A stretch of 64,000 nucleotides of DNA, taken from contig PYJC01000136.1 in the NCBI GenBank assembly GCA_003635255.1, forward strand, positions 1 through 64,000, in the 5' to 3' direction. How positions within the stretch are numbered: the stretch's first letter is position 1; each line of letters opens with the position of its first letter. Below the pieces are notes generated by a model. The model made no database searches. It saw nothing but the letters and a program-made list of their open reading frames with translations, and was not told the origin of the DNA. Source of the DNA: Candidatus Poribacteria bacterium. Lineage in GTDB: Bacteria; Poribacteria; WGA-4E; WGA-3G. The translations under genes and the position numbers were made by a program. This document shows, piece after piece, positions 1 through 64,000 of this stretch.

Positions 1-185
1 ATAGAGACCACAACGCTGCACAAAACATACTCTTAAAGGCAGCTGCTGCCTTTCGTGGAGAGCGGTGGGCTGCCACCCTCTGTGAAACGAGAAACAAGAA
101 CGAAGCACGAGGTTTGGACTTGCAAAACGCTCAACAGTTATTCCTGTTTGACCCAAGCCCAACGCCTTTAAGCTTGGGTAGTTGA

Positions 186-464
186 CATCCACTGTTTCAC
201 TGCTTCTATCAGATTAACGAACTCAAGCAGATTCCGGGTGCCGGTGCAGCGATGCGGGGAAGGACCTACGAGAAACGTGATGGTTTCCCTGCTCGGTGTC
301 TCGGTGTTTATGATGACTACGGTCGGTTGATAATGATGATTAACTTCAACAATGACCTTGGAGATGGTTGGGAGCACGCTGCTGACGGTTTCTACCCGCG
401 TGAGGCCTCCGATATGGCATTCAAACTCGGGATTAATGCGGTTGTCTATGCCCTTACACATTAA
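186..464 (+). pseudogene. 5'-truncated second copy of the DUF4159-like gene immediately downstream
   Basis: Frame reads HPLFHCFYQINELKQIPG...RGRTYEKRDGFPARCLGVYDDYGRLIMMINFNNDLGDGWEHAADGFYPRE.SDMAFKLGINAVVYALTH*, near-identical to the C-terminus of 502..1230; in-frame TGA at 183-185 directly before the homology. Confidence 0.75.
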
Positions 465-501
465 GTGCTTGCTCAAAAAAGGCGATAGTGGAATTAAAGA
501 C

Positions 502-1230
502 ATGCGAATTATTTTGTGCTTAACTATTTTTGTTATAATGTCTGTTCCGGGTGTACTTCTCGATGGAGAGGTAGACAGCGACCTGTTCACCTTTGTTCGC
601 TTAAAATATAACGGTCAATTCACACGGCTCAGCAGTTGGCGTGTAGATTGGCCCGCCTCGGATCGGAATTTTATTTTCCAACTCAGTAAACAGACCAACA
701 TTTCGGTCGCGCCCCGTGAAAAGATTATTGAGGTAGGTGCGTCGGAGTTATTCGAGTATCCGTTTGCCTATATGCTGGAGGTCGGCAGTCTGAGGTTGAG
801 TACACGCGAGGCGGAAAATCTACGAGAATATCTCTTACGTGGCGGATTTATCTTCATCGACGATTTTCACGGCGAACGTGAATGGAAATGGTTTTATAAC
901 GAATTCAAAAAAATCTTCCCGGATCGAGAACCGGAAGATATTCCTATTTCGCATCCAATCTTCCACTGTTTCTTTGACATTGACGAACTGATCCAGATTC
1001 CCGGACTCCGTTCGTTTTTTAGAGGTCGGACGTATGAGCGATTTGACGGTTATCCTGCCTATTGCCGCGGGGTTTATGACGACTATGGTCGGTTGATGAT
1101 GATGATCAACTTCAATACTGACCTTGGCGATGCTTGGGAACACGCCGCCGAAGATTTCTACCCGCGTAAGTACTCTAATATGGCACTGAAAATGGGGATC
1201 AATGCTGTCGTCTACACGCTTACGCATTAA
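502..1230 (+). CDS. DUF4159-like secreted protein
   Basis: ORF 352..1230; internal ATG at 502 (MRIILCLTIFVIMSVPG) gives a signal peptide; 'LREYLLRGGFIFIDDFHG' and 'HPIFHCFFDIDEL' are typical of DUF4159. Confidence 0.8.
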   Translation: MRIILCLTIFVIMSVPGVLLDGEVDSDLFTFVRLKYNGQFTRLSSWRVDWPASDRNFIFQLSKQTNISVAPREKIIEVGASELFEYPFAYMLEVGSLRLSTREAENLREYLLRGGFIFIDDFHGEREWKWFYNEFKKIFPDREPEDIPISHPIFHCFFDIDELIQIPGLRSFFRGRTYERFDGYPAYCRGVYDDYGRLMMMINFNTDLGDAWEHAAEDFYPRKYSNMALKMGINAVVYTLTH

Positions 1231-1532
1231 GCCGTCAGTCGTCAGGAAGTTTGCAAGTGTATCTAAAGTTGCGAAGTATTCTAAAATTGCTGACCCCTTT
1301 ACTCTCACTGCGAGGCATTTAAAACTTTCCGATAACTGTTCTCACTGCGAAGCATGACCCCTAACACACGTCAGGATTCGGTGGATTCTGTTAAACTTTT
1401 CACACTAAATCGTAGTCTAACTTTAAAAATTTTTAAAATGGATTATCATATCTGTTTTCAACCCTAATGGAATGCTTAGCGAGTGCGGGTGCGAGTACTG
1501 ATACTGAAAAATATAGGGGGTAATGAAGAAGT

Positions 1533-2306
1533 ATGCTCACACATAAACAGAAGTTAGACTTTTATGAGAACGGCTATATTGTGATTCCGGGTGTTGTGCC
1601 GAGGCTGATGGTAGATGCCGCGCGAAAGGCGATTAATCACTCTATCGGCTCAGTCGGCATGCACGAGGGAGACTTAGAAAAGTTTCGGGCACAATCGTAC
1701 TGCAACGAGATTCGCAATGCGCCGGAGCTCGTGAATCTTTTCAGCAAAACACCTGTCCAGCAAATTGCCGAGTCGTTGATGGGTGAAGGGAATGTCCAGG
1801 TCCCTGGCTCCGCGCAGGTTGCGCTCCGGTTTCCGGGTCCGTTGCGGACGGATCCCAACGAACCGCGTGGACACCTTGATGGATTGGGAAGTGGAACAAA
1901 TGGTATGGAAAAAGGTGTTTATCGGCGCGGATTTACTGCCCTTGCAGTTGTCTACCTTGCGGATGTCCCTGAACCGTATAGCGGAAACTTCACTGTCTGG
2001 CCGAAATCACATAGTTTCTTCGCGGATTATTTTAAGAAGGAAGGGCATGAGATATTGGCAAACGGGATGCCGCGACCTGAGTTGCCTGAGGGTCCACAAC
2101 AGATAGTAGGTAAGGCGGGGGATGTTGTCTTGACACACCATCAGATCGTTCACTCTGCAGCACCGAACGCCGCTTCAGATATTCGTTACGCTGCGATTTT
2201 CCGGTTGCGCCATGTGGATTGTGAGGAAAATGGCTATGATGCCTACACGGATATATGGAAAGAGTGGCCGGGCATTCAAGAGGCGGTTACAGCAACAGCG
2301 TCTTAG
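1533..2306 (+). CDS. Phytanoyl-CoA dioxygenase (PhyH) family protein
   Basis: 257 aa; HxD motif in 'RGHLDG', distal His in 'QIVHSAAPN', Fe(II)/2OG oxygenase pattern. Confidence 0.85.
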   Translation: MLTHKQKLDFYENGYIVIPGVVPRLMVDAARKAINHSIGSVGMHEGDLEKFRAQSYCNEIRNAPELVNLFSKTPVQQIAESLMGEGNVQVPGSAQVALRFPGPLRTDPNEPRGHLDGLGSGTNGMEKGVYRRGFTALAVVYLADVPEPYSGNFTVWPKSHSFFADYFKKEGHEILANGMPRPELPEGPQQIVGKAGDVVLTHHQIVHSAAPNAASDIRYAAIFRLRHVDCEENGYDAYTDIWKEWPGIQEAVTATAS

Positions 2307-2325
2307 AATTTGAAGGAAAAAGTGA

Positions 2326-2349
2326 CGGGTGGCACGCTGGTACCACCCG
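2326..2349. terminator. Hairpin between convergent genes, possible terminator
   Basis: CGGGTGG-cacgctggta-CCACCCG, 7-bp perfect stem between two convergent CDSs; A-rich tract upstream. Confidence 0.4.
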
Positions 2350-2360
2350 CCTGTCTCGTA

Positions 2361-2405
2361 TTATTTGCTGCTCTTAATTTCTCCCCAGGTTGTGGTGAGT
2401 TTGTC
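2361..2405 (-). other. C-terminal K[LI]..xWG[ER][IL]K motif (DKLTTTWGEIKSSK*)
   Basis: Same C-terminal motif as on three other secreted proteins in this window. Confidence 0.6.
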
Positions 2406-3182
2406 AGCCGGTTCAACAGCAAACGGATCACTTTGTCCTTTCGCAAGGCGTTCTACCTCTTTCTCAGTCAGAGCCCTGTGAAACAGCAGGAACTCATCAA
2501 GAAGCCCATTATATGCCCATGTGGGTCCAACGGCTGCATCGAACGCGGCTGCTTCCGAACCAATTCCGATAAATCCGAAGCGTGCCTGCCCTGCGCCAAT
2601 AACTTTAGCCGGCGCGCCTACCTTTGCATCTAATTTACCGTCAACGTAGATCCGTTTCTCCTCGCCATCAAAGGTTGCGACGAGATGATGCCATTTGTTA
2701 TCTGCGACATCGGTCTTGCCAAACCAATCATGGCAGCACGGACAACAGTTGTCAAATGCGACAAAAGTTGTGCCGTTATTTCCACCGACATCATCACCCA
2801 CAGCGAAACGGAAGAATTCGCTCCGATCCCAAGAAGCGATCATGCCTCGGACTTCTGTTTTAACCCAAGCGGCAAGGGTAATTTCCTCGATAGGATCTTT
2901 GTACATGTGATCCTTCACCGAAATGTATTGCGCAGCGTTACCCGGGAACTCCATACACTCTCCGACCTTGCCTTTCACAATGTTCAGATCATTGCCGTGT
3001 AGGAAGCCATCATTTCCATTCCCAGATCCGTCTAAGACATCATCACCTTTCAGTGTATCTTTGTTAAAACTATAGTAGATGATAAGTTCATCATCACTGA
3101 TGCCTTGTGCGTGGCTTGCTCCTACTGCTCCTATAAGCATCAGACTTAACACCAAAAACTTAAAAATATAATCAGTCTTCAT
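2361..3182 (-). CDS. Secreted LamG/concanavalin A-like domain protein
   Basis: Signal peptide MKTDYIFKFLVLSLMLIGAVGASHAQ; LamG signature (ISVKDHMYKDPIEEITLAAWVKTE...WHHLVATFDGEEKRIYVDGKL). Ends KLTTTWGEIKSSK. Confidence 0.85.
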   Translation of the reverse strand: MKTDYIFKFLVLSLMLIGAVGASHAQGISDDELIIYYSFNKDTLKGDDVLDGSGNGNDGFLHGNDLNIVKGKVGECMEFPGNAAQYISVKDHMYKDPIEEITLAAWVKTEVRGMIASWDRSEFFRFAVGDDVGGNNGTTFVAFDNCCPCCHDWFGKTDVADNKWHHLVATFDGEEKRIYVDGKLDAKVGAPAKVIGAGQARFGFIGIGSEAAAFDAAVGPTWAYNGLLDEFLLFHRALTEKEVERLAKGQSDPFAVEPADKLTTTWGEIKSSK

Positions 3183-3655
3183 TGGGAGTCTCCTTTATAC
3201 CCACATCAACACGTGTTTTCAAAGCAATTAGCATATTAAACATAAGAGGTTGGTGTTGGGATATAGTGTACAAAACCTGATTGCAGTTGTGTATAACCCA
3301 AATTGCCACTTAAACAGTTACAAACACTTGAAAATTTTATCAAAAATCGAACCTTTTCCGAATAGATTTGACTAAACGAACGAAAGCAACAGAGGAATGT
3401 CTCCTTAGAGATGTCCCGACATTACGGTTCCAAGGCCTAAGTTGTTCCTAAAAGGGTATAAGGACCTGGAAGTTGTTTTCAAATCCATGGGAACTCCTTT
3501 GTAGTGTTTCTATCCTGCCACAGACCAAAACGCTAAAAAGGGGTATCTCATGGATTAACTAAAACGTTGGTGTCGGAATGCGGTGCGCAATCCGTGATAA
3601 TAATTTACAAGAATTGTGATAAAAAAGCAACAACTATTTTTCCGTTTTTTGACCG

Positions 3656-4168
3656 TTAGGAGTCATCTGTCAGGAATTTTTCGAGATAGAAGACATCACA
3701 GAATTTGCCTTCAAGTTTCACATGTTTTTTGGCTGTGCCGATTTTTTCAAAACCGAGGTTGCCATAAAACCGGAGGGCACGTGTGTTGTCTGCGATGACC
3801 TGAATAGCGATCTTTTTGAAGTTTTTCGCGTGGGCAAACCTGAAGGATGTCTCTGCAAGCACCCGCCCAATCTTCTGTCCGCGAAAGTTTGCGTGTATCC
3901 AAGTCCCGATTGTCGCTACATGCTGCATCGCATCTGTGTATTGTGCCAAGCCATCGGGTTCAATGATCTGGAGGCCGACGATTTCGTCTTCGACTTCAGC
4001 GACGAATAAGGCACTTCGATCGCAGAGTCCTGCGATGAAGGCGCGCTCCTCTTCTTCTGTGAAGGGGTTGGTTAATGCCGTGTATTTCCCTTCCAGAATC
4101 ACCGAGTTAATCACCGCTGCAACGGCTTTCGCGTCCTCTGGTATCGCTTTTCTAATAATAGGTTCCAT
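3656..4168 (-). CDS. GNAT family N-acetyltransferase
   Basis: MEPIIRKAIPEDAKAVAAVINSV...GTWIHANFRGQKIGRVLAE...VIADNTRALRFYGNLGFEKIG; start taken at internal ATG 4168. Confidence 0.85.
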   Translation of the reverse strand: MEPIIRKAIPEDAKAVAAVINSVILEGKYTALTNPFTEEEERAFIAGLCDRSALFVAEVEDEIVGLQIIEPDGLAQYTDAMQHVATIGTWIHANFRGQKIGRVLAETSFRFAHAKNFKKIAIQVIADNTRALRFYGNLGFEKIGTAKKHVKLEGKFCDVFYLEKFLTDDS

Positions 4169-4194
4169 GTTTTTTAAATATCGCGAGCGACAAG

Positions 4195-4396
4195 AAATAC
4201 GCAAAAACACTCGCTCCTACAAGAGGTTTTGTTTACGCTTCGCGAGCACAGCTCGCTCCTACAAGAGGTTTTGTTTACGCTTCGCGAGCACAGCTCGCTC
4301 CTACAAGAGGTTTTGTTTACGCTTCGCGAGCACAGCTCGCTCCTACAAGAAGATCGTAATCAAAACATATCGCGAGCACAGCTCGCTCCTACAAGA
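4195..4396. repeat. 42-bp tandem repeat array of REP-like palindromes
   Basis: Unit TCGCGAGCACAGCTCGCTCCTACAAGAGGTTTTGTTTACGCT, exact at 4240-4281 and 4282-4323, degenerate flanking units at about 4195, 4324 and 4370; core inverted repeat GCGAGC-aca-GCTCGC. Confidence 0.9.
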
Positions 4397-4421
4397 AGAA
4401 GGTTAAGAACATAATTTAATC

Positions 4422-5258
4422 TCAGGAATATCCGCCTACACCGAGTAGCATTCTTTCTTCGAGGTCTGCTTCTTTAAGAAAGGTGTGGGTTAACCCGTCT
4501 TCAGGTTGTGCGCCGCCGTGTGGCGATTTTCGTAGCCATGTGGGTGTATAACTTAAAATTAACATTCTGCGTTTAGCGTTTAGCGTCGGTAAGCCGCGGT
4601 GCCAGAGATTGCCGTGGATGAGTACGCCGCCACCGGCTTTCACCTGTAGATGGACTTCACCCTCTACAGGTTCGTGTATCGTCGGTGATGCTTTGTCTAA
4701 CCAGTCGTGAGAACCCGGGACGATGGCGACTGCGCCTGTGTCTTCGTTCAAATCGTCAAGATAGATGAGACAATCGATGCAGTGTGGACGTGAGAACCAT
4801 GGCGGAATTGGGTTTGGAATCACGCGCATGTGTTGGTGCCAGGGCGTTTGTTGTTCCCGCCCCTCACCCGGATACGTGATGCGTGCGCTCAAGCCGCGCA
4901 AGCGGACTAGGGGGCCCATCATTGCACGTGCGATGGATAGGGTCGGTTGAAATTTCAAGAGATCCAGAAAAACTTCATCTTTATCCATGAGATGGCGCGG
5001 AATAAAGCCCCACCCTGTTTTGCCAGCCATGGCACTGTCTCGTTTTTCCGATTCCCGTTCTTCCAAGCGATCCAGTGCATCCCGCAATTTTTGGAGTGCC
5101 TCGCCTTGGAAAAGCCCTTCTCGGATGAGATAACCGGTCTCGGCAAACGTTTTCAATTCTTCAGGTGTGGCATGCACCTCCACTTCCCAGCACTCTCCCG
5201 TCTCTCCGTACGGATCGAACCTGTTCATCATTTGATAGTGAAGTTTATGTCGTTCCAT
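4422..5258 (-). CDS. Phytanoyl-CoA dioxygenase (PhyH) family protein, atypical metal site
   Basis: 278 aa PhyH-like; proximal motif is W-H-Q-H instead of H-x-D; distal 'NLWHRGLPTLNAKRR'. Confidence 0.8.
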   Translation of the reverse strand: MERHKLHYQMMNRFDPYGETGECWEVEVHATPEELKTFAETGYLIREGLFQGEALQKLRDALDRLEERESEKRDSAMAGKTGWGFIPRHLMDKDEVFLDLLKFQPTLSIARAMMGPLVRLRGLSARITYPGEGREQQTPWHQHMRVIPNPIPPWFSRPHCIDCLIYLDDLNEDTGAVAIVPGSHDWLDKASPTIHEPVEGEVHLQVKAGGGVLIHGNLWHRGLPTLNAKRRMLILSYTPTWLRKSPHGGAQPEDGLTHTFLKEADLEERMLLGVGGYS

Positions 5259-5282
5259 ATTTCCCTCAATCAGTTTTAGGAA

Positions 5283-5765
5283 TTAAGGTTTCAATACTCG
5301 CGCTTCATCAAATTTATTGACTAAGTAAGCGACACCGTCCCCTTCAGCGATACCTAAGACGATCTTGGCTTTTCCGTCAGGTGCAAAAAGTGACAGGACA
5401 CCGCCGCCCTCATTAACCATGAGCGAAGCACCGGTTTTCCCTTTAGACCCCTGAGTTGTCACAACGCCATCACCCTTCGCAACTAAAAGAGAAGCGGCAC
5501 CCAACCCGTTTGGACCCTTTGGGCCATAAGTTACGACGCGCCCGCCATTCCTGTCCCAAGAAATAAGCACTTGAGGCTCCATACCACCACCCATTACCGT
5601 TATGTCCTTACGCACGATTAACTCTTGAACTACCAGTTTATCAATCGTTTCATATCCAAATTGTGCCGCGGTATCACTGTTCATATTCCCAAACATAAAA
5701 CCAGCAAGGGTGAGCAATCCACCTAAAAACATATATTTCAACTTTTCGCGCAATCTAAACTTCAT
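5283..5765 (-). CDS. Membrane-anchored hypothetical protein with glycine-rich repeats
   Basis: N-terminal TM (YMFLGGLLTLAGFMFGN), repeated G-x-G-V strands. Confidence 0.6.
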   Translation of the reverse strand: MKFRLREKLKYMFLGGLLTLAGFMFGNMNSDTAAQFGYETIDKLVVQELIVRKDITVMGGGMEPQVLISWDRNGGRVVTYGPKGPNGLGAASLLVAKGDGVVTTQGSKGKTGASLMVNEGGGVLSLFAPDGKAKIVLGIAEGDGVAYLVNKFDEARVLKP

Positions 5766-5866
5766 CGAATTCTCCTTTATCGGTTATGCGATGGGTGACG
5801 TATCGTGCATCCATCCGGAAGAATGCGCTGAGCGTTACCGCCAACATCTCTTGGATTGTCATATTT

Positions 5867-6625
5867 TCAAATAGTAGGCATTACGTTCCCACCACAGACT
5901 GGAATGTAAGCACCCGTAACATAACTTGCCAGATCAGATGCGAGGAAAAGCACTACGTTGGCGATTTCTTGGGCAGTGCCGCGGCGCTGCATCGGCACTT
6001 TGCTCCAATAATGCTCGTCTGATTCACTCGCCTCACTTTTTTCACTGATCGTCCATCCGGGTGCAACTTGGTTGACAGTAATCTCATGCGCGCCTACCTC
6101 TTTTGCAAGCACCCGCAAGACACCGTCCATCCCGCGTTTTCCTGATGTGTAGGCACTTTGTCCGGCGAAGTTTTGCATTGAGCATTCTGTATTGATGCTG
6201 ATGACGCGCCCCCATCCGGTTTCAATCATTGCGGGAACGAAGGCTTGTGCCATGTATACGTTGTGCAGAACACAAGATTGGAACTGGCTCTCGTAGTCTT
6301 CGGGGGACTGTTCTAAAACGGAGGTCCAATTGTACTGAATGACAGCGTTGTTGACGATGATGTCCGCCGCACCAAGTGTATTCACGACAGCATCACGCAT
6401 CGTGTTTATGGAGTCTTGGTTCGTGACATCCGCCTGCACGACAGTTGCTCGGACCCCTTTGGCAGTGATTTCAGTTTGCAGATGGTGTGCGGTCTCTGCG
6501 TCTCGGTAATAACAGATTGCAATGTCCGCGCCTGCTTCTGCCAGCGTCCTAACCATAACGCGTCCGAGTGCGCCTGAACCGCCTGTAATTACTGCGACTT
6601 TATTACTAAGATCAATTGGAATCAT
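5867..6625 (-). CDS. SDR family oxidoreductase
   Basis: NKVAVITGGSGALGR (TGxxxGxG), NNAV, S...YTSGKRG catalytic motif. Confidence 0.9.
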   Translation of the reverse strand: MIPIDLSNKVAVITGGSGALGRVMVRTLAEAGADIAICYYRDAETAHHLQTEITAKGVRATVVQADVTNQDSINTMRDAVVNTLGAADIIVNNAVIQYNWTSVLEQSPEDYESQFQSCVLHNVYMAQAFVPAMIETGWGRVISINTECSMQNFAGQSAYTSGKRGMDGVLRVLAKEVGAHEITVNQVAPGWTISEKSEASESDEHYWSKVPMQRRGTAQEIANVVLFLASDLASYVTGAYIPVCGGNVMPTI

Positions 6626-6646
6626 ATTTCCCTCTATTATGCGCGA

Positions 6647-7432
6647 TCACTGTAAAAGATGGGTAGGAATACGAGACATCGGATAGTTCGCGTCCTCCTC
6701 TCGATTAGCAATAATCTCGGGGATTTCGCGATCCCAATAGTCGGGTATTGTATTCGGACGACTGTGCCATGCGAGGATTAGGGTGCGTCGAATACCGGTA
6801 AGGTTTTTGTGGGCGGAGTGTAAGATACGGGCATCCGCCATTACCAATGAACCGGCTTTTGCACAGACATCTACCTGATCGGGATGGTCACTGAACATGA
6901 TCGGATGGTCCTCATCAATGAACCGTGCGCCTTGTTCATGTGCTGGCACCAATATGTCGTGTAAATCGATGCGTTTACGGTGTGTCCCCGGAATAACCTT
7001 TAGACAGCCGTTTTCTCGGTTTGTATCGGTGAGATAATAATTAAGGAAAATCGTTTGGGGCCACGGCGCGCAGCTGAGCGGATCGTTCCAGCGCATCCAA
7101 TCTTGATGCCAATAGAGTGGGGGTCCCCCGGCTTCCTTCGTGAGAATAATGATCCCGCCGGATGACACAAAATCTCCGAATCCAATCTGTTCGAGTGCCT
7201 CGCGTGCAGGCTGCCATTCCAACAATTTTTGAATGTGAGGGTTATCTTCACCGCGGACGTTGACATGCTGACCTTGGTAGACGACATCGTCGGGTTCTAC
7301 ATGTCCTGCGATAAGCCGTTCCGATTCATCGTGGAGTTCTTGCAAGAACGCCTCGGTTAGAACATCGTCAACAACGCAGAAACCTTCTTCAATCATCTGC
7401 TCCCGTTTTTCTAAAGCGACTTCAGGTGTCAT
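6647..7432 (-). CDS. Phytanoyl-CoA dioxygenase (PhyH) family protein
   Basis: 261 aa; 'YWHQDWMRW' HxD and 'ARILHSAHKNLTGIRR'. Confidence 0.85.
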   Translation of the reverse strand: MTPEVALEKREQMIEEGFCVVDDVLTEAFLQELHDESERLIAGHVEPDDVVYQGQHVNVRGEDNPHIQKLLEWQPAREALEQIGFGDFVSSGGIIILTKEAGGPPLYWHQDWMRWNDPLSCAPWPQTIFLNYYLTDTNRENGCLKVIPGTHRKRIDLHDILVPAHEQGARFIDEDHPIMFSDHPDQVDVCAKAGSLVMADARILHSAHKNLTGIRRTLILAWHSRPNTIPDYWDREIPEIIANREEDANYPMSRIPTHLLQ

Positions 7433-7614
7433 TATTTGCTCCTTTGCTGTAAATGCTGTTCTGAAACTGACGCCAATAGGATGTAGTTTATTTTATACGA
7501 TTTTGCGGGAGAAAACAACTATTTTTTCTATGATATGGTTGTACTTGTCTTAGCAATAAACATTGATTTCCTTTATGTCTTATGTTATACTTTTCGGAAA
7601 TAGGAGGCAGACAG

Positions 7615-8367
7615 ATGGTTACTCGCGAGGACATCCAAGCCACTTGTGATGACATCGTGCGTGAATTCGCTCCATTGCAGGTTATCCTCTTTGGGTCTTA
7701 TGCGTATGGCACGCCGACTGAAGATTCGGATGTTGATTTACTGGTGGTCATGGACATCCCTGAATCCGAGACGCGCCGGCACAGCGTGGAGATTCGGCAA
7801 CGCATCCCGCGCCGTTTCTCTATGGACTTACTTGTGCGATCGCCAGAGGAAATCGCCTATCGTATCTCATACAATGATTGGTTTCTCCGAGAAATCACGG
7901 AAAAAGGAGAGGTGCTTTATGGACCTGACAATCTCTTCACGAAAATCCTGGAAAGAAAGCGAAACTCCATGAATCAGTTAACCCTTGAGTGGATAAAGAA
8001 AGCCGAGGGTGATTATGATGCGATAGAATTGCATCGGCAAGTGGCATCACCGAATTTCGATCTCATCTGTTTCCATGCCCAACAGTGTATAGAAAAATAC
8101 TTAAAGGCGTGGCTCCAAGAGGCAAACATCCGTTTTTCAAAAACGCATGATTTAGAAAGTTTGCTGGATTTGATTGTCCCGACTATTTCAGCATGGCACG
8201 CGTGGCGCGCTGATTTTTCAACGGTTTCCGACCATGCAGTGGACTTTCGCTATCCCGGAAAGTCAGCAACTGCCAAGGATGCCCAGCGTGCGGTACAGAT
8301 ATGCGACAAGGTTCGTCAAGCAGTGCGATTGGAACTAAAACTTCCCGAAAACCAGTCAGAAAGGTAG
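7615..8367 (+). CDS. Fused MNT nucleotidyltransferase - HEPN domain protein
   Basis: RBS-like AGGAGG upstream of ATG 7615; MNT motif 'LFGSYAYGTPTEDSDVDLLVV' then HEPN 'EWIKKAEGDYDAIEL...DLICFHAQQCIEKYLKAWL' in one uninterrupted frame. Confidence 0.85.
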   Translation: MVTREDIQATCDDIVREFAPLQVILFGSYAYGTPTEDSDVDLLVVMDIPESETRRHSVEIRQRIPRRFSMDLLVRSPEEIAYRISYNDWFLREITEKGEVLYGPDNLFTKILERKRNSMNQLTLEWIKKAEGDYDAIELHRQVASPNFDLICFHAQQCIEKYLKAWLQEANIRFSKTHDLESLLDLIVPTISAWHAWRADFSTVSDHAVDFRYPGKSATAKDAQRAVQICDKVRQAVRLELKLPENQSER

Positions 8368-8375
8368 GTTTAGGA

Positions 8376-9197
8376 ATGGAAACTATAGGAAAAACAGTAA
8401 ATATTCCTGTGCTTGAGATTTCCGATCAGGAACGTGTGGAAGGCAAACCGACACCAGAAAGTGTTGATGCGGGTGCACGTCTGCTACGCGAAGCGGGATT
8501 GGTCGTCATTGAAAGCGTCCTGCCGCGCGACTGGATAGCCGATCTCAATGTTGCTATGGAAGATGTACTCCAAAACGAAGAGGAGCGACAGAACGGCGAA
8601 AACCCGATGCTAAAAATGCCGTTTATGGATCCACGGATCATTGATAATCCGTTCGCTATGCCAATTCTGAAAGCAGCGATGGGTGAGAAAATCTTCGCAT
8701 ATCTGCCTTATGGGTGCAACAGCACTCGCCCCGGAAACGAAACCCAATGGATTCACCGAGATTCGGGGCAACTTTTTCCTGAACTACCGTTCGCGCTTCC
8801 GGTCACTACGATTGTTGTTAACGTTCCACTCGTTGATTTCACAGTTGAAAACGGTGCTACTGAAGTATGGCCGGGTTCGCACCTCATCGTTGATGACGAA
8901 CCGGTACGCAATACACCCTATAACGTCTGTGAGGAAGAACGCGCGGCAAATTACCCATCATTTCAGTTAGAGATGCCTGCGGGTTCTGTTGTTGTCCGCG
9001 ATATGCGGTGCTGGCACCGAGCAATGCCGAATCGGACAGAATCTACTGTTAGACACATGCTCGCCTTGGTTTATTTTCGACGCCTTCATCATGCACCTGA
9101 TGCGCCGGGAATATTTGGGGCACGGATTCCAGAAGAGATATGGAACACTATGTCTGAAGCAGCACAAGAGGTTTATCGGTTCCAGACACACGATTAA
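8376..9197 (+). CDS. Phytanoyl-CoA dioxygenase (PhyH) family protein
   Basis: Start at ATG 8376; 'WIHRDSGQL' HxD and 'DMRCWHRAMPNRT'. Confidence 0.85.
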   Translation: METIGKTVNIPVLEISDQERVEGKPTPESVDAGARLLREAGLVVIESVLPRDWIADLNVAMEDVLQNEEERQNGENPMLKMPFMDPRIIDNPFAMPILKAAMGEKIFAYLPYGCNSTRPGNETQWIHRDSGQLFPELPFALPVTTIVVNVPLVDFTVENGATEVWPGSHLIVDDEPVRNTPYNVCEEERAANYPSFQLEMPAGSVVVRDMRCWHRAMPNRTESTVRHMLALVYFRRLHHAPDAPGIFGARIPEEIWNTMSEAAQEVYRFQTHD

Positions 9198-9216
9198 GCA
9201 TTATAGCGAGGAGCAT

Positions 9217-10107
9217 ATGGAACGCACACTGCTAATTCATCCAGATATGCCTGAACTTGACAGAGAACACGGTTTCTCGAATATCAATGGTCCGTCACTC
9301 ATTCGTGTACCGGAGTGGGTGAAGAATCCGTTGGGCAAATATTATCTCTACTTCGCACATCACCGGGGTGCGTATATCCGCTTGGCGTATGCCGATGCCG
9401 TTGCAGGTCCTTATACTGTTTATCGTCCGGGTGTGTTGCATCGTGACAATACTGTGTTCCGAGAGGGTGACCATATCGCTTCACCGGATGTACATATAGA
9501 CGAAGAGAACCGCCGTTTCATCATGTATTTTCATGGGAGTTATCGGGGTCAGTCCACTTGTTGGGCGACTTCCACTGACGGCTTGAACTATACTGCCTCG
9601 GATATACGGCATAAACAGATGGGGGCCTATTATCGTGTTTTCTGGTGGAAGGGTTACCCGTATGCGACGTATCACGGTTGGCTAAGTCGGGGAGAAACCC
9701 CTGAATGGGCAACATCGTTCATTCCGCGAGATACGCCGCTTTTTCACCGTAAATCGGAAAAAGACAATACCGGTTTCCCGCGTCACACGGCGAACCTTCT
9801 TGAAGGCGATACCTTGATTGTCTATTATTCACTCTATGCAGATAGTCCAGAACGGATCCGTAAAAGCACCGTTCAGTTGACAGACGATTGGAACGATTGG
9901 CATCCGTCTGAACCGATAGAGGTTATTGCGCCGAAATACGATTTTGAGGGGGTGGATCTGCCGATTAGACCGTCAACAGGTGGGTTAGATCGGGAGCGGG
10001 TGCATGAACTTCGCGATCCTGCGATCTTTTGTGAGGAGGGGGAAAAGTGGCTGCTCTATTCTACTGCTGGAGAACAGGGCATAGCGATTATGCAGTTAAC
10101 CGACTAA
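9217..10107 (+). CDS. Glycosidase-like five-bladed beta-propeller protein (GH43/GH32-like fold)
   Basis: ORF track 8989..10107, likely start ATG 9217 after GAGGAG; 'GPSLIRVPEWVKNPLGKYYLYFAHHRGAYIRLAYADAVAGPY', 'ELRDPAIFCEEGEKWLLYS'. Confidence 0.65.
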   Translation: MERTLLIHPDMPELDREHGFSNINGPSLIRVPEWVKNPLGKYYLYFAHHRGAYIRLAYADAVAGPYTVYRPGVLHRDNTVFREGDHIASPDVHIDEENRRFIMYFHGSYRGQSTCWATSTDGLNYTASDIRHKQMGAYYRVFWWKGYPYATYHGWLSRGETPEWATSFIPRDTPLFHRKSEKDNTGFPRHTANLLEGDTLIVYYSLYADSPERIRKSTVQLTDDWNDWHPSEPIEVIAPKYDFEGVDLPIRPSTGGLDRERVHELRDPAIFCEEGEKWLLYSTAGEQGIAIMQLTD

Positions 10108-10130
10108 CACCATCATTTAATATCAATTTT

Positions 10131-11288
10131 TCATAACTGAGATTCTAACAATTCATTCCAATATCGTAAATGTATTTCCTTGATGTCTGTATTCTGTTCA
10201 AAATCTAACTTCAGGTTTCTTGAGTAGCAAGCTAAAAAAAGTTCTGGATTGGTTAACAATCGCAAGTAGTATTTTAATGAAGGAATGATACCATTAACAA
10301 TCACTTCACAACCATGCTGTCTGTGAATTTTTTGAATTATTTGGTCTACCATCATTGGATTATCCGTATTTGGTTCCGCTGTAGTGAGTAAGTAGTATCG
10401 ACAGACAGAAGTTTCAGCAAATTTTTCATACGCCTTTTCAACAATATCTGCTGAAATCTGAATGTCATGCTTGATTTCAACTGCCTCAAAAAAGCCTCCA
10501 TTTTCGTCTAGCACTTCAATATCTCCAATTCCGCCAGACTTGGTATCTGATGTGGTATGACTTTTTAGTGGAGAAAGTGTTTTGCCTTTATATCGTTCAA
10601 TTGCCGTGAGCATTTCGTAGGCAGAGAAAACCGCCAACACAGGAAGTCGTGAAGCACCAGCAACGCGATAGTTATAGGAGAAGTGATATTTAAGGAGATT
10701 TACTATATTATCAATTGTTATTGTGTCTGATTGTGGTACTTGAGCAGAGCCTTCGTCAGACTTTTCCCATAAACCAAGCTGGATTGTTGCTTTTTTGATC
10801 AAATTAATCAAGGCAGCAAATATAGTATGAAGATATTTTTTCGGATCAACTTGGTTTTCTTCAATATCGTTGAGAATCTGCAGAAAAGATTTTCTTACTG
10901 CTTTATCAAGAATTCTACCAGGGTATGTTAGCGTATACGGATGAGCCTGTTCAAGCGAACGCGTCAGCCACCCACTTCCGCTTTTCATAGCAAATCTTTG
11001 AAACTTTTCTGCGATGAAAGGTGTCACGTGTGAGGTATCAAAAGTCCTACCTGAGTAACCATTTGGAAGTTCCGTCTTATGATAGCGGACATCTTGAGTA
11101 GGTGTCTCAATCTTTTTGGTTAGGGAGGTAATTAAGACCGCAAGGACTGCTTTTTGGGATTCTGCTTTTTCTACAATGGTCTCAACCCATTTTTGTTGCA
11201 ACTCTGAAAGTTCAAAATCGGTATTATGTCCAGATTCGGCACGCTGATAAGCATCTTCCAAAATTAAGCGTATGTTGTCGTTTATCAT
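10131..11288 (-). CDS. Putative type II restriction endonuclease
   Basis: Overlaps the start region of the adjacent methyltransferase; 'GGIGDIEVLDENGGFFEAVEIKHDIQI' fits a PD-(D/E)xK nuclease core; 'GYSGRTFDTSHVTPFIAEKF...GSGWLTRSLEQ' resembles SacI-type restriction enzymes (from memory). Confidence 0.7.
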   Translation of the reverse strand: MINDNIRLILEDAYQRAESGHNTDFELSELQQKWVETIVEKAESQKAVLAVLITSLTKKIETPTQDVRYHKTELPNGYSGRTFDTSHVTPFIAEKFQRFAMKSGSGWLTRSLEQAHPYTLTYPGRILDKAVRKSFLQILNDIEENQVDPKKYLHTIFAALINLIKKATIQLGLWEKSDEGSAQVPQSDTITIDNIVNLLKYHFSYNYRVAGASRLPVLAVFSAYEMLTAIERYKGKTLSPLKSHTTSDTKSGGIGDIEVLDENGGFFEAVEIKHDIQISADIVEKAYEKFAETSVCRYYLLTTAEPNTDNPMMVDQIIQKIHRQHGCEVIVNGIIPSLKYYLRLLTNPELFLACYSRNLKLDFEQNTDIKEIHLRYWNELLESQL

Positions 11289-12334
11289 TTTTTTTCAAAA
11301 AGGCGTAGGGAAGCACTCGGTGTTTCTGAAACCCGTTGTCGTGCATCTTCACAGTATTCAGCATTAATGTCATAGCCAATATAATGTCTATCCAGTTTTT
11401 TACACGCGACTGCGGTTGATCCAGAACCCATAAATGGATCGAGCACTAATGAAGCGGGGGGCGTGAGGAGGTGTAAAAACTCTTCCACAACTTCAACTGG
11501 ATAGATTGCCGGATGTTTATTGCCCTTGACAGCAGCTACGGACGTTTCGATCACATCCCGTTTCAGTTTATTGCCGTGCATCCGAATGATTGTGAATCCT
11601 TTATTCTTAAGTTGTAAGGTGCGTCCACCTATCTGTCCACCAAACGGTTCTGCATGAATGCCTCGAATTTTCATCCGAAAATCGTGTATTTGTCCTTGAA
11701 GGACTTCTTGGATAACTTCTGTGAGTTCTTTGCGTGCAACAATCTTTTCGGCTTTGGAGAGTTCAGATTCTGCGATAAGTTCAAAATATCGCTGTCCAAG
11801 TTTAGTGCCATTCTTTTTATTCGATTGTTTTGAGGCACGCTCTTGGGCTAAGAAGGCATTAAGGTCATAGTAATAATCATCTGATTTGGCAAAATGGAAG
11901 AAAGGTTCGGTACTGCTAACAAGTCGGCGACGAAACTGCCGTGGGGTCGGGTTCCGTTTAACCCATGTGATTTCATTGACAAGTTTTACCAACCCTGTTT
12001 CGGTGGCAGCGAGTGCGAAACGGTAAGGCACAAGTAGCAGATTGCTGTCCAGATACTTGTCACCCACGTTGAACACAATACTACCATCATCCTTTACGAC
12101 CCTGGCACATTCTCGAAAGAGACAAAGTAATTTATCAATGTACTCACTAACTTCTGTTTCATTACCCATACCGCCGCCATAGTCGCGCTGCTGAAAATAA
12201 GGCGGTGAGGTAATTACCAACTGAATGCTGGAATCTGGTAAATTTTGGATAAGTTCAATGTTGTCGCCGCACAGAATTTGGTCGATTGGGAGGGAATTGT
12301 CAGTATTCTGGAGATTTTCAGGTGTGTATTGCAT
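11285..12334 (-). CDS. Site-specific DNA methyltransferase (beta class, SPPY; N4-cytosine or N6-adenine)
   Basis: 'VITSPPYFQQRDYGGG' before 'LDPFMGSGSTAVACKKLDRHYIGYDI'; beta-class motif order. Confidence 0.9.
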   Translation of the reverse strand: MQYTPENLQNTDNSLPIDQILCGDNIELIQNLPDSSIQLVITSPPYFQQRDYGGGMGNETEVSEYIDKLLCLFRECARVVKDDGSIVFNVGDKYLDSNLLLVPYRFALAATETGLVKLVNEITWVKRNPTPRQFRRRLVSSTEPFFHFAKSDDYYYDLNAFLAQERASKQSNKKNGTKLGQRYFELIAESELSKAEKIVARKELTEVIQEVLQGQIHDFRMKIRGIHAEPFGGQIGGRTLQLKNKGFTIIRMHGNKLKRDVIETSVAAVKGNKHPAIYPVEVVEEFLHLLTPPASLVLDPFMGSGSTAVACKKLDRHYIGYDINAEYCEDARQRVSETPSASLRLFEKK

Positions 12335-12338
12335 TTAT

Positions 12339-12521
12339 CTAAGAACGTTTCTCAATGAGTCTACCGACAAAAAAGATTAAAATGCCGAGTGCCAAGAAAC
12401 CCATCTCAATACCCATCAATTTGGATTCACTATAATTGAACGGATTGGTAAAGACCAAGATGAGTGCTGCAGCTAAACAGGCTATGCCCATCAGTTCCAA
12501 AGTTTTTCCGATATAATACAC
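12339..12521 (-). CDS. Small two-TM membrane protein
   Basis: 60 aa with two hydrophobic segments, ends RLIEKRS. Confidence 0.45.
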   Translation of the reverse strand: MYYIGKTLELMGIACLAAALILVFTNPFNYSESKLMGIEMGFLALGILIFFVGRLIEKRS

Positions 12522-12544
12522 AGCGTCTCCAATGCTATTTGAGG

Positions 12545-12576
12545 ATAGGGCGCGGTTGTTGGGTGTCGCGCCCTAT
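12545..12576. terminator. Strong hairpin, possible terminator/attenuator
   Basis: ATAGGGCGCG-gttgttgggtgt-CGCGCCCTAT, perfect 10-bp stem, 12-nt loop, between two minus-strand genes. Confidence 0.5.
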
Positions 12577-12585
12577 ATTGATGGA

Positions 12586-12627
12586 TTAGTAGAGACTTTT
12601 GATGCGTCCCCACTGGATTAATTTTTG
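12586..12627 (-). other. C-terminal K[LI]..xWG[ER][IL]K motif (QKLIQWGRIKSLY*)
   Basis: Shared with three other secreted proteins in this window. Confidence 0.5.
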
Positions 12628-13296
12628 CTGTTTATTGGGTTCAATTCTCGCCGTGAAGACGAGATCAGGAATATCTTCGTATTCCTCAGTGTAACCTTCG
12701 GGGGCCCAAGTAATTTTATGTTGTAATTGCCCGTTATCGACATCGTTATAAGCGATTGCGAATCCGACCGCATTTCCCTTTCTCGCGATGTTGTCGAGCC
12801 GGAAACTGAGTTCACAGGTCTGTCCATCGTTTCCCCATTCAACGCGTGTTAGCGGAGATTTTAGTACCCCTATGCCGTTCCTGATCGGGATTTCAAAGCG
12901 GTAAAGATCATTCTTATGTCCAGAATGGTGTGGATCCAAGTAAATGATAAGATGGTCTTGTCGCAGCAGCTTCTTTTGGCGCGTTTCGATTTGATCATCA
13001 ATGAGTTTAACCGCTACATAAAGAAACCCACTCCGCCAGACGGCTGCGAATGAACCACTAAAATCAGAGGATTCGGGTAGATGTTCCCCGGTAACTAAAT
13101 CCTGATCCAGTTTTCCAGGGATCGCTTTCTCCCAGACGGGATCATCAAGATAACCATCTACGATAGGTGCAACGGGTACAAGTTCCGCATTATATTGAAA
13201 ATTTTGAAGATTTCCACCCATGACATGCCCTAATACATAAGGCGTTATCATGAGCAGAAAGCTGATTATTACAATTATCTGTTTGTTAAGGCTCAT
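12586..13296 (-). CDS. Secreted CBM9-like (carbohydrate-binding family 9) protein
   Basis: Signal peptide; 'VAPIVDGYLDDPVWEKAIPG...FAAVWRSGFLYVAVKLIDDQI...HLIIYLDPHHSG'. Ends QKLIQWGRIKSLY. Confidence 0.75.
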   Translation of the reverse strand: MSLNKQIIVIISFLLMITPYVLGHVMGGNLQNFQYNAELVPVAPIVDGYLDDPVWEKAIPGKLDQDLVTGEHLPESSDFSGSFAAVWRSGFLYVAVKLIDDQIETRQKKLLRQDHLIIYLDPHHSGHKNDLYRFEIPIRNGIGVLKSPLTRVEWGNDGQTCELSFRLDNIARKGNAVGFAIAYNDVDNGQLQHKITWAPEGYTEEYEDIPDLVFTARIEPNKQQKLIQWGRIKSLY

Positions 13297-13634
13297 GAAT
13301 TCCTCCTTTTTCTATCCTGCTTGTAAGAAGATTTCAATGGCGTTATTTTAGATCTTATGTTCCCTATCATTGGTATCTGCGCGAACAAATATTCCGATGT
13401 GAATCGAAAATTTTGTCGCATTTATTCGTGAGTTCTTCATTAATTATAAAGTATACCTTAAAACGGGTTATTTTATCCACTTAAAAATTAATAATATTGA
13501 ACGTTGGGCTTACGAATGTATCTTTTTTTGAAAAATCAGTTGAAATTAGGGAAAAAATTTGTTATACTTTTAAAGCAGGTTTAGAAATCGCATTTTTGTC
13601 TGAGCTTCAGATTTTAACAGAGAGGCTATTGGTT

Positions 13635-15560
13635 GTGAATAAAAGTACAAGAAGCATGGTGATATGGTGGGTAGTTATTGCCGGAATTGTTGTGCTCGGT
13701 ATCTACCAACTATTCAACCGCAGAGATCCAGTGTACCAACTGGCAACCTCTGACTTTCATCAATATATCCAAACGCCCGAAGGTGAAGCAAGTGTATTTG
13801 ATGGGTACCTAACGTTGGATGAGGAGTGGATTGAAGGACGATTTCGCAAGGATATTCTTAATGAAATCGAGGCACAAATTCTGTCGAATGTGGCACTCGA
13901 AGAACGAGACACGCATCTTCCTCCCAGATGGGAAGGTGAATTTAGGGCAAGTCGAGACCCTATTGATGACTATGATATCCAAGCGAAACTTGATAAGTTC
14001 GGTATAGATTACAATGTTGAGCCTCCCTCTAAATTTCCGCAAGGTTTGCTTATCTTTGGAACAACGATCGTTCCGCTTCTCATCTTCTTGGGTTTAATGA
14101 TTTTCCTGTCCCGTCAGATGCAAGGGAGCGGAAATCGCGCGCTCTCTTTTGGTAAAAGCCGCGCTCGCCTGCATTCTGAGACGCAAACGAAAGTGACCTT
14201 TGAAGATGTCGCGGGTGTTGATGAGGCAAAAGAGGCACTTGAGGAAGTGATCCAATTCCTGAAGACACCTAAAAAATTTGAACGACTTGGCGGTAGAGTG
14301 CCGAAAGGTGTTTTACTGATGGGACCTCCGGGTACCGGTAAGACAATGCTTGCGAAAGCTGTTGCGGGTGAAGCCGATGTGCCTTTCTATAGTATCAGTG
14401 GCTCCGATTTCGTCGAAATGTTTGTCGGTGTAGGTGCCTCACGTGTGCGGGATCTGTTTGAACTCGGCAAGAAGAATGCCCCCTGTATCATCTTTATTGA
14501 TGAATTGGATGCCGTCGGTAGGCATCGCGGGGCCGGTATAGGTGGCGGACATGATGAACGGGAGCAGACCTTAAATGCGCTCCTTGTTGAGATGCAAGGG
14601 TTTGAAGATGTCGCGGGCGTGATTCTTATTGCGGCTACAAACCGTCCCGATGTTTTGGATCCGGCACTGCTCCGACCCGGCAGATTTGATCGGCAGATCG
14701 TCGTTGATCTCCCTGATGTTCGCGGTAGAGAAGCGATCCTCAAAGTCCATACAAAAAACCCGTATAAGCTTGCTGAAGATGTTAATTTGGAAATCTTGGC
14801 GAAAGCGACACCGGGTTTCTCTGGTGCAGACCTCGAAAATATGACGAACGAAGCGGCGCTCCTTGCCGCGAGATGCGATAAAACAGAGATTGACATGATG
14901 TGCTTCGACGAAGCCAAGGATCGCGTACTTATGGGACCGGAGCGGCGAAGTCTTGTCATCAGCGACGAGGAACGGCGCATCACTGCCTACCACGAAGCAG
15001 GGCACGCGCTTATGCTACACTTTGTTCCTGAGAGTGATCCGAACTATAAGTGTACGATTGTTCCACGCGGTAGGGCTCTTGGTGTAACAGCAAAACTCCC
15101 GCTTGAAGAACGTCATAATATGAGCAAAAAGCGGTTACTTGCGCATATCATCTTCGCACTGGGTGGTAGAGTCGCCGAGGAAATTATCTTTGGTGAACAG
15201 ACGACTGGGGCACAAAACGATTTTGAGCAAGCGACAAGCCTTGCCCGCCGAATGGTAACACAATGGGGAATGAGCCACATGGGTCCCCTTACCTATGGTA
15301 GACGGGACGAACAGATCTTCCTGGGTAAGGAATTGAGCGTCCATCAAGATTATAGCGAGAAAACTGCTATTGAAATCGATAAAGCCGTCCACGATATCGT
15401 CACAGAGTGCTACAAGAAGGCACGGGATATTTTGGAAACAAATCTTGAGGGATTAAAGTTACTGGCAGACGCTTTGTTAGAACGGGAGACGCTTGTTACC
15501 GAAGAGATTGATGAAATCCTCGGACCCCGACCCCAACTGCCTTCCAACTCAATTGCATAA
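13635..15560 (+). CDS. ftsH: ATP-dependent zinc metalloprotease FtsH
   Basis: ORF 13497..15560; two TM, Walker [17 protein letters not shown] zinc site. GTG 13635 ([12 protein letters not shown]) is the more FtsH-like start. Confidence 0.93.
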
Positions 15561-15564
15561 TTGT

Positions 15565-16389
15565 ATGAACTGTCGTGGTAGAACCCTCACTTTAGGTGTA
15601 CGGACACATGTGATGGGGATCTTGAATGTCACGCCAGACTCCTTTTCTGATGGTGGGTGCTATCTTGATGTCCAGCAAGCGGTTGTGCACGCTAAATCTA
15701 TGGTAGCAGAAGGTGCAACGCTCATTGATATAGGGGGTGAGTCGTCACGTCCGGGGGCATCACCGGTATCAATTGATGAAGAATTGGCGCGTGTCATACC
15801 GGTTATTCGTGCTATTGTCGATGCAGTTGACGTTTTAATCTCTGTTGATACATATAAAGCAGAAGTGGCGCATCAAGCACTTACAGTAGGCGCACACCTT
15901 ATCAATGACATCACCGCATTGCGTGGTGATACTTCGATGGCATCGGTCGTAGCAGAAATGGAAGCCGGACTCATCCTGATGCACATGAAGGGTACACCTC
16001 GCACGATGCAAAAGGCACCAGAGTACGATGATGTTGTCGGAGAGGTTTGTGCGTCGCTTCAGGAAAGTATCGAAACTGCGGAAACAGAGGGTGTTGCCGC
16101 TGAACGTATTATTATCGACCCCGGTATCGGATTTGGTAAGACGACGGAACATAATATTGCGCTTTTAAAACGCCTCAGAGCATTTCAATCGCTGAACAAA
16201 CCATTGCTGATCGGTACTTCACGGAAGTCGTTTATAGGGAATGTCTTAGGACTGCCTGTAACGGAGCGCGTTGAAGGGACCGCCGCGACGGTGTGTTGGG
16301 CTATCGCACACGGTGCGGATATTGTCCGTGTTCATGATGTCAAAGCGAATGTCCGTGCTGCACAGATGACGGATGCCCTTTATAGATAA
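15565..16389 (+). CDS. folP: Dihydropteroate synthase
   Basis: 'VMGILNVTPDSFSDGG', 'IDIGGESSRPGA', 'LIGTSRKSFIG'; start ATG 15565. Confidence 0.93.
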   Translation: MNCRGRTLTLGVRTHVMGILNVTPDSFSDGGCYLDVQQAVVHAKSMVAEGATLIDIGGESSRPGASPVSIDEELARVIPVIRAIVDAVDVLISVDTYKAEVAHQALTVGAHLINDITALRGDTSMASVVAEMEAGLILMHMKGTPRTMQKAPEYDDVVGEVCASLQESIETAETEGVAAERIIIDPGIGFGKTTEHNIALLKRLRAFQSLNKPLLIGTSRKSFIGNVLGLPVTERVEGTAATVCWAIAHGADIVRVHDVKANVRAAQMTDALYR

Positions 16390-16393
16390 ACCG

Positions 16394-16786
16394 ATGCACC
16401 AACAAAAGATACACGGAATTGGCATTGATATAGTTGAAGTTGCGCGGATACAGGAAGCGTCCCGTCGATGGGGGGCGCGGTTTGAGCAGCGCGTCTATAC
16501 ACATCAGGAACTCACATATTGTGGGGATGCCCCGTCTCGGTATTGGCGGCTTGCTGCCCGTTTTGCTGCTAAGGAGGCTACGCTGAAAGCACTCGGCACA
16601 GGTTTGACGACTGGCATGTGCTGGCAAGATGTAGAAATTCAGGCGACCAAGGTCGGAAAGCCGGAAATCGTTTTACACGGTGAAGTTCAACGCTATGCGC
16701 ATGAACACAATATCAGTGGTATATACGTCTCCATGTCCCATACAAATGCCTACGCTGTAGCGCAGGTTACACTCTGCTCTGTATGA
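16394..16786 (+). CDS. acpS: Holo-[acyl-carrier-protein] synthase
   Basis: 'GIGIDIVEVARI' and 'RLAARFAAKEATLKALGTGL'. Confidence 0.92.
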   Translation: MHQQKIHGIGIDIVEVARIQEASRRWGARFEQRVYTHQELTYCGDAPSRYWRLAARFAAKEATLKALGTGLTTGMCWQDVEIQATKVGKPEIVLHGEVQRYAHEHNISGIYVSMSHTNAYAVAQVTLCSV

Positions 16787-16885
16787 TTCACCCGATTTTT
16801 ATATTTAATAGAACTTACGCAAATTTAGCAGGAAATGGATATTTTGCCCGTAAAAAGTCAGAGCCATTCAAGCGCGAGGTAAAAA

Positions 16886-17998
16886 GTGAAATACATCCGT
16901 AATTGTGCTGGAGCTGCCCTATTCTGTCTCATCGTTTATTTTTCTGTTTTAAGTAGTGTTGCCACGGCAGCAAACACACCAGCCTCAGCAGATAGATTTT
17001 TGAAGCAATTGCTGGGGGCAGAACATCATGGGATGGGTGGCAGTTTTGTTGGCACAACCCGTGGCGCGAATGCTCTGGGTAGCAATCCTGCGGGTATCCG
17101 TGCCGCAGAGGAGAGCCAATTTGTTATTCATGCAACCCGTTTCCCACGTACCCTCGCGCTACTCTCTAAACCGAATCTTAACGCTAATTATGAAGATTAT
17201 GGTCAGTATGAACAAGGTTCCTATGGTATTGAAACCCTAAACTATATATTCCCGATGGGCAGACTCGGCACGTTTGGATTGGCACTGGCGTTTTTACAGG
17301 AGGGTCGCTTTCGGCGCGTCGATCATCAAGGAAAAGCACTTAATAGTTTTGCGGAAAATAACCTTGCCATCGGTTTCAGCTATGGATTAAATATATTGAA
17401 AGGGACGGTTATCGGGGTCGATACCAAATGGCTACGTTCCAAAGTGACAGATGTGAATGAAGTCGAACACTTGGGACACGGTTATGCTTATAATGTCGGT
17501 TTGATTCAGCAGATTGGCGATACAATTCAGATTGGCGTTGTCGCGAGGAACTTGAGTAATGGACTCTCCTTTTCAGAAGTTTCGATTCCGGATACGATGG
17601 CGCGTACAATCGTTGCTGGTATCGCGTATCAGCGTGAATTATCGGACATCGCCTTGCGAATCGGGTTAGATGCGCACCCTCCATTTCGCGATGGTGTCCG
17701 GGCAAATGTTGGGGTTGAAGTGTGGTATCGCAATCGGGTTGGCGGTAGAATTGGATACCTCAGGCACACCGAAAAGCGTCACGCGTCAGTGTTCCTTTTG
17801 GAAACTGGAGCCTTTGAAGCAGAAGAACGGCTCTGGAAAGCTGAAGGCTTGTGCTTTGGGATCGGCATCAGGTTCGGAAATATAACGCTGAACGCTGCAT
17901 ATACACCGCACTTCATACCTACCGTGACCACGGAAGAACGCATTCACATTGCTCAGGGGGCAGGTGCATACGCTTTTTCAATTGGACACACCTATTAG
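16886..17998 (+). CDS. PorV/PorQ-like outer-membrane beta-barrel protein
   Basis: Signal peptide; 'FLKQLLGAEHHGMGGSFVGTTRGANALGSNPAGIRAAEE' typical of PorV/PorQ/UPF0164 proteins. Confidence 0.75.
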   Translation: MKYIRNCAGAALFCLIVYFSVLSSVATAANTPASADRFLKQLLGAEHHGMGGSFVGTTRGANALGSNPAGIRAAEESQFVIHATRFPRTLALLSKPNLNANYEDYGQYEQGSYGIETLNYIFPMGRLGTFGLALAFLQEGRFRRVDHQGKALNSFAENNLAIGFSYGLNILKGTVIGVDTKWLRSKVTDVNEVEHLGHGYAYNVGLIQQIGDTIQIGVVARNLSNGLSFSEVSIPDTMARTIVAGIAYQRELSDIALRIGLDAHPPFRDGVRANVGVEVWYRNRVGGRIGYLRHTEKRHASVFLLETGAFEAEERLWKAEGLCFGIGIRFGNITLNAAYTPHFIPTVTTEERIHIAQGAGAYAFSIGHTY

Positions 17999-18018
17999 CG
18001 ACAGAGGTTAGTATTGTA

Positions 18019-18612
18019 ATGTCCGCCGACCAATACAGAACAGTATCAGGAATCGCTGAATCGCATCACATTGTAAAGAAATCTCGCTTTTTTGGAGAAG
18101 CGACAGCCGTATATACCCAAACGGAAGTAAAAGAATTTATCACCGAAATGCAAGAACGGAATCCGCGTGCTTCGCACTACTGTTATGCTTATAGCATTGG
18201 TAGTAAGCGTGCGCTGCGGGAGTACGCCACAGATGCAGGAGAACCTACTCACTCCGCCGGTCCACCTATCCTCACTGCTGTTCGTACTTCCGGTTTGTCT
18301 AATATTATCTGTGTTGTCGCCCGATATTATGGTGGCATCAATCTGGGGATCGGCGGGTTAATTCGTGCTTATGGACAATGTGCGCGAGAATGTCTTCAAA
18401 ACGCCACAATTGAAACCCGTATCTTTTATGAAAATTTGTATCTAAAAATCAATTATCCAGACATCGGAACTGTTGTTAATCTGTGCAAACGCTTGGGCGG
18501 GAAGGTCGTGGACATAAAATATGATCCGGATCCTATTGTCGAAATTCAGATCCGACAAAGCACACTCGAAACCTTCCATTCACAACTCCAAGGTTATGGA
18601 CTTGGAGCGTGA
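18019..18612 (+). CDS. YigZ/IMPACT family protein
   Basis: 'KKSRFFGEA', 'ASHYCYAYSIG', 'DAGEPTHSAGPPIL', 'NIICVVARYYGGINLGIGGLIRAYG'. Confidence 0.92.
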   Translation: MSADQYRTVSGIAESHHIVKKSRFFGEATAVYTQTEVKEFITEMQERNPRASHYCYAYSIGSKRALREYATDAGEPTHSAGPPILTAVRTSGLSNIICVVARYYGGINLGIGGLIRAYGQCARECLQNATIETRIFYENLYLKINYPDIGTVVNLCKRLGGKVVDIKYDPDPIVEIQIRQSTLETFHSQLQGYGLGA

Positions 18613-18635
18613 GAGTTAATCGGAGGAAATTCGTA

Positions 18636-19082
18636 ATGGAAAATATTGAAATAAAATATACAACGACACACGAGTGGATTGAGGTTCTTGATTCTGATTC
18701 AAGGGAGTGTAACATTGGAATCACGGAACGCATTCAAGATGTTTATGGCAACATTGTTTTTGTGGAGTTGCCGGTTCTTGGTGAATACGAGCAAGGCGAA
18801 ATTATCGGACGTATTGAGACATCCGATGGACGGAATTTCTACATCTACGCGCCTATCAGCGGTGAAGTTTATGAGATCAACGCTGCGCTTGAAGATGACA
18901 TTGAACTTCTCAACCGTTTTCCAGAAGGTGATGGATGGATTTGTAAATTCTATATGGAGAATCCGAATGAGACAGATGCGCTCCTGAATCTGCGGGAATA
19001 CGAGGCGCATGAAGAAGAAGAACTTAACGAAGAAGAATACTTACCAGAAACTGACTTCTACGAAAATGTTGAGGATTATTAG
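18636..19082 (+). CDS. Glycine-cleavage H-like protein lacking the lipoyl-lysine
   Basis: 'YTTTHEWIEV...NIGITERIQDVYGNIVFVELPVLGEYEQGEIIGRIETSDGRNFYIYAPISGEVYEIN'; no Lys in the lipoyl hairpin; acidic C-terminal tail. Confidence 0.85.
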   Translation: MENIEIKYTTTHEWIEVLDSDSRECNIGITERIQDVYGNIVFVELPVLGEYEQGEIIGRIETSDGRNFYIYAPISGEVYEINAALEDDIELLNRFPEGDGWICKFYMENPNETDALLNLREYEAHEEEELNEEEYLPETDFYENVEDY

Positions 19083-19166
19083 GTAGGGCTTACGCAACGC
19101 TTTACACTTGCTGGTGAGGTTTGATGAAGATTAAAAAATTAATTCGGCGGTAATTTCTTGGGGAAA

Positions 19167-19205
19167 TCCGGTGCGGTTCCAAACCGCACCTACCGGGCCT
19201 GGGTA
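19167..19205. repeat. Palindromic dispersed repeat, copy 1
   Basis: ccGGTGCGGTT-cca-AACCGCACCtaccgggcctggg. Confidence 0.85.
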
Positions 19206-20134
19206 TTAGCGATGAAAATGCGTCTTACGATACTCAGTTTCGGGACATCGAGGATAGTTTCTATTTGATAACCGTGATCGTTTAGGGGCTTACTTAGATC
19301 CCGAAGGTCAATGAACGCAGCTTTTTGGGTGCATGCGCGCAAATTCGCTAAGATTTCTGCGTCCTGAAAGTTATCTTTGGTGAGATTGATGCCGTAAGGT
19401 AGGTCGGTTGCAATAGCGTCAAACTGCCCACGCACCTGACGAGCATCGTTTAATGCGACGTCTGCGGTGAGTCCAAAATGCTGAAGATTCTTCGTTGTTG
19501 CGCCGACCATCCGTGGATTGATGTCGTACCCGACTGCCTGGATGCCACTGTGTGCCGCGGACATGATTATTGTACCGGTGCCACAGCACGGATCGAGCAA
19601 GGTATCTCCAGGGTGTGCGACTAAATTAACGAGTACACGTGCCAGCCTTGCGGGTAAAGAACTTGACGTTACATGCGGACGTTGGTCGTGCGCGAGCCAT
19701 ATATTATCAGATTCGGAGAGGCGGCGGCCGAACCAGATCTTCTCGTCTGTGACAACGGTCAGAAAGGTAACCTTTGGTTGCGTTAGGTTCGCATTCCCGT
19801 CAATGTTACTGCCGATGTCCCGTGCGAGCTCCATGGAATTTACCTTGAGGCTGCGTGGCTTTTTCACGACAGATACTCGAAAGTCATCAGCATATAAACT
19901 CGCGGATCGAATATTGGTGTGGAGTTCGGTAAGGCTTGCCGTTTCAAAAAGGACTTCGCTACAACTCTTCAGATACGCGCCGCGGCACACGTCAACGCGC
20001 CGTTCTGAAATAGCAATGCCGTGCTCGTTTGGCGCAGTGCCTGTCAGCGCAATGCACTCGGCGGCGACTAACTCTGTAAGTCGATCTGGAATTGCTGTAA
20101 GGTAGAAGTATGTGGGTTTTGCTTGTAACCCCAT
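19190..20134 (-). CDS. Trm11/TrmG10-like RNA methyltransferase
   Basis: 'LLDPCCGTGTIIMSAAHSGIQAVGYDINPRMV' (motif I) and 'FDAIATDLPYGI' (motif IV). Confidence 0.75.
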   Translation of the reverse strand: MGLQAKPTYFYLTAIPDRLTELVAAECIALTGTAPNEHGIAISERRVDVCRGAYLKSCSEVLFETASLTELHTNIRSASLYADDFRVSVVKKPRSLKVNSMELARDIGSNIDGNANLTQPKVTFLTVVTDEKIWFGRRLSESDNIWLAHDQRPHVTSSSLPARLARVLVNLVAHPGDTLLDPCCGTGTIIMSAAHSGIQAVGYDINPRMVGATTKNLQHFGLTADVALNDARQVRGQFDAIATDLPYGINLTKDNFQDAEILANLRACTQKAAFIDLRDLSKPLNDHGYQIETILDVPKLSIVRRIFIANTQAR

Positions 20135-20230
20135 CGTGTTGTCATTACTCCGAAATAGGTGTCAATTTAAACAACCCTTATTATATCATTCTGAAGAGAA
20201 AACTGCAATCAGATACTCAGAAGGGATACT

Positions 20231-21070
20231 ATGTCACAAACAGAAAAAATCCGGATCGGGCACAGTCCAGACTCCGATGATGCTTTTATGTTCTATGCGC
20301 TTGCGAAGGGATTAATTCCAACGAATCCGTTTGAGATTGTGCATGTTATTGAAGATATTGAGACCTTAAATCAGCGCGCTCTCAATGCCGAACTTGAGGT
20401 CACGGCGATCTCAGTTCATGCTTATGCTTATGTTGCGGAAGATTATGCACTCATGCCTTGCGGGGCGAGTATTGGTGATCGTTATGGTCCGCTTGTTGTC
20501 TCGAAAGCACCAATGGACACCCTTGAAGGTAAACGTATCGCTATTCCCGGCGAAATGACAACGGCTTACCTTACACTGAGCCTCTTCCAACCTAACTTTG
20601 CGGCAGAAACCCGCCCATTCGATAAGATATTGGAGGCTGTCCAACAAGACGAAGTAGACGCTGGACTCATTATTCACGAAGGACAGTTGACTTATGCGCG
20701 AGAAGGGCTTCACAAAGTCATTGATTTGGGAGAGTGGTGGCATCAAGAGACCGGGCTACCGTTGCCTCTCGGCGCGAATGTGATTCGCCGAAACCTCGGT
20801 TCTGAAACAATACATAAGGTAACCTCTCTGCTTAAACAGAGCATTCAGTATTCACTCGACCATCGGGTGCGCGGATTAGAATACGCCATGACCTACGCGC
20901 GTGATATGGAGACCGAACTCGCCGACAAGTTCGTCGGGATGTATGTTAATGATTACACGCTTGATTATGGTGATAAGGGTAGAGCGGGTGTACGTGAATT
21001 GCTCCATCGCGGTAACGCCGCAGGGATAATTCCGCATCGTGTAGACGCTGATTTTGTTACACTCGAATAG
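20231..21070 (+). CDS. mqnD: MqnA/MqnD-family menaquinone biosynthesis protein (MqnD-like)
   Basis: 'IRIGHSPDSDDAFMFYALAKGLI', 'AISVHAYAYVAEDYALMPCGASIGDRYGPLVV'. Confidence 0.75.
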   Translation: MSQTEKIRIGHSPDSDDAFMFYALAKGLIPTNPFEIVHVIEDIETLNQRALNAELEVTAISVHAYAYVAEDYALMPCGASIGDRYGPLVVSKAPMDTLEGKRIAIPGEMTTAYLTLSLFQPNFAAETRPFDKILEAVQQDEVDAGLIIHEGQLTYAREGLHKVIDLGEWWHQETGLPLPLGANVIRRNLGSETIHKVTSLLKQSIQYSLDHRVRGLEYAMTYARDMETELADKFVGMYVNDYTLDYGDKGRAGVRELLHRGNAAGIIPHRVDADFVTLE

Positions 21071-21121
21071 TCTCTAAACACCGTTTCTTTAAAATTCGTC
21101 CTATATTTGCTATGGAAAGCC

Positions 21122-21346
21122 ATGGATATCAAACGTCGTAGATATTTCCATTTAGAAGATACTGATGGTAAGCAGCTGGCAAACGGCGTGTTATATGATG
21201 AGGGAAATGTGCAAGTGTTGTGGCGGGTAGATCGCGGTTACACAGCGGAACAGTATGCGTCCCTTAATCTTATATTAGATTTGATGCCTGGAATTACAGT
21301 ATTGCGTCTTGAAGCCCCTGAAGCGGAATTGGAAGACAGCGGATAG
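21122..21346 (+). CDS. Hypothetical protein
   Basis: Short ORF downstream of the mqnD-like gene, same strand. Confidence 0.5.
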   Translation: MDIKRRRYFHLEDTDGKQLANGVLYDEGNVQVLWRVDRGYTAEQYASLNLILDLMPGITVLRLEAPEAELEDSG

Positions 21347-21380
21347 TCGTGGTAAGTTAGGGCAAAATGCTTCAGAATTT

Positions 21381-21429
21381 TTAACCCCCTAAATCCGCTT
21401 TATCAGGGACTTTAAGACGTAAGTCCTAT
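21381..21429. repeat. Dispersed repeat CCCCCTAAATCC..TTATCAGGGACTTTAAGA..GTAAGTCCTA, copy 1
   Basis: Matches 39200-39251 (cttatcagggggactttaagaggaaattcgtaagtccta). Confidence 0.6.
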
Positions 21430-21431
21430 TT

Positions 21432-22304
21432 CTAACGGAGTCGCTGATCTCCGAGTTTAATAATCTCTCCACTTTCTTGGGCGATGTACATATAGCCGAG
21501 ACCATCTAATGTTACCCCCTCTTGCTCATCACCGGGTAAGAGGTATTTACTTAAAAGTGTGCCTTCCCGCTTGATCTCGACTAAGAGATTCGTTGTATCA
21601 CTGATGAGTAGCAGTACATCGTCTTGGGGATCATAAGCGAGTCCGGAAATGTCTATGAAGTTCATCTTATAGGCGTTAATGATAGTGCCCACTGACTTCT
21701 TTGCGGTTTCGCTGCGAAGTGGTAGGACGACTTCACACACAACTGAAGGCTCATCTTTTTCCTTAAGGCTGAAGGATTGATTGCCGACCCAAAAAGTGCC
21801 GCCCTCTGGATGTGAAGTATCAGGCACAAAAGCAATTGCCTCAATGCCCATGCCGCCTTTTTTCAGGAGCTGCTCACCTTTAAAACTTCTGCCGATTCGG
21901 AAATCCCTTTTAACCGTGAGCGTTTCGGGTTCAAGTTCCAAGATTACTTCATCACCTTCAACAGCGGCATACAGCAAACCTGTCCCCGGATCCATTGTAA
22001 TTCCTTCGATGTCAAGTTCGTTCACGCCTTTGGCTTGGATAAGTGTTCCCTGTAGATTGAGTTCATAGACGTTGCCCGAATCATCAGCGATAAATAGACT
22101 TCGTCGAGTCGGATGATAGGTAATACCTGAGGGTTCGGCTATACGCTCTTTTGTAATACTCCCAATCCACTTATAAGGGAGAGCGACAGGGCGCGATTCT
22201 GCTGTGCGTTGTGTCGCGGATTCTTCCATCTGTATCAAGGAATAGACGAGTAGCGCACTGATACTTATGATTAAAATGACGAGGAGCACTCTTTTGTAAG
22301 ACAT
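21432..22304 (-). CDS. SdiA-regulated/YjiK-like beta-propeller protein, membrane-anchored
   Basis: 'EPSGITYHPTRRSLFIADDSGNVYELNLQG...DIEGITMDPGTGLLYAAVEGDEVILELEPETL'. Confidence 0.75.
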   Translation of the reverse strand: MSYKRVLLVILIISISALLVYSLIQMEESATQRTAESRPVALPYKWIGSITKERIAEPSGITYHPTRRSLFIADDSGNVYELNLQGTLIQAKGVNELDIEGITMDPGTGLLYAAVEGDEVILELEPETLTVKRDFRIGRSFKGEQLLKKGGMGIEAIAFVPDTSHPEGGTFWVGNQSFSLKEKDEPSVVCEVVLPLRSETAKKSVGTIINAYKMNFIDISGLAYDPQDDVLLLISDTTNLLVEIKREGTLLSKYLLPGDEQEGVTLDGLGYMYIAQESGEIIKLGDQRLR

Positions 22305-22675
22305 CAGGGTTCCTCCACGTACTATTTGAGAAGCGAACTTCACAATATTTTACGTGTACTGTATCATATCCTTTCCGATAAATCAAGAAAAAATGGAAAA
22401 GTTTCAGCGTATTAGCTATCAACTGTCGGTTGTCAGAAAAAGTCGGGCATCTTGACATTCAGAAAAAATCCCGTTATAATGTTAGTATACTCCATGGATG
22501 TTCGATGGATCATGTGAAATTGATCAAAAGTTCTTAATTGGAACCGTAAGAATTGGAACCGTAAGGCTATCTGCAGAAAATTTTACGTTTTCCTTGACAG
22601 CGCATCTTTGCTAATGGTATTATATTTTAACTTGCAATCACGTTGTGAGTCACGCCTGAAAATAAGGAGCGGGTT

Positions 22676-24091
22676 ATGACCAACATGCCGAGGCTCGTCG
22701 TTGAAGTCTTTGAACATGTAAATTTTCATGGACGCAAATTGACGCTGATTGAATCGGTGCCGAATACCGGTGTAATCGGTGCCCAAGATATTATCTCTTC
22801 GATCAAGATTTACAAGGGACCGGGGTTCAACGCGTCGCCAAACTACAAAGCCATATTTCACGAGCATGAAAACTATAAAGGCCGTCGGTTAGTTCTCGCG
22901 CCTGGGTTTTATCCGAATATCCATGACATCCCGTACAATTTCGGAGATGCGATCACGGCTATCAGTTTTAGCCCATCCGCGCACCCGACTCCACCCGAGT
23001 ACGGTGCTGTTCCCGTTATCATTGAAGTGTATCGCGAGGTAGACTATAGCGGTCAACGAAGCGTAATTATGCGTGATGTCAGTTCTGTGTTTGAAATCGG
23101 CATGAACGATATGATTTCATCAATTCGTATTCAGCGGGGTCCGAGTTTTCCGTTTAGTGGATGTCGTGTTATTTTCTATGAACATGTGAATTTTGAGGGT
23201 CGGCGATTGGACGTAAGTTTAAACTCGCGAGAATTTCAGTTAGGGCTTCGGAACCTCAGGTCGCTTCCACATTCGCAATCATTTTCGGACATCATCTCTT
23301 CGATAAAAATTGTGCCGTTGGGTATATTTCGTGTTCTTATTGTCGTCAGTGATAGTTTAACAGGCGAGCCAGCGGTGTTGGAATCGCTAACGACAGTTGA
23401 AGGACTGGAATTCCATTTTACAACAGTACATATCAACGACAACCCTGAAAATCGCGGCGATCCTAACAATGCGATCAAGTTGTCAAGCATCACGCTTTCG
23501 GATTACGATATTATCTGGTTCACATGGAACGGTCCCGGCCATGACGGTGAATATTTTGTTGAAGATGCTGAACAAGCGATCCAAGAGTTTGTCCGCAAAG
23601 GCGGCGTTGTCTGGGCTTCGGCCATGGACAACCACATTACACCGCCTGATGGTGTGCATACAAGTGAACCGCAATGGCGCGGGGATTGGATGCCGGTGAA
23701 CCGACATCCGATCCGTGTAATTAATTCCAATGATGGAAATGTTAATGTCACCGAGGATGGACAGAAAACCGGCATGTTTACTTGGCCTCACAAAGTTAAT
23801 GTAGATACCTTGATAACTGATGATCATTGGGTGACAGATGATCGGAGTTACCGAAAACTGGCAGTCAGAGAGGACAACGGCGACGCTGTCAGCATCCAGT
23901 TGCAATGGGGTGAAGGGTATTACGTCGCTTTTGCTGTGGATACGCGTGATGCGCATCGTACCACCATAGCGAGACCGCTTATTGAGAATGCTTTATGCTA
24001 CTTAGCCAACCTTGCGTGGCAGACCTCGCCACGTCAACCGCTGAAAGGGCGGTATCGGACACACCTCAGTGACAAGGAAATTTTCCGTTAA
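22676..24091 (+). CDS. Four beta/gamma-crystallin Greek-key repeats + ThuA-like C-terminal domain
   Basis: Repeats VEVFEHVNFHGRKLTL..DIISSIKI, AIFHEHENYKGRRLVL.., IEVYREVDYSGQRSVI..NDMISSIRI, VIFYEHVNFEGRRLDV..DIISSIKI; then ThuA-like 'DYDIIWFTWNGPGHDGE...IQEFVRKGGVVWAS'. Confidence 0.75.
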   Translation: MTNMPRLVVEVFEHVNFHGRKLTLIESVPNTGVIGAQDIISSIKIYKGPGFNASPNYKAIFHEHENYKGRRLVLAPGFYPNIHDIPYNFGDAITAISFSPSAHPTPPEYGAVPVIIEVYREVDYSGQRSVIMRDVSSVFEIGMNDMISSIRIQRGPSFPFSGCRVIFYEHVNFEGRRLDVSLNSREFQLGLRNLRSLPHSQSFSDIISSIKIVPLGIFRVLIVVSDSLTGEPAVLESLTTVEGLEFHFTTVHINDNPENRGDPNNAIKLSSITLSDYDIIWFTWNGPGHDGEYFVEDAEQAIQEFVRKGGVVWASAMDNHITPPDGVHTSEPQWRGDWMPVNRHPIRVINSNDGNVNVTEDGQKTGMFTWPHKVNVDTLITDDHWVTDDRSYRKLAVREDNGDAVSIQLQWGEGYYVAFAVDTRDAHRTTIARPLIENALCYLANLAWQTSPRQPLKGRYRTHLSDKEIFR

Positions 24092-24157
24092 AAAATTGGA
24101 GGTGTGCTTCAAAAGCGCGCTCCGTGCCTCTATGCAATCATCCTATAGGAGAATTGA

Positions 24158-26458
24158 ATGCGTTTCATAGCTGTTATCGTCTTCTTAATTGTTGTAGCAA
24201 TCGCTATTAGCTGGTTCGCCTTCGACAAACTTGACAGTTTTGGGCAGGACAGTGTAATGCGATGGTCAATATTTGCTCTGATCGTATTGTTCACTATTTT
24301 GGCTGCCTTTGCTGCCGCGGTTATACGCTACCGGATACCGAAAGCCGATGTCGCTCTCGTGCGGACAGGTGGTTCAAAAGAGAAAATAAATATCACTAAA
24401 GGACTCTGGGTTAATACCATCATCCATGAAATTAAAGAAATTTCTCTCAACACAATGCGGATTGAGGTAATTCGAGAGGGTGCCGAGGCTTTGATTACCT
24501 ATGACTTCAACCGCGGTGATGTTGAAGTCGTTTTTTACCTTAAAGTTGAACCCGACCCCGATGATGTTTTACGGGCTGCACAAGCCCTCGGTGATAAATC
24601 CATGACCCCGGAAACAGTGCGTGAACTCATTGAACCTAAACTCGAAGGTGCGTTGCGAAGTGTGGCAGCCGAAAGTGACATCCAGGACCTCCTCCAGAAA
24701 CGCCAAGAGTTCGCTGATAAAGTCCAAGAGGCGTGTGGTGAAGATTTAGAAGCCCAAAACGGGTTGACGCTTGAGACTGTCTCAATTATCCGCGTGGACC
24801 AAACACCTGTTGAGACGCTTGACGCTGAAAACCGATTTGATGCTGTCGGTATTCGTGAAATTACTGAAATCACCGCTGATCAATATCGAGAAAAGGTAGA
24901 CATCGAGCAGCGGAAAGAGGTCGCTGTCGTTCAAATCGAAGTTGCTGCCCGTATAGAGAAGCTTGAAGCAGAACAGGAGCAGGCGTGGGCGGAATCCGAC
25001 CAGCAGAAGAATATCGCGATCTATGCCGCTGAACGGGAAGCGGAAACTCTCAAATTCCAATTTGAGATGGAACAGAGCGTGCAAGAACGTGAATACGAGA
25101 TGAAGCAAGAGGTCGAACGGGCACGTATCACGCAAGAACAGGTCGTCCAAGAACGAGAAATTGAGATGAACCGGGATGTTGAAGTCGCTCGTGTCCAGCA
25201 GGAACAGATTGTTGCAGAACGTGAGATTGAGAAAAACCTCATTGTCGAAACACAACAGATTGAGCAATCAAGAGTCGTCCAACTCGCAGAAATTGAGCAG
25301 TTCCTGACTGTCCAGTTACAGAAAATTGAGCAGGAGCAGGCGATTGAGGTTCGTGAAATAGAGAAGGTATTGACGGTCGAGAAAGCCCGCATCGCACAAG
25401 AAGAGGGTGTCATGCTCCGGGATATTGAGCGTGAGTTGATCGTGCAGACCGAACGCTTCGCGCAAGAACAACAGGTCATGCAACGTGAGATTGAGAAGAA
25501 CCTCGTCGTCGAAACCGCACAGATCGATCAGATGCGACAGGTTGAAACCGCTGAGATTGCTAAAAAATTGGCAGTAGAGTTAGCACGAATTGCGGCAGAT
25601 CAACAGGAACAAATCCGAGGTATTGAAAAGGAATTAGCGGTCGAGAAGGCACAGATTGCGCAAGAAGAGGGTGTGTCTTTGCGGGATATTGAGCGTGAGT
25701 TGATCGTGCAGACCGAACGCTTCGCGCAAGAACAACAGGTTATGCAGCGTGAGATTGAGAAGAACCTCGTTGTTGAAACCGCTCAGATCGATCAGATGCG
25801 ACATGTAGAACTCGCTGAGATTGCCAAAATGTTGAATGTGGAGCAGTCGCGTATCGGACAGGAGTTGCGTGTTGCGTTAACCGATGAAGACCGGAAGATC
25901 GAAGTCGCCAATAAACAGCAGGTGACGGCACTTGCGGAAAAAGAGAAGTTGCTCGCGGAAGCCGAACGTATGGGTGCCGAAGTAAATGTAACAGCAACGG
26001 AACAGGTGATGGAAGCCGAATGGCAGCGTGAAGTTGCAATCATCGGTGCTGAAGCACAAGCACAACCTATTGAACGTCTTGCGGACGCGGTGCTCGCCGA
26101 AGCGCGTGCGAAAGCACAAGGTGAGATGGCAGAATATGAAGCGCGGAATGTCGCTGAACAACGCGTTCTTGTCCAAGAGGCGATCTTAGAACTCATTAAT
26201 GATGCGGACGATATTATCGAGCAGCTGATGAAGCCGGTTGAGAAAATCGATAGCATTAAGATTCTGGATATGGGTAACACTGATGGTCAAGGTGGCATCA
26301 ACCGAAGCAGTATGGGTAGACTCGCGAACGCTTTGCTGGATACGGGTGCTATCTCTCCGATGCTGAAAGAGTTGTTTAACTTTGCGGATGTAGATGCCGA
26401 ACAGATTACAGATAAGATTGCTGAGTATCTGGCGGATCTTGTGAATCGTCCGAGTTGA
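24158..26458 (+). CDS. Flotillin-like/SPFH membrane protein with long repetitive coiled coil
   Basis: Two N-terminal TM, SPFH-like region, then about 12 consecutive 22-aa repeats (REIEKxLxVExAxIxQExxV). Confidence 0.8.
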   Translation: MRFIAVIVFLIVVAIAISWFAFDKLDSFGQDSVMRWSIFALIVLFTILAAFAAAVIRYRIPKADVALVRTGGSKEKINITKGLWVNTIIHEIKEISLNTMRIEVIREGAEALITYDFNRGDVEVVFYLKVEPDPDDVLRAAQALGDKSMTPETVRELIEPKLEGALRSVAAESDIQDLLQKRQEFADKVQEACGEDLEAQNGLTLETVSIIRVDQTPVETLDAENRFDAVGIREITEITADQYREKVDIEQRKEVAVVQIEVAARIEKLEAEQEQAWAESDQQKNIAIYAAEREAETLKFQFEMEQSVQEREYEMKQEVERARITQEQVVQEREIEMNRDVEVARVQQEQIVAEREIEKNLIVETQQIEQSRVVQLAEIEQFLTVQLQKIEQEQAIEVREIEKVLTVEKARIAQEEGVMLRDIERELIVQTERFAQEQQVMQREIEKNLVVETAQIDQMRQVETAEIAKKLAVELARIAADQQEQIRGIEKELAVEKAQIAQEEGVSLRDIERELIVQTERFAQEQQVMQREIEKNLVVETAQIDQMRHVELAEIAKMLNVEQSRIGQELRVALTDEDRKIEVANKQQVTALAEKEKLLAEAERMGAEVNVTATEQVMEAEWQREVAIIGAEAQAQPIERLADAVLAEARAKAQGEMAEYEARNVAEQRVLVQEAILELINDADDIIEQLMKPVEKIDSIKILDMGNTDGQGGINRSSMGRLANALLDTGAISPMLKELFNFADVDAEQITDKIAEYLADLVNRPS
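25082..25873 (+). repeat. 66-bp (22-aa) coding tandem repeats x12, with a 264-bp higher-order duplication
   Basis: Units align without gaps; units 6-7 (from about 25421) are almost identical to units 10-11 (from about 25685), offset 264 bp. Confidence 0.9.
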
Positions 26459-26501
26459 TTGCCTCGGTGTACCACCAGGGTGAGTTTGTTATAGACTTCT
26501 T

Positions 26502-26530
26502 GGGTGCGTCTCCCAACCGCACCCGTTTTT
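26502..26530 (+). terminator. Rho-independent terminator
   Basis: GGGTGCG-tctcccaac-CGCACCC followed by GTTTTTCT. Confidence 0.65.
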
Positions 26531-26542
26531 CTGAGGAAAATC

Positions 26543-27841
26543 ATGCGACATTACAAACGGCAAACATCAGCAAAACGGTACAAAAGTCAGCGTTGTCGCA
26601 CCTGTCGTTCCAATAATGGGAAACGCATTTGCCCTGCCCTCGGTGGCATGTTAATCTGTCCAGAATGCTGTAGAGCGAAACGCGCGAAGATCCCTGGTTG
26701 TGATGAAAGATGTCGGTACTATGCGCCCCTCGTCGTTTCAAGTAGAATCCGCAGGAAATCAGATTTTCCGCTCCATCGCTGCTTAATCAGTCGTTCCAAA
26801 GACACCGGTATGTTAATTGTAGTAGGTACGCGAAAACGTCCGGATGGGAACTTGAAAGCAATGTTTCTCTTGCTGGATCTATGGAAGAAAGGTATCCGAG
26901 ACTGTTTTTTTGATGCGAACCTCTCAGAGAAACAGTTTGAGAAGGTTTCACAAAGAATAGCGACGAGTTACAATCTCAGTGAACCGACAGACCTACAGGA
27001 CACAGATGAACCTGAGGAAGTTATTCGGGTGCCCAAGGACACACTTATTATTGAAGCAGATAAAGCGATTCATCTTGATAACGGCGTGAAAATCGTTGAT
27101 CACGAAGAAGCCTCCGGTGGCAAAGCCATTGATAGTGCGCCCGGTGCGCGTGCGATACACGAGATTTATATCCCTAAAACCGGGAAGTGGTATCTTTGGG
27201 CGCGGGTCTTCTTTGAGTATAGCAAAGACTCTTATTGGATCGGTATGGATGACACACAGCCAAAGCCGTGGGATAAAGACGGCGGTCCCGGTGCGATAAA
27301 AATTTGGGCTAACCCTGATGATACTTCTAAATGGGGACGTTGGCTTTGGGATACCGCTTTAGACGACCCAACGGGTACCAAACCGAGCAAGCACCCTGCT
27401 TTTTTTCATATCAAACGCACTGGGTACTACCGCTTCTGGTCTAAAGGTCGGGAAGATGGTTCACGTTTGGATCAGATTTTGCTCACTCGCGCCCGTGATT
27501 TTAATGCGCAAACTGAGACAGAAGGGAAACCGCTGCCGCTCAGGTATTTGCCACACCTTTACGAACCTGCTTCGATTCACGAATGCCAAAAACTCATCCG
27601 ACATGCTATCGAGATTGCGACGACTGTCAACACCGAAATACCTTGGGAATTCAAATATTGGATCCAAGATATATGGGGAGATCTTACGCAATTTCCTGAA
27701 ATAGAAGGTTCACTCTACAAATGTCCGAAATGTGAAGCAGATTTGCCACAACAGACAGTCGATCTCATCATACAACACGCCCAATCCGATGATATTCAGT
27801 TCTATATCTTATGCCGGAAGTGTGGAGGCGAATTTGATTAA
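26543..27841 (+). CDS. Cys-rich N-terminus + carbohydrate-binding-module-like domain + C-terminal zinc ribbon
   Basis: CRTCRSNNGKRICPALGGMLICPECC...CDERC; 'IIEADKAIHLDNGVKIVDHEEASGGKAID...GKWYLWARVFF...REDGSRLDQILLTRARDF'; C-terminal CPKC...CRKCGGEFD. Confidence 0.7.
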   Translation: MRHYKRQTSAKRYKSQRCRTCRSNNGKRICPALGGMLICPECCRAKRAKIPGCDERCRYYAPLVVSSRIRRKSDFPLHRCLISRSKDTGMLIVVGTRKRPDGNLKAMFLLLDLWKKGIRDCFFDANLSEKQFEKVSQRIATSYNLSEPTDLQDTDEPEEVIRVPKDTLIIEADKAIHLDNGVKIVDHEEASGGKAIDSAPGARAIHEIYIPKTGKWYLWARVFFEYSKDSYWIGMDDTQPKPWDKDGGPGAIKIWANPDDTSKWGRWLWDTALDDPTGTKPSKHPAFFHIKRTGYYRFWSKGREDGSRLDQILLTRARDFNAQTETEGKPLPLRYLPHLYEPASIHECQKLIRHAIEIATTVNTEIPWEFKYWIQDIWGDLTQFPEIEGSLYKCPKCEADLPQQTVDLIIQHAQSDDIQFYILCRKCGGEFD

Positions 27842-27902
27842 GCCGGCTGTCCCGCTTCGTTATTCTTCGCATTTTATCCAAACAAGCATTCGGCAAAAAC
27901 TG

Positions 27903-30005
27903 ATGGTTGGCATTGTCAGTTTACTCTTCTTTTCTCTTTTTGTGCCGTTAAGTATCGCCGCGCCACCGAACCCGTATCTCTTTTTTAATGAAGACTCTAC
28001 GAGTGGCGAGTTGGTACCTAAGGCACCTCAGAGTCGGATCGAATTTCTTGAAGCGTTGGAAGACTGTTGTTTCGCCAACGAGCAAGGGGTCTTGCAGTCT
28101 GATGGTATAGAATACGTTCTCGCTTTGAAAATAGATTTCAGTGACATGCCCGGACGCAGGGAGGGTGCGGCATTCGACAGATACCTCTTCGCAACAGAAG
28201 GTGTCTCGATGAAAACCTATTTCCTCGAAAATTCCTATGGACAAATGGATATCCAGCCGGGACCGATGGGAGGGGTTCTCCCGAAAGGCAATACATGGAT
28301 TCGCGCCAAAAAACCGATGACGTATTATGGTGAAGGTGTCCGAATCTTGGAGCGTTATCGGGAATTGGTTCGGGAAGCGTGTGCGGCAGTAGATGCGATT
28401 GTTGATTTTTCGCAATATGATAGAGACAAAGACGGAATTGTTGACCATGTTTTCCTAATCCATTCAGGTAATGACCAAGCCTCGACAGGTGTTATTGATT
28501 ATGACATCCAGTCTGTCCTCCTACCCGGTGTTAATGCTGTTCACGATGGGGTGCGTGTCAATACTGCCGCGATTGTTGCTGAGGAACCTGACTTTGAACA
28601 TCCACATTTAGGCATCTATTTCCACGAGTTTTTTCATGATTTCGGTGCGCCTGATGTTTATGGACTCTTCACAGGTCCGCATGACCATAAATGGGGGCTG
28701 ATGGGTGCATTCGGTCCGTATCAAGGACCTGAAGAGTTTGGCATCGGAAACGGCTTGGAACCGAGCCATATCATAGGTTATCTTAAATGGGATTTTGACG
28801 CGAGACCTCAAAATGGTCGTCTCGGTTGGATCGAACCCGTTCAGATAACCGAAAACCAGCAAATTGATGTGCCAAGTTTTGAACTCGGTCCGAAAACGAA
28901 TAAACTTTTCAAAATTGATATTCACTCGTCAGGTAATTCGGCTAACACAGAAGCAAGAGAATTTTTTCTCATAGAGAATCGGAACAAAACTTCAGGGGCA
29001 ACTTTTGATACCTACTTACCAGAATCAGGCATCTTGATTTGGCACATTGATGAAACGCGACCGTATCCACTCGGTTCTTATGATGCGTCCCATCAGATAT
29101 GGCTTGAGGACCCGACAGACCCCGAACATCTCGGTATTTACCAACAAGATGGTGTTGAATCTATCAATGTGGTAACGATCACCGAAGGTGCTGCCTATTC
29201 CTTAGATGATGGACACACGGCTTTTACGCCTGGTACCGTTCCGAATAGCAATGCGAATGATGGGACGGTAACTGGGATTTCAATAACGAATATCGGTGCT
29301 GAAGGTTTTACCATCCCGATTTTGGTGTCGTTTGGCGATACCTACGAGCCGAATGATACGATTGTGACAGCATACCCGATCACATACGGTGAGACATACG
29401 ATTCTTTTCTTTTTGACGTGAGTGATGTGCGCGATGTGTACAAGTTGGAAGTTGTCGGTGGCATAACCATTTTAGTAACTCTGGCGGATCTTCCACCGGA
29501 GACGCATTATCGGTTGTCTCTCCACACGGCGACCGGTGAAATCCGTGCGACTGGCGAAATTGCTACAGAGATCTCGGGGTTGAAACTTATTTATCAACCT
29601 GAGATGACAGAGACGGTCTACCTTGTTGTTGAATCAGATGGCGGGTTCAGTAGCGTGGATTCCTATCAGTTACGGGTAGAACAACTTGAGGCGGGAGCGT
29701 TTACTTTTGAAGAGACCCGCGTATATCCGAATCCGCTGCGTTTAGGCGATGAGATGATGACGTTTGCCTATCGACTTTCCGCCTCCCAAATTGCGGATAC
29801 CGTTAACCTTGAGATTTTTATGCCAACGGGTGCGCTTGTTTATAGAGAAATGCATCAAAATGTATTTTCACAAGGGAAATTCGAGTGGCGCGGCGCGAAT
29901 CTCAGCGGCTCTCCTGTGGCATCAGGCATCTATATTTACCGTATTTCTGCAGAGCGGGAGGGGGTCCCTGTCCAAGAAATTGGAAAGTTAAGCGTTGTGA
30001 GATAG
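27903..30005 (+). CDS. Secreted M6-like metalloprotease with FlgD/T9SS-like C-terminal domain
   Basis: ORF 27732..30005; signal peptide from M27903; 'FHEFFHDFGAPDVYG' zinc site; tail 'VYPNPLRLGDEMMTF...GIYIYRISAEREG'. Start uncertain (TTG 27834 also possible). Confidence 0.8.
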   Translation: MVGIVSLLFFSLFVPLSIAAPPNPYLFFNEDSTSGELVPKAPQSRIEFLEALEDCCFANEQGVLQSDGIEYVLALKIDFSDMPGRREGAAFDRYLFATEGVSMKTYFLENSYGQMDIQPGPMGGVLPKGNTWIRAKKPMTYYGEGVRILERYRELVREACAAVDAIVDFSQYDRDKDGIVDHVFLIHSGNDQASTGVIDYDIQSVLLPGVNAVHDGVRVNTAAIVAEEPDFEHPHLGIYFHEFFHDFGAPDVYGLFTGPHDHKWGLMGAFGPYQGPEEFGIGNGLEPSHIIGYLKWDFDARPQNGRLGWIEPVQITENQQIDVPSFELGPKTNKLFKIDIHSSGNSANTEAREFFLIENRNKTSGATFDTYLPESGILIWHIDETRPYPLGSYDASHQIWLEDPTDPEHLGIYQQDGVESINVVTITEGAAYSLDDGHTAFTPGTVPNSNANDGTVTGISITNIGAEGFTIPILVSFGDTYEPNDTIVTAYPITYGETYDSFLFDVSDVRDVYKLEVVGGITILVTLADLPPETHYRLSLHTATGEIRATGEIATEISGLKLIYQPEMTETVYLVVESDGGFSSVDSYQLRVEQLEAGAFTFEETRVYPNPLRLGDEMMTFAYRLSASQIADTVNLEIFMPTGALVYREMHQNVFSQGKFEWRGANLSGSPVASGIYIYRISAEREGVPVQEIGKLSVVR

Positions 30006-30220
30006 TCGCCACAAATTCTTATCACATATTGCTTGACTAAAAATTGTTGTTATGCTAACTTAAATGCAATAAAACTCGTTTAGACGCGCCATTTGGATTT
30101 TAACCGGTGTTTTCAAATCAGCGATACGTGTTAGTGGGCTGATCTGTTGAGTAGCCGGAATAGAAAATGAGAAACGAACTTATCATTCGTAGAATGGTAA
30201 CCAAGGAGGCAACAATATCA

Positions 30221-31273
30221 ATGAAATGGTTGAATAGATTCACAACACTCAATTTTGTCTTACTATTTGCATTCGCGTTTAGCGTTGCAGGTTGCGGTAC
30301 TGCCCTCACCAATTTGTCACCGATTCAACCTGTCCATAATATAGCGAAAGCGAAGATGGAACAGAGTGCAAACCCGACCGAAGAGGTGGTTGTCCCAGCG
30401 GTCCCTGCTGAGGCACTCGCGAAACCTGTGCTGGATAAATACGGTATGGAGACCGTCGGGTTCCGAATCGGGAAAGCACGCGATGCGAATATGGAAGCGT
30501 TAACTTACGTGTTCTCGTTCGATGAATACGCACACGCCGCTGACAAATGGAAGGATTTCCTTAGCGACTGGACAGAAGCCAAGACACAGATTGAACTGGG
30601 GACTGGCGAAGACAGGAAAGTCGTTGATGTCCTCATGATGTCAAACTACCCACAATTATTTGACGTTCAGTCAAGACAACCGATTTTGACGAAAACAGTA
30701 GATGGGATTACAGTTTCTATTGCTTATTGGCGAGGGGCGGATTTAGATAGAAAGTACAATCGAGGGAACGCATTTTCACCTTTTTATGAGACAGAAGCCC
30801 TTCACCAAGGCGACAAAACAGATGTATTCTATGTGAAGATTACCAACAATCGGAGTGAGAATATCATCTTTAATGTCAAGGAGTGCACTGTCGTCGATCA
30901 GGGTGAAAATATCTATAACGGTATGGATTACGATGATTTACAAGAACGTTTTACATACATGGCACGTGCGACAGGACTCTATGTCACAAATGGAATGGAA
31001 ATTGCGCGTCGGATTTTGATTGAAAAACGGATGCCTATTGTTGAAAAACAGGTGGGTAAGCGCCGAACAGGGGTCCCTCCCGGTGGCAGCGCGGAAGGTT
31101 TCTTACCGTTTGTAGAAACTAAATCGAACGCCGAGGAATTAAAGGTCATCCTACCGATTGAAAAGGCACCACCGCCCGGTGCAGCGCAACGGTATCAAAC
31201 GATAGAATTCGTGTTCCCTTTCACACATAATAAAGGGATTCGTGTTGCACAACCCGCAACTAAGCGGTATTAA
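30221..31273 (+). CDS. Lipoprotein, hypothetical
   Basis: Lipobox in 'LLFAFAFSVAGCGT'. Confidence 0.65.
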   Translation: MKWLNRFTTLNFVLLFAFAFSVAGCGTALTNLSPIQPVHNIAKAKMEQSANPTEEVVVPAVPAEALAKPVLDKYGMETVGFRIGKARDANMEALTYVFSFDEYAHAADKWKDFLSDWTEAKTQIELGTGEDRKVVDVLMMSNYPQLFDVQSRQPILTKTVDGITVSIAYWRGADLDRKYNRGNAFSPFYETEALHQGDKTDVFYVKITNNRSENIIFNVKECTVVDQGENIYNGMDYDDLQERFTYMARATGLYVTNGMEIARRILIEKRMPIVEKQVGKRRTGVPPGGSAEGFLPFVETKSNAEELKVILPIEKAPPPGAAQRYQTIEFVFPFTHNKGIRVAQPATKRY

Positions 31274-31329
31274 GCAACGGTAGTGTTTGCTGAGACATAG
31301 CACTCCAGACGATTCATACACACATTACG

Positions 31330-31367
31330 ATGCCCGTGGTGATATAGACTGCGGGCATTTTATTTTT
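31330..31367. terminator. Bidirectional terminator-like hairpin between convergent genes
   Basis: ATGCCCG-N15-CGGGCAT followed by TTTATTTTT. Confidence 0.55.
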
Positions 31368-33345
31368 CTACAATTTCGCAGTCTGGTAGTGAATCGAGAA
31401 ACTGTTTGCCATAACTTCTTGTCCTAATGCGTGGATCAAGAATAACAACAATCCCCTTGTCGGTCTGTGTGCGGATGAGCCGTCCAAACCCCTGTTTGAG
31501 GCGTAAAATTGCCTCCGGTAGACTGAACTCGAAAAACTCATTCCCGCCGCTTTCCTTGATCTGTTTTACGCGCGCTTCCATCACGGGATGCGTTGGCACT
31601 TCAAAGGGAAGTCGTGTTATGATAACATTGCTGAGCGCTTCACCTCGCACGTCAACGCCCTCCCAGAAACTCGATGTTCCGAATAAAACCGAATCCGTAT
31701 CCTCACGAAACGCCTGAAGCATGTCCGTCCGTGAAAGTTCGCCCCCCTGTTTAAAGGTGCTAATCCCTATATCTTCTAAATCGGGTGCGACAGCCTCATA
31801 GACTTCGTCCATCATTTTGTAACTTGTAAAAAGGATGAATGCCTTGCCGTGGGTCAGTTCGAGATAGTGTTTAATTTTACGCGTCACCGCTGGTATAAAA
31901 TCGCTGCTATTTGGATCCGGCATCCCTTTCGGAATGTGAATCTGTACCTGTTTTTTAAAATCAAACGGGGAATGAGCCAGCAGTTCACGACACTCATCTA
32001 TGCCGACCCTCGCTTTAAAATAGGCAAAGTTACGATTGGTAGAAAGCGTAGCACTCGTCATTACAACGCTACTTTTCTCTGTGAAGAGATAGTCTTGCAA
32101 CATCTGGTTGATATTTGCCGGGGTAGCGTTTAGGAGGATACGCGGCGTTCGTCCTCGTGTTGATACTTCTGTCCAGTAGACATAATTCGGATCCGTTTGC
32201 CGGATGATCATATCTAATTCGTCCCGGAGCCGTTGGCAATGATTGTGGTGGGCGGTAATTTCCTGCTCGTCATCGTCCGTCATGGCATTGTCCCGAAGAC
32301 GTTTCAGCGTTTTTTCAATTTCCAAGAGGGGTGCGTCTAACACGTTTTCGACAAAATCGCTTCTATGAATGCGTTGTGTTAGAGAAATGCCGCGTCCTTC
32401 CGCTTCAATTTCTTCTTCCATCGCCTCAAGAACACTATTGAAAAGTATATTCGTCTGTTCGCGCGCCTCTACGACTTGATCTTTCAGTTGTGGCGATTGG
32501 AAATGTTCTGCCAATCCATCATTACTGCGCTCATTGTAGAGCGAATCGAGTAGCCATTTGAGGCGCGTATTATTGAAGTTGACGCTTGCGTGGTTGGTTG
32601 CTGTCGCTTCGAGATGATGTGCTTCATCAATGATGAGATAGTCATAATCAGGCAAGATCCCGGCGGCTGCGTCGCTGTCTTTTCGGATTGTGAGATCGCT
32701 GAAGAGGAGATGATGGTTCACAATGAGTAGATCCGCATTGTGCATTTCGCGTCGGACTTTGAAATAGAAACAGGTACCGTAGGTTTCACAGTTGCGTCCG
32801 AGGCAGTTATCTCTGTCCGAAGCGACCTTATCCCACACCTGCGGATTCGGCTGCCACGGTAGGTCTGCTCTGCTACCATCCGCTGTCTGATCTACCCATT
32901 CTGCGATCTCGCTGACCTGATCTACTTCTTCGAGTGTATCAAATAAACCGCGTTCATAATTGAACAGGTTTTTCAGCCTTCGCCGTGAAAGGTAATTACG
33001 CCGTCCCTTTGCAAGCACTACGTTGAAATCGCGTGGGAGCACACGTTGTAGAAATGGGATGTCCTTTGTGACCAGTTGCTCTTGTAGGCTGATAGTATTC
33101 GTCGAAATGACTACCGTTTGTTCCGATTTGAGGGCAAGGGAGATTGCGGGAATTAGATAAGCGAAACTTTTACCGACACCCGTTCCGGCTTCAACAATCA
33201 GGTGTTCAGAGGCTGTCAATGCTCTGGCTACTTCATGAGCCATCTGCAATTGCTCTTGACGGAACTCATACCCTTCAAGATGCTGTGAGATGAGACCGCC
33301 CGGACTAAAGATTTCTCTGAGCGTCAGGGGTGTTGATGTTGTCAT
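31360..33345 (-). CDS. dinG: DinG-like ATP-dependent DNA helicase (XPD family)
   Basis: Walker A 'VEAGTGVGKSFAYL', Fe-S Cys cluster (CLGRNCETYGTCFYF), DEAH, 'GFGRLIRTQTDKGIVVILDPR'. Confidence 0.85.
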   Translation of the reverse strand: MTTSTPLTLREIFSPGGLISQHLEGYEFRQEQLQMAHEVARALTASEHLIVEAGTGVGKSFAYLIPAISLALKSEQTVVISTNTISLQEQLVTKDIPFLQRVLPRDFNVVLAKGRRNYLSRRRLKNLFNYERGLFDTLEEVDQVSEIAEWVDQTADGSRADLPWQPNPQVWDKVASDRDNCLGRNCETYGTCFYFKVRREMHNADLLIVNHHLLFSDLTIRKDSDAAAGILPDYDYLIIDEAHHLEATATNHASVNFNNTRLKWLLDSLYNERSNDGLAEHFQSPQLKDQVVEAREQTNILFNSVLEAMEEEIEAEGRGISLTQRIHRSDFVENVLDAPLLEIEKTLKRLRDNAMTDDDEQEITAHHNHCQRLRDELDMIIRQTDPNYVYWTEVSTRGRTPRILLNATPANINQMLQDYLFTEKSSVVMTSATLSTNRNFAYFKARVGIDECRELLAHSPFDFKKQVQIHIPKGMPDPNSSDFIPAVTRKIKHYLELTHGKAFILFTSYKMMDEVYEAVAPDLEDIGISTFKQGGELSRTDMLQAFREDTDSVLFGTSSFWEGVDVRGEALSNVIITRLPFEVPTHPVMEARVKQIKESGGNEFFEFSLPEAILRLKQGFGRLIRTQTDKGIVVILDPRIRTRSYGKQFLDSLPDCEIVEK

Positions 33346-33361
33346 ATATTTTTATCGGAGG

Positions 33362-34711
33362 CTAAGGTTTTAGCTGCATGGTTATCTTTTCTGTGCCGTG
33401 ACCGCTTTTGACATCGAGGATAAGTTGTTCGAGTTCTTGCTGCTGTTTTTGAAGGAGCGCTTCAAGTTCTTGGACAGTGTTGATCTCTTGTCCATTAACA
33501 GCAACAATGAGCGTGCCTCGTGGAATCGGGCTGTTCTCTCGAACCCTATCAACAATAACACCTCGATCCTCCTCGGTCAGATAGGTGTACCTTTCAAAAT
33601 CACCCTTTTCTAGCTTCCGCACTGTTAGTCCGAGCCGTTTCCAGGCGACAGAGTCGGGTTCATCAACAGGTCTCCCTGCGTGTAGCGCAGGCATTTCCGC
33701 TATTGTGACATTAAACATCCGTTCATGCCCGTTTCGGAGGACCGTAATTTTTGAGTTCTTACCGATTGGAGAATCGGCAATCCACATCTTGAATTCGTCA
33801 GTATTCTTTACTTGCTTTCCGTTGTATTTGATAATAATATCATCGCGCTGCAGCCCTGCAAGATGTGCTGGCATATTTTTGAGTACACTCCGAACGCGAA
33901 TCCCCTCTGGTACTTCTCCCATACCAATCCCAAGGAATCCGCGGATGATGCGTCCGTTTGCGATCAGTTGCGTCCCAATCTTTTCAACAAGGTTGCTGGA
34001 GATAGCAAACCCTGCGCCTGCTCTGACAGCATCTGTTGCGGGTGTGTTGTCGGGTCGTCGGATTAACGAGTTAACGCCAATGACTTCACCGTGGATGTTC
34101 AATAAAGGACCACCGCTATTTCCGATATTAATCCAAGCATCCGTTTGGATAAAATCTTGATAGCGAACGAGACCGATGTCGGGAAGAAATGAACGCCCTT
34201 TTCCACTGACGGTACCAATTGTTACCGTATAATCGAGTTGAAATGGGTTCCCGATCGCAATAGCGAACTGTCCAACTTGGACCTCATCCGAATTCGCCAA
34301 CGGCAGCACCGGGAACTCCTTTTCGGCATCAATTTTCAAAACAGCAATATCTGTATTACGGTCAATTCTACCATCTAATTCTGCGTCGAATTCGGTTCCA
34401 TCAAACAGTTGGATTTTGATAGTTGTCGCGTTCCGGACCACATGCTCGTTTGTAAGGATATAACCGTCTTTCCGAAAGACGAATCCAGAACCTTCTTGTC
34501 TGCGATTTTTGCCATCTTCTTGGCGCAAGGCAACCACACTCACAATAGCAGGTTTGCTCTGCTTTACGACGTTCACAAACGCTTTCTCGATTGAGTTGAG
34601 TAGTTCAACATCTGTCGGTTGCGTTTTCGCGCTGCCACACGCAGATATTATCGTGCTTGCACTGACGAGGCAAATTAGTAAACTGAAGCGGACATAGATA
34701 TTTTTTTTCAT
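33362..34711 (-). CDS. degP: DegP/HtrA-like serine protease with PDZ domains, lipoprotein-like signal
   Basis: 'GSGFVFRKDGYILTNEHVV', 'TDIAVLKID', 'GNSGGPL'; lipobox region 'ASTIISACGS'. Confidence 0.85.
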   Translation of the reverse strand: MKKNIYVRFSLLICLVSASTIISACGSAKTQPTDVELLNSIEKAFVNVVKQSKPAIVSVVALRQEDGKNRRQEGSGFVFRKDGYILTNEHVVRNATTIKIQLFDGTEFDAELDGRIDRNTDIAVLKIDAEKEFPVLPLANSDEVQVGQFAIAIGNPFQLDYTVTIGTVSGKGRSFLPDIGLVRYQDFIQTDAWINIGNSGGPLLNIHGEVIGVNSLIRRPDNTPATDAVRAGAGFAISSNLVEKIGTQLIANGRIIRGFLGIGMGEVPEGIRVRSVLKNMPAHLAGLQRDDIIIKYNGKQVKNTDEFKMWIADSPIGKNSKITVLRNGHERMFNVTIAEMPALHAGRPVDEPDSVAWKRLGLTVRKLEKGDFERYTYLTEEDRGVIVDRVRENSPIPRGTLIVAVNGQEINTVQELEALLQKQQQELEQLILDVKSGHGTEKITMQLKP

Positions 34712-34838
34712 CAGATCCCCCCTTTAGCATAAATGCGTTATAAAACGCCGCGAATAATGAGCCACGCTCATGTATTTATGTATAGCCCATTTTAATTTTA
34801 ACATAGCTATTAGAAATTTGTCAAAATATTAGTATTCC

Positions 34839-36446
34839 CTATCTCAGGATTGCTAACTTCTCCAGATATGTATAGGTTTCGCCTTTTGAGACGACCGAAA
34901 TATGGCACACATAAATCCCTGGCGACACTGCTAATCCATAGGAGGTTTGCTGATTCCACCACGTCCGCCAGATCGTTTGATTGAGTCGATCCGCGACCCC
35001 TTCAATCCGTTTTATGAGGTTACCGTGGGCATCATAGATCAGAATGTGCATTTCAGTGATTTCGGTATTTGCTTCAACTCGGAATTCAGTTAAACCGTCT
35101 GAACGTGCGGGGTTCGGAAAAACGACTACGTTTTTCCACGCGAAGGTTTGCGTCAAAATTACAGACTGCGCAACTGAGACAGCTCCGAGTGGGTATCGGG
35201 CTATGACTCGGAGTGTATTCTCTCCAGTTTTCAACGGCACCTTTGCTGTATAAGTTTGTGTTTCTCGGTGCAGCACCGCCTCTGTCTGGCTTGGATGGAC
35301 AATGATATCGATTGGGAAATCTGATTGGAATGTTCCGTTAATTGTTAATTCACTCTCCTGTGTCGTCGGTGGAAGTTCCAACGTCACTTGGGGTATCTGT
35401 CGGGTTGGATTAAACATGTCCGTGAGCAGGCTATCTATTGTGACAAGCACGAGTTGTGTCACTTTTCTCACCAAACCGAAGTTCACTTTATCGGCGGTAT
35501 CCGCAGCGGTGTGATAGAAGGGATTGGCATCGTAATTTTGGGAATCTCGCCAGGGTGTTGAACTCTCAGTTAAAGTGACGGCGTTGTATCCGTTGTCCCA
35601 GAAGGGTTTGTGGGAGGAAATATCGATGAATTCGTCTTGTGTGCGGCGAATTTTCAAGCCGACATTGTACCATCCGTTTGCAATGATAAGCGCGCGGCTG
35701 ATCCAAGCGGAATCGTTATTGGCAACGATTTCAACGAGATCGCTTTTCCAATTGAAACCGAACATGTCTAAGTTAAAAACAGAGACGATGTTATCACGGG
35801 TCGTAACAGTAGCAGTTTTATCGTCCGGCTCCACCCGATTCAATACACTTTGAACATAGTTCCGACTGCCGAAAAAACCGAGTTCCTCGCCCCCTAAGGC
35901 GATAAACCTTAACTCATGGTCGTATTCATGACGGCTTAGGAGGTTCGCTATCTCCAGCATTGCTGCGACACCGGTGCCGTTATCATTTGCGCCGGGTGCA
36001 GTAGATGCTAACGGATGCCAATTCGGTTCACGTACGGCTTGTGTGTCATAATGTGCGCATACGATAAAAATACGATTACTGGTTGAACCCAACCGAGGCG
36101 GTAAAACAGCCGTGACGTTCCGAATACCACCAAAAACCTGTTCACTTACCTGTAGACGTGGGGAACGACGAAACTGACTTTTAATGTACCGTACAGCGTT
36201 TTCCGTTGCTTCGCGGTGATGCGCGCTGCGGGTCCGGTAAGCGTGGAAGTTCCCTGTACCAATGTTTTCTTGGAGTGTTATCACCTGTGCTTCAAGCGCA
36301 TCGGATTGTACGAGTGTGAGCAGTTCATCGCCGCGATGTGAAAGATTATCGTTATTTTCTGCCATAACAGACAGCGAAATACATAGAAGAAGAAGCGTAT
36401 ATTTTTTTATCGCAACTGGGGAAGGATGCCTTAATTGCCTTGACAT
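34839..36446 (-). CDS. M28-family peptidase with FlgD/T9SS-like C-terminal domain
   Basis: 'IFIVCAHYDTQA', 'GANDNGTGVAAMLE', 'ALGGEELGFFGS'; tail 'VVFPNPARSDGLTEF...SPGIYVCHISVVSKG'. Confidence 0.85.
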   Translation of the reverse strand: MSRQLRHPSPVAIKKYTLLLLCISLSVMAENNDNLSHRGDELLTLVQSDALEAQVITLQENIGTGNFHAYRTRSAHHREATENAVRYIKSQFRRSPRLQVSEQVFGGIRNVTAVLPPRLGSTSNRIFIVCAHYDTQAVREPNWHPLASTAPGANDNGTGVAAMLEIANLLSRHEYDHELRFIALGGEELGFFGSRNYVQSVLNRVEPDDKTATVTTRDNIVSVFNLDMFGFNWKSDLVEIVANNDSAWISRALIIANGWYNVGLKIRRTQDEFIDISSHKPFWDNGYNAVTLTESSTPWRDSQNYDANPFYHTAADTADKVNFGLVRKVTQLVLVTIDSLLTDMFNPTRQIPQVTLELPPTTQESELTINGTFQSDFPIDIIVHPSQTEAVLHRETQTYTAKVPLKTGENTLRVIARYPLGAVSVAQSVILTQTFAWKNVVVFPNPARSDGLTEFRVEANTEITEMHILIYDAHGNLIKRIEGVADRLNQTIWRTWWNQQTSYGLAVSPGIYVCHISVVSKGETYTYLEKLAILR

Positions 36447-36587
36447 GAGCGCAGAAATTTTGTATCCTATTTAAGATATTGTGTTTATTTTACCAGATTT
36501 CAGTCCGATTGTAAACAGCGTTAGTGTTCATTGCTCCAGACCAATGTGTGTAAACCTCAATGCACGACGATTGAAGTGGACGAGAAA

Positions 36588-37538
36588 ATGCCAGCAAATC
36601 TGCCCCCGACCTACTACAAACTTAAACACCAACATGAAGCCGCCAAGACAGATGAAGAACGCCTCAGTCTGTTAGAGGAGATGTTGCGAATCATCCCGAA
36701 ACACAAAGGTTCGGAAAAGGTGGTTTCGGATATCCGTCGTCGTATTGCTGCGCACAAAAGGGCACCGACGGAGAAAGGAAAAGGATCTGGGAAAAGGAGT
36801 TATAGCGAACATATTCCGAAACAGGGGGCGGGACAGATCGTGCTTTTGGGACCACCAAATGCCGGGAAGTCCCAGATACTCGCAAAGTTCACGAACGCCA
36901 AGCCGGAGGTGTCCTCAACACCTTATACGACGACCACACCGTTGGTCGGGATGCTCCGTTATGAGAATGTCCAATTTCAACTCATTGACACACCCTCTAT
37001 CATGCAGGATTTCATTTCACCTACCTTGTTAACGCTCACCCGAAACGCCGATATCGCGCTACCGGTGGTAAGTCTCGCCAGTGATAACCTATTAGACGAT
37101 CTGGATATGGTGACGGCACTCCTTAACGAAGCAGACAGAGAGCCTCCAGAAAACGGACATCTTATCGCGGCAAACCAACTCGATGCAGTAGACGCGGATG
37201 AACGGCTGGAGATTCTCAAGGAATTCTATGGTGAGACGTTTCAAATCTATCCGATTTCTGCCGAAACGAGGGATGGTAAAGAGACTCTATTCCAAGCCCT
37301 CTATGCGGCATTAGACATCTTGCGTGTTTATCCGAAAGCACCCGGCAAGGCGGTAGAACGCGACGACCCGATCGTACTTCCTATCGGTTCGACTGTTCTT
37401 GATGCTGCTATCGGTCTACACAAAGATTTTGAGGAATTCAAGTTTGCACGGATATGGGGACCTCAATGGCACGATGGACAATCAGTCAGTCGGAATGATG
37501 TCGTTTACGATGGAGATGTAGTCGAGTTTCATTTGTAG
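36588..37538 (+). CDS. DRG/Obg-like GTPase with C-terminal TGS domain
   Basis: 'IVLLGPPNAGKSQIL', 'LIDTPSI', C-terminal TGS-like 'FEEFKFARIWGPQWHDGQSVSRNDVVYDGDVVEFHL'. Confidence 0.88.
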   Translation: MPANLPPTYYKLKHQHEAAKTDEERLSLLEEMLRIIPKHKGSEKVVSDIRRRIAAHKRAPTEKGKGSGKRSYSEHIPKQGAGQIVLLGPPNAGKSQILAKFTNAKPEVSSTPYTTTTPLVGMLRYENVQFQLIDTPSIMQDFISPTLLTLTRNADIALPVVSLASDNLLDDLDMVTALLNEADREPPENGHLIAANQLDAVDADERLEILKEFYGETFQIYPISAETRDGKETLFQALYAALDILRVYPKAPGKAVERDDPIVLPIGSTVLDAAIGLHKDFEEFKFARIWGPQWHDGQSVSRNDVVYDGDVVEFHL

Positions 37539-37564
37539 TCGCTTAAAAGGAAAGGAGAGGAGAG

Positions 37565-39157
37565 ATGTTAAGACGAAAAACGGCATCCCCATATTTTGTA
37601 TACTCGCTTCTTATTCACTCGGTGTTATTGCTGGTCGTGTGGTGGTTGGTGCCGAAACCGGTTCCCGAAGATGGGTTCTATGACGGCATAACAAGCTGGA
37701 TAACGCGTGTCAAGCCACTTCCGATCGTTAAACCGCCTATCTTTGTTGAGCCTGCCGTGTCTCCTGAACCTGTCCCGCCTGAGATCGTCCAAAAAGCCCA
37801 ACCCCCCGCGCCCCCGAAACCGACAGCGGGTTTAAACACAACTTGGCAGATGACAGCGCAAGACTCAGCAAATCTACCGAAATCCGAGACACGTAGACAG
37901 GCGCGTTCAAAGCGAGGGGAGCAGGGCGGAAGTGGCCTCTCACAACCAAACGCTATAGCAGGGAAACTCTCGGACTATACTGCCGAAAACCGCCTCACAC
38001 TGAATTCAGTTGATCAACCGGTAGCAACACTGCCATCCGCATCAAAAGCAGATTACGTAGCACCACAAGGCGAAATGAAGCCTGTTGCTTTAGAGGCGGA
38101 TAATACCTTAGACGGTTCTGGTACTTCGCCCACAATTGATGCCCCAAAAATCCATTACGGTAGTGAACGCGGTGATGCGCTTCGAGCCACAAGTATGGGT
38201 AATAGCTGGGGTGGCGGTGGCACCTCCGGAGGTGGCAATGTAGGGGGTGCTTTTGTCTATATGATGAAGGACATTGCCCGGACACTCGCTGAGGCGAGTA
38301 CAGCGAGGAAGATCGATATTGTTTTTGTCCTTGATGAAACTGCAAGTATGGTCGATAACATCCGAGGTATCCGCGCTTATGTCGATTTCCTACTTGAGGC
38401 TATGGAACGAGACGGACACGACGTTACTTTCGGGTTGGTGACATTCACGGATAAAACGAAAGTATACGGACGCACTGATGATCTTGGCGATTTCAAGAAT
38501 TGGCTTGCCAGAATCGGTGTTGATGGCGGTGGGGACATCGCGGAAGCAGGCTTAGATGGACTCATGGATGCAGTAAAGGGGACGAAGTTTCGTAAAGGTG
38601 CCCAACGCTTCATCATCCTGGCGAGCGACGGTGCTTTTCATGATGCTGATTACAACGGAAGGTCTGCTTATAGTCTGGACGAAGTTATTGAAACACTACA
38701 GCGCGAAAAGGTACGTGTAGATGTGATCGGAATCGATTATTTGCCGATCCGACAGATCGCATTGGCAACGGGTGGTACATGGCGTGCAATCCCGGGTAGA
38801 GGCTATTTTGAATACGTGCCGCCGTTAACGTTGACAGTCAAACTGTTCTCCAAGTTAGGCACATTGCGTTTTGAAAACGGACAGATGGACGATAACATCA
38901 CTGTCCATATTAATAATCCGCCGCGTCCGAAACGACTGACTTTGACATGGAAGGTGCTCAACCCTTTGGGTGAAAGATGCTACGGTCCTTTTACAGAAGA
39001 AAAAACGATTCCCGATGACGGTTCAACGAAAGTAGAACTAACACCGGTGATTAATCACGAGATATTTCAGGAGATGCCGGGGGTTTATACTATTATTTAT
39101 CGTCTTGAAAATGAGCAAGGACACCAGAGCATCCTACGACGGACGCTGACTTTTTAG
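37565..39157 (+). CDS. TonB-like N-terminal anchor/Pro-rich region + von Willebrand factor A domain
   Basis: 'FVYSLLIHSVLLLVVWWLV', Pro-rich stretch, then VWA MIDAS-like 'IVFVLDETASM'. Confidence 0.75.
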   Translation: MLRRKTASPYFVYSLLIHSVLLLVVWWLVPKPVPEDGFYDGITSWITRVKPLPIVKPPIFVEPAVSPEPVPPEIVQKAQPPAPPKPTAGLNTTWQMTAQDSANLPKSETRRQARSKRGEQGGSGLSQPNAIAGKLSDYTAENRLTLNSVDQPVATLPSASKADYVAPQGEMKPVALEADNTLDGSGTSPTIDAPKIHYGSERGDALRATSMGNSWGGGGTSGGGNVGGAFVYMMKDIARTLAEASTARKIDIVFVLDETASMVDNIRGIRAYVDFLLEAMERDGHDVTFGLVTFTDKTKVYGRTDDLGDFKNWLARIGVDGGGDIAEAGLDGLMDAVKGTKFRKGAQRFIILASDGAFHDADYNGRSAYSLDEVIETLQREKVRVDVIGIDYLPIRQIALATGGTWRAIPGRGYFEYVPPLTLTVKLFSKLGTLRFENGQMDDNITVHINNPPRPKRLTLTWKVLNPLGERCYGPFTEEKTIPDDGSTKVELTPVINHEIFQEMPGVYTIIYRLENEQGHQSILRRTLTF

Positions 39158-39186
39158 GTCGCATTGGTATTTTTAATCCCCTATAG

Positions 39187-39251
39187 AAGAAACACCCCAG
39201 CAAAAACACCCCCTTATCAGGGGGACTTTAAGAGGAAATTCGTAAGTCCTA
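39187..39251. repeat. Composite of two dispersed repeats (GAAACACCCCAGCAAAAACACCC and TTATCAGGGGGACTTTAAGA..GTAAGTCCTA)
   Basis: First part matches copies at 48277 and 62051; second matches 21395-21429. Confidence 0.7.
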
Positions 39252-39270
39252 ACTAAGGAAGATCAATTTA

Positions 39271-40482
39271 ATGCAGAAGGATTTAATTTTTCAACAGTGT
39301 CGCCATCATTTTAACGATATTGTCGCCATCCGACGTGATATTCACCAACACCCTGAGATAGGGTTTGATGTGCACCGGACGGCAGGTATTGCTGCTGATG
39401 CGCTGCATGCCCTCAACATTCCAGTCAAAACAGGTATCGGTAAAACGGGTGTCGTAGGGGATTTAGAGGTGCCTGGCGCGACAAAACGCATCGCTTTACG
39501 TGCAGATATGGACGCGCTTCCGATTCAGGAACTGACGAATGTGCCTTTTAAATCGAAGATTGACGGCAAAGCGCACCTGTGTGGACACGATGCACACACG
39601 GCTATGCTTATTGGAACGGCACGGATCCTTTCACATCTCCGAAGCAGCCTTAAAACGCATGTTCGGTTTGTTTTTCAACCGAGTGAAGAGGTGTTTCCGG
39701 GTGGGGCACCGGCAATGATGGCTGATGGTGTGCTGGAAGATGTAGATGAAATCTATGGTATCCATGTCTTTCCGCTCTATGCTGTTGGAGAATATGCGAC
39801 GTGTGTCGGTCCGATGCTCGCACAGTCTGACACGTTTCGGATTACGCTCACAGGTAAGGGTGGACACGCTGCGTTTCCGCATCTTACTGTGGATCCAATT
39901 GTTATTGGTGCGCAGTTTGTGGCAGCCGTGCAGTCGATTGTCGCAAGAAATGTTAACCCTTTAGATTCAGCGGTCGTGAGTATTACGCAATTGCATGGCG
40001 GAGACGCGAACTTGAAAGAAGGGCTCACAGGTGCAGCACTCAACGTTATCCCCCCCGAAGTTCTCATAGGTGGCACGGTGCGTACGCTCCAAAAATCGGT
40101 GCAGACACGCGTCCGCGAACAGATTGAACGTCTCCTTACGGGATTTGCAGATGCCAACAACGCTGCGTACACTTTCAAGTATCAAGAAGGGTGTCCGGTA
40201 ACATATAACCACGAACCTTGTGTTAATGCAGCGACATCCGCAGCGCGAGGCTTAGTTGGAGAGAACAACCTGATATTTCCGGTGCCGCCGATACTTGGTG
40301 GTGAGGATTTTGGTTGTTATTCGCAAGAGGTTCCCGCCTGCTTCGTGATGGTGGGTGCAGGGAATGAGGAGAAAGGCATCGTGAATATGTGTCATCACCC
40401 GCAATTTGATATTGACGAAAATTGCATGATTTACGGCATGGCACTGCTGACAAGTCTTGCGATACATCAACTCGCCGCATAA
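39271..40482 (+). CDS. M20 family amidohydrolase (N-acyl-amino-acid/hippurate hydrolase-like)
   Basis: 'RRDIHQHPEIGFDVHRTA', 'LCGHDAHTAML', 'VRFVFQPSEEVFPGGAPAM', 'LGGEDFGCY'. Confidence 0.9.
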   Translation: MQKDLIFQQCRHHFNDIVAIRRDIHQHPEIGFDVHRTAGIAADALHALNIPVKTGIGKTGVVGDLEVPGATKRIALRADMDALPIQELTNVPFKSKIDGKAHLCGHDAHTAMLIGTARILSHLRSSLKTHVRFVFQPSEEVFPGGAPAMMADGVLEDVDEIYGIHVFPLYAVGEYATCVGPMLAQSDTFRITLTGKGGHAAFPHLTVDPIVIGAQFVAAVQSIVARNVNPLDSAVVSITQLHGGDANLKEGLTGAALNVIPPEVLIGGTVRTLQKSVQTRVREQIERLLTGFADANNAAYTFKYQEGCPVTYNHEPCVNAATSAARGLVGENNLIFPVPPILGGEDFGCYSQEVPACFVMVGAGNEEKGIVNMCHHPQFDIDENCMIYGMALLTSLAIHQLAA

Positions 40483-40564
40483 AGACTTACCTAACCGAAC
40501 TGAATAGGGACAAATCAATAATCACTTCATCGCCACACAACAGAATATAAAAACGGAGCCTACA

Positions 40565-42880
40565 ATGCGACGACGCATTATCTTTCTTTTTCTTTTATTC
40601 TTGCTCTTTGCCGTTACCAGCGGAGAGCGTTTATCTACTTTTGCGCAGGTCCAACGCGCCCCTACGACTCCAGCGAATCGTCCGATGTTAGATCCGGTTG
40701 AAGCAGCGCATGATCATTATCACGAGCGTCGGTATGCGGAAGCGATTAAGGCGTACGAAGCGTTGCTTGAAAAAGGTATTGCCAATCCAGACGGTTCCTA
40801 CACACCGCTTCGCCAGAGTCCAAAAGACTCGATTCGCCTTATGTTAGGGCAGAGTTACGCCAAAACGGGTGAGGATGCCGCAGCACTGCGCATCTTCAGA
40901 GAGATTGTTGATGAAAATCCGAATGGTTCTTATGCCACACGTGCGGTGCATCGCTTGGCAAACCTCCACTGGAACCGCTATCAGTTCAGGGAAGCAATAC
41001 TGCAGTGCAAACAGATCCTCAATCAACATCCCGGAACGACTGCTGCTGCGACGGCTGCCTACCTCGTTGGGCAATACCAACAGGCGGAGGGGAACGCTGA
41101 GGAAGCGATAAAAAGCTACAAGTATTTCCTTGACAATTTTCGGACTTCACCCTATCGCACGACTGCGGTTAATAGGCTCGTTCAACTTTATATCACAAAT
41201 CAACGTTATGCCGAAGCCGAAAAAATGATTCAAGAACGGATGCAACAGTATCCTGATGACATCACTTTGCTGGAACAATTGGCAGAACTCTATCAACAAC
41301 AGGATGACTACGCAAAGGCACTTGAACTTTACCAAAAGGCAATTAAACGGAATCCAGAAAATACAAACCTTCGTAAGAAGTTAGGTGCCCTGTATGTTGA
41401 GATGGGCAAAACCGATCAAGCGGTAACCGAGTGGGAAAAGCTTGTGGAAGGTAACGCAAATCGATCTGATCGACATCAGCAACTCGGTGCAATCTATCTC
41501 TCCCATAAAATGTATCCAGAGGCGATTGCAGCGTATCAACAGGCGATTCGGTTGAATCCGCAAGATGGTTACCTCTATACACAATTGGCATCAGCATATA
41601 AAATTCAGGGGAAAATCCAAGAAGCCGCAGATGTTTACATTGATGCCTTGCAACGTGTCGGTTTTACTCAGAATCAACGAGAAGCCATCTGGAGCCAGAT
41701 GCTTGAGATTTATGAGGGCGCAGCACATGAACCGCTGCAGGAGAAACTCATTACTCTGCTTCAGAAACAGCAAGTACAATCTGGGTATAATCCGAATATC
41801 GTTATGACGTTGGGTGAACTCTTATTCTATGCGGGGAAGGCAACGCAAGCCCTCGAAACGTTCACACGACTGCATCGATCTTATCCGACGCATACTGACA
41901 CAGCACTTGAAAAATATGCACGGATATTAGAACGTAACGAAAGCCTTCAAGCATCCGCTGACTTCTATAAGGCATTGATCGCGGGGTCAGCCGATAGGAA
42001 CCGCGTCAGAAGCACCAGATCCAAACTTGCGAAACTCTACCAAAAGATGGAGCGATGGGATGCAGCAGTAACACTCTTAAAAGAACAACTCAACACAGGC
42101 AATACTTCGGTTAGAGATAAGTTACTGCTGGGACGGTTGCAATTGCACGGACTTCGAGCACCGAAAGCTGCCCAGATGACCTTTGAACCCTTGCTCACTC
42201 AACGCTTAACCGCCACCCAATTGACGGAAACACAATTAGGTTTAGCGGAATGCCATATTTTGTTGAAACGTTATACACTCGCGCGAGAAGTGCTTGAACC
42301 GATCGCCAACCGGACCAACCGTTTCCGCGCCACTGCTCGAAAACTGATGGGAGACTCTTATTTTTTTCCTGGGGACTTTGAACAGGCTACCGAGGCGTAC
42401 AACCTTGTCATCAAAATAGCAAAATCTGACAGACTGACCAATGACGCGCTTGAACGCATCGTCCTGATCCAGAATCATCCCGATTACTTCAAAATCCCGC
42501 TTACCGACTATGCGACTGCCGTGCGCCTTCAATTGAGCGGACAGACGGAGGCAGCACTCGAGCAGTGTCAACGGACACTTGAAGTTTACCCCGAAGCCGC
42601 TATCACCGATGACATGCGGTTACTTATCGGTAATATCTATCGTAGAGCGGGCAAAGATGATGCGGCGATCCATGCATACGAACAGGTTGTTGCACAAGAA
42701 AGCCCTATCGCTGCGAAGGCGTTGATGAACATCGCCGAAATTTATCGAGACAACGCCGATTTTGCGAATGCCACTTCTACTTATACGACGCTCATCACTG
42801 ATTATTCGGACAATGTTATCGTTGCGCATGCACGCCAGCAACTTGATGAACTTATGAAGGCGCAGGGGAAGCGAGAATAG
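40565..42880 (+). CDS. Secreted TPR-repeat protein
   Basis: Signal peptide; multiple TPRs such as 'YAKALELYQKAIKRNPENTNLRKKLGALYVEMGKTDQA'. Confidence 0.85.
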   Translation: MRRRIIFLFLLFLLFAVTSGERLSTFAQVQRAPTTPANRPMLDPVEAAHDHYHERRYAEAIKAYEALLEKGIANPDGSYTPLRQSPKDSIRLMLGQSYAKTGEDAAALRIFREIVDENPNGSYATRAVHRLANLHWNRYQFREAILQCKQILNQHPGTTAAATAAYLVGQYQQAEGNAEEAIKSYKYFLDNFRTSPYRTTAVNRLVQLYITNQRYAEAEKMIQERMQQYPDDITLLEQLAELYQQQDDYAKALELYQKAIKRNPENTNLRKKLGALYVEMGKTDQAVTEWEKLVEGNANRSDRHQQLGAIYLSHKMYPEAIAAYQQAIRLNPQDGYLYTQLASAYKIQGKIQEAADVYIDALQRVGFTQNQREAIWSQMLEIYEGAAHEPLQEKLITLLQKQQVQSGYNPNIVMTLGELLFYAGKATQALETFTRLHRSYPTHTDTALEKYARILERNESLQASADFYKALIAGSADRNRVRSTRSKLAKLYQKMERWDAAVTLLKEQLNTGNTSVRDKLLLGRLQLHGLRAPKAAQMTFEPLLTQRLTATQLTETQLGLAECHILLKRYTLAREVLEPIANRTNRFRATARKLMGDSYFFPGDFEQATEAYNLVIKIAKSDRLTNDALERIVLIQNHPDYFKIPLTDYATAVRLQLSGQTEAALEQCQRTLEVYPEAAITDDMRLLIGNIYRRAGKDDAAIHAYEQVVAQESPIAAKALMNIAEIYRDNADFANATSTYTTLITDYSDNVIVAHARQQLDELMKAQGKRE

Positions 42881-43057
42881 TTTTCGGTTATCAGTTGTCA
42901 GTTTGCCTCGCAGTGAGAGTTAAGAGGTAAGTCGCGATCGGGAGTGCTTCACAGTGAGAATCCTACAGCGAAGCGTTTGTTAACGGAGAATTGAAATACA
43001 ACGTCAATTTGTGGTAAAATAACAAGAAAACATTTACGAAACTAAAGGAGCTAGTAG

Positions 43058-45730
43058 ATGTCCGTCCCTGCTCATAATTTGTTCAATACACACCGGTCTC
43101 TCGAAAGTGAGGGCGTTGGGTGTGCTTATTATTCACTCCCTGCCTTAGCGGAAGCGGGTATTGGTTCAATATCCACTTTGCCCGTCAGCCTCCGTATTCT
43201 ACTTGAATCGCTACTACGAAATTACGATGGACACCAGATCACAGAAGACGATATCGTGAATCTGGCAAACTGGGATGCGCGTTCCCCGAAAGCCGCAGAG
43301 ATTCCATTTAAACCAGCACGCGTGGTGGCACAGGATTTTACAGGTGTCCCGCTTGTCGTCGATATTGCGGCGATGCGTTCCGCTGTCGCTGAACTTGGTG
43401 GTGATGCCAGCATGATAGAACCGCTTGTCCCTGTCGATTTAGTCATTGACCACTCTATTCAAGTGGATGCGTATGGTTCAGAAAACGCGTTCTTGTTCAA
43501 TACCCAACGCGAATTTGAGCGTAACAAGGAACGTTACGAATTCCTGAAATGGGGACAGCAGGCATTTGAAAAATTCACTATTATCCCACCCTCTATCGGT
43601 ATCGTGCATCAGGTGAATCTGGAATACCTCGCGAAAGTTGTCATGACAGAGGGTTCACTCGCCTATCCGGATACCGTCGTTGGTACCGATTCACATACGA
43701 CAATGATTAACGGCTTAGGTATCGTCGGATGGGGGGTTGGTGGTATTGAAGCAGAAGCAGCGATGTTAGGGCAGCCTGTTTATATCCTGACACCAGAGGT
43801 GCTCGGTGTTCATCTCAAAGGTGAACTGCTGGACGGCGTTACCGCAACGGATCTGGTTTTGACTGTGACGCAACGTCTCAGAGCCGCTGCAGTTGTCGGT
43901 AAATTCGTTGAATTCTTTGGTGAAGGTGTAGAGGCACTCTCGCTCCCTGATCGTGCGACGCTCTCCAATATGTGTCCAGAATACGGTGCGACGATCGGGT
44001 TCTTCCCACCCGACGCTGAGACGATGCAATACCTGCGTCTTACAGGACGCGACGAAACACACGTTGACACGGTAGAGGCTTACCTGAAAGCGCAAGGACT
44101 GTTCGGTATCCCGCGACTTGGAGAAGTGGAATACTCGGATGTGCTTGAAATAGATCTCGGAGATATTGAACCGAGTGTCGCAGGACCGAAACGACCGCAA
44201 GACCGAATCGCCTTGTCGGATGTCAAACAGACGTTTAATGAACTCCTTACACGTCCTATCGCAGAAGATGGATTCGGCGTGACGGAAGACACAGGCGATG
44301 GTGACGGCATAACCCACGGTTCCGTTGTTATCTCCGCGATTACAAGCTGCACAAACACGAGTAACCCTTCCGTAATGATTGGTGCCGGATTGCTCGCTAA
44401 GAAAGCCGTTGAAAAAGGACTGCGTGTTCCCGATCACGTCAAGACGAGTTTGGCACCCGGTTCCCGTGTCGTAACGGAGTATCTACAGAATACGGGTTTA
44501 TTACCCTACCTTGAGGCACTCGGCTATAACGTTGTAGGCTACGGTTGCACAACTTGTATCGGTAATAGCGGACCGTTGAATGACGTGGTTCAAGCGGCGA
44601 TAGATGCGGGCAACCTTGTCACGGCGAGCGTTTTGAGTGGGAACCGAAATTTTGAAGCGCGGGTGCATCCAGAGATAAAAGCCAATTTCCTGATGTCGCC
44701 GCCGCTTGTCGTTGCTTTCGGGATCGCAGGACGGATTGATATTGATCTCGCTACGGAACCTGTTGGACACAACGATGCGGGTGAAGCGGTTTACCTGAAG
44801 GACATCTGGCCCACGCGTCAAGAGATTGCGGAGATGATTGGCGCGGCGGTTGATCGGCGGACATTCAAAGAGATGTACGAAGCGATCGGGAACCAAGCAC
44901 CGGAATGGGAAGATCTCGCGGGTGCGACGGGTGTTCTCTATCCGTGGAATGAACGAAGTACTTATGTCCAGCATCCACCTTTCTTTGAAGGCTTTTCACG
45001 TGAACCTGCTCCGATTTCAGATGTGATAGATGCGCGAATTCTGGGGATCTTCGGAGATTCAGTCACGACTGACCATATCTCCCCAGCGGGGGCAATCGCG
45101 GCAGAGAGCCCAGCAGGACATTACCTCCAAGAACGTGGTGTTGATACACGGGATTTCAATACTTACGGCTCCAGACGCGGCAATGATCGTGTGATGAGTC
45201 GCGGTACATTTGCCAATCGCCGTGTCCGCAACTTGATGACCCCAGATGTGGAAGGTGGTTTTACTGTTCAGTATCCAGAAGAGACGCAGACAACGATCTA
45301 CGAAGCGGCACTCCACTACCAAGAAAACAGTGTCCCGACTGTCATCTTTGCTGGACAGGACTACGGCATGGGGAGTTCCCGCGACTGGGCAGCGAAGGGT
45401 CCGAAACTCTTGGGTGTCAAAGCGGTTGTCGTGGAGAGTTATGAACGTATCCACCGCAGCAATCTGATCGGTATGGGGGTCTTACCGTTGCAGTTTAAAG
45501 CCGGTGAGAATGTGCAGACGCTTAACCTTGATGGCAGTGAGATTATCAGTATCACAGGGTTCGCCGATGATCTCCAACCCGGAGAGATGGCGACACTGAA
45601 GATCGTTCGCGCAAATGGTGAGACACAGACGACGGAACTGTTAATCAGAATTGATTCGCCGGTGGAGGTAGAATACTACAAACACGGCGGGATTCTGGAT
45701 TACGTTATCCGGAATTTCTTGTCTGCATAG
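43058..45730 (+). CDS. acnA: Aconitate hydratase
   Basis: 890 aa; '[14 protein letters not shown]', '[11 protein letters not shown]', '[14 protein letters not shown]', '[17 protein letters not shown]'. Confidence 0.95.
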
Positions 45731-45777
45731 CAAGATAAGATACCCAACGAGGTTACCACAGCATTTCTGACGCATGT

Positions 45778-45816
45778 CCGGCGCGGTTACAAACCGCGCC
45801 TACCGCTGCTGGGGAT
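45778..45816. repeat. Palindromic dispersed repeat, copy 2
   Basis: ccGGCGCGGTT-aca-AACCGCGCCtaccgctgctgggg. Confidence 0.8.
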
Positions 45817-45841
45817 TACTTTTATCAATAGAGGGGACAAA

Positions 45842-46651
45842 ATGACTAAGGCATCTTCTATACTTTTGGTTGCATTCATGAGTGTAGTGCTCTGCTTAGG
45901 CGTTGCTATCTCTGGCGATTCAAAAATTGATGAGGACACGATCTTGGGTGTCTGGCTCTTTGATGAAGACATCAAAAACAGTGTTAGGGACGCTTCAGGG
46001 AACGGTCATGATGGACAGGTCTTTGGGAAGCCTAAAGTTGTTGATGGGAAATTCGGAAAGGCACTCTCTTTTAGTGGTGCTGGCGATAAAATCGAGATTC
46101 CACACGATGACGTGTTCACGACCCCGACGTTTACGCTGATGGCGTGGGTCAATGTTGAAGACCTTGCCACGGGTTGGCGGATGATTGTGGGTAAAGATGC
46201 TTGGCCTGATCGCAACTACGCGATGTTCGTTCATAGGGATAATGGGCGGCTGCATTGTGCTTTCGGCACCCCAGTTTTACGGGATCGCGGAAACTTTAAT
46301 AGTAAAGGATTGATCGTTGATGGGACGTGGCATCATGTGGCTTTCACTTATGATAAGAAGGTCCGACGCGCGTATATTGATGGCGAACTTGATACAGAAG
46401 TGCCGTTAGGTATTGATCCGGGAACGCCACAGATTCCTGTGATTATCAGTCGTCCGCCGTTTAAGGGATTAATCGATGAAGTCTACGTCGGTAATGTGGC
46501 TGTAGAATCGGAAGATGTGAAAACGGCGGCGGAAAAAGGGTTAGCAGAGACTTTGAGACTTGCACGGGATGTAGATTCTCAAGGGAAATTGACGACCCGT
46601 TGGGGTGAGATTAAGAACGACTTTGGCAACATTTACAAAACCTATCGTTAG
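45842..46651 (+). CDS. Secreted LamG/concanavalin A-like domain protein
   Basis: 'FTLMAWVNVEDL', 'WHHVAFTYDKKVRRAYIDGEL'; paralogous to 2361..3182. Confidence 0.85.
   Translation: MTKASSILLVAFMSVVLCLGVAISGDSKIDEDTILGVWLFDEDIKNSVRDASGNGHDGQVFGKPKVVDGKFGKALSFSGAGDKIEIPHDDVFTTPTFTLMAWVNVEDLATGWRMIVGKDAWPDRNYAMFVHRDNGRLHCAFGTPVLRDRGNFNSKGLIVDGTWHHVAFTYDKKVRRAYIDGELDTEVPLGIDPGTPQIPVIISRPPFKGLIDEVYVGNVAVESEDVKTAAEKGLAETLRLARDVDSQGKLTTRWGEIKNDFGNIYKTYR
46583..46651 (+). other. C-terminal K[LI]..xWG[ER][IL]K motif (GKLTTRWGEIKNDFGNIYKTYR*)
   Basis: Shared with three other secreted proteins. Confidence 0.6.
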
Positions 46652-46671
46652 AAACATATTAATGGAAAAAT

Positions 46672-47046
46672 ATGCGCTTCCCAACAAAACACATACTTCC
46701 CATCACATTAATCTTTTTATGCGTCATCATTGGGTGTGGTCGCGATGCACACGAAGAAATTCTGATAATCGGACCCTATAAGACAACCTGTGTGGGTGCT
46801 TTTGAACAGGAGTGTTATCTTGAATTCAATGAGGAAAGCCAAGAGTGGCACTTTTTCTATGAAGGGATACAAGGTTTTGATTTTGAACCGGGGTTTATCT
46901 GGACGCTGAAGGTTAGTCTGCATGAACGAGAAGAAGGGATTCAGGATGTAGGACGATACGAATATCGGCTTGTAGCGGTTATAGACAAGGAGGAGGCATC
47001 CGTTGATGAGATGCCTCCCCGTAAACCGACCGTTAAAAAATCATAA
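46672..47046 (+). CDS. Small lipoprotein, hypothetical
   Basis: Lipobox 'LIFLCVIIGCGRD'. Confidence 0.6.
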   Translation: MRFPTKHILPITLIFLCVIIGCGRDAHEEILIIGPYKTTCVGAFEQECYLEFNEESQEWHFFYEGIQGFDFEPGFIWTLKVSLHEREEGIQDVGRYEYRLVAVIDKEEASVDEMPPRKPTVKKS

Positions 47047-47054
47047 ATATACTC

Positions 47055-48140
47055 TTAAATCTCCGGCACTCTCACTGCCACCTCTTTCCCGGCTGCATGT
47101 GAACGGAAGATACCGTCCATAATTACATTCGTGAGCAGAACACCCTCTGGTGGTATCGGCGATGGTCCGTCCGCTTTGACACCTTCTCGGAATTCGATCA
47201 TCTGTGTTGCCCAGTTATCAGATTGGGGAAACCCAGAGAACTGGATCGTCGTCATCCCTTCTGGCGGATTCGGTTCGGCTGTTAATCCTTCCGATTCGAC
47301 AAACTTCTTGAGCTCACCGTCATACGCATCCGCATAAATAACCGGTCCCCCCAACGAGAACCCCGCTTTCGTTCCAAGATGGAAGTTTCCACCGAGCGAG
47401 TCCTGATGCACCGCCCAAGAGATTTTGAACACCATCACGCCACCATTTTCAAACCGCACCCATGCCGCACCGAACTCTTCAACATCCATGATCCCCTTAA
47501 ATCTCGGATCTTGCTGCGAGATATAATCCTCGGTAATCGCGGAGACCCGCACCGGTTTCGGGTATCCCATCGCATACAGCGAAGCGTGCATGTTGTAAAC
47601 ACCGATATCGACGGTCGCGCCGGCACCTGCGGTCTTTTTGTAGATGAACGTATGTCCAGGGTTCCCGCGTCGTCGGCATCCTGCGGATTCAGAATAGTAG
47701 ATGTCGCCGAACAATCCCGCGTCGAACGCCTTTCTTATGAACTGGAGCCTCGGATCAAACGTCGGATTGAGACCGATCTGTAAGATTTTGCCCGATGCCT
47801 TTGCTGCCTGCACCATTGCTGTTGCATCGGAAAGCGTCGCTGCCATCGGTTTCTCACAGAGGACGTGCTTACCGGCGTTCAGTGCTGCGACGGTAGGTCG
47901 CCGATGCCCCTGATTGTAAGTGCAAACACTCACCGCATCAAGCCCGTCCATTTCGAGCATCTTGTTGTAACTTGAAAAAGCGTTCTTTCTGGGGACACCC
48001 CACTCGTCAGCAGCTTGGTTCGCCTTGCTTTTGATGATGTCGCAGACCGCGACGATCTCGAAACCACCGACTTTCTCGTATGTACTCCGGTGCGCCCGTG
48101 AAATGCCACCTGTACCAATAATACCAACTCGGACAGTCAT
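47055..48140 (-). CDS. Gfo/Idh/MocA family oxidoreductase (copy A)
   Basis: 'VGIIGTGGISRAH', 'KHVLCEKPMAATLSDA'. Confidence 0.92.
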   Translation of the reverse strand: MTVRVGIIGTGGISRAHRSTYEKVGGFEIVAVCDIIKSKANQAADEWGVPRKNAFSSYNKMLEMDGLDAVSVCTYNQGHRRPTVAALNAGKHVLCEKPMAATLSDATAMVQAAKASGKILQIGLNPTFDPRLQFIRKAFDAGLFGDIYYSESAGCRRRGNPGHTFIYKKTAGAGATVDIGVYNMHASLYAMGYPKPVRVSAITEDYISQQDPRFKGIMDVEEFGAAWVRFENGGVMVFKISWAVHQDSLGGNFHLGTKAGFSLGGPVIYADAYDGELKKFVESEGLTAEPNPPEGMTTIQFSGFPQSDNWATQMIEFREGVKADGPSPIPPEGVLLTNVIMDGIFRSHAAGKEVAVRVPEI

Positions 48141-48276
48141 ATTGTTACCTCCTCATAATCAATTTATGGTGAAATATGAAAATATTAGGATCTACGCATA
48201 ACCGAGGTATTCTCGATGGAAGATGGAAGAAACGGAAGAATGGTGGAACCTCTTCCACGCTTCCAGTCTTCCTATG

Positions 48277-48302
48277 AGGAAACACCCCAGCAAAAACACT
48301 TC
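48277..48302. repeat. Dispersed repeat GAGGAAACACCCCAGCAAAAACAC
   Basis: Matches 39187 and 62050. Confidence 0.65.
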
Positions 48303-48347
48303 CAATCCTGCAACAACTTGCTGATGGCTGCGGGTTGCTGACGGCTT

Positions 48348-49433
48348 TTAAATCTCCGGTACTCTCACAGCGATCTCTTTACCCGCTGCATGTGAACGGA
48401 AAATACCGTCCATAATTACATTCGTGAGTAGGACACCCTCTGGGAGTATCGGCGATGGCGTATCCGCTTTGACGGCTTCACGGAACGCCGTTATCTGTGC
48501 TTGCCAGACATCGACCTCTGGGAATCCAGAGAACTGGATCGTCGTCATCCCTTCCGGCGGGTTCGCTTCTGCGGTGAGTCCTTCGGATTTGACAAGTTTC
48601 TTCAGGTCATTTGTATAAGCATCGGCATAGACAACCGGTCCGTTCAGAGAAATACCTGCTTCTTTACCGAGACAAAAACTCGGACCCAACGAATCCTGAT
48701 GCACTACCCAAGAGATTTTGAATACCATCACACCCCCATTGTCAAACCGGACCCATGCGACACCGAACTCTTCAACGTCCATGATCCCCTTAAATTGCGG
48801 ATCTTGCTGTGAGATGCAATCCTCGGTAATCGCGGAGACACGCACTGGTTTTGGATACCCCATCGCATACAACGAATCGTGCATATTGTAGACACCGACA
48901 TCTACGATTGCGCCGGCACCTGCGGTCTTTTTGTAGATGAATGTACGTCCCGGATTCCTGCGTCGACTCCCGCCTGTAGATTCAGAATAATAGATGTCGC
49001 CGAGCAGCCCTGAATCGATCACCTTCTTAGCGAATTGGAGTCTCGGATTAAAAGTGCTGTGGATACCGATTTGCAAGATTTTGCCGGACGCTTTCGCGGC
49101 GCGGACCATTGCGGTCGCATCTGGGAGTGTCGCTGCCATCGGTTTCTCACAAAAGACGTGTTTACCGGCGTTCAACGCGGCCACTGTTGGACGGCGATGG
49201 CCTTGGTTGTAAGTGCAAACGCTGACCGTATCGATTTCGTCCATCTCAAGCATCTTGTTGTAGCTGGTGAAGACGTGTTTTCTGGGGACACCCCACTTAT
49301 CGGCAGCTTCATTCGCCTTGCTTTTGACGATGTCGCAGACCGCGACGATCTCGAAACCGCCTACTGCCGTATAAGTCCTGTGGTGTGCACGTGAGATACC
49401 ACCTGTACCCACGATACCGACTCGAATCGTCAT
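48348..49433 (-). CDS. Gfo/Idh/MocA family oxidoreductase (copy B)
   Basis: Same length (361 aa) and highly similar to copy A. Confidence 0.92.
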   Translation of the reverse strand: MTIRVGIVGTGGISRAHHRTYTAVGGFEIVAVCDIVKSKANEAADKWGVPRKHVFTSYNKMLEMDEIDTVSVCTYNQGHRRPTVAALNAGKHVFCEKPMAATLPDATAMVRAAKASGKILQIGIHSTFNPRLQFAKKVIDSGLLGDIYYSESTGGSRRRNPGRTFIYKKTAGAGAIVDVGVYNMHDSLYAMGYPKPVRVSAITEDCISQQDPQFKGIMDVEEFGVAWVRFDNGGVMVFKISWVVHQDSLGPSFCLGKEAGISLNGPVVYADAYTNDLKKLVKSEGLTAEANPPEGMTTIQFSGFPEVDVWQAQITAFREAVKADTPSPILPEGVLLTNVIMDGIFRSHAAGKEIAVRVPEI

Positions 49434-49612
49434 ACGCTTATCTCCTCATAACAACATTGAATTGCCATAAAAGTTTAGACGAAATCGGTTTGTAATGCAA
49501 GTGGAAAATAGGTAGTTAAACACCCTCGGTTAAACATTCAATTTACCCTTAATTTATCAGGAATATTACTTGTATTCTTAAATTCGTGAGTAAGTATTGT
49601 CACTTTAATTAT

Positions 49613-50794
49613 TCATACTTCTCGATCAAGCTCAATTTGTTCAAGCTTCATCACATACGCTGAATCAATAATGCTCTTCCCTATTTCAAAGTGTCCGTCG
49701 CTGAATGCAGCATAGATAGCGTTACGGCATCGTTTATTAATGTTACGAGGTGTTTTGTTCTCTAAGTCCTCTAAAAGCATTTCTAAGGCTGTTAGATCAA
49801 ATGGGTAAGTCTCAGGAAGCCCTTCTGGTAGAAGAGATTTGTCGCGGTATTGAGGATGATTGATGAGTTCACTTACATATTCCACTGCTTCATTCAGATC
49901 TAATTCAGGAAAATAAATAACATCAGTGATACGGTCTAGCAAAGCACCACCTAAAATCACATTGAATTCCTCATATGCTTCGGGGTCCGCAAGGGTCATA
50001 TTCAGAAAAAGCGTGAAGAAATTGGGAAGTCGATCTATCAAGTCCCGGAGGCCTTGTGTCACAATGCGGAACTGAGAAGAAGTAAGATAAATTAGGTCCT
50101 CTATCTCATCAACCCAAAGACAGACGCGTGAATGTTGAGACTTTTCTTGGCTTGGATTTAGTCCAATTAGACATTGTAGGACACCTGCTAGTACTCGAAA
50201 TCGATCCTGTGATTTGCTAATGTTCCGTGCTATACCAAGTTTTCTCAACTCAGTCCGGGTACAACCCTCTAAAAAGTACGCTCGCAATAAAGCTTGTTTT
50301 TCGCCTGTATTCTCTGTCCCAAATAACCAGAAGGCACGTGCTAATTCTTCACTACCAAGAACCGTTTGGAGCAGTTTCATTGCTTCCGCCTCGGATAACT
50401 GGCAGACGGACTCTCGAATAATTTTGTGAACATAACTCATACCTAATGTGTCAAGGATGTCAATATAGAAATCCTCAGCGGGTTTTCCAGGATCCTTTGG
50501 GGCACAAATGTTTATTTGGTGAATTGGAGTTTCGCTGGTCGGTATTGAAGATAAGTATTTATCGCTGGCAAAGTAGATTGCAGCGTGAGTTTTCCCACCG
50601 CCGTAAAGTCCTCGGTTGAGAACAACTTGAGTAGCAGAATCGGAAACTGCGACTTTAAAGATTTCATCAAATTGCCGTTTTACTCCCTCCATTCCGGCCC
50701 AAATGACCTGTTCAGAATCTACTGGTGGTGTCAGATCAAAAGGATTCTTTTTTAAAAAAATATAACCCCAATTGAATTTACTAATCATTGTCAA
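49613..50794 (-). CDS. AAA+/ORC-like P-loop ATPase, third gene of Dnd-adjacent triad
   Basis: 'NPFDLTPPVDSEQVIWAGMEGVKRQFDEI', Walker A 'NRGLYGGGKTHAA', Walker B 'VCLWVDEIEDLIYL'. Confidence 0.75.
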   Translation of the reverse strand: MTMISKFNWGYIFLKKNPFDLTPPVDSEQVIWAGMEGVKRQFDEIFKVAVSDSATQVVLNRGLYGGGKTHAAIYFASDKYLSSIPTSETPIHQINICAPKDPGKPAEDFYIDILDTLGMSYVHKIIRESVCQLSEAEAMKLLQTVLGSEELARAFWLFGTENTGEKQALLRAYFLEGCTRTELRKLGIARNISKSQDRFRVLAGVLQCLIGLNPSQEKSQHSRVCLWVDEIEDLIYLTSSQFRIVTQGLRDLIDRLPNFFTLFLNMTLADPEAYEEFNVILGGALLDRITDVIYFPELDLNEAVEYVSELINHPQYRDKSLLPEGLPETYPFDLTALEMLLEDLENKTPRNINKRCRNAIYAAFSDGHFEIGKSIIDSAYVMKLEQIELDREV

Positions 50795-51450
50795 CTCCTT
50801 GTTTTCGGGTAAGCTGGTAATTGGGAAAGGGTCTTGTTAATTTCTTTCAATTTGCTATGATAGCACTCAAACCTTTTTGTTGGGATACCTCTTTGACCAC
50901 CCAGACGACTATTGATATCTCTTAATACTCCCTCAGCTATTTGAAAGCGAAATCTATTCCAATGTCTGGTAAAAAGATACAAGACGAAATCAAGAGATGA
51001 CCAGATTTTTCCGATCCTAAAAGTGTCAAACACTTGAAACAAAAAACCATCCTGTTTTGAATCAGTCGTTTTCAATTCATCAGTTAGAAAAATTACTTGG
51101 CGATATTTTCCACTTAGAACTGCCTCCAACGCTACGCAACAATTATGTCGCTCTCCTCGATCTCCTCTATTGTCTAAATTCGGGTAGAAGGACTGCAGGA
51201 AAGCTTTTTCCAATTTATCAATTGGCACTTGAAAGCTCCATTTTGATCTATTGCATTGCTTTTGAATGTTACCTTTAGCTAGTATTTGGTGGGATTGAAT
51301 CTCATCACAGATTGTCTTACTTAATTTAACATCAAATTCCTTCCATAGCCAAAGCCGAAGATCATCGTTGATCACTTCAATATCACGCATGTGGATAAGT
51401 GAATTTGTATCAGGTATACATAGTAACGCTGAAGTTTGTATATTATGCAT
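50791..51450 (-). CDS. PIN-like nuclease domain protein, second gene of triad
   Basis: 'LCIPDTNSLIHMRDIEVINDDLRLWLWKEFDVKLSKTICDEIQSHQ' and 'VIFLTDELKTTDSKQDGFLFQVFD'; overlaps both neighbours. Confidence 0.65.
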   Translation of the reverse strand: MHNIQTSALLCIPDTNSLIHMRDIEVINDDLRLWLWKEFDVKLSKTICDEIQSHQILAKGNIQKQCNRSKWSFQVPIDKLEKAFLQSFYPNLDNRGDRGERHNCCVALEAVLSGKYRQVIFLTDELKTTDSKQDGFLFQVFDTFRIGKIWSSLDFVLYLFTRHWNRFRFQIAEGVLRDINSRLGGQRGIPTKRFECYHSKLKEINKTLSQLPAYPKTRS

Positions 51451-52561
51451 GTCTCCTCACAAGATAGGATTCGTTTTCCCGAGCTGATATTTTAGCTTCA
51501 TATTTATAGTTTTCCAATGTCCGCGGTTCCTGAAACCATTGAATGAGATCTCCAAGGTTTGTAAGTATATGTAACTGTGTTACTAAACGAATACATAGAT
51601 ACATCGCTCCTTGCGTGAGAGGGATCTTTGGAATGCTTCTCCGAAATTCATTAAACGCTATAGGAAGGTATTGTTTACAAGCTTCTCGGCGAACCTCATC
51701 ATCAACGTCTTGCCACTGCCGAAAATCAGGTGCAGAAATCATGAGTGGACTGATGTCTGAAAAAAACTGGGCACTAAACCATGCATCTGTAACATCAGAT
51801 ATATTAGGATTTTTCAATTTTTGGAAGGTTTTTGTCAAATTCTGCCCAGTTTCCGTAAGTTGATAAATAAAACTATTTTTTTCTTTTCTTAAATCTAGCA
51901 ACCCAAGATCTAAAAGCCAGTGTAAACGAGGCGGAATGATGTAAGCAGCATAACCTTCGGGCTTTTTCCATTCTGTCGTAACCTCAACCTGTCTGTCATG
52001 TAAGCGATTTACGATGTGTCCTTGTGAACTTGTCGAAATTTTTGCTTTGAGGCGGTCTAGAAAAGCCTGTTGAAAATTCTTTTGTAAATTTTTGAGACTG
52101 GGGTTCTCAAGCGATTGGAGCATATTGACGATAGTTAGCAGCGTATCAGCATCTTGCTGTAGGATCTGGTAGATGTAAAAAATTCTTTCATCGTGATCAA
52201 GATATAATGAGTTTAATTCATTGTTAGGTTTATCGTTGAGCAGACTCAAGAGAACGCGTCCAATTCTTGTTAATTGATAAACATTTGATATTTTGGAGAG
52301 TAATCCGAATTTAACAGTTAAGTCAAGATAACTAGTACTTAATAAAGTCATCCCTTTTTTCTCTAGGGAGTGTATCGTCCCTGTATGGTATTTATAATTT
52401 TCAAGGCTGTTTGCCTGAGTATTGCTCCAATCTTTTAATTTACTCACGAAAATATCTTCATTCAATGGACGTTCTCCTACAAGTCGTAAAATTTGCGATA
52501 GGTACCTAAGTCTGCGGACGAGTGAGCTGGAGACTACAATCTCACGATAAGAAATTTTCAT
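51443..52561 (-). CDS. Winged-helix-like protein, first gene of triad
   Basis: Leu-rich wHTH-like segments 'YLDLTVKFGLLSKISNVYQLTRIGRVLLSLL' and 'LHWLLDLGLLDLRKEKNSFIYQLTETGQNLTKTF'. Confidence 0.6.
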   Translation of the reverse strand: MKISYREIVVSSSLVRRLRYLSQILRLVGERPLNEDIFVSKLKDWSNTQANSLENYKYHTGTIHSLEKKGMTLLSTSYLDLTVKFGLLSKISNVYQLTRIGRVLLSLLNDKPNNELNSLYLDHDERIFYIYQILQQDADTLLTIVNMLQSLENPSLKNLQKNFQQAFLDRLKAKISTSSQGHIVNRLHDRQVEVTTEWKKPEGYAAYIIPPRLHWLLDLGLLDLRKEKNSFIYQLTETGQNLTKTFQKLKNPNISDVTDAWFSAQFFSDISPLMISAPDFRQWQDVDDEVRREACKQYLPIAFNEFRRSIPKIPLTQGAMYLCIRLVTQLHILTNLGDLIQWFQEPRTLENYKYEAKISARENESYLVRRHA

Positions 52562-52791
52562 AAGTGTTAACCCTGCTTCTACACGAATAGTCAGGTCAAG
52601 GACTGCTTGCTGTCTGTAACCCCAATTCCTGTGCTACCGTTGTTTTGAATATAAAAATGTGTAGTTTCGGAAAGTGAGTGTTCCCAAGTTTAATATGATA
52701 AACAAAGATATTTAGTTTCATCTAGCCATCACCAATTGATATTCTAACAGGAGTTACGAGTGATCGCAAGTAAAAAACTGAAGTGTAGAGA

Positions 52792-52836
52792 AAAAATGTG
52801 ACATTTTTAGTTGAACTATGCTATACTTTATAGCAT
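52792..52836 (+). promoter_or_regulatory. Predicted dndC promoter with two palindromic operators
   Basis: AAAAATGT-G-ACATTTTT (52792-52808) and ATGCTATA-CTT-TATAGCAT (52818-52836); GTGACA-N18-TATACT; dndC ATG at 52883. Confidence 0.6.
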
Positions 52837-52882
52837 GTGTTAGGAAATCAACCACTATTTTCTTTTCGTAAGGAAGTAACTC

Positions 52883-54292
52883 ATGGCAGAAGCACCGTAC
52901 ACCATCTTCAATTCGCGCACTGTTGATGATATCCACCGCGAAATTCAAGAAGTCTATCTTGAAAACGCAAGACCGTGGGTTATTGGGTACAGCGGTGGAA
53001 AAGATTCAACGACCGCCCTGCAACTCGTTTGGGATGCCCTCGCTGGCCTGTCGTCAGAACAACGGAAGTACCCAGTCTATGTGATTTCGTCCGATACACT
53101 TGTTGAAACACCAGTTATTGTTAGTTACATTACTGGGACTTTAGATCGGATCAAGATGACCGCGCGCAAAGAGAAGATGCCATTTGAGACCTCGCTTGTA
53201 TATCCAAAAACTGAGGACACTTTCTGGGTTTCTCTCATAGGTAAGGGTTATCCGGCACCGTATAATCGTTTGCGTTGGTGCACGGACAAAATGAAAATTC
53301 GACCTGCCAATAGATTTATCTTAGAAAAAGCTTCTGAATATGGGGAAGTTATCCTTGTACTTGGCGTGCGTAAAGGCGAAAGTGCTACACGCGACCAAGT
53401 AATGAACCTACATCAAACTAAAAATTCGTTACTTTTGCGGCATAGTTCACTTCCTAACGCATTTGTTTATGCACCAATCGTTGATTTTAGTCTTAACGAT
53501 GTTTGGATGTATTTATTAAGTAACCCTCCGCCGTGGGGTGGAGATCATAGACAACTTGTTACACTCTACCGAAACGCTAATGGACAAGGGGAGTGTCCTC
53601 TGGTTGTTGATGAGACAACTCCATCCTGTGGTAACAGTCGATTTGGGTGTTGGACTTGTACCGTTGTTTCTAGTAGTCATTCAATGGAGGGATTAATTGA
53701 CAGTGGTGAAGATTGGATGCTACCATTGCTGGAGTTTCGAGAGATCCTCATGGAGACTCAAGTCCCTGAGAGAAAGGCGAATGTTCGCGAACATAAACGG
53801 CGCAACGGTAGAATTACAAGAGATAAAGACACTGGCAAATTAGTACGTGGTCCCTATACCCTTGAATTTTGTAAGGAACTTTTAAGAAAGCTTCTCGAAA
53901 CTCAACAGAAAGTTCGTTCGATAGGACCTGATCCGAATATTGAGCTTATCACACATGCAGAACTTGAGGAAATTCGCAAAATTTGGCGGACAGAGCGCCA
54001 AGATTGGGAAGATGCGGTGCCACAGATTTATGCGGATGTTATTGGTGAGTATGAATGGATTATTGATGATACAACATCCTTTTCAGCAGCAGATAAGGTG
54101 TTATTGTCTTCAATTTGCAATGAAAAGAAAATCCCTGTCACCCTTGTGGCGAAATTGTTGGATACAGAGCGACAAATGGATGGAATGAGTCGGCGGGCAA
54201 GAATCCAATCTCAAATTGATGCGGTTTTCAGTGAAGATTGGGAATCAGAAGAAGAGATCCTCGCTACCCTAAGTGTTAATAATCAACAATGA
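52883..54292 (+). CDS. dndC: DNA phosphorothioation protein DndC (PAPS reductase-like)
   Basis: 'WVIGYSGGKDSTTALQLVWDAL', 'LRWCTDKMKIRP', 'GNSRFGCWTCTVV'. Confidence 0.93.
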   Translation: MAEAPYTIFNSRTVDDIHREIQEVYLENARPWVIGYSGGKDSTTALQLVWDALAGLSSEQRKYPVYVISSDTLVETPVIVSYITGTLDRIKMTARKEKMPFETSLVYPKTEDTFWVSLIGKGYPAPYNRLRWCTDKMKIRPANRFILEKASEYGEVILVLGVRKGESATRDQVMNLHQTKNSLLLRHSSLPNAFVYAPIVDFSLNDVWMYLLSNPPPWGGDHRQLVTLYRNANGQGECPLVVDETTPSCGNSRFGCWTCTVVSSSHSMEGLIDSGEDWMLPLLEFREILMETQVPERKANVREHKRRNGRITRDKDTGKLVRGPYTLEFCKELLRKLLETQQKVRSIGPDPNIELITHAELEEIRKIWRTERQDWEDAVPQIYADVIGEYEWIIDDTTSFSAADKVLLSSICNEKKIPVTLVAKLLDTERQMDGMSRRARIQSQIDAVFSEDWESEEEILATLSVNNQQ

Positions 54293-56313
54293 TCCTTCAT
54301 AAACTTACTCTCAACAATGTTGGTTTGTTCAGTAAACCACAAACTGCTCACCTTACACCAAACAATGGCAAACCTTTAATCCTGATCGGAGGGATGAACG
54401 GTACTGGTAAAACAACATTGTTGGAAGCTGTTCGTCTCTGTCTGTATGGTCGCCGAGCACTGGGATCTCGAGTTAGCCAGAATGAATACAATGAGTTCCT
54501 TGCTAAAATGATTCACAGGAACCCTAATTCAGTATTGTCGCCCGAGCAAGCGTCTGTGTCCCTTGAATTTGAATACGCTCGTAACAATGAAAAAAGGCAG
54601 TTTCGCGTTGAACGATCTTGGCAACGTTATGGTACTGTCGGCAATATTAAAGAAGTACTAACAATATACGAGAATGATGAGTTAAACACTGAATTTGACG
54701 CAGAGCATTGGCAGGACTACCTTTATGAACTGATTCCAATCGGAGTATCCCAATTTTTCTTTTTTGACGGTGAGGATATACAGAAATTGACAGACGATTC
54801 CACCCACGATTTTTCTCTCGCTGAGTCAATTAAAGCACTACTTGGAATTAACTTAGTGGAGCGATTACAATCAGATCTGCGTATCTATGCTAATCGTCTG
54901 TTCAAAAGTAATAGTCCTGAACCAGTCCAAACAGAGATTGAGACGATAGAAGCAGAAATCGCCACACTTAGGACATCGCTTACGGATGCGGAGGCACACA
55001 CGGTATCACTGCACACTCAAATTAAGGAACTAGAAGCACAGATTGCGAGACAAGAATCCCGCATCGCTGCAGAAGGCGGAAGTTATGCAGAAAAACGAGA
55101 GAGCTTGAAACTTCAACAGGAGCAGCTGTGCACTGAAATTGAAGAATTAGAAAATGAGATTCGTGATCTATGTGGAGAACTGTTTCCGTTTGCGCTAGGA
55201 TCTGATCTGCTTAAACGGTTGAGAAAACGACTCCTTAAAGAGATTGAATTAGGCGAATGGGAATCGCGAAATCGCGCTTTAAAAACCCAGAATAAGAAAC
55301 TTCTTGAGACCCTTGAATCTGGAACATTTTGGGACGATGCCTCCTTATCAGAATCACAAATTGAAATAGTTCGGTCCAAGATTGCGCCGCTTTTAAAAAT
55401 GCAACTCGAGCGTCCAGAGAAATTGCAAGCGTTCAAAAAAAAACGAGACCGCTCCATCTCAGAGTACAATCAACTGTTAAAGTGGATTGATGCTTGTCTC
55501 AACGATGTTCCCCAAAAATTTAGGACATTGGACCATACCTTGAGGGAAATACAGTTAGAACAACAAAGAGTAGAACAGGCTCTTCAGAGAGCACCAGACG
55601 AAGATATCCTGAAACCAATGATTGAAAATCTATCGTCATTAAATCAGAGTCTCGGACAATTACGCAAACAGGAGCAAGATGCTGACAGATCAATCCGTTC
55701 TTTAAATTACCAGTTAGCGGAAACGGAACGAAAACTACAAAGACTACATAATACTGAGCAATTAAGAGAAACAAACATTCAACGCCAAAAACAGGTAGAG
55801 GATGTGCAATCGGTCCTTTCTATTTATACCACTAAACTTACAGAAACAAAAATTGTGACATTGGGTAATGCTATCGTTGAAGGGTTTAATCAGCTTTCCC
55901 ATAAACCTGATCGAATTAAGCGGGTTGAACTTGACCCACGGACCTTTGCAGTCAAACTCTATGATACCGACAATCAACCGCTTTCAAAGGAAGAATTATC
56001 CGCGGGTGAAAAACAGATCTATTCAACTGCCCTACTATGGGGATTAGCAAAAACATCTGGCAAAGCACTACCAATGATTCTTGACACACCGCTTGGACGT
56101 TTAGATAGCAATCATCGTCAACTCCTAATTGAGCGTTATTTTCCCTATGCCAGCCATCAGGTGATCCTACTCTCAACCGATACCGAAATTGACAAGTCTT
56201 TCCTATCGTTATTGGAACCACATCTCTCACACACGCTTCATTTAGTGTATCAACAGGCTGAAACTCGTACGACTATAGAAGATGGGTATTTTGGAGAATT
56301 ATTATGCGATTAA
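54289..56313 (+). CDS. dndD: DNA phosphorothioation ATPase DndD (SMC/SbcC-like)
   Basis: Overlaps the dndC stop; 'LILIGGMNGTGKTTLLEAVRLCLYGRRALG', 'FFFFDGEDIQKL', 'ELSAGEKQIYSTALLWGLAKTSGKALPMILDTPLGRLDSNHR'. Confidence 0.92.
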   Translation: MILHKLTLNNVGLFSKPQTAHLTPNNGKPLILIGGMNGTGKTTLLEAVRLCLYGRRALGSRVSQNEYNEFLAKMIHRNPNSVLSPEQASVSLEFEYARNNEKRQFRVERSWQRYGTVGNIKEVLTIYENDELNTEFDAEHWQDYLYELIPIGVSQFFFFDGEDIQKLTDDSTHDFSLAESIKALLGINLVERLQSDLRIYANRLFKSNSPEPVQTEIETIEAEIATLRTSLTDAEAHTVSLHTQIKELEAQIARQESRIAAEGGSYAEKRESLKLQQEQLCTEIEELENEIRDLCGELFPFALGSDLLKRLRKRLLKEIELGEWESRNRALKTQNKKLLETLESGTFWDDASLSESQIEIVRSKIAPLLKMQLERPEKLQAFKKKRDRSISEYNQLLKWIDACLNDVPQKFRTLDHTLREIQLEQQRVEQALQRAPDEDILKPMIENLSSLNQSLGQLRKQEQDADRSIRSLNYQLAETERKLQRLHNTEQLRETNIQRQKQVEDVQSVLSIYTTKLTETKIVTLGNAIVEGFNQLSHKPDRIKRVELDPRTFAVKLYDTDNQPLSKEELSAGEKQIYSTALLWGLAKTSGKALPMILDTPLGRLDSNHRQLLIERYFPYASHQVILLSTDTEIDKSFLSLLEPHLSHTLHLVYQQAETRTTIEDGYFGELLCD

Positions 56314-56666
56314 ACCGCATTCAAATATCTGAGGATTCCCGCAATAAATTGAGCATCCTGAAAGGTCGCACTGGGTTACTGCCGAATGTTCTTAGTAGAA
56401 TTGGGTTGGTGCTCTCGCTTGCTGAATCCAGCGAACCGGTAATTGATGCGGATCCAACAGATGGATCCGATTTTAACCGCTTCACACTGATGGGAGAATG
56501 GGATTCGTTGATTGTAGCACTATTGGAGGAACGAGGAAGTACTAACGGCATGAACATGGATAATGATACCCTTGTTAAGTACTTCCGGGCTCACCTAAAT
56601 CGAGGAGTTCTATTGCTTTACAGCCGTGTAAAAGGGCTTGAGGATCTGGCGAATCTTCTGCCTTGA
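56304..56666 (+). CDS. dndE: DNA phosphorothioation protein DndE
   Basis: Overlaps dndD; 'KLSILKGRTGLLPNVLSRIGLVLSLAE...FRAHLNRGVLLLYSRVK'. Confidence 0.88.
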   Translation: MRLNRIQISEDSRNKLSILKGRTGLLPNVLSRIGLVLSLAESSEPVIDADPTDGSDFNRFTLMGEWDSLIVALLEERGSTNGMNMDNDTLVKYFRAHLNRGVLLLYSRVKGLEDLANLLP

Positions 56667-56670
56667 AATT

Positions 56671-57135
56671 CTATTGGACTGAGGGAATTATATCACTATA
56701 TGGTTCCCAGTTTAAGAGTAGATTAACTAAATTTTCAACTCTGTTACCAGGTGCATCTTCAACTTGTTCTTTAATCACAATAATTCCACCATTAGCGTAC
56801 CCCTCTGCAATACTTTGTATTTCCTTTTCATTCAATAACACTTCTGGACTCCCAGTTTTAGCAAGTGCCAAGGTACGAAGAAGGGACATGTCACCTTCTT
56901 TTAGGGTAGTTCTGGGGAAGATATTTCGCAAATTCTTTTCCAAGGGCACCCATTTTTCCTCAAGGCATCCAATCAACGCAGCCAACATAAATATGTATTT
57001 CATCTCCCTAAAAGGAGGGTATTTCTCATCCTCTTGGGATTTTCTTAAGTCTTCATAGAGTTGATGATACGACGAATCAATATTGATAAAATCTCGTGGT
57101 TGATCGGTTGTATTGATCTCAATATCTTTAGGCAT
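56671..57135 (-). CDS. Small Dnd-system-associated protein (dnd_assoc_4-like)
   Basis: 154 aa; 'FREMKYIFMLAALIGCLEEKWVPL...LLRTLALAKTGSPEVLLNEKEIQSIAEGYANGGI'; convergent with dndE. Confidence 0.6.
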   Translation of the reverse strand: MPKDIEINTTDQPRDFINIDSSYHQLYEDLRKSQEDEKYPPFREMKYIFMLAALIGCLEEKWVPLEKNLRNIFPRTTLKEGDMSLLRTLALAKTGSPEVLLNEKEIQSIAEGYANGGIIVIKEQVEDAPGNRVENLVNLLLNWEPYSDIIPSVQ

Positions 57136-57150
57136 TTATATGTTCCTTTC

Positions 57151-59082
57151 TCATTCAATTCGTTTGATAGTAGTGACACTTATCTCGTCGTCAAAACATA
57201 ACTCGTATTCTGTCCCGATTCGTGGTTCAAGGTTTCTCCATGCTTGCTCATCAGGTCTCAGTTCTTGATCTGTAACAAATAAAATCAGTTGATTAGCAAT
57301 CGCTGGAATATTTTCTGTGATGTTTTCTTTTGGTTTGTCAGAGAGTTTCGTAAAAGGAGCATCCATTACAATTGGGAAACGTTCCGCGGGTATATCGGGC
57401 AATTTTTCCTTAACTGCTACTTTTGCTAATGCCGCAATGAAGGCTAGACTCAAAACTTCACGTTCCCCCGCAGATATTTCAGAGCTGACTTGTCCATCGT
57501 ATCGGTCAATAACTTGAAGTTCGTAATCCAAACTAAAACGCACCTCACGAAATGAATTTTCCTTCCAAATTAGCCTCTTGAAAATATTACTGACTTCATT
57601 TTCAAGATTTCTTCGGATATTCTCTTCATGTGGTTCATACAATTTTTTCATTGCTGCTGCTGATTCCATAGCAAGCCGCCGACAGCGATTTAGGCGTTCT
57701 GCATCAACTTTCAAAGATTCTGCTTTATCAATTTCCTTATCTAATGCCTCTATTTCCATCTTGATTTCACGGATTTTTTCTTTGATCTGATTAATTTCCC
57801 CCTCTAAAAATCTAATCTCTCCAGTGTATTTATCCTGAGCGTTTTTATGCTTCTGAAAATCGTCGTCATCGAAATTTTGAAGGCTCCCTTTAATTTCCTC
57901 TAAACGTGCCTCATTTGCCTCAATACTCTTATCCAAGCGTTGTTCTTCACTCAATGTTGATTTAACATCAACAGGGATATTTTCAACCTTACCTTCTAAC
58001 AATCGCTTTAAACTATTTTCTGTTTCTCTTGCAGCAACACCAAACTCAGGAGAAACATTTTGCGAAATCAAATTCTGAATATGTTTATACTCAGAGCTCC
58101 CTTGATGGATAGACCGCCCACAGAGACAATACATTTGTTCAAGTATTTCATTCAAGACAGTCTCCGGGATACCGATTGGTGCTTTGCTACTTTGAAGAAT
58201 TTTTAATGCTTTTTGTATAACAGGTTTTGCTAAGGGGATATAACCATCATTGGCGAGTTCTCGAATTTTGACCTGATATTTTTCTTTTTCATTCATGTGG
58301 TGTTTGAGATCCATTATAATTTTCTTTTCTTCTTCAAAAAGTTGACGAGTGTCCTCATATTCTTGAAGTACTTTATCTATGTCCTGTTTATGCTTACGCG
58401 CAATTTTGATTTTTTCCAACCTATCGTCAACCTTTTTTCTTTCACTGAGACAGAGTGCTTCTTTTTCCTCTTTTTCATTAATTAATATCTTCAATTTGTC
58501 AGGCACATATCTTTTGAGTTTGCTCTGATAATTTTGAGCCACTTTTTCTAAATGGGTAATACCACGTTCAAACAGTTCTATTCTTAGAACATTGCGCACG
58601 GCACTCTTAATTTCTTCTTCATTTCCTTGTCTGGCAAAATTATCGATTTTTTCCCCATCAAAGAAAAAGTGGGCACTTACATCCTCCGGGATCATAGAAC
58701 GAATCTTATCTGATGCTGCAGCATCCAGATCTGGAGGCTCATTCTCTTTTTGCAGCAAAAGAGTCGTTTTATCATTGCGTAGAGATCGGCATTTTCGCAA
58801 TACTCGGTACCTAATATTCTGATCAACAATGCCTATTTCTACAGAAGTATCAGCGTTTTCTGCCTGTGCCACAACACGTCTATTTACGAATTCACGAGTG
58901 TTTCCTTTAAAAAAAGAATCTCCGTACAGACACCAGTTGAGGGCAGTAAGTAGAGAGGTTTTCCCTGTCCCGTTGATCCCTCTAATAACAGTTACATTAC
59001 AATATTCATCAGTCGCAAAGTGGATAGTTTGCTCATCATAATATGGACAGAAATTTTTCAACTTAATATAACGAAATATCAT
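57151..59082 (-). CDS. Second SMC/DndD-like AAA ATPase
   Basis: 'MIFRYIKLKNFCPYYDEQTIHF...VIRGINGTGKTSLLTALNWCLYGDSFFKG', 'AHFFFDGEKIDNFA', 'EISAGEREVLSLAFIAALAKVAVKEKLPDIPAERFPIVMDAPFTKLSDKPKEN'. Confidence 0.85.
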   Translation of the reverse strand: MIFRYIKLKNFCPYYDEQTIHFATDEYCNVTVIRGINGTGKTSLLTALNWCLYGDSFFKGNTREFVNRRVVAQAENADTSVEIGIVDQNIRYRVLRKCRSLRNDKTTLLLQKENEPPDLDAAASDKIRSMIPEDVSAHFFFDGEKIDNFARQGNEEEIKSAVRNVLRIELFERGITHLEKVAQNYQSKLKRYVPDKLKILINEKEEKEALCLSERKKVDDRLEKIKIARKHKQDIDKVLQEYEDTRQLFEEEKKIIMDLKHHMNEKEKYQVKIRELANDGYIPLAKPVIQKALKILQSSKAPIGIPETVLNEILEQMYCLCGRSIHQGSSEYKHIQNLISQNVSPEFGVAARETENSLKRLLEGKVENIPVDVKSTLSEEQRLDKSIEANEARLEEIKGSLQNFDDDDFQKHKNAQDKYTGEIRFLEGEINQIKEKIREIKMEIEALDKEIDKAESLKVDAERLNRCRRLAMESAAAMKKLYEPHEENIRRNLENEVSNIFKRLIWKENSFREVRFSLDYELQVIDRYDGQVSSEISAGEREVLSLAFIAALAKVAVKEKLPDIPAERFPIVMDAPFTKLSDKPKENITENIPAIANQLILFVTDQELRPDEQAWRNLEPRIGTEYELCFDDEISVTTIKRIE

Positions 59083-59249
59083 GATACATCAATTTCCTTT
59101 TCAATAATTCTCTGAATATCTTCAATAATACCACGAGGATTTCGGAGATGCTGCTTTTGACGTTCGGCTATAAGCACCTTACGAATTACGCTTTTTACAT
59201 GATCGGTTAAGTCCGTATCTGACTTGGATAATTGTTTTTCTTCTTTCAT
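59079..59249 (-). CDS. 56-aa small protein inside the Dnd-associated operon (absent from the ORF track)
   Basis: Hand-translated MKEEKQLSKSDTDLTDHVKSVIRKVLIAERQKQHLRNPRGIIEDIQRIIEKEIDVS*; TGATG overlap with the upstream helicase stop and overlap with the downstream ATPase start. Confidence 0.75.
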   Translation of the reverse strand: MKEEKQLSKSDTDLTDHVKSVIRKVLIAERQKQHLRNPRGIIEDIQRIIEKEIDVS

Positions 59250-61309
59250 CAAGTTTCTCCTAATACCCCTAAAAGATTGTAGTTCTTAGCAAGTTCCCAT
59301 ATTTTATCACGTGCCTCAAATTTGTTTAAAGCCATTCCAGCGAATTCGTTAAATCTCTCTAATTCCCGCGCAACAATTTTCCGCTCTGTGCGAAATGTTG
59401 CGGTTGGATATTGCCGGTAATCTATAGGTGGTACAGCGATTAGATCGTGGATCTCTGCGTGTTCTTTACCGGAGGACTGACGGAGAATTCGTCCTCGCCG
59501 CTGGATAAATTCTTTTGGGTTACTACTGCTCGCAAGGATGTAAGCCGTTCGAGTGCTTGGGACATCAACGCCTTCATCCAGACACTTCATTGCTACAAGA
59601 GCCTGAAGATGTCCAGACGCGAACATCTTTAACAGTTCTTGTCTTTCAGCAGCTGATTCTTCCGCTGTAAATTTTGCAACACGTAATCCTAAATCTGTTA
59701 ACAATTCAAGAACTGGAACGATTCGCCCAGGAGCACAATAAAACAACGTATGATGCAGTGAGTCAGTTTGGTCAGTTAACAATTCTGTTAACTTTGCTAA
59801 CTTGTTTTCGGCTCGGTTGAGTAGCGTCGCTCGTTTTATCAATAACCGTTCGAGTGCTTCACTTGTCTCACCAGATTCTGTCTGATGATAAAGTTTGGAA
59901 ATACTTTCTGTGAGACGTTCGTACGCTTCAAATTCTTCATCAGTCAATTCAACGAGATGTGGATGATAATAGTAAGGACAGAGATACCCGTTTTTAATTG
60001 CTTTGTCCAGAGAAAATTCGTAAACTGTATCTCCAAAATAGGTCTGGAGTGCAGTTGTACCTGATGCGTCAAACCAGCGGTTAGGTGTTGCTGACAAGCC
60101 GAGACGGTAATCAAAAATATCGGTTAATCTTTTGCGGCTCCGTTCTGCTCCAAGATGGTGAACCTCATCTGCTACCAAAACAGCACCACGCTTCAACTTG
60201 GATAGCAATTTCTGCATGGTCTCAGCAATAAAAGTAGTTTGTGTTGTAATCGTACAGACAACATCTCGAACACCATAATTATATCGCACTAAGGCGGTGT
60301 TAAGCCGATTCACCCAACTTTTGGAACTTTTGTATGCAAGGATCGGTTCAAATCCGAATCTGATAGCCTCTTCATACCACTGATCGACGAGGTGCTGATA
60401 TGGACACGCAATAACTACAAACAAATTTTCCTTTTCTTCCCTCAGTTTAGCAAGCGCGGAAAGAGCCGTAATAGTCTTACCAGTTCCGGTTGCCATCTCC
60501 CATAAACCACGGCATTCGTTTTCAAACCAAGCCTCAATCGCTTCAGATTGATATTTCCTTAGTACTATGTCTTTTGGCAAATAGGGAACGATCTGCTCAA
60601 TTATTTCGGGTTTATCTGTTGTCTCTACTTGTCCGGTTTCATACACTGTTTGGTGGATTAAAAGTTTTTCCGCAACAGCGTTCAGAAAGTCTATTACCTC
60701 CAACTTCTCCGTGTTATTATCCCACAACCTCGCAAAATTATCTACCTTTTGTTGGACGCGTTCTTGAGCATCATCCCACGACCAATGAACATCAATAGAT
60801 TCAAAATTGTTTAACAAACCGCCGACAGTTTCGTTCGATGAACCTGAAAATGCTACGGCGTTGTTATTATCATCTAAAAAGACTCCTGTTTTTTCGTGAT
60901 AAACAGCGTGCTGATAATTTGTGCTTAAATCGAAGGGAGATGCGATTTTAATGTCTAAATGCTCATGTGCAATTAGCCAAGTGAGCAACATTAACCTATC
61001 GTGGGAAACTTTCTCAAAATCGCAATCAAGGGAGGTATCTAAATTCTGTTCTCTTTCTTCGTAACCGCGTTGAATCGCTTCAATATCGTCGGACATTAAT
61101 TTAGGCCCCGTTACTAAACTCATTTGTCCGCCATGTCGAATAAAAGTGGATAATCCTCTCACATTTAGGGCAAGCCCATTGCTGGTAAAATAGGCTACTG
61201 CTCGCCAATATTGCGTAGCATTTTTCAGACACGGGGTATAAAAATCTGTGACGAGGTTAGCTCCATCGGAGCGATATTCATATTGCAACGAGAGTTCTTG
61301 GAGTGACAT
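59249..61309 (-). CDS. SF2 helicase with PLD-like N-terminus, probable Dnd-system restriction protein
   Basis: 'WEMATGTGKTITALSAL', 'VADEVHHLGAERS', 'RRGRILRQSSGKEHAEIHDLI'; N-terminal PLD-like 'HAVYHEKTGVFLDDNNNAVAFSGSSNETVGGLLNNFES'. Confidence 0.82.
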   Translation of the reverse strand: MSLQELSLQYEYRSDGANLVTDFYTPCLKNATQYWRAVAYFTSNGLALNVRGLSTFIRHGGQMSLVTGPKLMSDDIEAIQRGYEEREQNLDTSLDCDFEKVSHDRLMLLTWLIAHEHLDIKIASPFDLSTNYQHAVYHEKTGVFLDDNNNAVAFSGSSNETVGGLLNNFESIDVHWSWDDAQERVQQKVDNFARLWDNNTEKLEVIDFLNAVAEKLLIHQTVYETGQVETTDKPEIIEQIVPYLPKDIVLRKYQSEAIEAWFENECRGLWEMATGTGKTITALSALAKLREEKENLFVVIACPYQHLVDQWYEEAIRFGFEPILAYKSSKSWVNRLNTALVRYNYGVRDVVCTITTQTTFIAETMQKLLSKLKRGAVLVADEVHHLGAERSRKRLTDIFDYRLGLSATPNRWFDASGTTALQTYFGDTVYEFSLDKAIKNGYLCPYYYHPHLVELTDEEFEAYERLTESISKLYHQTESGETSEALERLLIKRATLLNRAENKLAKLTELLTDQTDSLHHTLFYCAPGRIVPVLELLTDLGLRVAKFTAEESAAERQELLKMFASGHLQALVAMKCLDEGVDVPSTRTAYILASSSNPKEFIQRRGRILRQSSGKEHAEIHDLIAVPPIDYRQYPTATFRTERKIVARELERFNEFAGMALNKFEARDKIWELAKNYNLLGVLGET

Positions 61310-61633
61310 ATAGGCTTTCTAATGGAGTTAACTATTTTCTAACGAAGCAATTGTAACATATTTTACAAAAAATGTCTAAAATTTATTCGCTTTCTGCATA
61401 ACATACACAAATTATGGCTAAAACGATCTGTTTTATGGAAACTCTAGCATTGATTGGAGATACCTATCCAAACCCGATCACAATTATCCATTTCCTCAGC
61501 ACAAAATTCCATAACCCAATTTAGGGGTACTTAGTTTTATAGTAAAACCCGTAACTACCTATACACTCATAAAATGGCGAGGATACTATAAGAAATCCGC
61601 AGAAATCCGCAGAAATACCGTTTTTGATAGGGT

Positions 61634-61673
61634 GTTTCTTCTAAGCAAAAACACCCCAAGCAAAAACACCCTC
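61634..61673. repeat. AAACACCCC-type dispersed repeat
   Basis: ggtgtttcttctaagcaaaaacaccccaagcaaaaacaccctc. Confidence 0.65.
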
Positions 61674-61764
61674 GCCAGCGGTGGTAGGGGGTTTGTTCCC
61701 TGATGAACTGTAAACTTATTTTCGGATTTTACCATAAGAAATCCACAGGTTTTAGGACTCTTTT

Positions 61765-61834
61765 TGCAGATCCGGTGCGGTTAGGAATATAGACCGCATT
61801 TGAGTACGTACGCTGCAAAACCGAATCATAAGGG
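61765..61834. repeat. Long-form variant of the GGTGCGGTT palindromic repeat
   Basis: tccggtgcggttaggaatatagaccgcatttgagtacgtacgctgcaaaaccgaatcataag, matches 62287-62360. Confidence 0.6.
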
Positions 61835-61871
61835 GAAATTTAGCGATTTTCGCGAGATTTAAGCTAACAAA

Positions 61872-61944
61872 CAGATGCCGCCCCTACGGGGCTTGGTATC
61901 TTTGGTTTTCACGCTGCTACACAGATGCCGCCCCTATGGGGCTC
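61872..61944. repeat. Direct repeat acagATGCCGCCCCTAcGGGGCTt x2
   Basis: Two copies about 48 bp apart with CCCC-TA-GGGG-type cores. Confidence 0.8.
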
Positions 61945-62049
61945 AGAAGGTTTCCAATATACAAAGTTTGTGTCTAATTAGGAAACCGCACTATAGGTGT
62001 CAATTTAGGGTTTTTCGTAACGTTTGTAGCAGTGTCTCTACACATGCTG

Positions 62050-62085
62050 AAGAAACACCCCAGCAAAAACCCCTACGGGGCTTAG
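62050..62085. repeat. AAACACCCCAGCAAAAACCCC repeat fused to CCCCTACGGGGCTTagg
   Basis: gaagaaacaccccagcaaaaacccctacggggctta. Confidence 0.65.
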
Positions 62086-62212
62086 GAGACAGAGGAGACG
62101 TATCTCTATAAACATTGTGAAAAAATCCGCAGAAACACCCAAACAAATACCCCAAGCAAATAAACCCTACGGGACTGAAGAGGTTTTTGAAGTCTTCAAG
62201 GTTTCCGCGTAG

Positions 62213-62255
62213 GATCCGGTTCGGTTAGGAAACCGAACCTACCGGGCCTGGGTCC
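62213..62255. repeat. Palindromic dispersed repeat, copy 3
   Basis: ccGGTTCGGTT-agga-AACCGAACCtaccgggcctggg. Confidence 0.85.
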
Positions 62256-62286
62256 CGAGGCAGTTGTTATTTCTAAAATTGACACT

Positions 62287-62360
62287 TATGGGTTCGGTTA
62301 GGAATGCAGATCGCATTTGGGCGTGTACGCCGCAAAACTGAACTTACCGACTCTGGGCAG
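62287..62360. repeat. Long-form variant of the palindromic repeat
   Basis: ggttcggttaggaatgcagatcgcatttgggcgtgtacgccgcaaaactgaacttaccgactctggg. Confidence 0.6.
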
Positions 62361-62513
62361 GTAAAATGCTGCAGAAAAATGGAAAACTAAACTATTCTGC
62401 AACCCAATCAAATTTTTCTTAACATTTCTATTCAAACGTGTTATACTGAGTCAGACGACGAAGGTTAAGAAACGTAAAATTGACTTGAAACTATTAGCCA
62501 GGAGGTAAGAAAA

Positions 62514-63305
62514 ATGAGAAGGGTACTTTGTTTCATACCGGTTCTGGTGCTAACTTTCACGGGGTACGCATTCGGACAGGATGTCGCTGTCTTTTATGAT
62601 GCAGCTGTTGAAAATGGTGGCGGCTTGGCTGTCCCGAATCCGAGTCAGTTGGCAGAAATGATTGTAGAAGAACTTGAGGATAGAAAGTTAACTGCTGAAA
62701 TCGTGGATAGTGACGAATTAGCGGCGTATATGAAGGCGAACCCGCAGGGTATCTATATCATCACGCAAGGAAATACGCCGGGTACGATCTTTAAAAAGGA
62801 AGGCAAGAAAGACCTTGTCTATACATGGTTGAGAGAAGGTGGGATCGGCGGATTCATCGGCGATTACGCTTTCTACTACTATTGGCATAAAGGGGCGCGT
62901 GTTACCGCTGCAGGTGCCGGACAGCAGAGCGTGTTCGGAGCCACTGTCACAAATGGCACGGTTTCGCAAGTCAGCCCAACGGATCTTGGGAAGAAGTATA
63001 TCCCTTCTCTCAAGAAATGGAGTTCAAATCGTGCATCGGGTCTCGCTGTTTTGAAGGCGAACGATTTTAAGTATGAAAGTTACGCCGATGATGGTGTAAA
63101 CGCGGATCCGATTGCTTACCAAACGAAGGACATGAAGGGATGGTTTATCAATTTCCATACTTCGTGTTGCGGGACAGCGATACCCCCAAATCCGCAGATC
63201 GCTAAGGAATACGCGGAACTTATTTCAAATCGTTTTGCGACGGCAAAAGCGGTAGATCCAACCGGTAAAATTAGCGTTGTTTGGGGGCGACTCAAATCAT
63301 ATTGA
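62514..63305 (+). CDS. Secreted hypothetical protein with a GATase/ThuA-like flavour
   Basis: Signal peptide MRRVLCFIPVLVLTFTGYAFGQ; ends GKISVVWGRLKSY. Confidence 0.7.
   Translation: MRRVLCFIPVLVLTFTGYAFGQDVAVFYDAAVENGGGLAVPNPSQLAEMIVEELEDRKLTAEIVDSDELAAYMKANPQGIYIITQGNTPGTIFKKEGKKDLVYTWLREGGIGGFIGDYAFYYYWHKGARVTAAGAGQQSVFGATVTNGTVSQVSPTDLGKKYIPSLKKWSSNRASGLAVLKANDFKYESYADDGVNADPIAYQTKDMKGWFINFHTSCCGTAIPPNPQIAKEYAELISNRFATAKAVDPTGKISVVWGRLKSY
63264..63305 (+). other. C-terminal K[LI]..xWG[ER][IL]K motif (GKISVVWGRLKSY*)
   Basis: Shared with three other secreted proteins. Confidence 0.6.
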
Positions 63306-63640
63306 TCGTAATTGGTCATTAGAACTATCGACTTGTCTTGTAGTCTCAATATTCGTATTGAGGCTACAGGCAATTGTCCAAGTTTCGTAAATTTATTACT
63401 GATTTTTCCGTCTATTCGCGAGAAATTAATTTTACTTGACAAATTTTTTAGGAAAAGATAAAATACAAATATTCACTAACAGGCATACGCAAAATGTTTG
63501 CAACAAAATAGCGTTGACATCGTTTTGTAGTATAAACACATTCAAGTTAAAAGACATTCTTCGCAATGTCCATGTTTTACAATGAGGTTTGATGTTGCAA
63601 GCCTCTCATATTCCACACTAAAGTATAGGAGACAATTCTT

Positions 63641-64000
63641 ATGAGACTATCTATAATTGTTGCAGGCGTTCTATGCGCTGCAATCGCACTCTTGGCACCC
63701 ACAGCCGATGCTGCGAATAAAGTAGATGTTTTTATCTACACGGACACCACGCAGTGGATTGACAAAGCATCAGCAATGAAAGAAGCCGAAATATTGGCGG
63801 AGGAGATCAAAGGCAAGAACGGGATCGGCGAAGTGATCCTCCACGGTCCTGCGAAGGAAGTAGAAGCGTGGACGAAAGACCATGCCGTTGATAACGGACA
63901 CCACATCATCGTCATGTTCGGTGATGTCCCCGTTGAAATTTATGATGTCGGTAAAGACAAGAAGAAAGAGACGCTCGCTGAGGAATTCCTTGATGTTGGC
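63641..64000 (+). CDS. Secreted hypothetical protein, truncated by window end
   Basis: ATG 63641, MRLSIIVAGVLCAAIALLAPTADAANKVDVFIYTDTTQWIDKAS..., open to the end of the window. Confidence 0.65.
   Translation, partial: MRLSIIVAGVLCAAIALLAPTADAANKVDVFIYTDTTQWIDKASAMKEAEILAEEIKGKNGIGEVILHGPAKEVEAWTKDHAVDNGHHIIVMFGDVPVEIYDVGKDKKKETLAEEFLDVG

Follow-up and report, generated by a model that had tools for sequence, protein, structure and literature searches.

The window analysed here, a 64,000-nucleotide stretch of a Candidatus Poribacteria contig, carries a dnd-pbe island and, beside it, three closely spaced, co-oriented ORFs of the minus strand (49613-52561 in the ORF list of the window), named TriA, TriB and TriC in the order of reading (Table 1). 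The dnd genes provide double-strand and the ssp genes single-strand phosphorothioation (PT). An earlier note, made from the sequence alone, had pointed out the three coupled ORFs and their head-to-head position with respect to dndC; both are present as described, the intergenic region listed in Table 1 lying between TriA and dndC. There is an overlap of 8 nt between TriA and TriB, with a GAGGAG just 5' of the TriB ATG. TriC may start either at a TTG at 50794, giving 393 aa, or at an ATG at 50788 with an AAGGAG 5' of it, giving 391 aa; the ATG is the better start, in which case TriB and TriC abut without overlap. The first overlap reported earlier (51443-51450) is thus real, while the second (50791-50794) hinges on the TTG start.

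Table 1. Coordinates of the three-gene cassette and of the dnd-pbe genes in the window
Feature	Coordinates	Strand	Basis
TriC, AAA+ ATPase of TniB/AAA_22 (Orc/Cdc6-like) type, ~391 aa	49613..50788	-	motifs; profiles
TriB, PIN-like putative nuclease, 219 aa	50791..51450	-	conserved residues; model; weak PIN_4
TriA, winged-helix DNA-binding protein, 372 aa, first cassette gene	51443..52561	-	ORF; HTH_45; model; Foldseek
Intergenic region TriA-dndC, divergent	52562..52882	.	321 bp; conserved in part among four dnd-type loci
dndC	52883..54292	+	TIGR03183 553 bits; PADLOC DndC E 1e-194
dndD	54289..56313	+	TIGR03185 524 bits, above cut-off
dndE	56304..56666	+	TIGR03184 and PF08870, both above cut-off
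Gene in pbeD position, dnd_assoc_4-like	56671..57135	-	TIGR04062 E 5e-12, below cut-off
pbeC, CxC-type ABC ATPase	57151..59082	-	PADLOC PbeC E 3e-112
Candidate pbeB, 57 aa, overlaps pbeA and pbeC	59079..59252	-	small ORF in right slot
pbeA, HKD/PLD nuclease-SF2 helicase	59249..61309	-	PADLOC PbeA E 5e-247; TIGR04095 565 bits, cut-off 600

Some features of the surroundings are worth recording. In its C-terminus (residues 407-449), DndC is similar to the small Sp protein known from Dnd systems (PF20306, below the cut-off with E 1.6e-4; PADLOC PbeB, E 0.017), in what would be an apparent fusion of the two proteins. Two tandem, near-alike genes for Gfo/Idh-type oxidoreductases (47055-49433) flank the dnd island in the window and in many relatives, indicating a stable chromosomal hotspot. 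Moreover, dnd and ssp coexist in the genome to which the window belongs, which also harbors an sspBCD locus (L133, G000:C95) where an HNH nuclease lies upstream of sspB.

The earlier note had also allowed that the triad might be homologous to the archaeal PbeABCD genes. This proved mistaken, since the pbe module is a separate one at 56671-61309 and TriA, TriB and TriC have no match to PbeA-D at E<=1 in PADLOC and NCBIfam. The PbeABCD system (PMC6459918) is shared with the triad as far as the dnd island of the window is concerned, but its proteins are unrelated and are encoded separately by pbeA, pbeC, the gene in pbeD position and the candidate pbeB; the common island is all that speaks for homology, whose probability is practically negligible.

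The triad is a genuine conserved gene cassette. Profile searches covered 86 Poribacteria genomes plus some 300 genomes from other phyla, and matches were found in 11/86 Poribacteria genomes for TriC, 9/86 for TriB and 11/86 for TriA. Nine full cassettes were identified in eight Poribacteria genomes, dN/dS lies between 0.13 and 0.23 for each of the three genes, indicating purifying selection, and the Walker residues are kept in 10/10 TriC sequences, so that the ORFs cannot be due to chance. No cassette was found in the roughly 300 genomes of other phyla, where the one weak match to the C-terminus of TriC (G168, E 2e-4) has no PT genes nearby; so far, the cassette is confined to Poribacteria. 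No Pfam or NCBIfam family is matched above its curated cut-off by TriA, TriB or TriC, and none of them has a convincing match in PHROG or PADLOC. No named defence system was matched in the libraries searched and, as far as these and the papers covered show, the supplementary tables of the dnd survey apart, the cassette is undescribed.

The four motifs quoted in the earlier note (PDTNSLIHMRD and LTDELKTTD in TriB, GLYGGGKTHAA and CLWVDEIEDL in TriC) are all present. Its assignment of TriC to AAA+ ATPases of ORC/CDC6-like type holds well: Walker A (GxxGxGKTH), Walker B (CLW(I/V)DE), N263, D285-R286 and TPR348 are kept in all ten members, the residues outside the Walker motifs having presumed sensor and arginine-finger roles. 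The best matches of members of the family are to TniB (E 0.0013) and AAA_22 (E 0.0041), with a weak match to the BrxD profile (E 0.041); no match was found among the sequences of solved structures. On these motifs and profiles, TriC is placed among the AAA+ ATPases of TniB or Orc/Cdc6 type.

The winged helix (wHTH) proposed for TriA is borne out by a match of residues 213-251 to HTH_45 (E 7.9e-5; 23.0 bits, just below the cut-off of 25.5) and by partial Foldseek matches of its AlphaFold model (mean pLDDT 67, confident from about residue 123 onward) to the wHTH proteins TubR, AF1382 and SmtB, with probabilities of 0.97-0.85 and E values that all exceed 0.1 and thus support the fold type only. 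Among the sequences of solved structures, TriA weakly matches the wHTH of AspA. This weak likeness to AspA and TubR, together with the presence of an AAA+ ATPase, would fit a plasmid partition or replication locus. However, among 72,556 plasmid records there is no relative of TriC, and matches to TriA are at chance level only; the search of plasmids, phages and viral contigs gave neither a TriC homologue nor a cassette. The chromosomal neighbours are conserved within each type of locus and the partner is nuclease-like, making a locus of this kind highly improbable.

For TriB, the evidence is more mixed. PIN nucleases carry three or four acidic residues, each at a set position of the fold. D14, S17, E50, G99-E100, N103 and T123 of TriB are invariant, and D124 is present in all members but one, which has N. 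By sequence, D14 after strand 1, E50, E100 and D124 after the strand 118-122 fit the PIN pattern. The model (pLDDT 84, pTM 0.82), built on only nine sequences, has a PIN-like order of strands and helices. PIN_4 matches three of the nine members weakly (best E 0.046), in register in the two that were inspected, one from each subfamily, and in one of them residues 5-124 align with profile positions 2-118. No PIN structure is among the Foldseek matches listed for PDB and BFVD, the best of which have E > 0.05 and low TM-scores, and no match was found among the sequences of solved structures. Comparison with sets of PIN proteins by hhalign gave no match, a test insensitive enough that several control pairs of known PIN sets missed each other too; in an HMM ranking against PIN and background proteins the best p was an unconvincing 0.03, uncorrected and for one of several sets. 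A PIN fold, to which the start noted earlier pointed, is consistent with the motifs, acidic positions and secondary-structure order and weakly with PIN_4, but is not confirmed by Foldseek; in our judgement the fold of TriB is probably PIN-like.

A gene-neighbourhood search for the cassette with and without dnd revealed copies at both kinds of PT locus. Four full cassettes are divergent from dndCDE (the window, G026, G012 and G018; loci window, L014, L013/L016 and L015), and four copies are divergent from sspBCD (L018-L021), in G035, where SspB, SspC and SspD match strongly, in G031, as a second copy in G026, and in G007, the last without TriB. An additional full cassette in G029 lies at a contig edge, and sspB begins at base 1 of another contig, consistent with ssp adjacency. 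In G076 (L017), a member of another family, sspB lies directly after the cassette and is codirectional with it (L017:3516-7599); sspC and sspD are absent from this contig, and beyond sspB follow a protein with an HD domain and another, of 817 aa, that combines Mrr-catalytic with NACHT domains. Wherever a copy has both TriA and TriC and its surroundings can be assessed, it adjoins dndC or sspB. Although PT systems are common in these genomes (dndC above cut-off in 28/86, DUF4007, i.e. sspB, in 47/86), adjacency in every judgeable copy is not to be expected by chance, since a PT locus together with flanks of 5 kb occupies far less than 1% of a genome of 5 Mb. The neighbours are common to the dnd copies, and likewise to the ssp copies, leaving about three independent contexts rather than ten. 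The PT-linked effector proposed in the earlier note has thereby gained a second, independent association, that with sspBCD.

The same distribution bears on the other possibility raised there, namely a PT-independent defence module sharing the island, which would simply favour such hotspots. PT loci do lie in stable hotspots that gather defence cargo, and some of them carry several modules. However, dnd and ssp are different PT systems in different hotspots, which makes passive sharing of one island unlikely, and the cassette, found in two hotspots and in the third context of G076, has dndC or sspB as its immediate neighbour in each case open to assessment. An independent module is therefore now an unlikely explanation. 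We hold still less probable a regulatory or toxin-antitoxin unit, in which TriA would repress a common divergent promoter and TriB would be an addictive PIN toxin, with no sensing of an invader. Such a unit would account for a wHTH gene heading the cassette, divergent from the PT operon, and PIN proteins are common, with 11 PF01850 matches in the genome of the window. On the other hand, a simple toxin-antitoxin pair leaves no room for an AAA+ ATPase whose catalytic motifs are invariant, cassette and sspB point the same way in G076 instead of diverging, and upstream of TriA the intergenic regions of the dnd-type loci have one short block in common and little else.

Moreover, the cassette appears, from sequence comparisons, to move as a unit bound to no single PT machine or recognition subunit. 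The triad of G076 is closer to the dnd type than to the ssp type (TriC 57-60% versus 48-50% alike), and yet lies beside sspB, suggesting a change of partner. Compared with L018, the loci L019 and L021 retain a likeness of about 80% in TriA and TriC, against only 49-60% in SspB and SspC, indicating that the cassette tolerates different recognition subunits. The distance matrices of TriA, TriB and TriC agree (r 0.91-0.96), shared descent accounting for part of this agreement. Between the window and L014, the triad is 60-70% alike versus 80-91% for dnd and hence diverges faster.

Full-length TriB is always accompanied by TriA and TriC (9/9), whereas G007 harbors TriA and TriC without TriB, and G023 only TriA, beside sspB. 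This pattern suggests the signature of a toxic effector, TriB being harmful without its partners, although the cases are few and the asymmetry comes from two genomes. In G007 (L021:9679-11986, contig G007:C105), an intact TriA is followed by a TriB-like start (MDI) that continues in frame as TriC, whether by natural deletion or as an effect of assembly. In G038, a genome that has no sspB, a decayed remnant lies a long way from dndC.

At PT loci that lack the triad, other nucleases are often present nearby, either HNH_2 or a PIN protein with a partner. The latter, found near dndC at other Poribacteria dnd loci, is a two-gene module in which a true PIN protein (c28, PF01850 E 4e-12) overlaps c22 (about 220-280 aa); its sites are L097:6384-7456, L109:6351-7543, L110:7701-8944, L114:6361-8651 and L014:4359-5329, the last near a triad. 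It is a candidate toxin-antitoxin-like PT accessory. The HNH_2 family c6 (about 300 aa) occurs at L098, L099, L101, L103-L105, L114, L126-L129, L132 and L133, spanning dnd as well as ssp loci, and is thereby, like the triad, linked to both PT systems. HNH and triad are never found together in one fetched locus, with weak statistics given the relatedness of the genomes. In addition, PbeA-like proteins (33-35% to PbeA of the window) lie directly behind sspD at L127:16598 and L129:16844, where no other pbe gene was recognised.

Among known systems, SspFGH (Wang et al. 2021, PMC8092258) is similar in that it consists of three genes beside sspBCD, one of them with a Walker A ATPase. Its sizes in the S. 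americanum operon (589/513/1821 aa) differ from those of the triad (372/219/391 aa), and SspH has an FtsK-type part, whereas none of the three cassette proteins matches FtsK. Homology to SspFGH was rejected, as blastp and hmmsearch gave chance-level matches only; the comparison set was the three S. americanum plasmid genes in SspFGH position beside sspBCD, not the V. anguillarum originals. No DndF, DndG or DndH model is among the matches of TriA-C at E<=1 in PADLOC and NCBIfam, in so far as these libraries include such models. Closer in composition are the conflict operons described by Rakesh, Aravind and Krishnan 2024 (PMC10853773), which combine an Orc/Cdc6 ATPase, a DndG-like protein with multiple wHTH domains and a nuclease, and which share with the triad the type of ATPase, a fast-evolving wHTH protein, a nuclease partner and links to PT. 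Their nucleases are REases, often with HerA/FtsK, while the triad has a PIN-like protein, no HerA/FtsK, and a position beside dndC or sspB. PIN/HEPN RNases border dnd loci as suicide backups, at times on the opposite strand (PMC10853773), and PIN nucleases are among the less common backups in a survey of BREX (PMC12839542). TriB has the same border position, at times on the opposite strand, but these nucleases are standalone backups or are accompanied by OLD-ABC ATPases, whereas TriB belongs to a three-gene cassette with a TniB-like ATPase. Finally, BrxD and TniB, to which TriC has weak profile matches, are likewise standalone AAA+ ATPases, with a BrxHI helicase and a transposase, respectively, as partners. 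The cassette is a candidate for a recognisable kind of system, a PT-linked, ATPase-gated nuclease.

Our preferred reading, slightly more probable than not, is that the three genes make up an ATP-gated nuclease effector tied to PT systems. In favour of this are the conservation of the cassette and its motifs, purifying selection on its genes, its association with both dnd and ssp and the loss of TriB where TriA and TriC are retained. Against it stand the PIN fold, which Foldseek does not confirm, the mere two genomes behind the loss asymmetry, the small number of independent contexts and the absence of homologues from the plasmids, phages and viral contigs searched. The three genes would be co-transcribed and their products would form a complex, in which TriA and TriC may assemble on DNA as the sensing and switching part, and TriB would be the effector, kept inactive until TriA/TriC meet their trigger. 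The trigger would presumably be invading DNA, or the failure or absence of the PT mark. Once released, TriB would act as a PIN nuclease and cut nucleic acid, RNA, as a suicide or dormancy backup, being a somewhat more likely substrate than unmodified DNA. The conflict operons and border RNases (PMC10853773) and the BREX backups (PMC12839542) slightly favour suicide by a gated RNase of this kind over the restriction of DNA that lacks the mark.

Restriction instead of suicide, with TriA/TriC scanning DNA, PT protecting the host and TriB nicking or cutting unmodified DNA in the manner of DndFGH and SspFGH, seems to us rather unlikely, if worth serious attention. The combination of an AAA+ ATPase, a wHTH protein and a nuclease suits DNA targeting, SspFGH and DndFGH do damage unmodified DNA (PMC8092258), the remnant of G038, far from dndC, is decayed, and PT genes are beside every judgeable copy. 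However, the cassette has no translocase (HerA/FtsK) or helicase, unlike DndH and SspH, and pbe genes are already near the dnd-type copies. Moreover, the toxicity of SspFGH is not counteracted by Dnd-type PT (PMC8092258), whereas members of this cassette family accompany dnd as well as ssp, including divergent SspB/SspC. The earlier interpretation, an ATP-gated nuclease complex linked to PT, is thus partly supported, being right in its main line and wrong on possible Pbe homology, with the PIN fold and the sensing of unmodified DNA as proposals.

To our knowledge, none of the PT effector families studied by experiment has been demonstrated to serve Dnd and Ssp alike. It is possible, though on balance doubtful, that the triad represents such a type, in which an AAA+ ATPase and a wHTH reader would gate a PIN-type nuclease and respond to the PT mark or its loss, largely independently of the motif. 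The linkage of one cassette to both PT chemistries makes this testable: the effector may recognise the PT mark whatever the motif, or may serve as a backup when PT fails. A known restriction partner is lacking at most ssp modification loci, 2,211 of 2,678, and the existence of further partners of ssp, yet to be found, has been proposed as possible (PMC8092258). The triad is a concrete candidate for such a partner of ssp.

Follow-up and report, generated by a model that had tools for sequence, protein, structure and literature searches.

A PbeABCD cassette beside dndCDE in a Poribacteria genome, with a PbeB probably homologous to the DndC tail

PbeABCD was described by Xiong and colleagues as an antiviral system that depends on phosphorothioate (PT) modification and halts virus replication, all four of its genes being needed for this block in an archaeal host (PMC6459918). 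In that study viral DNA remained intact and no cleavage was seen, and deletion of dndCDEA with pbeABCD present caused no growth defect. In the re-description by Rakesh and colleagues, the same system is one of CxC ATPase type that combines a DndE cognate with an HKD nuclease (PMC10853773). The small protein PbeB was treated differently by the two groups: one called its function unknown (PMC6459918), the other considered it largely disordered and suggested that it may regulate negatively (PMC10853773). DndFGH resembles PbeABCD in serving Dnd PT modification as a restriction partner, but its proteins are unrelated.

Gene content and identity of the operon

A 64,000-nucleotide stretch of a Candidatus Poribacteria genome (the window) was analysed. 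The initial annotation had listed four minus-strand ORFs with overlaps or short gaps, converging on dndE, and all were found at 56671-61309. Together with the dnd genes that they face, they are:

pbeA, 59249..61309, minus strand: 686 aa; N-terminal HKD/PLD-type nuclease domain and XPB/type I-III-like SF2 helicase; presumed effector
pbeB, 59079..59252, minus strand: 57 aa counted from TTG, 56 aa from the next ATG; very probably homologous to the tail at the C terminus of DndC that docks on DndD; presumed to be the subunit that docks on the PbeC head
pbeC, 57151..59082, minus strand: 643 aa; CxC (zinc-hook) ABC-ATPase, sister of DndD
pbeD, 56671..57135, minus strand: 154 aa; DndE-like small protein, related to dnd_assoc_4
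dndC, 52883..54292, plus strand: sulfurtransferase; residues 407-449 are the docking tail to which PbeB is probably homologous
dndD, 54289..56313, plus strand: canonical DndD ATPase without a CxC hook
dndE, 56304..56666, plus strand: match to TIGR03184 over its cut-off

Overlaps of 4 nt join pbeA to pbeB and pbeB to pbeC, a gap of 15 nt separates pbeC from pbeD, and 4 nt lie between the stop of pbeD and the end of dndE, so that the pbe and dnd operons converge head-on. The order pbeA-pbeB-pbeC-pbeD recurs both in further Poribacteria and on plasmids from other phyla; the arrangement is therefore not a product of chance. A PbeA scan of the genome collection gave seven close relatives, and the broader diversity was taken from plasmids.

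PADLOC identified PbeA (E 4.6e-247) and PbeC (E 2.8e-112) among the window's proteins. The four genes had originally been read as Dnd-linked; that reading was borne out and can be made more exact, as the whole set is the published PbeABCD system. The TIGR Dnd-associated families proposed as a check do match, but with scores under their curated cut-offs (TIGR04095, 565 against 600 bits; TIGR04062, 46 against 74 bits), the NCBIfam names being dnd_restrict_1 for PbeA and dnd_assoc_4 for the 154-aa protein. The window's own PbeB had no match in PADLOC, Pfam or NCBIfam and was recognised by its position and its homologs. Because PbeB evolves fast and most of its relatives likewise miss existing models, this was not counted as defining. 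Linkage to a PT writer, which characterises PbeABCD, is present: DndC (TIGR03183, 553 bits, cut-off 290), DndD (TIGR03185, 524 bits, cut-off 246) and DndE (TIGR03184, 82 bits, cut-off 72) all score above curated cut-offs. We conclude that the operon is almost certainly a complete PbeABCD cassette; in itself it is an ordinary, already known system in a new genome.

The system of Haloterrigena jeotgali A29 (PMC6459918) has the same four genes in the same order beside dndCDE, with a small PbeB, a PbeD of about 150 aa, a PLD-SF2 PbeA and an SMC-like PbeC. The window differs in being bacterial, in the convergent rather than tandem operon, in having no dndA at the locus and in an additional divergent trio of genes beyond dndC. 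With the CxC ABC-ATPase systems (PMC10853773) it shares the CxC hook, the DndE cognate, the HKD-SF2 nuclease and the small protein. dndF, dndG and dndH are all absent from the window's locus; a search for DndH (dnd_assoc_2) gave no match in the window's genome, an assembly 82% complete, nor in control genomes. On a Lactiplantibacillus plasmid a whole PbeABCD-like cassette is duplicated in tandem (L135:1382-13787).

No cysteine desulfurase DndA was found at the dnd locus. The genome has two IscS/NifS-like matches at 404-411 bits, under the DndA cut-off of 480, and IscS may substitute for DndA. The same genome also encodes sspB-sspC-sspD (G000:C95, L185:3580-9013) and thus two PT writers, with a weak DndB-like match beside sspBCD at C95:1541-2188.

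The initial annotation had taken the second ATPase for an SMC-like paralog distinct from DndD, citing the motifs HFFFDGEKI and ISAGERE. The motifs were confirmed in the 643-aa PbeC (HFFFDGEKI at residue 138, SAGERE at residue 537), which also has a Walker A at 35-43 and a CLCG hook at 319-322. Its separateness held as well: in a tree of the head domain, in which the row 'RecNlike_G000_C71' (a DnaA-looking ORF) was disregarded, all 27 DndD rows group together (SH-aLRT 99) to the exclusion of the window's PbeC. Given its hook, the protein called 'SMC-like' is better read as a CxC ABC-ATPase (PMC10853773); CxCG occurs in 28/28 PbeC and 0/27 DndD. The fold relatives of PbeC are Rad50, and a generic Rad50/SbcC repair ATPase was ruled out by the CxC hook, the PADLOC match and the tree. 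Clustering with generic repair proteins, which would have spoken against a Dnd-linked module, was not seen. The second ATPase is neither DndD nor Rad50 but a CxC (zinc-hook) protein that is sister to DndD.

PbeD resembles DndE, the profiles of the two matching at E 2.4e-4 over 120 columns. PbeA carries the HKD residues H138 and K140, with GSxN at 156. Pfam found ResIII, Helicase_C and a weak PLDc_2 in it, and its nearest solved folds are XPB/Rad25. HxK and GSxN are invariant in all 31 PbeA relatives, in which the core helicase motifs are also kept. DNA cutting by PbeA is disputed, intact viral DNA (PMC6459918) standing against the conserved nuclease motif (this analysis; PMC10853773). The conservation of HxK/GSxN argues for catalysis, without telling which DNA would be cut.

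PbeB and the C-terminal tail of DndC

A Pfam scan of the window's DndC gave an unexpected match to Sp-DndD (PF20306), a family of small proteins, at residues 407-449. The tails of all 28 collected DndC proteins match this family (best E 2.5e-11). A profile was made from DndC tails and two Sp-DndD sequences and searched over the 9,609 ORFs of all loci, and 32 PbeB proteins were gathered by position, nearly all of them immediately 5' of pbeC. After DndC itself, only PbeBs were retrieved until E 0.63, the best at 1.7e-5 and the window's own at 0.016. The reciprocal search with a PbeB profile found DndC next, with the best stretch always at the same position in the C-terminal tail. When 14 PbeBs were subjected to a shuffle test, 10 real scores were never reached and two were equalled by 1/500 shuffles; the PbeBs of L125 and L127 gave no significant DndC-tail signal, in the shuffle test or otherwise. 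Comparison of PbeB with DndC by hhalign gave E 3.7e-4; for eight other families E was no better than 0.095.

The archaeal PbeB of Natribaculum (L133) passes the Sp-DndD threshold (6.7e-8), and the PbeB of L140 falls in another Pfam family, Sp-CxC. The window's PbeB had no match to PF20306 at E 0.05, and we therefore call it a homolog of the DndC tail rather than a member of PF20306. What the two proteins share is a homologous segment of 30-45 residues with the same hydrophobic/E spacing; they differ in that the DndC tail is fused to a sulfurtransferase, whereas PbeB has no catalytic domain. The tail also exists as a gene of its own. Plasmids of Burkholderia glumae and Aureimonas carry split DndC sets (L143:2956-4288 and L147:2953-4300), in which a short DndC without the tail (375 and 379 aa) is followed first by a separate Sp-DndD gene of 70-71 aa and next by DndD.

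In Escherichia coli B7A, DndC attaches to the globular head of DndD through residues 433-482, and the substitutions L458D/E462A/R471A break this binding (PMC12193691). Mapped by spacing only, the 4- and 9-residue intervals of the B7A residues fit L425/E429/R438 of the window's DndC and V26/E30 of its PbeB, and less well R40, which requires a one-residue gap. L425, E429 and R438 are invariant across 28 aligned DndCs, the glutamate varying in more distant ones; among PbeBs the position equivalent to R471 is not conserved and is R, Q or K. Taken together, these comparisons make it very probable that PbeB is a homolog of the DndD-docking tail of DndC, and probable, with somewhat less confidence, that it docks on the head of PbeC. 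The link appears to be new; an earlier mention is possible in the 2020 first description of CxC systems.

A predicted reader and its alternatives

The explanation that we regard as best, and as likely, is that the locus holds a complete PbeABCD beside its PT writer DndCDE, with PbeBCD as the reader and PbeA as the effector. DndCDE would mark host DNA, with sulfur probably supplied by a housekeeping cysteine desulfurase because there is no dndA at the locus. By homology PbeB corresponds to the DndC tail, PbeC to DndD and PbeD to DndE, from which we infer a scanning reader built like DndCDE minus its catalytic part. In such a complex PbeC would supply the ABC-ATPase and PbeD, like DndE, the contact with DNA, with PbeB as a short docking element seated on the PbeC ATPase head as the DndC tail is on DndD. 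Lacking the sulfurtransferase, it would scan DNA as DndCDE does and read instead of writing. It would check sites for the PT mark and steer PbeA, in which an HKD nuclease is joined to an SF2 translocase, to unmarked incoming DNA. This division of labour, in which PbeBCD reads and PbeA acts, we hold to be somewhat better than an even proposition. Strict co-evolution of reader and writer was considered as well; it is weakened by the loci L092 and L093, whose DndCDE are similar (74-86% aa identity) and whose PbeBCD are very different (39-41%).

A first alternative concerns the action of PbeA. PbeABCD might be an abortive-infection or replication-blocking device, whose HKD domain either cleaves the cell's own DNA when a virus triggers it or does no more than grip DNA. 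The intact viral DNA of the archaeal study (PMC6459918) favours such a device, and suicide action has been raised as an alternative (PMC10853773). Against it, the invariance of HxK and GSxN in 31/31 PbeA argues for catalysis, though it says nothing about the target DNA. We regard this reading as possible, at clearly less than even chances.

The published view of PbeB leads to a second alternative, namely that PbeB, for the most part disordered, regulates negatively or senses a viral trigger and is not a structural subunit of PbeC (PMC10853773). A small, fast-evolving protein would suit that role, as the published prediction holds, but PbeB is recognisably homologous to a docking segment of known binding function. 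It was moreover needed for archaeal protection (PMC6459918), and loss of a pure negative regulator should not abolish protection. The regulator reading is consequently improbable. No more credit is due to a switch in which writer and reader swap subunits, either because PbeB competes for DndD with the tail of DndC or because that tail seats on PbeC: PbeB is homologous to the DndC tail and DndD and PbeC are sister ATPases, but pbeB overlaps pbeC, is co-inherited with pbeC and pbeD (pairwise-identity r 0.95-0.98) and accompanies pbeC also in Ssp-linked loci with no DndCDE nearby.

Inheritance and neighbourhood of the cassette

Nucleotide identities between the window and G063, G076, G068 and G083 fall into two classes. 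pbeA is 85-87% identical, within the range of the flanking genes (81-88%); pbeC and pbeD are 58-60% identical and dndCDE 67-73%. Between the window and G052 (L088), pbeA, pbeC, pbeD and dndCDE all lie at 77-85%. Identity steps from about 50% to >90% between 59240 and 59300, at the end of pbeA. In the PbeC tree, placing the window among sequences of the other type is rejected (p-AU 2e-7). In the PbeA tree neither grouping is significantly preferred and the clade of window and G052 is not rejected (p-AU 0.30), so that topological proof of recombination in PbeA was not reached and the mosaic rests on the identity step and not on conflicting topology. pbeA thus diverges like flanking chromosomal genes, and the comparison suggests that pbeBCD and dndEDC form a divergent allele, a pattern that appears to be new. 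The simplest reading of these sequences is that the pbeBCD-dndEDC block was replaced beside a pbeA already in place. That pbeBCD and dndCDE simply evolved faster, with no allele exchange, is unlikely: the conflict of PbeA topology is not significant and PbeC evolves about twice as fast as PbeA between the window and G052, but the PbeC/PbeA distance ratio rises from about 2 in that pair to about 10 between the window and G063, and the step falls within about 60-100 nt at a gene border.

Two Gfo/Idh-type genes (47055-49433 in the window, and their relatives) flank the dnd locus in many Poribacteria, which suggests that the site is a fixed chromosomal hotspot for PT systems. The interval between dndE and pbeD, empty in the window and G052, is a variable cargo slot in L085, L086, L087, L089, L091, L092 and L093. 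Its contents are a DndB-like protein, a partial DndB-like match, an HATPase with an unknown gene, or an HTH gene.

A second Poribacteria type of Pbe lies directly 3' of sspD in L094, L095, L097 and L099-L101, and a few kb away from it in L098; most of these loci have the whole sspB-sspC-sspD set. SspB, SspC and SspD were assigned by PADLOC in L100 and by similarity in the other loci. Pbe is likewise paired with Ssp writers (SspBCD or SspD) on Rhizobium and Sphingomonadaceae plasmids (L132, L134). No report of the pairing was found in the literature searched.

The trio beyond dndC consists of:

T3, 51443..52561, minus strand: winged-helix protein, divergent from dndC
T2, 50791..51450, minus strand: PIN-like, by motif only
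T1, 49613..50794, minus strand: AAA+ ATPase, weakly ORC/TnsC/BrxC-like

T2 has the invariant residues D14, E50 and E100, with D124 in most members, and T1 the motifs GGGKT and LWVDE. AlphaFold2 models, to be taken as fold hints only, gave a wHTH fold for about 132-252 of T3 (Z about 9; mean pLDDT 68) and a best Z of 6.4 to ORC, TnsC and Cdc6 for T1 (mean pLDDT 56). None of the families passes a cut-off in Pfam, NCBIfam or PADLOC; weak matches to BrxD (E 0.041) and LmuC (E 0.0015) were not accepted as names. T1 and T2 had no match to a solved structure by sequence, and a search for relatives of the trio in plasmids, phages and IMG/VR found nothing.

Relatives of T1 and of T3 each occur in 11 of the 84 Poribacteria genomes. 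In all nine evaluable loci (the window, L085, L086, L088, L105-L107, L110 and L153), T3 is directly divergent from the first PT-writer gene, dndC in four and sspB in five. In a tenth locus, of G005, an SspB-like gene lies downstream on the same strand, and the locus of G053 is truncated where its contig ends. Identity to the window's T1 is 63-70% for the Dnd-linked copies and 43-44% for the Ssp-linked ones. G065 is without the PIN gene and G073 keeps T3 only. At L107:8679-9911 the start of T1 carries residues resembling the start of the PIN protein, which fits a loss of that gene in frame in G065. Tested against the main Pbe type over 84 genomes, the Dnd-linked trio subtype gave a Fisher p of 3e-4, a value that ignores kinship.

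The PT writer SspABCD offers a broad parallel to T3 and T1: SspB contains wHTH modules, and SspC resembles ORC (PMC10853773). In contrast, T1 and T3 are not SspC and SspB by family search, and the trio includes a PIN-like protein in addition. Its position next to two unrelated PT writers suggests that the role of the trio is tied to PT. We give even chances to its being a third, undescribed PT module, an effector or a regulator, that serves DndCDE or SspBCD.

The trio is hence a candidate for a new PT-linked module beside the dnd locus, and the mosaic suggests that PbeA is an effector that can be exchanged. For PbeABCD itself, the relation to the DndC tail makes its sensing of phosphorothioate testable: PbeB, required and without a known role, gains a predicted partner surface, and two of its residues (V26 and E30) correspond to DndC residues that belonged to the triple mutant in which DndD binding was broken. 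If PbeBCD is indeed a DndCDE-like reader, one architecture would be common to the writer and the reader of PT.

Follow-up and report, generated by a model that had tools for sequence, protein, structure and literature searches.

A short C-terminal tag on unrelated exported proteins of Candidatus Poribacteria, possibly a sorting signal

C-terminal sorting tags on many unrelated exported proteins are known from the PEP-CTERM/exosortase, GlyGly-CTERM/rhombosortase and LPXTG/sortase systems, all of which are tripartite and combine a membrane helix with a dedicated membrane enzyme. In the MYXO-CTERM/myxosortase system (TIGR03901) a short tag for surface sorting is universal in one phylum and has dozens of carriers; it consists of a Cys motif, a TM helix and an Arg-rich end. 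The C-terminal domains (CTDs) of the T9SS (types A, B and C; TIGR04183, PF18962, PF13585) are signals on Sec-exported cargo with many unrelated domains, occur in dozens per genome and carry a conserved Lys near the end, within an Ig-like fold of 70-100 aa with the motifs PNP..., G-Y and K...K. The last 22 residues of one such CTD suffice for GFP secretion, for which the conserved lysines are needed (PMC10202324), and a short T9SS signal is therefore conceivable. Dockerin/cohesin termini, finally, rely on a paired EF-hand-like repeat.

Poribacteria are abundant, uncultured sponge symbionts, and we know of no description of their surface proteome. Here we report a peptide of about 18 residues, [LF][AP]V[ED]Px[GD]KL[AT]TTW[GA]x[LI]K, near the stop codon of exported proteins of this phylum. 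It shares the broad range of unrelated exported carriers with the sortase-type tags and the phylum-wide occurrence with MYXO-CTERM, but has neither the membrane helix of the former nor the Cys, TM segment and cytoplasmic basic cluster of the latter. With T9SS CTDs it has in common the type of cargo, the Lys near the end, the copy number and, in these genomes, the presence of SprA, C25 sortase-like and PorV-like machinery; unlike them it is 18 aa long with a W-G core and no fold, has no sequence similarity to a CTD, and the tagged window proteins gave no Pfam or NCBIfam CTD match. Like dockerins it is one of several alternative C-terminal modules on exported homologues in this genome, but without Asp-rich Ca loops. 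A C-terminal sorting tag that occurs throughout a phylum with neither a transmembrane helix nor a folded domain seems not to have been described before. The earlier note on this DNA knew of no described signal with such a consensus, and we found none either: no Pfam or NCBIfam model matched in scans of the window proteins and of a consensus-like peptide, a PDB profile search with the tag gave chance-level matches only, and typical tag strings were not found in the literature, where a query combining Poribacteria with T9SS also returned nothing relevant. We lean towards the inference that the tag is a short C-terminal sorting signal of Poribacteria ('WG-CTERM'), possibly for the T9SS; that it sorts proteins to the envelope or surface in some way is inferred with good confidence. 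Both inferences are drawn from sequence alone, without experiment, localisation or proteomic data.

The window, by which we mean the whole stretch of 64,000 nt that was analysed, lies on contig C136 of a 5.38 Mb Ca. Poribacteria genome in 178 contigs. Four ORFs with similar tails had been pointed out in it, and they are present as claimed, ending in AVEPADKLTTTWGEIKSSK (LamG, 2361-3182), RIEPNKQQKLIQWGRIKSLY (CBM9-like, 12586-13296; atypical), DVDSQGKLTTRWGEIKNDFGNIYKTYR (LamG, 45842-46651) and AVDPTGKISVVWGRLKSY (62514-63305); the fourth gene ends with the 42 nt of the cited segment 63264-63305. The four are a small part of the whole, since a profile search found at least 150 carriers in this genome. 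The tags of the two paralogous genes next to 62514-63305 fall outside the window, at C136:64430 and C136:65308. The features of the window are listed in Table 1.

Table 1. Tagged proteins, their tags and T9SS-type features in the window
Feature	Position	Strand	Remarks
C-terminal tag of 62514-63305	63246..63296	+	KAVDPTGKISVVWGRLK, then SY-stop; body without Pfam family
Tagged exported protein, 263 aa	62514..63305	+	First of three adjacent tagged paralogous genes
Tag of LamG protein 2361-3182	2373..2423	-	FAVEPADKLTTTWGEIK, then SSK-stop
Exported LamG_3 protein	2361..3182	-	Pfam domain ends at residue 243/273, before tag
Atypical tag of CBM9-like protein 12586-13296	12598..12648	-	RIEPNKQQKLIQWGRIK, then SLY-stop
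Exported CBM9_1-like protein	12586..13296	-	Domain match ends at residue 200/236
Tag of LamG protein 45842-46651	46565..46615	+	RDVDSQGKLTTRWGEIK, then 11-residue tail
Exported LamG_3 protein	45842..46651	+	Domain ends at residue 226/269
PorV/PorQ-family outer-membrane protein (T9SS-type)	16886..17998	+	NF033709, E=2.2e-24, 86.6 bits, just below 90-bit cut-off
T9SS type-A-like CTD on M6 peptidase 27732-30005	29724..30002	+	Alternative terminus to tag
T9SS type-A-like CTD on M28 peptidase 34839-36446	34842..35111	-	Alternative terminus to tag

When 113 strictly spaced tags were aligned on the W, the information content stayed near background up to position -13 and rose abruptly at W-12. From there the residues are [LF]-12, [AP]-11, V-10 (109/113), [ED]-9, [PA]-8, x, [GD]-6, K-5 (111/113), L-4 (106/113), [AT]-3, T-2, T-1, W0, [GA]+1, x, [LI]+3 and K+4. 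The search expression fixed W, [GA] and the terminal K/R, together with hydrophobic and K/R classes at -5, -4 and +3, so that the invariance of these positions arises partly by construction; V-10, [ED]-9, P-8, [GD]-6 and T-2/T-1 were left free. The consensus first proposed, K[LI]..xWG[ER][IL]K, therefore describes a real core of a longer motif of about 18 aa that starts with [LF]xV[ED]P; its [ER] after WG did not hold up, as that position is free, and W may also be followed by A. In the strictly spaced set the tag ends 1-11 residues before the stop, with a variable tail that is often basic or polar; the distance reaches 17 residues in one further LamG protein (L056) and falls to 0 in some deep-branching genomes. 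No transmembrane helix follows the tag within these 0-17 mostly polar residues.

The motif is far more frequent than chance would allow. Written as a degenerate DNA pattern, K-[hydrophobic or similar]-xxx-W-G-x-[hydrophobic or similar]-K had 105 matches genome-wide against 3 when the pattern was reversed. The weakest of the at least 150 matches counted with the 18-position profile in this genome had E=1.6e-4. Among the ORFs of about 1 Mb of sampled sequence, the string 'KL.TTW' was confined to the last 20 residues, where it occurred 43 times, and was absent from shuffled proteins, while 'WG.[LIVMF]K' occurred 92 times at the end, 4 times elsewhere and 7 times in shuffles; the sampled stretches had been picked around pattern matches. 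The numerous tandem paralogous copies might still suggest a chance origin, or a mobile DNA repeat that is dispersed in the genome and translated where genes end. However, the tag stands in one frame only, at the stop, and the excess over the control pattern recurs in every phylum genome searched (below). Synonymous codons inside the tag track genome usage, third positions stay close to background, and tags are no more alike in their nucleotides (63% identity) than in their amino acids (67%); it is thus the peptide that is conserved and selected, and not a DNA repeat. The codon usage rules out a repeat origin, and we give chance or a mobile repeat practically no credence.

The carriers were then characterised by export and fold. 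A broader regular expression yielded 140 tagged ORFs in the sampled sequence, and signal peptides were called by a home-made heuristic applied alike to tagged and untagged ORFs. This crude call was positive in about 129 of the 140, against 237 of 808 untagged ORFs, which is the enrichment over cytosolic proteins that a sorting signal had been predicted to show. Seven tagged ORFs without a call were inspected: one is a false positive, one a 5'-truncated gene, and several have an evident hydrophobic N-terminus. Pfam searches on 99 carriers gave LamG_3 (49), PD40/TolB propellers (14), 3-keto-disaccharide hydrolase (5), kelch (2), and CBM9 and others, with many carriers lacking a Pfam family. Carriers measure 217-408 aa in the sampled genome and up to about 590 aa for some in the divergent genome G011.

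When the proteins were instead searched by their bodies, the tag was found in 71 of 74 LamG proteins (70 by regular expression plus the long-tailed L056), in all 11 of the 3-keto-disaccharide hydrolases and in 23 of 38 propellers. All 23 tagged propellers have a signal peptide, and none of the 9 propellers without a signal-peptide call is tagged; some untagged exported propellers end in a T9SS CTD and one in a dockerin-like repeat. Three kinds of terminus thus alternate on exported homologues: the tag, a T9SS domain and a dockerin-like repeat. In the 105 C-terminal tags that these body searches recovered, W was not replaced in any family member. The third type of C-terminus in this genome, with dockerin-like DxNxDGxVNxxDL repeats, occurs on the exported proteins L055:4159-4965 and L068:1726-2898. 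One LamG frame (L077:11319-11942) stops about 100 bp before a tag that lies in another frame (G000:C152:12041-12070), an apparent frameshift or pseudogene.

As LamG proteins make up about half of the carriers, the tag could be imagined as an inheritance from a single ancestral domain whose final conserved strand or helix has survived in diverged LamG-like proteins. Several observations speak against this: propeller, kelch, hydrolase and CBM9 carriers are not homologous, Pfam matches to LamG and CBM9 stop well ahead of the tag, nothing is conserved upstream of W-12, and LamG domains in long proteins of the same genome go without the tag. A single shared terminal domain, which would have refuted the original suggestion, is excluded by the information rise at W-12 together with the several unrelated Pfam folds; the shared-domain explanation was rejected on these grounds and descent from one domain is regarded as very improbable. 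The tag is an exported-protein-specific, phylum-wide C-terminal motif under protein-level selection and independent of fold. It satisfies the broad criterion for a C-terminal sorting signal, in that carriers with unrelated domains combine a signal peptide with a fixed motif at the C-terminus, and no mid-protein occurrence, another possible refutation, was seen except directly before a T9SS CTD. The suggestion of a sorting, anchoring or processing signal that is not part of a fold is supported, although which of these processes it serves is still inferred.

The DNA pattern was positive in all 84 phylum genomes searched, with 5-122 matches each against 0-3 for the control. Five other Poribacteria, among them the two deepest branches and the two genomes poorest in the DNA pattern, gave 52, 78, 88, 102 and 145 matches to the 18-position profile. 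It had no match in 38 genomes from outside the phylum (Chloroflexota, Bacteroidota, Acidobacteriota, Thaumarchaeota and others), the nearest sister phyla not being among them. The tag is plainly visible in deep-branching genomes (e.g. ...SVEPAGKLAITWGGLK-stop), and in G011 it frequently has WA instead of WG. Export of the carriers, placement near the stop, several unrelated folds, and universality and specificity in the phylum all support the tag as a signal.

The note had advised looking for a co-occurring sortase, rhombosortase or T9SS component. Sortase (PF04203) and exosortase (PF09721) were found in 0 of 21 Poribacteria genomes with positive controls, and both were rejected as readers; rhombosortase and myxosortase were outside this search. 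T9SS components, on the other hand, were found. SprA-like proteins were detected in 80 of 81 phylum genomes (E=1.4e-46 for the protein of this genome, G000:C71, L173:7741-14364:-) and C25/PorU-like proteins in 81 of 81, with 2 of 14 control genomes also weakly positive; matches to both were mostly under the curated cut-offs, yet with strong E-values. PorV/PorQ-like proteins exceeded the curated cut-off in 81 of 81 genomes, with 8-24 matches each. This genome has about 70 type-A-like CTD proteins and a 2,095-aa C25 protein with a CTD of its own (L175:6713-14019), whose gene is directly followed, in porU-porV style, by that of a likely 339-aa outer-membrane barrel. A PorM/GldM search had no match in any genome, hence none in Poribacteria, and being empty everywhere it says nothing on the presence of the motor. 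Judged by these homologies, an outer-membrane branch of the T9SS with SprA, C25 sortase-like and PorV-like proteins is present phylum-wide, which bears on the report of Kamke et al. 2014 that Poribacteria have Por-type CTDs and no structural genes of the Por system (PMC3909097). The gene immediately upstream of sprA encodes a tagged LamG protein in the four genomes sampled from this genus (L158, L167, L170, L173) and in none of 16 others; as this linkage is limited to the genus, it is not used as support.

That the T9SS is the machine reading the tag remains tentative, and we put it at somewhat less than an even chance. The T9SS and the tag are both universal in the phylum, and their co-occurrence therefore cannot tell them apart. 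A dedicated, unrecognised anchoring or processing system unrelated to the T9SS could read the tag instead, such as a transpeptidase in the periplasm or at the surface, or a docking protein to which the tail binds. The tag is phylum-specific and the T9SS is not, T9SS-bearing phyla such as Bacteroidota being without the tag, and the strong conservation of V, K, L, W and K ahead of a free tail points to a site for specific binding or enzymatic action. No protein of the sampled set ends in both tag and CTD, but an FG-GAP/UnbV-like protein (L198:975-2855:+; orthologue L199:2233-4098:-) carries TAVEPIGKQTTTWGRIKAAEVFQ immediately before a complete type-A CTD. Under a dedicated system the tag in such proteins would be the mature C-terminus after CTD removal, and the intact tag fits anchoring at this new C-terminus at least as well as it fits a signal for secretion. 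Against a dedicated system stand the absence of sortase and exosortase from the 21 genomes, the lack of a transmembrane helix to hold the substrate for an intramembrane sortase, and the loss of W in 2 of 4 pre-CTD tags. We regard such a system as unlikely, while keeping it in view.

These 4 tag-like stretches were found at the CTD junctions of 37 inspected CTD proteins, W being replaced by L in two of them, as if the CTD had taken over the function of the tag. The CTD proteins L045 and L211 have tag-like or decayed tags at this junction. A general pre-CTD linker was rejected as an explanation of the tag, since 33 of the 37 lack it. The numbers are small; read most simply, they suggest that a CTD was on occasion appended to a tagged protein, whose tag could then decay. 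This would fit overlapping functions of tag and CTD; the intact pre-CTD tag agrees equally well with anchoring once the CTD has been removed.

The tail might also have no part in trafficking and be a non-covalent assembly motif (docking to a fimbria, S-layer or complex scaffold) or an amphipathic W/K-rich helix at an interface. Most carriers are binding domains of lectin-like or propeller type, dockerin-like termini are another alternative in the same genome, and low-confidence models show TWGxLK as a short helix. However, the AlphaFold models of two carriers (mean pLDDT 47.8 and 40.5) gave no usable structure of the tag and are too poor to be relied on, membrane affinity would not require so strict a register over 18 residues, V[ED]P and K included, and the tag alternates with other C-terminal sorting modules. 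We consider a pure assembly role distinctly improbable.

Returning to a sorting signal, the tagged proteins are inferred from their sequence to leave the cytoplasm via Sec with a cleavable N-terminal signal peptide, with the tail [LF]xV[ED]PxGKLxTTW[GA]x[LI]K presumably sticking out behind the last domain. Because the tag is conserved on unrelated folds, it may be recognised by one receptor common to all carriers, which would deliver or hold them at the outer membrane or cell surface. With less certainty, the most likely receptor would be a carrier of the T9SS branch, such as one of the PorV/PorQ-like barrels, and the tag a minimal, domain-less counterpart of the CTD for small cargo of about 220-430 aa. 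The chances appear evenly balanced that a phylum-wide, transmembrane-free and fold-free 18-residue signal is read by an unrecognised machine, either a new T9SS carrier class or a separate system, and sorts 150 or more proteins of each genome to the envelope or the surface that faces the sponge host. The tag offers a sequence handle for directly predicting the exported or surface set, at least 150 proteins strong in this genome, and gives the search for a receptor a concrete target; if it is a sorting signal, it adds a class without the membrane helix usual in sortase-type tags.

Other features of the window were recognised by eye. The region 49613-61309 looks like a phosphorothioation (Dnd-type) defence island with DndC-like (52883-54292) and DndD-like (54289-56313) genes, a further SMC-like ATPase and a DEAD-type helicase; the closest dndC relatives (at most 76% identity) are from Candidatus Poribacteria MAGs, with others in Chloroflexota, Bacteroidota and Thaumarchaeota. 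Within 9 kb there are four genes that appear phytanoyl-CoA dioxygenase-like (1533-2306, 4422-5258, 6647-7432 and 8301-9197), an expansion of this family having been reported for Poribacteria. A 766-aa flotillin-like protein (24158-26458) contains numerous near-repeats of an EREIEKNLVVETAQIxQ-type unit.
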